Origin: a virus | Reading direction: 5' to 3' (one strand) | DNA length: 24,764 bases | Virus record (IMG/VR): IMGVR_UViG_3300033273_000623 | Location: 1 to 24,764 of that record | In this document: piece by piece, positions 1 to 24,764 of the stretch | How the letters are laid out: each line of letters begins with the position of its first letter | How positions within the stretch are numbered: the stretch's first letter is position 1 | Position numbers and translations under genes: made by a program | Notes under the pieces: generated by a model | What the model was told of the DNA's origin: nothing | Databases searched by the model: none | The model's input: only the letters and a program-made list of their open reading frames with translations

Positions 1-3000
1 CAGTTATTAATATAATGTTCTTTTTAGCCGCACTATTAGTACTACCACTTAATAAATTATATGCCAACTCAAGTGGTTTAGACGCGTATGTAAAACCTAG
101 ATCCCAACTAGTACCACTCAATGCATTAACAAAGTCAGTATGGTTGGAAGTTAATCCTGTTAGTAGTTCGATTTTGTCTTCAGCACAACTAGACCATTTA
201 TAAGCACCGATCTGTACTTCCCCAGCATCCATACGGTCTTCCAACGTGTTAGCAATTTCAATCGCCCCATTTACTAAGAAATCGAAATTAGACTGACTAC
301 CAATACTTCCTGATTGATCTATAAGAATTACAATGTCTTGGTCAGCACAAAGATCAGGTGTTTGTGTTAATGTTATGGTCGGCGTAGGTGTAGGTGTTTC
401 ACAAGCTTTAAAATTAGGTAGATTCGGACATCCTGCACATTTGTCTGAGAATTGATTGACAACAATATATTCAGTAGGATTAACATTAGGATCGTATTCT
501 GCTTTGAAACATTCACCTATAAGAGATCCTATTTCACCATTATATACGAATACACTACCCTCTGGTACTAAATCATTTATAAATAAACCATTCGTAAATG
601 GTTGTGAGTCATCACAACAACTTTTTGGATTTATTTTATAATAATTTAGTGGTGTTGTCTCAGTTGGTGTTGGAGTAATTGAACTAGTTGGTGTTATTGT
701 AGGGGTTAGTGTCGGACATGGGTTATACGTTGTACAGAGAGATGATTGACAAAAATCGTCATCAAGATTATCTAAAACAAGATCACTTATTATTAGGTCC
801 ACACCGGAACCAGGAAAACCTTCGTAAATTGGGTTATAATAATAACAATCGTTATCATATAAAAATCCTTGATTGGTAGAAGTAGTGACATCAACTCTTA
901 CTTTTATCCTTACCAAATATTGATCATCACAACAACTTACAAAATTTACCCATCTATATTGTGGTGTTATTGTTTGTGTTTGAGTTGGTGTAGGTGTGGG
1001 TAAGCTATCTAAGTAATTTACACAATCCAGACATCTGTTGAACCATATTGTTGGTGAATAAGTCGCAGAGTTTGATGTTATTTCGTTTGTATTTTTCGCT
1101 TCGTAACACGCTCTACCTTCGAAGTAGAATGATAATTTAGATCCATAAGCTTCCCAGACACTTAATAGTACATAAACAGTACCAGGTCCTGGACCTGCAC
1201 TACACTTATTAAATTCTAAAGTTTGAGGTGGTAATAAGTTTTTATTATTATCTGCAGAATTTGTAGGAGTTACGGGAATTGTAGATGTTACAGTAGGCGT
1301 TCTAGTTACAAAAGGTGTATTTGTAATTGTAGGTGTTAAAGTCTGTGTTAACTGAATTGTCTTAGTCGGTGTCGCAGTCGGACTTGGACACAATAAAGGG
1401 ACACAATCGTCAGTAGAACAAACATTTTTTACTATGTCGGATTCAGTAATAATTACTACTGGTGTGACACTTTCATATGTTAAGAATTGATAACATTGAC
1501 CAAAATATACAAAACCGTCTTTCAAGAAATAATCTACCGATGTACCAATTTTTACTAAATAAGTACTATCATCCCATTTTGTAAGTGAAGGATCAGTGAA
1601 GAATCCAAAATTTGTAAGACCGGGACCATTTTCTCTTTGTTCTGGATTTAGTACATCATTAAAATTAGTTGTAGTCTCTAAATCTGAATATGGATTTTCT
1701 GAGGTTAATATTGAAAGATTCAGATTTTGTGGACCAACATCTGTAATAGAGTCACCATATTTAGTTTGAAAATCTTCTGAACTTATTGTTTTACCTTCGA
1801 TCGCCGCTAAATTGTGTAATGCAAATGCAAAATTTGAATGCAAATCATCAGTCACACTATATAATGCAGTATTTATTTCACCTGATTGATTGTTTGTAAT
1901 ATCTGCCCAGACAGAAAGATATGACTCATAATCATGTATGTATCTATTAGTCGGTTGTTTACTTTGTGATAGATCCCAACCATATCCTTTAAGAACAAAA
2001 GGATCGTATATCAAATCATCTTTTGTACTCTGACCGTGATACATACCTATTTCACCATCAGATTCTTCTATAAAAGTAATAACTAAATAGTCGGTTTCCC
2101 CTCCATTAAATTGACCAATTCCTGATGTGTAAGTTTCATCTAAATTGTCGTGACTAAATGCAACACCATTTGATACTGTCGATCCTGTACCATATTCTAA
2201 ATCAAGACCTCTGTTAATTCTTTGTGCAATTGTTCCAAAGTCATTAACTTGAGTTTTGAATGGTGCACATCTGTAACCAGACTTACTCGAATCACATGAT
2301 TCTTGTACATAAGTACTATTTTCTACAACACCATCAAATTCATAAACAGTAGTACCGTCCGATAAAGTACCACCAGATAGCGATCCTAAATATGGATATA
2401 CTGACCACCATAACCAGTTTTCACCATTGGCTTCATTTTGACTATTACCGATAACCGTTTCGTACAGATTACCTGTTTGAAACTGATTTTTAACTAAATA
2501 GTCAGAATACCATTCTCTAATTTGATTCGAAGCCGATTTAAGTTTCTTCTCATCACGAATAGTACCATCGTAAAATACATATATTTTTTTAGGGTTTATA
2601 GGTCCCTGAACATGGATTGTAATGTTATTATTACAACAATTTGTCGCAACATAAGTTGTCGTTTTCTGTGTCGGTGTAACCGTAGGTGTTGTATCTATAG
2701 TATTAGTTACCGTAGAGGTAGGGGTATATGTTATTGTTTGTGTTGGTGTACTAGTCTGTGTAGGTGTAGGTGTTTGAGTTCCGTTAAATTCACATTCACT
2801 ACAAGAATTAAATTTTTCTTCAACCGTTAACCCTCCACTGTCCTTAAAGAACATATTAAATGAGTAACAAGTACTACCTACTTTAAAATGAGTGTAAGGA
2901 TAAAGTGCATTAGTATTACTTAATGTCATGTTAAGAAAACCCCTTTGTGGTTTTGCTTCACATGTGGTCACTCTAAATGACATATTTGATAAGTCACCAT

Positions 3001-4288
3001 CGTAGTAATCTATTAAGTCTCTTGCATCGTCACAATCATCATGAACTGTTTGGGCAAACTTAGCATCTGATATCTGTTCAGTGGTTAGTGATTTAGTTCT
3101 ATTTATTATTATTGTGCTGAATGAATGACCTAGATCATCAATATAAGTTACAACTTTACCAATTAAGTTTTCACCATCTTCTATTGTTCCAAATATTTTT
3201 ATAATCGGATCCTGAATTGTCGCATCACAGTTATTTGAAGTAAAATATTGAGTAAAACGATTAGGATATTGATCTCTATATTTAGGATCTTCAGAAGGTG
3301 TAGGTGTTGCAAATGGAGGTAAAGGTGTGGATGTAGGTGTTGGCGTTACTGGTTTACTTGCAGTAATTGAAGGTGTAGGTGTACTTGTCGGGGTAGGCGT
3401 ATTGGTCGGACAAACACACAACACGTCATCATTACATCCTTGGTAAATTGGTCCAACAGCATTACCTGTGAAATCAAAAGTACCTAATGGATCTGTAGCT
3501 GGTGTAAAAGGTGTAAATGTATAACAACCAGAAGGTAAATTGTCATCATTTGTAATTTGCCAAGTACCACTAGCACTCTGAGCCCAACTAGATTGACTTA
3601 TTCTATAATAATCAAGAATATCATCTTTACAACAGGGAATTATATTGTAATATGCAGGAGTAGTTGTTGGCGTCTGTGTAGGTTTAGGAGTTACAGTTAA
3701 TGTTGACGTAACAGTTGGAGTAGCAGTCGCCGCCGGTGTACTTGTTAATGTTGGAGTTACAGTTGGAGATGTCGTGACTGTTGGTGTTGGAGTTGGCGGA
3801 TCGGTATAATAAATCACAACCGATGGTAACTCAGAACCGGATGTAGTACTTCCAGTTATATTAAGATTACCAATTCCTGTATTACTTGATACTAGAAATT
3901 TGTAGCTGAGTTGTTCTATCAACGATACTGTCAGTCCAGTAAGCCCGAACAACTCAGTTGGTCCACCTATAGTAACATTTTGTGTCGATGCCGACACTTC
4001 CTCAATTCTAATTAAATTTGACGGACTACTTGAAAATCCAATTAAAAATCGAACAAAAATACTACGATCAGTAGTACCTAATACATTGTGAAATTCAAGA
4101 CCGTTTATAACTGAACCTGTAGGTATTCCAGTTGTTAATCCTTTGAGTAGTATGTTATCACCAACCTGAGCACCCCCCAATGAATTACTATTAGCCACAC
4201 CAGCATTACCACTCAACAATGATGAAGGATTATTAAAACCCGAATGAGTAGATAAAGTTAAAAATCTTAATTTTGCAGTATTAGCCAT
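1..4288 (-). CDS. Giant Pro/Thr-linker, Cys-rich, VWA-domain structural protein (partial, C-terminus beyond window)
   Basis: The frame starts at ATG 4286-4288 (MANTAKLRFLTLST) and stays open to the left edge, giving at least 1429 codons with no stop. An N-terminal region (about 1-162) is followed by six divergent domains, separated and flanked by seven linkers of alternating Thr and Pro (about residues 164-211, 293-331, 504-547, 967-1011, 1093-1110, 1191-1213, 1296-1312). Four domains begin with a Cys-Cys pair after the linker (C219/C220, C551/C552, C1119/C1120, C1224/C1225), three of them followed by Asp-Asp or similar, and most domains end in a C-x-x-C or spaced Cys pair. From about 1314 the chain is a von Willebrand A domain: strand DIVILID, MIDAS D1324-x-S1326-x-S1328, probable MIDAS Thr1400, and the strand KKNIILIT at the window edge. 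It is the last gene of the baseplate-region operon. Inferred role: exposed fibre or adhesin; a host-like surface protein is an alternative. No SD precedes the start. Reading frame is certain; function is inferred. Confidence 0.88.
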   Translation of the reverse strand, partial: MANTAKLRFLTLSTHSGFNNPSSLLSGNAGVANSNSLGGAQVGDNILLKGLTTGIPTGSVINGLEFHNVLGTTDRSIFVRFLIGFSSSPSNLIRIEEVSASTQNVTIGGPTELFGLTGLTVSLIEQLSYKFLVSSNTGIGNLNITGSTTSGSELPSVVIYYTDPPTPTPTVTTSPTVTPTLTSTPAATATPTVTSTLTVTPKPTQTPTTTPAYYNIIPCCKDDILDYYRISQSSWAQSASGTWQITNDDNLPSGCYTFTPFTPATDPLGTFDFTGNAVGPIYQGCNDDVLCVCPTNTPTPTSTPTPSITASKPVTPTPTSTPLPPFATPTPSEDPKYRDQYPNRFTQYFTSNNCDATIQDPIIKIFGTIEDGENLIGKVVTYIDDLGHSFSTIIINRTKSLTTEQISDAKFAQTVHDDCDDARDLIDYYDGDLSNMSFRVTTCEAKPQRGFLNMTLSNTNALYPYTHFKVGSTCYSFNMFFKDSGGLTVEEKFNSCSECEFNGTQTPTPTQTSTPTQTITYTPTSTVTNTIDTTPTVTPTQKTTTYVATNCCNNNITIHVQGPINPKKIYVFYDGTIRDEKKLKSASNQIREWYSDYLVKNQFQTGNLYETVIGNSQNEANGENWLWWSVYPYLGSLSGGTLSDGTTVYEFDGVVENSTYVQESCDSSKSGYRCAPFKTQVNDFGTIAQRINRGLDLEYGTGSTVSNGVAFSHDNLDETYTSGIGQFNGGETDYLVITFIEESDGEIGMYHGQSTKDDLIYDPFVLKGYGWDLSQSKQPTNRYIHDYESYLSVWADITNNQSGEINTALYSVTDDLHSNFAFALHNLAAIEGKTISSEDFQTKYGDSITDVGPQNLNLSILTSENPYSDLETTTNFNDVLNPEQRENGPGLTNFGFFTDPSLTKWDDSTYLVKIGTSVDYFLKDGFVYFGQCYQFLTYESVTPVVIITESDIVKNVCSTDDCVPLLCPSPTATPTKTIQLTQTLTPTITNTPFVTRTPTVTSTIPVTPTNSADNNKNLLPPQTLEFNKCSAGPGPGTVYVLLSVWEAYGSKLSFYFEGRACYEAKNTNEITSNSATYSPTIWFNRCLDCVNYLDSLPTPTPTQTQTITPQYRWVNFVSCCDDQYLVRIKVRVDVTTSTNQGFLYDNDCYYYNPIYEGFPGSGVDLIISDLVLDNLDDDFCQSSLCTTYNPCPTLTPTITPTSSITPTPTETTPLNYYKINPKSCCDDSQPFTNGLFINDLVPEGSVFVYNGEIGSLIGECFKAEYDPNVNPTEYIVVNQFSDKCAGCPNLPNFKACETPTPTPTITLTQTPDLCADQDIVILIDQSGSIGSQSNFDFLVNGAIEIANTLEDRMDAGEVQIGAYKWSSCAEDKIELLTGLTSNHTDFVNALSGTSWDLGFTYASKPLELAYNLLSGSTNSAAKKNIILIT
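353..3799 (-). repeat. Seven low-complexity Thr-Pro linker repeats inside the giant VWA gene
   Basis: Seven tracts at about 3656-3799, 3296-3412, 2648-2779, 1256-1390, 959-1012, 650-718 and 353-403 are built from the plus-strand motif ggtgtaggtgt and its variants, which on the coding strand read as alternating ACA/ACT (Thr) and CCT/CCA (Pro) codons. The 16-base string gtaggtgtaggtgttt occurs at both 384-399 and 2760-2775. The encoded segments look like extended, unstructured spacers, comparable in composition to the Pro-Thr linkers of secreted bacterial enzymes and adhesins. At DNA level such tracts could allow slippage or recombination between modules; that is inference. Confidence 0.85.
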
Positions 4289-4293
4289 TTGTT

Positions 4294-4317
4294 ATAAATA
4301 CTGATAAAAATATTTAT
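4294..4317. repeat. Short inverted repeat in the 41-bp gap before the giant gene
   Basis: The gap 4289-4329 contains ataaata (4294-4300) and tatttat (4311-4317), a perfect 7-bp inverted repeat around a 10-base spacer. It is pure A/T and has no adjoining U-tract in the direction of transcription, so it does not look like a terminator. It could be part of a promoter or simply a chance A/T palindrome. Nothing else is seen in this gap. Confidence 0.25.
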
Positions 4318-4329
4318 TAAGTGTAGATT

Positions 4330-7269
4330 TTATGTCTGACAATTGATCGAAATATCTACTTTCGCATTTATGGAAAGTGATTCTTGTTCGAACAAAGTAT
4401 CACACCCGGCATTCTGTATATTTATTATATTTTCATTTACCGTATATACTAGACCATAAGTTGTAAAAATATTTAGATTATCAAGTACAGAATTGTACCA
4501 TTCATCTTGACTTGGGAAATCATTACTACCATTTCCTGAATAAAAATTTTCTTCTAATATAATAGTTTCATCTAATTTAAATAAAACCGACCAACTGCTA
4601 GTTAATGAATTTAAATTACAGTCTGAAGTGTTAAGATTGTTTGTGTCCAAAAGATTTTGTAAGGTTGAATTTAATATTGTTGATAAACTTGTCGTTATAT
4701 CACAACTCAACTCTTTAGTAACACAGTCGTAACCAAAGATTTGTCCAGTCAAAGTACATGGAATACAAGGAATCGGGACGATTTCACAACCTCGTTGTTT
4801 TCTCCAAACAACTTTTTGTCTGTGGAAGACACTATTTTCTAGTTTTTGACCCCCAGTCCAAAGAGTAGTTGCTGGTACAACTTGTTCAAGTAATTTTGTC
4901 CAATAACTTCCCAAACCATTGGTGAAGTCAATCATCTTTTGGTAAGTGTATTTGTTGGATGGAATATTAATATTTTCCTCTGATTGTAGGTAGTCCCAAT
5001 ATATTTGTTGTAAGGATGGATAGGTATAATAAGAAGTTTGACGTTTTTTTACATCAATTAAATTTCTATAAAATGTTTGTGCAAATTCGAAGAAGGTTTT
5101 CTCCTGTGGTTTTGGATCAATTACAGTTCTATCAGTTCCCGTAGTATTCAAAAATTCAGTTGTAAGACCTGATGAAGGAATAGGATAATTGAATTTTCTC
5201 GACATATCCCAGACATCATAAATAAGACCCTGACCCATATTCAAAAATACTTCAATATTTTTAGCATTTATGACGAGTCTTTCGTCAGAAACTTGATAAT
5301 ATGAATTAAAACCTTGATTTGAATTTTTTCTTAGTCCTGTCTCATCATAAGCCCACGATTTTTGGTTATCAATAGTTCTTGTAATCCCAAATCCAAGATT
5401 CATTTCTGGGAAGTTTTTAAACCTTGATAGATATTTTTCCCCGTATGTAAATGATTCTAACGTAGTCTGTACATTAGAGTTTTCACCTGTAAACGTGGAA
5501 TTTGTCACATCTAACATTTCAAGTGATCTGTGATCTGGTGTTTGTTGGAACCAACCCGCACCTTGTTCAAAGAAATATTCTTCTGTTTGTTTAGGACTCT
5601 TGGGGTAACCTAATTCATCGACCGGAAAATCTTCCATTGTCGTCGTTACATTTACCACCCTACTCTGTGTTGTAAATCCTGTATATTGAACACCTTCAAA
5701 GGTGAATACATCATTAGGGTCGAGAACCGTATCAGTAATAATTTTAGAACCTCCAGAAAATGAATCAAATTCCTGTCTGAAATTATTTATGTTTATTGGC
5801 CCATCTGCCAGATATACTGTTTCATTAAATTCAATTAGAGCTTTCGGTGCTCCGATAAACCTGAGTAAATATTCTAATGATCTATGAGTACCTTTAGATT
5901 TGAACAAATAAGCAGAGTTAAGAATTAAGTTTCTATAATATTGATAGTTTAACTCTGCTGGGCTTTTATCTTTTGACAAACCACTATAAATTGATCCTTC
6001 CTTTGTGTTGAATACGGATTCTAAAAAGTCTGAATTACTTATAGGAGAAATGTCTGTATTCCATCCCAGTGTCATAGATAAATTTTTAAGTAACTGTGAT
6101 GGAATATCATCTTGAACATTGTAATTTACCGAATTGATATGTGCTAATGCGTCAACAAACTTTTTAATCTCGTCAAAACTTCTACCATACAATTGAAGAA
6201 CTTTTTCCATCTTTTGATCATCTGTATCAAAATCTTTGAATGCACCAGTAGTTAAAAATCTTGATATTAAATCTGTTTTAAATTCATCTAAACTTTCACC
6301 GATATCATTTAATTTTTCGAGATAACCTTCATAGTTGTTTGTGATAATATCTAAATTCCATTCTCCGTCTAATGGCCAAGTTGCTCTTTTATTTGTTTTG
6401 AAATATCTTCCACTAATGTCTTCCTCTATTACTTGGAACTCAGCAGTATAGATTGGTACTATCTGTCTGTTCAATATAAACTTTTCAACCTCGTCAAAAC
6501 TTTGATCGAATATTTTTTCAGTTTCTAAATTACTAGGCTTAATTATTAGGGTTTTAGTAGTAGTAGAATTTAAATTAAATGGGTCTCCATTTACAAATAA
6601 CGTAATAGTTCCCCCACTTACAAATTCTGAAGGTTCAAAATCTACTAATTCGTATTCAACGTTGAACTCATTATCAACATATAATGAATATTTACTAAAG
6701 TTATTCGTTAAATCTCTTACCTCACTAACATCCATAGGATTTAGTGATATGTTTCTATTAGAATTTCTTGAATAATCAATTCCAAAAGGATTTTTGAGTC
6801 TATCAACGTCGATCTTTAATTGTGTAACATTATTATTAATATCAAAAGAAATATCGTAAGCAGTATTACCAGTTGTATAGTTATTAGAAATGTAATTAAC
6901 TTGTAAAGCCGCTGGAAAGTTATTAATAATTTTGGTCACTGAAGCTGACAATCTTTTCCGTAGCGATCCATATAATGCATAATTTGTGACTCGTGTCAAG
7001 TCGTAATTAGGATATACATTAAATTTTTTAGAAGCGATTTCTTTTGCCTCATTAACTGAATTTACTTGTAGATCATTAAGCGTTATAGGATCAGAAAAAA
7101 CTCCAATGTCAAAATTCCTATCACTTTTTTCACTTACACCACTACCAAAGTCAAAGTTTCCTTGTGTTAGACCTCCACCGTCAGTTATTTGCAGGCCAAC
7201 TAAGTTCTTCGAAAAGGTTTCACCTCCATTTGGTGGTGCTGGTGGATATCTAAACTTATTATCAGACAT
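4330..7269 (-). CDS. Tail protein I-like baseplate protein, 979 aa (possible gp7 equivalent)
   Basis: Residues about 340-490 resemble the core of the phage tail protein I family (P2 gpI, Mu gp48): a helical stretch MEKVLQLYGRSFDEIKKFVD, then LGW and a Tyr/Arg-rich helix leading to KSKGTHRSLEYLLRFIGAP, whose KGT...L...IG pattern is the family hallmark. In contractile tails this family pairs with the gp6/J protein in the core wedge complex and is regarded as the counterpart of T4 gp7. At 979 aa it is several times longer than P2 gpI, with a large N-terminal region and a Cys-containing tail (GCEIVPIPCIPC onward). Its ATG overlaps the stop of the 302-aa gene by one base (TAATG), implying translational coupling. 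The giant VWA gene follows 41 bp downstream. Coding is certain; the family assignment rests on the motif only. Confidence 0.75.
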   Translation of the reverse strand: MSDNKFRYPPAPPNGGETFSKNLVGLQITDGGGLTQGNFDFGSGVSEKSDRNFDIGVFSDPITLNDLQVNSVNEAKEIASKKFNVYPNYDLTRVTNYALYGSLRKRLSASVTKIINNFPAALQVNYISNNYTTGNTAYDISFDINNNVTQLKIDVDRLKNPFGIDYSRNSNRNISLNPMDVSEVRDLTNNFSKYSLYVDNEFNVEYELVDFEPSEFVSGGTITLFVNGDPFNLNSTTTKTLIIKPSNLETEKIFDQSFDEVEKFILNRQIVPIYTAEFQVIEEDISGRYFKTNKRATWPLDGEWNLDIITNNYEGYLEKLNDIGESLDEFKTDLISRFLTTGAFKDFDTDDQKMEKVLQLYGRSFDEIKKFVDALAHINSVNYNVQDDIPSQLLKNLSMTLGWNTDISPISNSDFLESVFNTKEGSIYSGLSKDKSPAELNYQYYRNLILNSAYLFKSKGTHRSLEYLLRFIGAPKALIEFNETVYLADGPININNFRQEFDSFSGGSKIITDTVLDPNDVFTFEGVQYTGFTTQSRVVNVTTTMEDFPVDELGYPKSPKQTEEYFFEQGAGWFQQTPDHRSLEMLDVTNSTFTGENSNVQTTLESFTYGEKYLSRFKNFPEMNLGFGITRTIDNQKSWAYDETGLRKNSNQGFNSYYQVSDERLVINAKNIEVFLNMGQGLIYDVWDMSRKFNYPIPSSGLTTEFLNTTGTDRTVIDPKPQEKTFFEFAQTFYRNLIDVKKRQTSYYTYPSLQQIYWDYLQSEENINIPSNKYTYQKMIDFTNGLGSYWTKLLEQVVPATTLWTGGQKLENSVFHRQKVVWRKQRGCEIVPIPCIPCTLTGQIFGYDCVTKELSCDITTSLSTILNSTLQNLLDTNNLNTSDCNLNSLTSSWSVLFKLDETIILEENFYSGNGSNDFPSQDEWYNSVLDNLNIFTTYGLVYTVNENIINIQNAGCDTLFEQESLSINAKVDISINCQT

Positions 7270-8177
7270 TATTCAATTATGCTAGTAAAGTTTTTACTGA
7301 AATCTATATTATCATTCCTATCTTGTCTTACTTCATATAATAAGTTATTAAACTCATCTCTGATTTCGAATAGGTTATATTGTTTGTAAATATTTAACTG
7401 ATTATCGTAGATCGTATAAATACCATCTTCTATACTCTTAGTTTGATTACCATACAATGCCAGTGCTAATGTATCGATATCATGTTCTGCCAATTGGACA
7501 TCTATAGAAACTGGATTGAAAAATGTATTTGTTACTATAATATTTTGATCCGGGTTACCTATAAATGGTGTAGCATTTGGTTTATTAGATGGTGCACTTG
7601 ATGGTGATAATGTCAAAAATATTAGATCACTTCCGTTATCAACATATCTATATCTTATACTTTTTTGTGTAGTATTTGTTTGATTTGATACGACAGGTTC
7701 ACAAAAAAATGACGAAGTTATAATTCTGAAAAAGTTATTAGTTTTACTTCCGTCATTATTCAAATATTCTACTCTGTAACCCACTAATCCATTATTAGTA
7801 AATCTACTTCTAAATTCAGATGGTACTTGTGTGATATCTAGAATAATACCTTTTACATTAGGTAGTGCGGATAACACACCACAATCTCTAATAGTAGTTC
7901 TAATTTCTACTGGTTTTATATATAGAGTATATATACCAATTTTATTGAATTCTGATGATGGTAATTTCAAATTGTATAAACCACCTATTACCTCAACATT
8001 AGCATTTCCACCAGTATTACTATTATGATATATAGGTGTTAATACATCTTGGGCATTTAATTTTTTTAGTAATGTATCATTACTTACATCCCTACTCGGT
8101 GAATAGTTTAATATTATTTCCACATCTGAGGGTAAAACATCTGCCGGTCTCTGTGTTCCATAACTTCCTAGTGCCAT
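7269..8177 (-). CDS. Unknown baseplate-region structural protein, 302 aa
   Basis: I do not recognise this family. The protein begins MALGSYGTQRPADVLPSD, is rich in Asn, Ser, Thr and aromatic residues, and reads as mostly beta-strand, with a probable Asn/Pro-rich loop around SPSSAPSNKPNATP. There is no signal peptide, membrane segment or catalytic motif. The start lies just beyond the stop of the 317-aa gene (2 bases apart) and the stop shares a base with the start of the 979-aa gene, so it belongs to the same transcription unit of tail genes. A virion role, such as a baseplate or fibre-attachment component, is inferred from neighbours only. Confidence 0.8.
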   Translation of the reverse strand: MALGSYGTQRPADVLPSDVEIILNYSPSRDVSNDTLLKKLNAQDVLTPIYHNSNTGGNANVEVIGGLYNLKLPSSEFNKIGIYTLYIKPVEIRTTIRDCGVLSALPNVKGIILDITQVPSEFRSRFTNNGLVGYRVEYLNNDGSKTNNFFRIITSSFFCEPVVSNQTNTTQKSIRYRYVDNGSDLIFLTLSPSSAPSNKPNATPFIGNPDQNIIVTNTFFNPVSIDVQLAEHDIDTLALALYGNQTKSIEDGIYTIYDNQLNIYKQYNLFEIRDEFNNLLYEVRQDRNDNIDFSKNFTSIIE

Positions 8178-8179
8178 GA

Positions 8180-9133
8180 TTATTGATTATTAATTTTAAA
8201 ATATTTATACCCATAGTTTTGTAAATCACCAATATTGTCTATTTCTCCTAGTCTTTGTAAACTTTCCAACCCTGACAATTTACCTCTATCAATAAATACC
8301 TCTGATTGTATTTCTGGTGAATCTACAATACCTAAAAGAACTTCTTCTTTTGTAGTCCCTGAATAAACTTGATTGTCCTCATTTAGACCATAGCTCTCAA
8401 CAAAATAAATTGTCGTACCATCAGGATAATCAAAATAATCAATTTCGTTTACCGTATATGCGGTATATTGATCGTTCATCTCAGTTATCTGACCATAAAA
8501 TTCACCCTTCTTTATTATTGGTCTTAATGTTTCATATTTTATCTGACCATAAAGTTTCAATTCATTTAATTTAGAACTTGTAAACCCACTTATAATAAAA
8601 GGTTCATTTTCATAAACAACCTCACCTTCGATATTTGATGGATTTATAGGTATAGAAATTGTCTTTTGAATTTTGGCTTCTCCCCACTTATTTTTTCTAG
8701 TATAGGTAATAGTGTAATCCCCATCTTCAAGAGGATAATTATGTGTTACAGAATCATACAGAAAAGGGTTAATTTGTTCAGAAATACCATCACCCCAATC
8801 TATAGTAAACTCAGATCCAATATTTACCTTACCTTCCTTAATTGATGTATCAAAAAATACTATTTGATAAACATTCATAGGATTGCCCGATATAACAAAA
8901 TTAGTGATTTGATTTAGTTGTTCAACAGTACCATCAAATGGAGTATAAAAACCTATATCTTTTACATCTTGAGATAATGAAATGGTAAAATTTAACTCTT
9001 GTATAAAACCATTTTGTAAAACATATTCTATAGGTTTATACAAACCAAAATCTATGTCATCATAATTTTTTTCAATTATATCTTTTTGTAAAACTTCGGG
9101 TGAAATTTTAAAGAAATATTTATCTTGACTCAT
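8180..9133 (-). CDS. PKD-like domain baseplate-region protein, 317 aa
   Basis: Residues about 90-162 fit a PKD/Ig-like beta-sandwich: FTIDWGDG (109-116), then SVTHNYPLEDGDYTITYT (128-145) and a closing strand ending near TISIP. The WGDG turn and the H-x-Y...G-x-Y-x-x-x pattern are the usual PKD signature. Such domains are common on extracellular Bacteroidota proteins and also appear in phage tail proteins as carbohydrate- or protein-binding decorations. The flanks are unfamiliar; the C-terminus has a charged segment (RGKLSGLESLQRLGEI) followed by a Tyr-rich end. The ATG overlaps the stop of the preceding gene as ATGA, indicating coupled translation. The domain call is by motif; the precise role is unknown. 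Confidence 0.8.
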   Translation of the reverse strand: MSQDKYFFKISPEVLQKDIIEKNYDDIDFGLYKPIEYVLQNGFIQELNFTISLSQDVKDIGFYTPFDGTVEQLNQITNFVISGNPMNVYQIVFFDTSIKEGKVNIGSEFTIDWGDGISEQINPFLYDSVTHNYPLEDGDYTITYTRKNKWGEAKIQKTISIPINPSNIEGEVVYENEPFIISGFTSSKLNELKLYGQIKYETLRPIIKKGEFYGQITEMNDQYTAYTVNEIDYFDYPDGTTIYFVESYGLNEDNQVYSGTTKEEVLLGIVDSPEIQSEVFIDRGKLSGLESLQRLGEIDNIGDLQNYGYKYFKINNQ

Positions 9134-9984
9134 GGATTAACGTATTCATACCAGTTTATTGGGTTATTTTCACTTCCAATTATTTGATCTTGGTCATTAA
9201 AGACTGAGTATTTCAATGATTGAAAATCCATCTGTATTTTATGATAAAAATAATCTTCTTTTTTGAAATTAAATTTCGTAGATATTATCGATTGAGGTGA
9301 AGTTATAAACCGTATAAACTCCCCAACTTTAGCATTAAAAAATTTTACCGACATATAAAAAGTATTTGACGGTATTAAGGATAAGTCTTCGGTAAAGTAT
9401 ATATAAAAACCTTCTTTGTCCCCAACATAATCCAATTTGAAATCAGGAATACGAATTTTTACATTATTAGGTACCAATTCTGTACCAATATTTCTAACTA
9501 AATTATCCCCTTGTTGTGTTGGTATTATAACAGTAAAGTAATTTTTTTGTTCCGAAGTATTTTTACTATCGTAAAAATCTAATTTGAAAAAACTTCTCTT
9601 AAATGAGTTAGCCCCAAAATATATCTCCTTATCTGTAAACGACTGACCCGTAAAATCAGGATTTGTTGTTGAATTATAATCATTAATCCAAAGATCAGAA
9701 TCACTAAATGATGTATTTGATATATTTTGACTATAATTAAAAAAATAAAACTTATAATTTATTAATGATTTAGGAGGATCACCAATTGAATTATGTGAAA
9801 ACTTTAGTGTTTCAAAATTTTTGATCGGATTTATAACTTTATCTATTACATCATCTTCAAAGATTTTGATCAAATCCTCCTGTCCATTCAAATCAAAATC
9901 AATTTTCACTGGAATATTAATTTGTTGATCTATATCTGATATGGTTAGTCGATATTTATTCACAATTATCAGTATTTGGCGCAA
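9130..9984 (-). CDS. Unknown baseplate-region protein, 284 aa
   Basis: I do not recognise this protein. It is rich in Phe, Tyr, Asn, Ile and Lys, reads as mainly beta-strand with repeated aromatic motifs (for example YKFYFFNYSQ, FYMSVKFFNA), and has no signal peptide, membrane helix or catalytic motif. The start is uncertain: ATG 9984 gives a 29-base overlap with the 569-aa gene, while an in-frame GTG at 9961-9963 (VNKYRLTISD) cuts this to 8 bases. No ribosome-binding motif decides between them. The 3' end overlaps the next gene by 4 bases (ATGA). Its place within the tail operon suggests a virion component. Confidence 0.75.
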   Translation of the reverse strand: MRQILIIVNKYRLTISDIDQQINIPVKIDFDLNGQEDLIKIFEDDVIDKVINPIKNFETLKFSHNSIGDPPKSLINYKFYFFNYSQNISNTSFSDSDLWINDYNSTTNPDFTGQSFTDKEIYFGANSFKRSFFKLDFYDSKNTSEQKNYFTVIIPTQQGDNLVRNIGTELVPNNVKIRIPDFKLDYVGDKEGFYIYFTEDLSLIPSNTFYMSVKFFNAKVGEFIRFITSPQSIISTKFNFKKEDYFYHKIQMDFQSLKYSVFNDQDQIIGSENNPINWYEYVNP

Positions 9985-11665
9985 TGATTATATCTGTAAA
10001 TAGATTTAAGTTTTTAAATAATGGTGCCTGTAAAAACAGAATCTCTTTAAATGGGTAGTGTGACCCATTTAAAAATGGAAAATCAACTCCATTACCATTT
10101 TCATCTATGAATCCATAATCATATAAATCTCTCCATCTCCATTGTTGATCATAGTCTGAAAAAAATGCATAGTCTGGAAATAGGTCTATTTTATCTTTGT
10201 CCCCAAACTCAACTGAATCTGAGTATTCTTTTATTTTTACTTCGTGATGAGGTTTATAACTGTAACCATTAGGTAAATTAGGATTTTCATCAGAACCATC
10301 ATTAAAGTTGTTTAAATTAAAACTTATCTTGTGGTTTATTGTTGAAAGAACATTTTCTTTTTGATCGTATTCATTCCATTCACATATATCACCTTTAAGT
10401 TCCGTACCAATTTCCAACTCCCTCGTGAAATAAAAATCTCTACTATTAATAGTATAATGATTGTTGGGTAAGTTATCTCTATTATGTGGATTCAATTTAG
10501 ACCACCACCCATCAATTTGATCGTTAGAAAAATTCATGTCCCATCCGACTTCAATACTTGTTGTATTTCCTGCAGGTACAGCATTATTAAACCAACCAAC
10601 ATATCCATTTTTTACAATTGTTATAAATAGACTACTTACAGGTCTTTTATTATTATCTCTTAATTTACTTATATCGAAATCTTTGTTAAATGTTAAACTA
10701 TATGTCTGATTATTCTCCTTAATCGCCATACGTTCAACATTATTAGGTGTAAGTGCTGAATATTGTATTTTTTTTTCTTGAAAAAATGGATTTTGTTCAT
10801 ACGCAAGTTTTACGATGTCAACATCTTTACTATTTGACAAAATTTTATGTTTCCTACAGTAGTATTCTGATTTTGTCTCTTCGGGATTATTTATATCAAT
10901 TATTCTTTTAAAATTACCTATTGTATTTTCAAAAAATTGTTGGTAACCAAAATTATATATTGTAAATACTTTTTTATCATTCCCATAACTATTATCACCT
11001 AAACTATAAACTTCGAAGATTGTCCTGCCATCGATTGGTTGTGTTAGTTCTATAGAATTACCAATTTGTAAATTGTGTTCATAAGCACAGTAAAAATAAA
11101 TTAAGTTTTTTCCTCTACTTTTTTTATTCTTTATAATAAATGGAATCCCATCAGATACAACATATTGATTTACAATATTAGTGTCTTCATCTTCAAATTG
11201 TAATTCTTGATCATAGTCGTTTTCAAAGGGGTAACTCAAATAAACTCTCCAATTATAAGTGGAAGCACTTTCTGAATTGTAGGGTATATGACCTTCAGGT
11301 ACTCTAGTTCTTACAAATGTAAATTCATCTGCGGGGGGATACCCCTTGAACGGTGAACCATTCTGTACCGTGGTCTCTGGATTTACATAAAATAGATTGT
11401 TTAAGAATGGTTCATATCCCGAAGTTCCTACAATATCATTTTCGAAAATATTTGTAATTTTACCAGATACTCTTATTTTATTACTTATCTGACGTTCTTT
11501 ATCAAATCTTTCAGCCAGATTTAATATGGTAGTACGATCTTTTTCAACATAATTTTTTTGTTCACCTTTCAATTCAATGTCTAACGATAAATCATTATCT
11601 GTAGACCCTGCAAATCTTTCGGAACCTTTTACAATTCTAATACTATCTGTCTTTAAATTACTCAT
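9956..11665 (-). CDS. Unknown baseplate-region structural protein, 569 aa
   Basis: Family not recognised. The N-terminal about 75 residues are charged (KTDSIRIVKGSERF; VEKDRTTILNLAERFDKERQ), followed by a long beta-rich, aromatic region with several Trp-containing motifs (VGWFNNAVPAG, IDGWWSKLNPHNRDN, YDQQWRWRDLYDYGF). The C-terminal part ends in Asp/Asn-rich sequence. There is no membrane segment or enzymatic motif. The start is ATG 11663-11665 in an ATGA overlap with the stop of the 1883-aa gene, so its translation is probably coupled to it. By position after gp25 and gp6 it could occupy the slot of a T4 wedge protein such as gp8 or gp10, but I see no sequence similarity to either and do not assign it. 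Confidence 0.8.
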   Translation of the reverse strand: MSNLKTDSIRIVKGSERFAGSTDNDLSLDIELKGEQKNYVEKDRTTILNLAERFDKERQISNKIRVSGKITNIFENDIVGTSGYEPFLNNLFYVNPETTVQNGSPFKGYPPADEFTFVRTRVPEGHIPYNSESASTYNWRVYLSYPFENDYDQELQFEDEDTNIVNQYVVSDGIPFIIKNKKSRGKNLIYFYCAYEHNLQIGNSIELTQPIDGRTIFEVYSLGDNSYGNDKKVFTIYNFGYQQFFENTIGNFKRIIDINNPEETKSEYYCRKHKILSNSKDVDIVKLAYEQNPFFQEKKIQYSALTPNNVERMAIKENNQTYSLTFNKDFDISKLRDNNKRPVSSLFITIVKNGYVGWFNNAVPAGNTTSIEVGWDMNFSNDQIDGWWSKLNPHNRDNLPNNHYTINSRDFYFTRELEIGTELKGDICEWNEYDQKENVLSTINHKISFNLNNFNDGSDENPNLPNGYSYKPHHEVKIKEYSDSVEFGDKDKIDLFPDYAFFSDYDQQWRWRDLYDYGFIDENGNGVDFPFLNGSHYPFKEILFLQAPLFKNLNLFTDIIIAPNTDNCE

Positions 11666-14600
11666 GTCTCTAAAAATAAGTACTTACTTAAAAATTTATT
11701 CAAAGCAGATTTACCCTTTTGTAATCCAAAGTAAAAATGATAAGGTGACCCAACTTTTATTGAATGTGTTGTCCCAGGGAATGCATCTAATTCAGGATCA
11801 TTTACACTAGCATTATATAAATAACCATAAGCAGGTCCACTAGTTGGTACCGCGTATCCTGAACTATCTAAGGGTGAATTTTGATAATTCATAGAATATA
11901 TATCTTGAGTGTTCCAATTATTTTCACTATCAACACCAAATAGACCAGCATTTGGTTCTATAAACCACCTATAATAAGGAACTATTTGTGAACTAGTATA
12001 TCCAAAATAATTAGTTGGTGAACTTATCTCATCAGTACCGAAAGTAGAAATTCCTGGATTAACTTCTCTTCTATCTATTAAATCAGAGTCGAACCAAATA
12101 CCGAATCTATTTTCTAAAACGGTAACACTATCTAAGTAATTTCCCGCTAAATACGGAACAACACCAAATTCAGAATTAATACTGAACATTTGTGCACAAT
12201 CACCATCTACTCTATCCTCCTGGAAACCTGCTCCTTCATCACGAGAAAAAAGTCCTTTTACTGAAGCGTCTCCCGCACTTAATAAATTTTCTAAGAAATT
12301 TGCATTTACCAATCTACTTATCAAAAATAAATTAATTATATCCGCCGTACTCTCGTAGGACGTACTTTGTAATTTATCTAACACGAAAGATTCATATTCT
12401 GCAGAATTTATTACTTCTTTTAGTAATTGTTCTCTAGGACCTAGATCCATTATCGTAGTTGGAAACCATATATTCTTTTTATTTGCACCTTTATAACTCT
12501 GAGAAGGTGTTTGACCTATGAAGTTATTATTGTAATATGGTGTGGATCTATAGAAGAATGAATTACTTTGTGTATTAAAGTAAAGTGGTCCATCATCTGA
12601 ATTACTACCACAATATTTGTAAGAAATATTAGTATCCGTAATCTCCATCGTAATTGATGATATTATATTCGAATTTGTTGGTATTAATTTAAAATATACG
12701 TCATAATTACTGTTAAATTGGAAAGACGTTATATCATCTCCAATTTCTTCATCATTTAAAAATAAAGTATATGAACTTACATTTTCTGTTTCCAATATAG
12801 TGACATACCCATTGAAGTTAAAAGTATATATATTAGTAGAGTCACTACTAGCATTTTGAAATAATTCCTGTGTGGTAGAACTCTCAATTCCGAAAATTGT
12901 CTTTTTTTGAAATGAAGGAAAATATAATGTACCATTTATCCAATTATTTTGAAAAACATGACTTAATACTCCTCTACACATTGCAAACATCAGTCTAAAT
13001 CTAGCTTTATATTCAAAAAATAATTGGAAGTCTTTTCCTAATGTTCTCAGATATCTTACTCTAACAAATCTATAACATCCATTTTTAGTTCTTGACTCCA
13101 AATCTATAAATTTTTTAGTACCTTCATCCTCAACACAAGGAGATACGACCCCAAATTCTTCTCCCTCACCTTGATAACATTTGATCGATGTCATACCTTC
13201 ACATGTAAATGAGTTTTGTAATGATTGTAATTGACTCGGGAATTCATCTATATTATCATCCAAATTACCTGTGGTATCACTCTGAGTGGTTCCTAAATTA
13301 CCTCCAGTAATCTCTGTAATGTTTCCAAAGTCGTCGTATTTATAAGCTCGGAAATTTGGATTCATATGTAATGCAAATCTTTGATCAACTTGTAAAGTAC
13401 CATCAAAACCTAAACTAATAGAGTCTGATGTCGGGAGTCGATCAGTTCTGAATACTGTAATACCATATAAAGTAGTGTGTGGTATAGAATTATTATTTCT
13501 ATAATACGAAGGTGAAATAGTTGCAACATCTGATCTATCGATACATCTACCCCAATTATCACAGTCACTACCAGTATTAGAGTTTCTTTTTGCGTACTGG
13601 AAACTACATCCCTCAACACGTCCTTCGTATTTTCCTAAATTACCATTAGCACCATCAGAATTACTAGCCTGTATTCCACCTATCCTATTTACACAACCAT
13701 CACTATTCGGTTCTAATGCACTGTTATATCCATTTATGTGTACCGCTAGATTCTGTAAAGATAAATTACCGATTTGTTCGATTATACTATTACCATTAGT
13801 AAAACTACTATATGTAGAGAATCTATATGACATTGTAGATGCAATATCTTTAGATAATGAAGCATAATGTGTATACCCAGTTGTCTCAAACCTTTTACCA
13901 TATGAGTTTGGATCGTTTGGATCTTGAAAACCCATATAAAAACTAAACGGTCTATGGAAACAACTGTACCCAGCAACACTTGGGTCATTCATAGTTGATA
14001 AAAAATCTGCACCAGCATTATTTGATTCCCAGTACCCATCTACGTTATTGGAAGGAATCCATTTATATATCGCGTTTGGTGATTTGTGGTCATAAATTGC
14101 TTGTGTGTTTTGTCCACCATTTGGCTGTATAGGTATGTTCATAAAAAACTCACCTTCAACTACACATCCAGGATAATTTACAAGGTTTCTTCCAAATAAT
14201 TTACCCAATTCAAATCTCATTTTTTGTCTAGGTCCGTGGGGATCAACTCCACGAGTCATTATATATATTTTTTGGTCTTTGAAATTAGGGAATTGCTCCC
14301 AGTTAAATTTAGTAATCCAATTTTCTTCACCTTGTTGTTGACTAAATATATCTGATGAGTTTTCACAAGGATCTAAGTTTGGACTAACAGTATTGAATGT
14401 ATTACAAATAACCCTTTGTTTAGAGTACATTAAATGATGATAAATAATACTGTTGTGTTTTAAATCACCTACTTTTTGTCCTCCACCTGCATTTGTTCCC
14501 CAAACAAGCCCACCACTAGAATATGGAACAATTTCGTCATCAGGTACAATCAAATTATCATTTTCGTCTATTGTAGTTTGAAAGTGTGCCAAAAATTCAT

Positions 14601-17313
14601 TAACAGTCATACCTGTTACCACTTGGAAATACTCTACACCAGCGGTATACTTGTAGTCAGTCGTTGAAGCAGTATTGAAATACTGGATTTGAGATGTTTT
14701 AACTAAATCCTCACCATTTGTTGGTGTATAAAATGGATTCATCCACTTTACTTCTTTTGTTATGGTACTAGTGGTACTATAGTCTGTAAGACCAGTAATA
14801 CCTCTCCTTCCAAATCCATTGTCACTTCCGACAGTACCACCAGTATAATACTCGAGGTTTGGATCATCTTGTGCAGCACTTTCGGGATCATTGAATGATA
14901 TCAAATCTCCACTTTCCCAATTTACTGAAGGATCTGCTAAAACGACTAATGGCATATCCCACCAAGGTTCATTAGTACCTGTACCACCCCCACCAATTGA
15001 TACTGGACCACCACCTGAACTGAATTGGTTGTTATTCAATCTACACTTGATACCTAAGAACCTATTCGACGCATCTACCGTATATCCTAACCCAACAGCA
15101 CTTACATTCTCTGGTGCAAAATATCTTGCCCTTTGATTCATGAGATTTAACACTTGAGGGAACGTAGGGTTTGGTGATACCAACCAAAACTTTTTTAGAA
15201 CCACACAACCTTCTTGCCCTTCCCAGTATTCCCACTTCCTTCTTGGATACACTGGTGACATAAACCACCTAGCAAATGAAGCGTCCAAACCTAAATTAGC
15301 ATTAGGTGATATGTCATTTGTGATTGCGTTACCTGCAAATGCCATCATTCTACCCTGGAAATTTTCATCATTTGATGGGTCATAGTTTGGATAATTACCA
15401 CCTTCTCCACAATCAACTGGATCATATTGTTGATAAACGTTTACATCAGATAGTGAGCTAACATTTTGAAGTTGGGCTAATTCTATTTGCGCCTCTTGAT
15501 ATTCAGGCGAATCCGTATCTGCTGGTAACGCTTCGTTAGAACAATTACATGTTTCACAATCAGGATATGGTAACATTGGTAATCCTAGATTCGAAAAAGG
15601 ATTCTCGTCACCTAGTAATGGTTTTTCTTCACAGATATCAGGATTATTTTCTTTTATGAACGCAAATGGGTACCAATTAATAATTTTAATACCACTAATT
15701 TTACACAATATTCGTCTAACAGCATTTAAGAAAACCCTTATCGCGTTTATAATAATCCTTATTATAGGCCAGAACCAAGCCAAAAAGTGAACTATTGGTA
15801 AAATCACAAATACTTGTGGTGTAAATAAAAACATCATTATACTGAACACAAAAAATAAAAAATCAAAGTTTCTAACCCCGTCATTAACAGGTAATTTATT
15901 GATATTACTCTCACATTCACGATCGTCTATTTCTTTAATACCTAAATGTCTTGCACGGTTTCTACCGAACTTGAACCTATCAATATGAGATGATACAGTA
16001 TATACTTTATTATATTTAAACTCATAGAATGAGTCTTGACATGTTATTGCAGCGTTTTTATCAAAATAATCATCCCAATCTAAAGAAAATGAATAAGATT
16101 GATTCATTGTAAAATCATTAGGTCTTGATCCTGATAATAACCAATGTTCTTTAATGTTAGGGATCAAATAATTAGCCCTTAAGATATTCTTTTTCAACCC
16201 GGCCTCACTCTGCCACTTTATTTTAAATCTGTATTTACCTTTTGTCGGTATACCGACCGTAGGATCGTTAGAAATTATTGTTTCACCAAATTCATTAGTG
16301 GCCAAATAATCTAAATTCATAGGTAAATCAACCATCCAAGTACCATCATCATCAATTAGATTACCATTATTTTCTAACCTATATTCTTCAAGGATAGGGT
16401 CACCATTATTGTCTGAATCGATAGTTTGTCTTATAGATAGAATTTGACCTGGTGCAGTCTCTAGTGTACACAAATTACCAGTATTAGGTTTCGGTTTACA
16501 GTTTGATTTCAAAAAGTCTCTTTCACTGGAACTGAAAAATGAACCCATGAAAATCGCTGTTGGCTGAATTTCAACACCTAATTCTCTTAGATCGAAGTCA
16601 ACTCTTGTAATACCTACGTCACAATTTTCACTATCACCCCAGAAAGACGCAACATCTACATCAACAACATCATGAATTATCTGAGGTAATGAATCAATGT
16701 TTTCTGACCTTTTAAAAAATTGTCCATCAAATTGTGTCTCTACACCCATACCCATTCTAACCAAATCAGTTGGTCTTAACGAGAATTGACCTATATTCGA
16801 TAGGTCTAAATCTAACACAACTTTTTGTTGACCTAGGGGTACACCAACAATCATAAAATCTCCAGAATCATTTGTTTTTACTGTAAACTTATAATAGTTT
16901 TCATAAACATGTAATACTTCACTTCTAGTCAAAACATCATTTCTAGAAGGAAACGTTCCTGTAGGATTGTGTGCGTAATTTTCTTGTGTATAAGGTAATA
17001 GGTTATACCTAAAACCATCCTCATTTTTATCAGATGGTCTTTTGTATGGGTAAAGTGTAGAGATGACTGGATCATTTTCATCAATACTATTCAAAGGTAT
17101 AAAAACCGAGACATTCGCATTAGGAATACCAAAACCTCCGTTAGCAATAACCCTTCCGGTGACTATACCGTAATCAGCACAAAAACGATCATAAACATCT
17201 TCTTGTCTAATTTTTAAAGATAGAATTTCTAAAAAATCAAAATCCTGATCTATTTTTACATTCAAATTTCTATCTTCACCAATTTTTGTCCTAATACGTA
17301 TATTTTTGGGCAT
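11662..17313 (-). CDS. Giant baseplate-region protein, 1883 aa, with carboxypeptidase-regulatory-like domain and hydrophobic segment
   Basis: One open frame of 1883 codons directly after gp6. Residues about 48-172 look like a carboxypeptidase-D regulatory-like beta-sandwich: GIVTGRVIANGGFGIPNANV (49-68) and later DSGDFMIVGVPLGQQKVVLD (149-168), the fold often found at the N-terminus of Bacteroidota surface and transport proteins. Residues about 483-537 form a strongly hydrophobic stretch containing FLFFVFSIMMFLF and later HFLAWFWPII, followed by a basic amphipathic part (RVFLNAVRRILCKI) and a Cys cluster (PDCETCNCSN near 585-592). The rest is Asn/Ser/aromatic-rich with scattered Cys and Trp and no motif I can name. 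In T4 order the gene after gp6 is gp7 (1032 aa), so a wedge role is plausible, but similarity to gp7 is not visible. It starts at ATG 17313 with no SD and overlaps the next gene by ATGA. Confidence 0.82.
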   Translation of the reverse strand: MPKNIRIRTKIGEDRNLNVKIDQDFDFLEILSLKIRQEDVYDRFCADYGIVTGRVIANGGFGIPNANVSVFIPLNSIDENDPVISTLYPYKRPSDKNEDGFRYNLLPYTQENYAHNPTGTFPSRNDVLTRSEVLHVYENYYKFTVKTNDSGDFMIVGVPLGQQKVVLDLDLSNIGQFSLRPTDLVRMGMGVETQFDGQFFKRSENIDSLPQIIHDVVDVDVASFWGDSENCDVGITRVDFDLRELGVEIQPTAIFMGSFFSSSERDFLKSNCKPKPNTGNLCTLETAPGQILSIRQTIDSDNNGDPILEEYRLENNGNLIDDDGTWMVDLPMNLDYLATNEFGETIISNDPTVGIPTKGKYRFKIKWQSEAGLKKNILRANYLIPNIKEHWLLSGSRPNDFTMNQSYSFSLDWDDYFDKNAAITCQDSFYEFKYNKVYTVSSHIDRFKFGRNRARHLGIKEIDDRECESNINKLPVNDGVRNFDFLFFVFSIMMFLFTPQVFVILPIVHFLAWFWPIIRIIINAIRVFLNAVRRILCKISGIKIINWYPFAFIKENNPDICEEKPLLGDENPFSNLGLPMLPYPDCETCNCSNEALPADTDSPEYQEAQIELAQLQNVSSLSDVNVYQQYDPVDCGEGGNYPNYDPSNDENFQGRMMAFAGNAITNDISPNANLGLDASFARWFMSPVYPRRKWEYWEGQEGCVVLKKFWLVSPNPTFPQVLNLMNQRARYFAPENVSAVGLGYTVDASNRFLGIKCRLNNNQFSSGGGPVSIGGGGTGTNEPWWDMPLVVLADPSVNWESGDLISFNDPESAAQDDPNLEYYTGGTVGSDNGFGRRGITGLTDYSTTSTITKEVKWMNPFYTPTNGEDLVKTSQIQYFNTASTTDYKYTAGVEYFQVVTGMTVNEFLAHFQTTIDENDNLIVPDDEIVPYSSGGLVWGTNAGGGQKVGDLKHNSIIYHHLMYSKQRVICNTFNTVSPNLDPCENSSDIFSQQQGEENWITKFNWEQFPNFKDQKIYIMTRGVDPHGPRQKMRFELGKLFGRNLVNYPGCVVEGEFFMNIPIQPNGGQNTQAIYDHKSPNAIYKWIPSNNVDGYWESNNAGADFLSTMNDPSVAGYSCFHRPFSFYMGFQDPNDPNSYGKRFETTGYTHYASLSKDIASTMSYRFSTYSSFTNGNSIIEQIGNLSLQNLAVHINGYNSALEPNSDGCVNRIGGIQASNSDGANGNLGKYEGRVEGCSFQYAKRNSNTGSDCDNWGRCIDRSDVATISPSYYRNNNSIPHTTLYGITVFRTDRLPTSDSISLGFDGTLQVDQRFALHMNPNFRAYKYDDFGNITEITGGNLGTTQSDTTGNLDDNIDEFPSQLQSLQNSFTCEGMTSIKCYQGEGEEFGVVSPCVEDEGTKKFIDLESRTKNGCYRFVRVRYLRTLGKDFQLFFEYKARFRLMFAMCRGVLSHVFQNNWINGTLYFPSFQKKTIFGIESSTTQELFQNASSDSTNIYTFNFNGYVTILETENVSSYTLFLNDEEIGDDITSFQFNSNYDVYFKLIPTNSNIISSITMEITDTNISYKYCGSNSDDGPLYFNTQSNSFFYRSTPYYNNNFIGQTPSQSYKGANKKNIWFPTTIMDLGPREQLLKEVINSAEYESFVLDKLQSTSYESTADIINLFLISRLVNANFLENLLSAGDASVKGLFSRDEGAGFQEDRVDGDCAQMFSINSEFGVVPYLAGNYLDSVTVLENRFGIWFDSDLIDRREVNPGISTFGTDEISSPTNYFGYTSSQIVPYYRWFIEPNAGLFGVDSENNWNTQDIYSMNYQNSPLDSSGYAVPTSGPAYGYLYNASVNDPELDAFPGTTHSIKVGSPYHFYFGLQKGKSALNKFLSKYLFLET

Positions 17314-17373
17314 TACAATCTTTTAAAATAAATAGTTATTTAAGATAATTTTAATTATAATACCTTCAAAGTA

Positions 17374-17392
17374 TACAATTAGGTAAATTGTA
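17374..17392. repeat. Small inverted repeat at the gp6 stop and 65-bp gap
   Basis: tacaatt (17374-17380) and aattgta (17386-17392) form a perfect 7-bp inverted repeat around a 5-base loop, overlapping the stop codon of the gp6-like gene. There is no following U-run on the coding strand, so it is a poor intrinsic terminator; it may be a weak hairpin or chance. The rest of the 65-bp gap 17314-17378 is A/T-rich leader for the 1883-aa gene and shows nothing else clear. Confidence 0.25.
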
Positions 17393-19217
17393 CGTCTGTC
17401 AAGTTCTTAACTCTAACTTTTACGTCATTTTCTGGAAATCTAATTTGATAGATTTGATTTGGTTCAGCAAAAATAGTGTTGTCAATTAGTCTTATCTCTC
17501 TAGTTGTGTTGTCAACATATTGTTGTGATGTTTGTGATGACGAATATCTTCCACCAACTAAATTAAATATTTTTAAATCTGTGATGTTAACCACACCAGG
17601 TAAATCTTGTATTGTCCTTCTAAGATCTGATATATTAATATTTCTTCCTAATTCATTTGATGTTGGGGTAAAATACGTATTTGTAGTGTTTACTACGTTT
17701 GTAATTACGTCTCCTTGATTTTGTGCACTGTCTAGAACTATAGAATAATCAATTTCTAGGTCAATAACTTTAGCACTACTGACTGAAATATAGTCATTTA
17801 TCATTCTATAATTTGAAAGGTATCTAGCGATATTTTCTTTAAGTGTGTTCGAGACTGCCTCAGTTAAAGAACCTGTAGTATCATATGATAAGACTTGTAT
17901 ATTGATTTTATTGTCTATTTCAGTTATCGAAGCTTTAGCCGGTGCCCCGTACTTACTAGGCATTGTCTTTAATAAAGAATTGTAGTCATTTATAGTCACC
18001 GCTCTTTTTTGTGCTGCAAAATTATAAGTGACCATGTTCCTCACTTCTTCAGTGGTTGGTAAATCTCCACCACCGATTGCCGCTGTTACATTATTACATC
18101 TTAAACTACCTATAACTGTTTGATTGATATTTTGTGATGGACCTGTAACATTAAAATTGACGGTACCAATTTGATTAATAACATTAACTCCCACATTAGA
18201 TGTTTGACCACCACCTATTCTGTACCTCACAAAAAGTGTAGTATTAGCTTTAACAGTCAAACCTAATCCAATATTATTTTGATAATCTTGTATTCTCAAC
18301 GGTATACCTGTTCTTGCAAATTGAGCTAGCTGATCGTCAGGTGTTGTTGTACCACCACCAAAGGTCAGTTTACAAAAACCTAGTGGTGTAAATTCACTTA
18401 TAAATCTGTTTTCTGTCTCAATATATTGCCCAACTTTAATGCCAGGGTTATCAGATGATTTAGAAGGATCTTCAATAAAAACTTTGTCTTCAACCAATGC
18501 ATCAACTTCATACCATTTAGTTGGTGCGTTTACAAATTCTTCATAAGTTGGTGGAGTAGTAAAACTTGTACCATCTTTTTGAATCACGTCAGTTATAGAT
18601 AAAACATTTTTTTCAGGTAAAAAGAATTCAAAAAATGGTTTTACATCAGACGCGGTTATAACTCTTTTGAAGGTTTTAGTCACACCATTTACTACGACTT
18701 CTCTTTTAGTAATAGTGTAATTTATAAGTTTGTTGTTACTGTCAAAGTTAGGTATTTTCGTTCTATTAGGAAAACCTTTACTATTGTATTGTGATGCGAA
18801 ATTGATCTCATCTATATTTTCGAATATTTGACCCCCTCCAATAAATTGGGATCCTGGTTGTACAATTCCTAGATATCTTTCATCTTCAGAATCACCAAAT
18901 GCTGGTACTGTAACTGATACATCTACAATTGCAACTGATGGTCTATTACCTGGTATTTTCAATCCATATGTTCTAGCAATATTATATATTGAAGACTTTT
19001 GTTGGGCGTATTGTAAAACTGTTTCTTGAATACTTCTATCAATGTGATAGTGTAGATTATCTCCTATCGCAGCATTCAAATCTAAGAGTACTGAGAAGAC
19101 AGAAGCATCATTAAAATTGTTTATTAACTCAGGATAATATTGTTGTGTAAAATTAATTAAGTCTTGTCTTAAACCTTCAAAATCTCTTTCAGTATATGAT
19201 ATCTTTCTATTAGCCAT
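17379..19217 (-). CDS. Baseplate wedge protein gp6-like (baseplate J family), 612 aa
   Basis: Homologue of T4 gp6, the wedge subunit that forms the iris-like ring of the baseplate and transmits the sheath-contraction signal. The N-terminus (ISYTERDFEGLRQDLINF; then NDASVFSVLLDLNAAIGDN at about 36-54, and HYHIDRSIQET) is the typical gp6 opening that carries the helical dimerisation region. A later segment with TTEEVRNMVTYNFAAQKRAV followed by TINDYNSLL is the conserved core signature of baseplate J proteins. Length is close to T4 gp6 (660 aa). It starts 4 bases after the gp25-like stop, the same gp25-gp6 order as in T4 and many contractile systems, with an A-rich leader in place of an SD. The downstream partner expected in the wedge core (gp7/gpI type) may be the 979-aa protein. 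Confidence 0.92.
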   Translation of the reverse strand: MANRKISYTERDFEGLRQDLINFTQQYYPELINNFNDASVFSVLLDLNAAIGDNLHYHIDRSIQETVLQYAQQKSSIYNIARTYGLKIPGNRPSVAIVDVSVTVPAFGDSEDERYLGIVQPGSQFIGGGQIFENIDEINFASQYNSKGFPNRTKIPNFDSNNKLINYTITKREVVVNGVTKTFKRVITASDVKPFFEFFLPEKNVLSITDVIQKDGTSFTTPPTYEEFVNAPTKWYEVDALVEDKVFIEDPSKSSDNPGIKVGQYIETENRFISEFTPLGFCKLTFGGGTTTPDDQLAQFARTGIPLRIQDYQNNIGLGLTVKANTTLFVRYRIGGGQTSNVGVNVINQIGTVNFNVTGPSQNINQTVIGSLRCNNVTAAIGGGDLPTTEEVRNMVTYNFAAQKRAVTINDYNSLLKTMPSKYGAPAKASITEIDNKINIQVLSYDTTGSLTEAVSNTLKENIARYLSNYRMINDYISVSSAKVIDLEIDYSIVLDSAQNQGDVITNVVNTTNTYFTPTSNELGRNINISDLRRTIQDLPGVVNITDLKIFNLVGGRYSSSQTSQQYVDNTTREIRLIDNTIFAEPNQIYQIRFPENDVKVRVKNLTDVQFT

Positions 19218-19221
19218 TTTT

Positions 19222-19707
19222 TTATATATTAATAATTATAAAATCTCGAGTCTCAAAAGTGTCGCTTTGTATTGTATATTCAATTTTGATTTTAGCAGTA
19301 TACTCAGCAGCTTGTTCACTCACTGATCTATAAATATCAAAAGTTCTATAACCCATATCATTTATTTCTTCAGGAAATGAAAGTTCTCCTTGTGGTGGAG
19401 ATTGATACTCATTATAAGGTAAAATCTCAATGTTATTTAATATTACGTTTGGAAGGTAGGTCTCTACTGCAGTCCTAAGATCATCTTTGATTAAATCAAA
19501 TGCAGTTCCATCCATCGGTTCGAAGATAAATTCATAAATTCTTGTACCAAAATCAGGTAAATAATATCTACTACCTTTTCTTGTTAGAATCAAATGAATT
19601 AAATCCGATCTAATTTCTTCATTTGGATCTTCTGATAGATTTAAGTAATTACCTTTTAGACTTTGTCTAAATGGAAAATTAATACCATACGTATATGTTT
19701 CACTCAT
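19222..19707 (-). CDS. Baseplate wedge protein gp25-like (GPW/gp25 family), 161 aa
   Basis: Member of the GPW/gp25 family, small wedge proteins that link the gp6/gp7-type core complex to the sheath initiation surface. Key sequence is LTRKGSRYYLPDFGTRIYEF (41-60) followed by IFEPMD: the R-x-G-x-R...P-x-F-G-x-x-x...F-E-P pattern is diagnostic, and the E-P-x residues belong to the family's conserved EPR-type core motif (here EPM). It is somewhat longer than T4 gp25 (132 aa), the extra length being at both ends. The start at ATG 19707 is the first in-frame Met, with an A/T leader and no SD. It is the first gene after the terminator behind nrdA, so a promoter for the tail operon is expected in 19708-19735, although no convincing consensus is visible. 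Confidence 0.92.
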   Translation of the reverse strand: MSETYTYGINFPFRQSLKGNYLNLSEDPNEEIRSDLIHLILTRKGSRYYLPDFGTRIYEFIFEPMDGTAFDLIKDDLRTAVETYLPNVILNNIEILPYNEYQSPPQGELSFPEEINDMGYRTFDIYRSVSEQAAEYTAKIKIEYTIQSDTFETRDFIIINI

Positions 19708-19735
19708 AACATATAAATATCTTAGATTTAATTTA

Positions 19736-19761
19736 ATAAAAAACCCAACTTTCGTTGGGTT
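19736..19761 (-). terminator. Intrinsic terminator after nrdA
   Basis: On the coding strand, just after the nrdA stop, lies AACCCAAC-GAAA-GTTGGGTT followed by TTTTATT. This is a perfect 8-bp stem (plus-strand arms 19742-19749 and 19754-19761) closed by a C(GAAA)G tetraloop with an uninterrupted U-tract. It separates the replication/nucleotide block from the tail operon, in a 59-bp gap. Confidence 0.92.
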
Positions 19762-19766
19762 ATTTA

Positions 19767-21473
19767 TTATCCTTCACAAGCTACACATTGAAGATCATTT
19801 AGGTTAAGTTTTTTTCTTGCAAATGCCTGTGCCGAGTTCATCGAATGCTGGTAGTACAGTGTTTTAACACCTAACTTCCATGCATCTATCAATAACTTAT
19901 TTACATCTCTTGTTGGCATATCAGGAGATATCATCAAATTCAAAGACTGAGATTGATCAATGAAATCTTGTCTAATTGCTGCTTGATTTATAATCGATGC
20001 CTGGTTTATTTCTGCAAATGTTCTAAACACTTCTTTTTGTTCTTCAGATAAAAATTCTAAGTGTTGTACAGATCCGTCATTCTTTTTTATACTATTCCAT
20101 GTTTTTTTCGTATTCTCACCAATTTCATCTAGTAATCTTTCCAGAACTGGATTCTTGATTGTGACTTTCATTTTTGCAACATCTTTTACATAACAATTAG
20201 ACCAAATAGGTTCAATTGATTGTGAAACCTGTCCTAGAATAAATGCCGAAGATGTTGTCGGTGCAATAGCATTAAGTGTAACATTTCTTCTACCATAACC
20301 TTCAAGATACTCAGGTTCACCATATTTCTCTGCCAACTCTTTTGATGCTGAGTAGGATTTTTCTTTAATAGTCTTGAAAACTTCCACATTGAGTTTTGCC
20401 GTTTCTCTTGTGTCAAATGGAAGATTCTTAGACTGGAGAAGTGAGTGCCAACCTAAAACACCTAAACCTAATGCTCTCTGTCTTTTTGCAAAGTTATAAG
20501 CCTTTTCAAGGTATATAAATGCTCTTTTTCCTTCAATAGTTCCGTTATCTCTAATAGATTCAATTTTATCTAGAAATTCAGTCACTACCGCATCTAAGAA
20601 ATAGGTCAAAGTTTCCACGGCATCAGTATCTTTCCATTCATCGTAGTGAAGTAAATTCATAGATGATAAAACACATACAAAGGATTCTTCTTCAGAATTA
20701 TGTAATGCTATTTCTGAACATAGATTTGAATTATATATTTTAGCACCTTTATCCTGATAAACCTCTGGTGATTTATTATTCATCGTATCAGTAAACATGA
20801 TATATGGATAACCAATTTCACCTCTTCTTTGTATTACTTTAGCCCAGATAGACCTTTTTTCACTATCTCCTTCGATCATATCTTTCATAAATTCATCGGT
20901 TACTGTCACAGCGTGTGTAAGATCTTGAATTGGAAATCCTTCTGTGCCAATTTCTAAAAACTCCATTATATCTGGATGTTCAACTGGTAGATACGGTGAA
21001 AATCTTCCTCGTCTGGTAGAACCCTGTGAAATATTATCAACAACACTTTCAAATAAATTCATGAAGTGTACCGCTCCTGGAGCATGTCCGTTATCAGTGA
21101 CAACAGAACCCCTTTCTCTTATATTACCAAAGTAACCAGAAGTTCCTCCACCCATTTTACTCATTTCACCAACTTCAGCTTGAGTATAAAGTATTGATTC
21201 GATATTATCGCCAATGTTTGATCCAAAACAACTTACAGGTAATCCTCTTTTTTTCCCAAAGTTTGCCCACACGGGTGAGGATAGTGAATACCATCCTCTA
21301 CCCATATAGTCATAAAATTTTTCAGCAAATCCTTCTATACCTAAAAGATCTTCAGCATGGTTCGCTATTTTCTTAATTCGATCTAAAGGTTCTTCACCCT
21401 CACTAAGATACCCGCGACGTAAAAATGTCGTTGACTCCTCATTAATCCAATCGAATGATTCTCTATTCTTCAT
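19767..21473 (-). CDS. nrdA: Class I ribonucleotide reductase large (catalytic) subunit, NrdA-type, 568 aa
   Basis: Reduces ribonucleoside diphosphates to deoxyribonucleotides using a radical delivered from NrdB. The expected catalytic residues are present: C82 (PVSCFGS) and C267 (SFVCVLSS) as the redox pair, N250-x-C252-x-E254 (NSNLCSEI) as the active site with the thiyl cysteine C252, the GDN loop at 88-90, Y540-Y541 (LYYQHS) for radical transfer, and a C-terminal C563-x-x-C566 (QCVACEG) that re-reduces the active site. It is shorter than E. coli NrdA (761 aa) because it lacks the N-terminal ATP-cone; that domain is instead on the neighbouring NrdB. There is no intein or frame break. It follows nrdB by 19 bp and is closed by a terminator. 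Phage use: dNTP supply during replication. Confidence 0.95.
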   Translation of the reverse strand: MKNRESFDWINEESTTFLRRGYLSEGEEPLDRIKKIANHAEDLLGIEGFAEKFYDYMGRGWYSLSSPVWANFGKKRGLPVSCFGSNIGDNIESILYTQAEVGEMSKMGGGTSGYFGNIRERGSVVTDNGHAPGAVHFMNLFESVVDNISQGSTRRGRFSPYLPVEHPDIMEFLEIGTEGFPIQDLTHAVTVTDEFMKDMIEGDSEKRSIWAKVIQRRGEIGYPYIMFTDTMNNKSPEVYQDKGAKIYNSNLCSEIALHNSEEESFVCVLSSMNLLHYDEWKDTDAVETLTYFLDAVVTEFLDKIESIRDNGTIEGKRAFIYLEKAYNFAKRQRALGLGVLGWHSLLQSKNLPFDTRETAKLNVEVFKTIKEKSYSASKELAEKYGEPEYLEGYGRRNVTLNAIAPTTSSAFILGQVSQSIEPIWSNCYVKDVAKMKVTIKNPVLERLLDEIGENTKKTWNSIKKNDGSVQHLEFLSEEQKEVFRTFAEINQASIINQAAIRQDFIDQSQSLNLMISPDMPTRDVNKLLIDAWKLGVKTLYYQHSMNSAQAFARKKLNLNDLQCVACEG

Positions 21474-21492
21474 ATTTTTTATATAGTTTTAA

Positions 21493-22773
21493 TTAAAATA
21501 AATCGTTCAAGGTGATTGATTTTGATTTTTTACTGTAATTAATACTTCTCTTATTGAAAAAGTCTGTATGTTTTGTAGTTAAAATTTCATCATCGAACCA
21601 CTCAGTAGTTTCTAATAAAGTATCGTTAACATCAAAGACATTATCAATACCAATAGCATTTAAAGATAAGTTAAATCTATTTTTAATAAATTCTAATGTC
21701 TGCTTTCTTGTCAAGAAATCTAAATCACCATTTTCGAAAATCCAATCAACAATTTCTAATTCGGCCCCATAAGCTTCCTTAGTAGCCAATACTAAATCAT
21801 CAACCAATTCTTCAGTCCACCATTCTGGATTTTCTTCTTTGATTAGATTTACTAACTCAAATCCAAACTCTGCGTGTATATTTTCTTCTTTTGAAGTCGC
21901 CTCGACGGCATTACTGATACCTTTCAACATATTCTTGTGTTTATTGAAAGACATTATGACTAAGAATTGTGAAAACAATGACACATTTTCAACAAACATC
22001 GAAAATAAAACAATAGATTCAAAATACTCTTTATTTTCAACCGCTTTTGATCCAGTTATTGATTTTTCTAAATATTTAATTCTTCTTCTAATTGCGGGTA
22101 CATTCAACAGGTTTTCGAACTCTTTGTTCAATCCAAGTAGCTGAATTAAATGTGAGTATGCATCTGCGTGACGTACTTCAGATTCTGCAAATGTCGCACC
22201 AACATTACCAATTTCAGGTTTTGGCATTCTTTTATAAATGTCACCCCAAAATGTTTTTACGGCAATTTCTATCTGGGAAATTGCTAACATTGATCTTTCT
22301 AATGCAGTTCTTTCTTTATCATTCAAATGGACTTTGAAATCTTGTATATCGGAAGTAAAATTAAATTCAGTGTGAACCCAATACGAATGCCTGATAGCAT
22401 CTACGTATTCATTCAAATTTGGATATTCATAAGGTTTAAGATTTGTTCTTTTTGTGAATATATTTCTTTTTCTTCTTGCTCGATACAAAATATATTCTTT
22501 TGCAACATCATTTAATCCATTATCCATAAGTTTATTCTCAACCATATCATGTACATCATCAACATGAGGTACTCTATTTTTATCATTTCTAAAAAGTGCC
22601 TTAGTCGATATTCTTGCAATCTTTTCAGCCATTTCAGTATCTTCTGCGTTGATACCTGACATTGCCTTCAAAATTGCTTTTTCAATCTTTTCGGTTTTGA
22701 ATGGTACTCTAGATCCTGTCCTTTTAATGACATATCTAATATCCTTGTTTATAACATTTAATAGTTCTTCCAT
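21493..22773 (-). CDS. nrdB: Class I ribonucleotide reductase small subunit with N-terminal ATP-cone, NrdB-type, 426 aa
   Basis: Provides the radical for NrdA. Residues about 12-105 are an ATP-cone (VIKRTGSRVPFKTEKIEKAI; later YILYRARRKR), the allosteric on/off module usually found on NrdA. The ferritin-like body follows, with likely metal ligands E169 (QIEIAVK), E199 and H202 (ESEVRH), E262 (FVENVS), E297 and H300 (EENIH). Tyr206 sits four residues after H202, as does the radical Tyr122 of E. coli, so a radical tyrosine may be retained; the metal type cannot be told from sequence. The first ligand appears to be Glu where E. coli has Asp84. The C-terminus ends in TLNDLF, typical of the tail that docks into NrdA. 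NrdB with its own ATP-cone is known from Bacteroidota such as Leeuwenhoekiella blandensis. It is cotranscribed with the helicase and nrdA. Confidence 0.95.
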   Translation of the reverse strand: MEELLNVINKDIRYVIKRTGSRVPFKTEKIEKAILKAMSGINAEDTEMAEKIARISTKALFRNDKNRVPHVDDVHDMVENKLMDNGLNDVAKEYILYRARRKRNIFTKRTNLKPYEYPNLNEYVDAIRHSYWVHTEFNFTSDIQDFKVHLNDKERTALERSMLAISQIEIAVKTFWGDIYKRMPKPEIGNVGATFAESEVRHADAYSHLIQLLGLNKEFENLLNVPAIRRRIKYLEKSITGSKAVENKEYFESIVLFSMFVENVSLFSQFLVIMSFNKHKNMLKGISNAVEATSKEENIHAEFGFELVNLIKEENPEWWTEELVDDLVLATKEAYGAELEIVDWIFENGDLDFLTRKQTLEFIKNRFNLSLNAIGIDNVFDVNDTLLETTEWFDDEILTTKHTDFFNKRSINYSKKSKSITLNDLF

Positions 22774-22794
22774 TGTTAATTTATTTATTATAAT

Positions 22795-24171
22795 TTATTG
22801 ATTTTCTCTTTCTTTTCTTTTGACCATAAGTTCTTTAATCCTATCCCTTTTTCTTTCTTCTTTTTGTTCTTCCATACCTAGGAATGTCACACTTTGATCA
22901 GTGTCAATTTCCAACATTTCATTATCAAATTTACAATTTTCAAAGATAATACCATCTTTTCCAATTCTGGATTTAGTAATTGCGATTGTTGCTAAATTCA
23001 TTTCTTTTTGTTGTAGTGTCTTTGCAACTGATATTATGACATGTCCAACTTGTGCTTTTTTAATCGATCCTCCCATTTGATCTGTAGTTACAACATCCGA
23101 TGAAATAGACGATCTATTACCCTGTGTTGCAGTCCATCCAACAATATTTAATTCATGACACATAGACTCAAATCCTCTCATCACTGAACCCTCACTTTTC
23201 CATTCATCACTCAGGACCTTATCAGGATTTATACAATCTATATAATCCAACACGACTAAATCAATTTTGAAACCTTCTGCGATCATTTTTCTGATCTGAT
23301 TTTTGATTTGATTCATAGTCAAACTATCAGAAGGTAGTTTTTTTAAAATTAGTGAATTAGAAGTATTCTCTTTAATATTTCTAACCTTATCCAAAACTTT
23401 ATCTTTGTGATCACTTAAATTGTCTGGTGCAATACCAGTCCACATAGTGAAATGTTTTCTTTGTATAATTTTTGGGTTGTCCTCAAAAAATATCTGTAAA
23501 ACGTTATAACCATGATTGAACGCGTTATTAGCAATCTTCGTTAGTACTGTAGTTTTACCGACACCAGTTGGTGCTAGTATTACACCTATTTCTCCCTTTG
23601 CTAGACCTCCTTTTAAAAGGTTATCGATACCCTTAATACCCATAGGTACTGGATGTCGATAATCATCCTCTAAAACGTTATCTAAGTTAAAAAAAACGTC
23701 TGCAGTGCCTTTATCTGTTTCCCCAACTTGAAGAGCCCCTCTAACCATCTCTTCGAGAGTGTCATAACTTTCAAAATCTCCTTTATCTATAATATTTTGA
23801 GCTTTGTTCATAACTTTTTTGAGTTCTTGTTGTTTACAAAACTTCAAAGACTTTTCTTGAACAAAAACATCACCATCTGAGGGACATTCTTTAATATTAC
23901 CTATAGTATCTATGACCAATTTTCTAGCAATATCTGAGGTGATCTCTGATTTTGCAATTTGTTCTAATGTATTGTAAGATGGTGTATGTTCATACTTTAC
24001 ATAATACTCCTTTATCATTTGCATGATCAGTCTGAAATAATTATTATCAAAATATTTCGGATCCATCACATCTATAATAGTATTTGCAAAATCAGATGTA
24101 ACAAGAATATTATTCAATAATTGTATCTGAAAGTTATTTCCTAAATAACCGAAATTTTTATTAGCTGACAT
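22795..24171 (-). CDS. Replicative DNA helicase, DnaB/T4 gp41 type, 458 aa
   Basis: Hexameric 5'-3' helicase that would unwind DNA at the phage fork. Residues about 1-150 are the helical N-terminal domain and 175-435 the RecA-like motor. Visible motifs: Walker A APTGVGKTT (200-208), an acidic pair after a strand (FFED, 228-231), Walker B VVLDYID (306-312), the sensor-type TATQGNR (347-353), and SRIGKDG (401-407) carrying the candidate arginine finger. Length is close to T4 gp41 (475 aa). The C-terminus is a highly charged Lys/Glu/Arg tail (EEQKEERKRDRIKELMVKRK) that may contact a primase or loader. No intein interrupts the motor. It lies 37 bp after the unknown 149-aa gene and 21 bp before nrdB, placing helicase and dNTP synthesis in one transcript. 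Confidence 0.93.
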   Translation of the reverse strand: MSANKNFGYLGNNFQIQLLNNILVTSDFANTIIDVMDPKYFDNNYFRLIMQMIKEYYVKYEHTPSYNTLEQIAKSEITSDIARKLVIDTIGNIKECPSDGDVFVQEKSLKFCKQQELKKVMNKAQNIIDKGDFESYDTLEEMVRGALQVGETDKGTADVFFNLDNVLEDDYRHPVPMGIKGIDNLLKGGLAKGEIGVILAPTGVGKTTVLTKIANNAFNHGYNVLQIFFEDNPKIIQRKHFTMWTGIAPDNLSDHKDKVLDKVRNIKENTSNSLILKKLPSDSLTMNQIKNQIRKMIAEGFKIDLVVLDYIDCINPDKVLSDEWKSEGSVMRGFESMCHELNIVGWTATQGNRSSISSDVVTTDQMGGSIKKAQVGHVIISVAKTLQQKEMNLATIAITKSRIGKDGIIFENCKFDNEMLEIDTDQSVTFLGMEEQKEERKRDRIKELMVKRKERENQ

Positions 24172-24208
24172 TTAAATTAGGGAGTGTTGTAAATTATAAA
24201 TATAGTGA

Positions 24209-24658
24209 TCAAAGGGTATAATCCATGTAAACATTACTAATATTTTTATCTGAAAAAATGTCAGACAAATTTTTGAGAATGTTTTTTATTTCTGGTCGTA
24301 TATCAACCGTATATCTTACCTTTGGTGGGTATAGTTTTGCATTCCACGATCTCTGACAAATTGTCTGATCACCTTGATTTACCATCAAGTAAAAATATTC
24401 ATCTTCATCAGTGTTCGAGGTCTCAATCACTGTTGGATCAACCATAAGTTGAAATAAGTTATCGTTCAAATAGTCGTGCGTCTTATATTTCATTCTTTCT
24501 TGTAACATCATACCTAACTCTTTGATGTATTCATATAACTCAACACTATTACATGATTCACTGTTAAAGTTTTTTACATTGAAAAATCTTTGTACGACTA
24601 TGTTGTCATTCAGTTTAAGAACGAATTCCAACTTTGTTAAATCATTTTTTTCTTTCAT
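24209..24658 (-). CDS. Unknown protein upstream of the helicase, 149 aa
   Basis: Not recognised. It is a soluble, acidic-to-neutral protein opening with MKEKNDLTKLEFVLKLNDN and with alternating beta and helical segments: a helix with MMLQERMKYK, an acidic loop (TSNTDEDEYFYL), and a C-terminal helix (RPEIKNILKNLSDIFSDK). There is no zinc motif, nuclease motif or membrane segment. The start is set by an ATGA overlap with the preceding partial gene. Position directly before a gp41-type helicase hints at a replication or recombination accessory, but that is context only. Confidence 0.78.
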   Translation of the reverse strand: MKEKNDLTKLEFVLKLNDNIVVQRFFNVKNFNSESCNSVELYEYIKELGMMLQERMKYKTHDYLNDNLFQLMVDPTVIETSNTDEDEYFYLMVNQGDQTICQRSWNAKLYPPKVRYTVDIRPEIKNILKNLSDIFSDKNISNVYMDYTL

Positions 24659-24764
24659 AATTTTTGATTTTTAAATTCTTTAAATTTCTTTTTTTCTTTT
24701 CTAGTAAGTTTCAAAAATGGTGTTATAAAATCCGTCCATCTATCGTCTTTTGGTAGGTACTTGA
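24655..24764 (-). CDS. C-terminal end of an unknown gene (partial)
   Basis: The frame beginning at 24762 reads KYLPKDDRWTDFITPFLKLT and continues to a Lys-rich end (EKKKFKEFKNQKL), with a TGA at 24655-24657 that overlaps the next ATG as ATGA. The other two minus frames both hit stops. The start lies beyond the right edge; only 35 residues are visible, too few to identify. The overlap and the codon pattern fit the rest of the operon, so it is probably real coding sequence. Confidence 0.6.
   Translation of the reverse strand, partial: KYLPKDDRWTDFITPFLKLTRKEKKKFKEFKNQKL

Follow-up and report, generated by a model that had tools for sequence, protein, structure and literature searches.

A giant modular protein with a von Willebrand A domain as a probable tail adhesin of an uncultured contractile-tailed phage

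The analyzed stretch of DNA (hereafter, the window) is the whole virus record IMGVR_UViG_3300033273_000623 of IMG/VR, 24,764 b in length. Its left end covers the 5' third of a gene of giant size, encoding about 3,800 aa in relatives. The product is quite probably carried by the virion as a modular tail adhesin (fibre) that includes a von Willebrand A (VWA) domain with a complete MIDAS; the phage is uncultured, has a contractile tail and is probably one of Bacteroidota. The reading frame, the domains, the place of the gene in its cluster (the slot), the gene order, selection and domain shuffling are evident from sequence analysis. Presence of the giant protein in the virion is suggested by gene order and analogy, and its ligand and host we infer.

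One minus-strand frame is open throughout the left 4.3 kb, as had been indicated in the initial annotation. It starts with ATG, comprises 1,429 codons without a stop up to the contig end and, at about 35% GC, is far longer than expected by chance. The stretch was said to look gene-free to callers that require a stop, and the gene was called hidden; it is missed only by callers refusing open ends, the contig edge being the sole reason. Since the window is the complete record and could not itself be extended leftward, relatives were used for this purpose. The complete giant protein consists of 3,751 aa in L002, 3,842 aa in L003 and 3,440 aa in L004; no stop or frame break follows directly past the window in the relatives, where the frame runs for about 2,300 aa more. 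Comparison of the window frame with L002 showed 81.6% identity, dS 1.17, dN 0.126 and an overall omega of 0.108, the latter being approximate because dS is high. As L002 has the same frame complete and purifying selection is strong, the giant ORF is a real gene. The VWA domain, with an omega of 0.025, is the most constrained part tested in the window gene. Coordinates of the features are given in Table 1.

Table 1. Features of the giant gene and of the adjacent tail/baseplate cluster in the window
Feature	Position	Strand	Remarks
Giant tail-adhesin gene (putative), 5' part	2..4288	(-)	1,429 codons, 3' open at contig end; complete relatives L002-L004
VWA domain, N-terminal ~60%, residues 1316-1429	2..343	(-)	Pfam PF00092/PF13519; 94% identical to L002 copy
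MIDAS motif 2, T1400 (in G-F-T-Y)	89..91	(-)	invariant in A2
MIDAS motif 1, D1324-Q-S-G-S	305..319	(-)	
Cys unit 4, residues 1218-1292	413..637	(-)	E 4.3e-19
Cys unit 3, residues 1113-1187	728..952	(-)	E 2.4e-16
Weak Cys unit 2, residues 1026-1092	1013..1213	(-)	E 0.005
Cys unit 1, residues 906-963	1400..1573	(-)	E 3.6e-15
Phage-specific ~370-aa 'VFYD' domain, residues 561-930	1499..2608	(-)	25 viral contigs
Thr/Pro-rich linker, residues 290-335	3284..3421	(-)	
First Thr/Pro-rich linker, residues 159-214	3647..3814	(-)	fastest-evolving stretch, omega 0.39
N-terminal domain, residues 1-158	3815..4288	(-)	77% identical to L002, omega 0.165
Conserved neighbour, 979 aa	4330..7269	(-)	C-terminal ~120 aa (window 4339-4704) homologous to slot-adhesin C-domain
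Conserved neighbour, 302 aa	7269..8177	(-)	lineage marker, at least 532 viral contigs
Conserved neighbour, 317 aa	8180..9133	(-)	
Conserved neighbour, 284 aa	9130..9984	(-)	
Conserved neighbour, 569 aa	9956..11665	(-)	
1,883-aa protein between gp6 and cassette	11662..17313	(-)	
gp6-like baseplate wedge protein	17379..19217	(-)	phrog_219 1.7e-19; Flavobacterium phage immuto, 26% identity over 99%
gp25-like baseplate wedge protein	19222..19707	(-)	phrog_261 1.6e-17

According to the analysis in Pfam, residues 1318-1429 match VWA_2 (31.3 bits) and VWA (29.4 bits), both above the cut-offs; the PF00092 match reaches 29.4 bits in the partial window copy and 50.2 bits in L002 at a cut-off of 23.8. 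The first two MIDAS motifs are located exactly at the residues named in the initial annotation. Only two-thirds of the MIDAS are visible in the window because its sequence ends with ...NIILIT, immediately ahead of the Asp of the TDG motif. This third Asp is present in L002, L003, all three L006 copies and others, and the DxSxS + T + D site is complete when the window and its relatives are combined. The protein had been thought to end in the VWA domain, which in complete relatives sits about one third in.

For the complete VWA copy of L002, the AlphaFold program predicts a Rossmann-like alpha/beta VWA fold with high confidence (pLDDT 90.9, pTM 0.90). Analysis of this model using Foldseek revealed similarity to many VWAs (E 3e-10), the best matches being mostly extracellular or adhesive and including collagen VI, vWF A3, CMG2, SpaC and integrin I. 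The profile search showed similarity to collagen VI alpha 3 (E 1.8e-28). No match to the domain was found by tblastn in 50,697 phage records, and no close relative by a pattern scan of 84,980 bacterial and archaeal genomes. An intact MIDAS was found in nine complete VWA copies; five copies of sister proteins have lost it, and L004 lacks the domain altogether; the slot thus does not require metal binding. Every relative that has a VWA and a gene long enough to judge contains at least one intact copy, while the truncated L068 shows only a copy with a degenerate MIDAS. Judging from the motifs, a divalent metal would be bound at the MIDAS, and ligand binding may depend on it.

As for the remaining part of the giant protein, the expected chain of Cys-rich domains was borne out: three clear units and a weak one of about 70 aa (pattern CC...CY...CxxC) are present in the window, and 9-11 in L002-L004. 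No obvious signal peptide was seen by eye at the N-terminus (residues 1-158), and the giant protein itself shows no signature of a classical trimeric fibre. The 370-aa domain also occurs, with 45-48% identity, in collagen-like proteins of another phage group that carry an S74 fibre chaperone. Its relatives were found neither in the pattern scan of the 84,980 genomes nor by tblastn in the 50,697 phage records; the lack of genomic relatives of both this domain and the VWA means that neither host nor cellular origin can be deduced from them. Profile comparison indicated no similarity between the 370-aa domain and the VWA, and its low-confidence model (pLDDT 58.9) gave no significant structure match. 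Roughly half of its top-50 sub-threshold structure matches are, by our own count, VWA or I-like domains, a hint that the domain possibly has a divergent VWA-like fold.

The giant gene occupies a conserved position behind conserved tail/baseplate genes. In the L002 contig, genes of the sheath, tube and tape measure are followed by gp25 and gp6, then by six conserved genes and the giant; in 13 loci, the slot gene comes after the 979- and 302-aa neighbours. Of the eight proteins that the tail cluster encodes upstream of the giant, six have no match in PHROGs or, where scanned, Pfam. Three of these upstream proteins gave nothing in tblastn against the 50,697 phage records, and the 979- and 569-aa neighbours had no match in profile searches of the PDB. 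The proteins that can be recognised in the lineage are confined to gp6, gp25, sheath, tube and tape measure; the lineage is contractile-tailed, uncultured and not strictly T4-type, so that the earlier assignment to T4-type phages is not supported. The VWA was also supposed to lie at the end of a baseplate operon; the gene does lie at the end of the tail/baseplate cluster, but the protein continues beyond the VWA. A similar order is observed in Flavobacterium phage immuto (MW353176), where gp25, gp6 and several genes precede genes annotated as tail fibre and tail spike; however, the five cassette genes that precede the giant show no detectable relation to immuto proteins, and tblastn with the whole giant found no match in the 50,697 phage records, which include immuto.

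In most relatives, the slot gene encodes a SprB-repeat or Thr/Pro-rich protein of 710-1,040 aa; the window gene represents a rare expanded form with Thr/Pro-rich (PT) linkers, Cys units, the 370-aa domain and one to three VWAs. Among 60 surveyed slot genes, 51 were PT-rich, 47 SprB-like and 5 contained a VWA. Because the SprB detector began from a single seed, its count was spot-checked by Pfam on seven slot genes. L141 (E 1.5e-26), L092 and L138 exceeded the cut-off and L120 was just below it; L078, L077 and L068 had no SprB match, L078 having been counted as positive in the survey and the other two as negative there too. PF13573 was above the cut-off in L006, L017, L020, L034, L048, L053, L092 and L141. 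L002-L004 fall below it, yet have a region homologous to the SprB-positive ones; the window ends before this region. The slot adhesins share their C-domain with the C-terminus of the upstream 979-aa gene. No T9SS sorting domain was found at the C-terminus, Por_Secre_tail matching only internally, weakly and below threshold. What stays constant in the slot is a SprB-repeat/PT-linker adhesin with a shared C-domain, and the VWA is an optional cassette.

The giant protein resembles extracellular VWA proteins (collagen VI, vWF A3, integrin I domain, CMG2, Lactobacillus SpaC pilus adhesin, mussel PTMP1) in its Rossmann-like fold with full MIDAS and in the multidomain chain with linkers and Cys-rich modules; unlike in these, its VWA is encoded in a phage tail cluster and is followed by two Cys units of ~70 aa. 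SprB repeats are a surface-adhesin module of Bacteroidota. Repeats like those of the SprB-type adhesins (PF13573) occur in the slot of most relatives and in the homologous C-terminal region, but the slot proteins lack an evident signal for secretion and a C-terminal T9SS domain and are encoded in a phage tail operon. Collagen-like phage fibres with the Peptidase_S74 chaperone share the 370-aa domain and differ in having collagen repeats in place of PT linkers and Cys units, and no VWA. MoxR-vWA chaperone pairs, which have been proposed in jumbo phages and reported in Acidianus two-tailed virus (PMC7824862), also include a virus-encoded VWA, with a proposed role in virion assembly, but as an intracellular cochaperone beside an AAA+ ATPase rather than in an adhesin chain.

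Flexible Thr/Pro-rich linkers join Cys-stabilised units, one or two 370-aa domains and the collagen-VI/integrin-like VWA, followed by a SprB-like repeat block and the C-domain shared with the 979-aa tail protein. In the proposed mechanism, the C-domain region may tie the fibre to baseplate-proximal assembly, and the linkers would provide reach. In early attachment, the VWA would use the bound divalent metal to grip a ligand of the host surface at an acidic group. The slot would diversify through gain, loss and duplication of domain cassettes. Of the metal-dependent host-binding fibre suggested earlier, the host-binding fibre is probable; metal dependence is an extrapolation from the motifs, some sister VWAs having no MIDAS.

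It is possible, though on balance unlikely, that the VWA, like its sister modules, serves as a structural spacer or as part of the stiff scaffold of a long fibre with relict metal coordination, host recognition being performed elsewhere (SprB-like block, C-terminus or downstream fibres). The five degenerate sister copies, the VWA-less L004 and the low frequency of VWA in the survey are consistent with this, but at least one intact MIDAS copy is retained in all VWA-bearing relatives whose gene length permits a judgement (truncated L068 aside), and the VWA is the most constrained of the parts tested in the window gene; both speak against this reading. Display of the protein as a host-type SprB-like gliding or surface adhesin by an infected or lysogenised cell seems quite improbable: the PF13573 and weak Por_Secre_tail matches would fit it, while the lack of an evident signal peptide and of a C-terminal T9SS domain, the conserved location among the late tail genes of many phages and the occurrence of the 370-aa domain in S74 fibres speak against it.

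Known phage VWA proteins are MoxR-type cochaperones or CobT/TerF-like, and in this light the giant might be an intracellular assembly factor, a VWA cochaperone of a MoxR-type AAA+ ATPase. Such a role is very improbable and was rejected, since the VWA is one domain within a PT/Cys-rich chain of ~3,800 aa, the nearest structures are extracellular, the position behind tail genes is fixed and no MoxR ATPase was identified beside the gene among the identified window genes, several neighbours having no family match. The frame touches the contig end, as might a chimeric assembly or read-through of non-coding DNA; the chance of such an artefact is negligible, and it was rejected because the same frame, 81-94% identical, and the same gene order recur in an independent contig of 104,710 b and in more distant relatives.

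A literature search for VWA in phage attachment proteins returned only CobT, MoxR-vWA, Ter-type or unexplained annotations; the phage VWAs found there are intracellular or enzyme-associated. The single find on SprB repeats in phages concerns bacterial polymorphic toxins. As far as the searched open literature shows, the modular tail adhesin proposed here would be the first phage attachment protein described to contain an extracellular VWA of the integrin/collagen-VI-like kind with a full MIDAS. It also draws attention to a large lineage for whose tested marker genes the 50,697 phage records contain no relative; the receptor-binding slot of this lineage evolves through the shuffling of adhesion modules and reaches ~3,800 aa. 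A bolder and rather doubtful extension is that the slot is a combinatorial adhesin foundry of this uncultured lineage, in which Cys units, VWAs of animal type and a phage-only divergent VWA with altered MIDAS are combined with SprB-type repeats and with mucin-like PT linkers, which the phage's glycosyltransferases may glycosylate, to give integrin-like metal-gated host binding. The tail adhesin reading predicts that adsorption would require divalent cations as well as one defined aspartate.

The left end of the window, which covers the entire 24,764-base IMG/VR virus record, carries a minus-strand reading frame that starts with an ATG at position 4288 and continues without a stop for 1,429 codons to the contig end. 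The initial annotation had described this frame as hidden; it is indeed open throughout, but would be missed only by callers that reject open ends. A scan of viral contigs revealed 19 related loci. One of them, L002 (on a contig of 104,710 bases), aligns with all 1,429 residues at 81% identity, and its frame extends past the window end in the same frame, giving a protein of 3,751 aa. In two other relatives, L003 and L004, the complete proteins have 3,842 and 3,440 aa. Omega between the window and L002 was 0.108 overall, 0.025 in the von Willebrand A (VWA) domain, 0.05 in a 370-aa domain and 0.39 in a Pro/Thr-rich linker, all rough values because dS is near saturation. A stop directly beyond the window, which the initial annotation named as grounds for rejecting its observation, is therefore not expected, judging by these relatives.

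According to the Pfam analysis, residues 1318–1429 match the VWA domain above the cut-off. The metal site (MIDAS) residues proposed earlier, D1324-Q-S-G-S and T1400, are both present, and the contig ends immediately before the third one. DxSxS and T are invariant across six aligned copies, and the TDG aspartate occurs in all five complete copies of this alignment. The modeled structure of the L002 copy (pLDDT 90.9, pTM 0.90) showed Foldseek matches with mussel PTMP1, CMG2/ANTXR2, vWF A3, collagen VI, Lactobacillus SpaC and integrin I domains; a profile search matched collagen VI alpha 3 (E 1.8e-28). Across the relatives, nine complete copies have an intact MIDAS, and in five further copies it is lost. 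In the related locus L006 there are three VWA copies, and two Cys units come after each of them. The VWA of L002 and L003 likewise has two Cys units behind it, and the whole cassette is absent in L004; the VWA therefore acts as a cassette subject to gain, duplication and loss. A DDSGSM motif at residue 1796 of the L017 protein may represent a further divergent VWA, with no Pfam match.

The Cys unit (~70 aa, CC...G..Y.G.CY...C..C) is repeated: the window has three or four copies and the complete relatives have 9–11. Thr/Pro-rich linkers make up 15–22% of the window, L002, L003 and L004 proteins. As for the 370-aa domain, 25 viral contigs contain it, and a scan of 84,980 genomes detected no copy. 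In a different phage group (L008–L016) it lies within collagen-like proteins with the Peptidase_S74 chaperone, which is typical of fibres. This domain may be a second, divergent VWA. Its structure model was weak, and the search with it gave no significant match, with many VWA-like structures among the sub-threshold ones; profile comparison of this domain with VWA showed no similarity.

Coordinates of the giant gene and associated features
Feature	Location	Remark
Giant gene, 5' part	window 2-4288 (-)	
370-aa domain	window 1499-2608	once or twice per protein
C-domain homologue	window 4339-4704 (-) and relatives	C-terminal ~120 aa of 979-aa tail protein
NrdA and NrdB genes	window 19767-22773 (-)	
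SprB-repeat slot proteins	L141:13896-16025, L092:13845-16133 and others	
Metzincin-motif proteins	L063:693-5222 and L063:5905-11784	
Glycosyltransferases and 2,574-aa protein	L064:572-3565 and L064:3615-11336	
Superoxide dismutase-domain protein	L060:1349-2842 (-)	G001 contig

In the window, gp25- and gp6-like baseplate genes are followed by genes for proteins of 1,883, 569, 284, 317, 302 and 979 aa and then by the giant gene. The nearest named gp6 relatives (26–28% identity) belong to Flavobacterium phage immuto, Microcystis phage Mel-JY01 and an uncultured 484-kb phage. In 13 related loci the giant again comes after the 979- and 302-aa genes, and the remaining neighbours are present too wherever the locus extends far enough. 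Further upstream, the L002 contig has genes for sheath, tube and tape-measure proteins, all on the strand of the giant gene. Ribonucleotide reductase genes are located between a DnaB-like helicase gene and gp25/gp6, the NrdA being closest to that of Sporosarcina and Staphylococcus phages (63%).

The position behind the tail genes (the slot) was surveyed in the best 80 loci, the top of a ranking and not a random sample. A slot gene, in many cases cut by the locus end, was readable in 60: 51 were Pro/Thr-rich, 47 had SprB-like repeats, 13 Cys units, eight the 370-aa domain and five VWA. The shortest form (L141, 710 aa) consists of six SprB repeats and a C-domain. When a profile of this C-domain, built from slot proteins only, was run against 74 proteins of the 979-aa type, it matched 40 of them at the C-terminus, and it hit no reversed sequences; the shared domain probably joins the slot adhesin to the 979-aa protein or docks both to a common partner. 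The lineage with SprB-repeat proteins in the slot comprises at least 532 viral contigs, which carry the 302-aa gene. Neither this gene nor the other marker genes tested had a relative among 50,697 phage records.

Downstream of the giant, the L002 contig encodes two further large proteins with three metzincin zinc-protease motifs (HELGHNLGLDH and HEFGHVLGLRH; HEMGHTFGLHH), then a GlcNAc-type glycosyltransferase (PF11397, E 7e-69), a second glycosyltransferase and a 2,574-aa protein of 34% Thr and 17% Pro, the start of which resembles a Hint domain by eye. Given the adjoining glycosyltransferases, glycosylation of the linkers is possible, and these genes may plausibly belong to a complex apparatus for attachment and for digesting the host surface. 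A 498-aa phage protein encoded on the G001 contig contains complete Fe/Mn superoxide dismutase domains (PF02777, E 1.7e-38; PF00081).

Phage VWA proteins in the literature searched are CobT-like (PMC8651126), MoxR-vWA cochaperones and Ter-system proteins (PMC7824862), or annotations without explanation (PMC8504454, PMC10892097). The open-access literature yielded neither a phage VWA described as part of a tail adhesin nor a study of SprB repeats in phages, a scope that makes these absences weak evidence. The VWA/MIDAS frame itself is confirmed, and its interpretation as a host-binding fibre was right in outline, although several corrections were required. The reading that fits best is that the giant protein would be a virion-borne adhesin, because its gene has a fixed place behind the tail genes, one domain is shared with S74 fibres, SprB and VWA modules and flexible linkers occur, and no signal peptide or T9SS domain is evident. 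The giant would thus belong to the modular phage tail adhesins, a known class. Two indications, the SprB repeats and the immuto gp6, suggest that the host could be a member of Bacteroidota.
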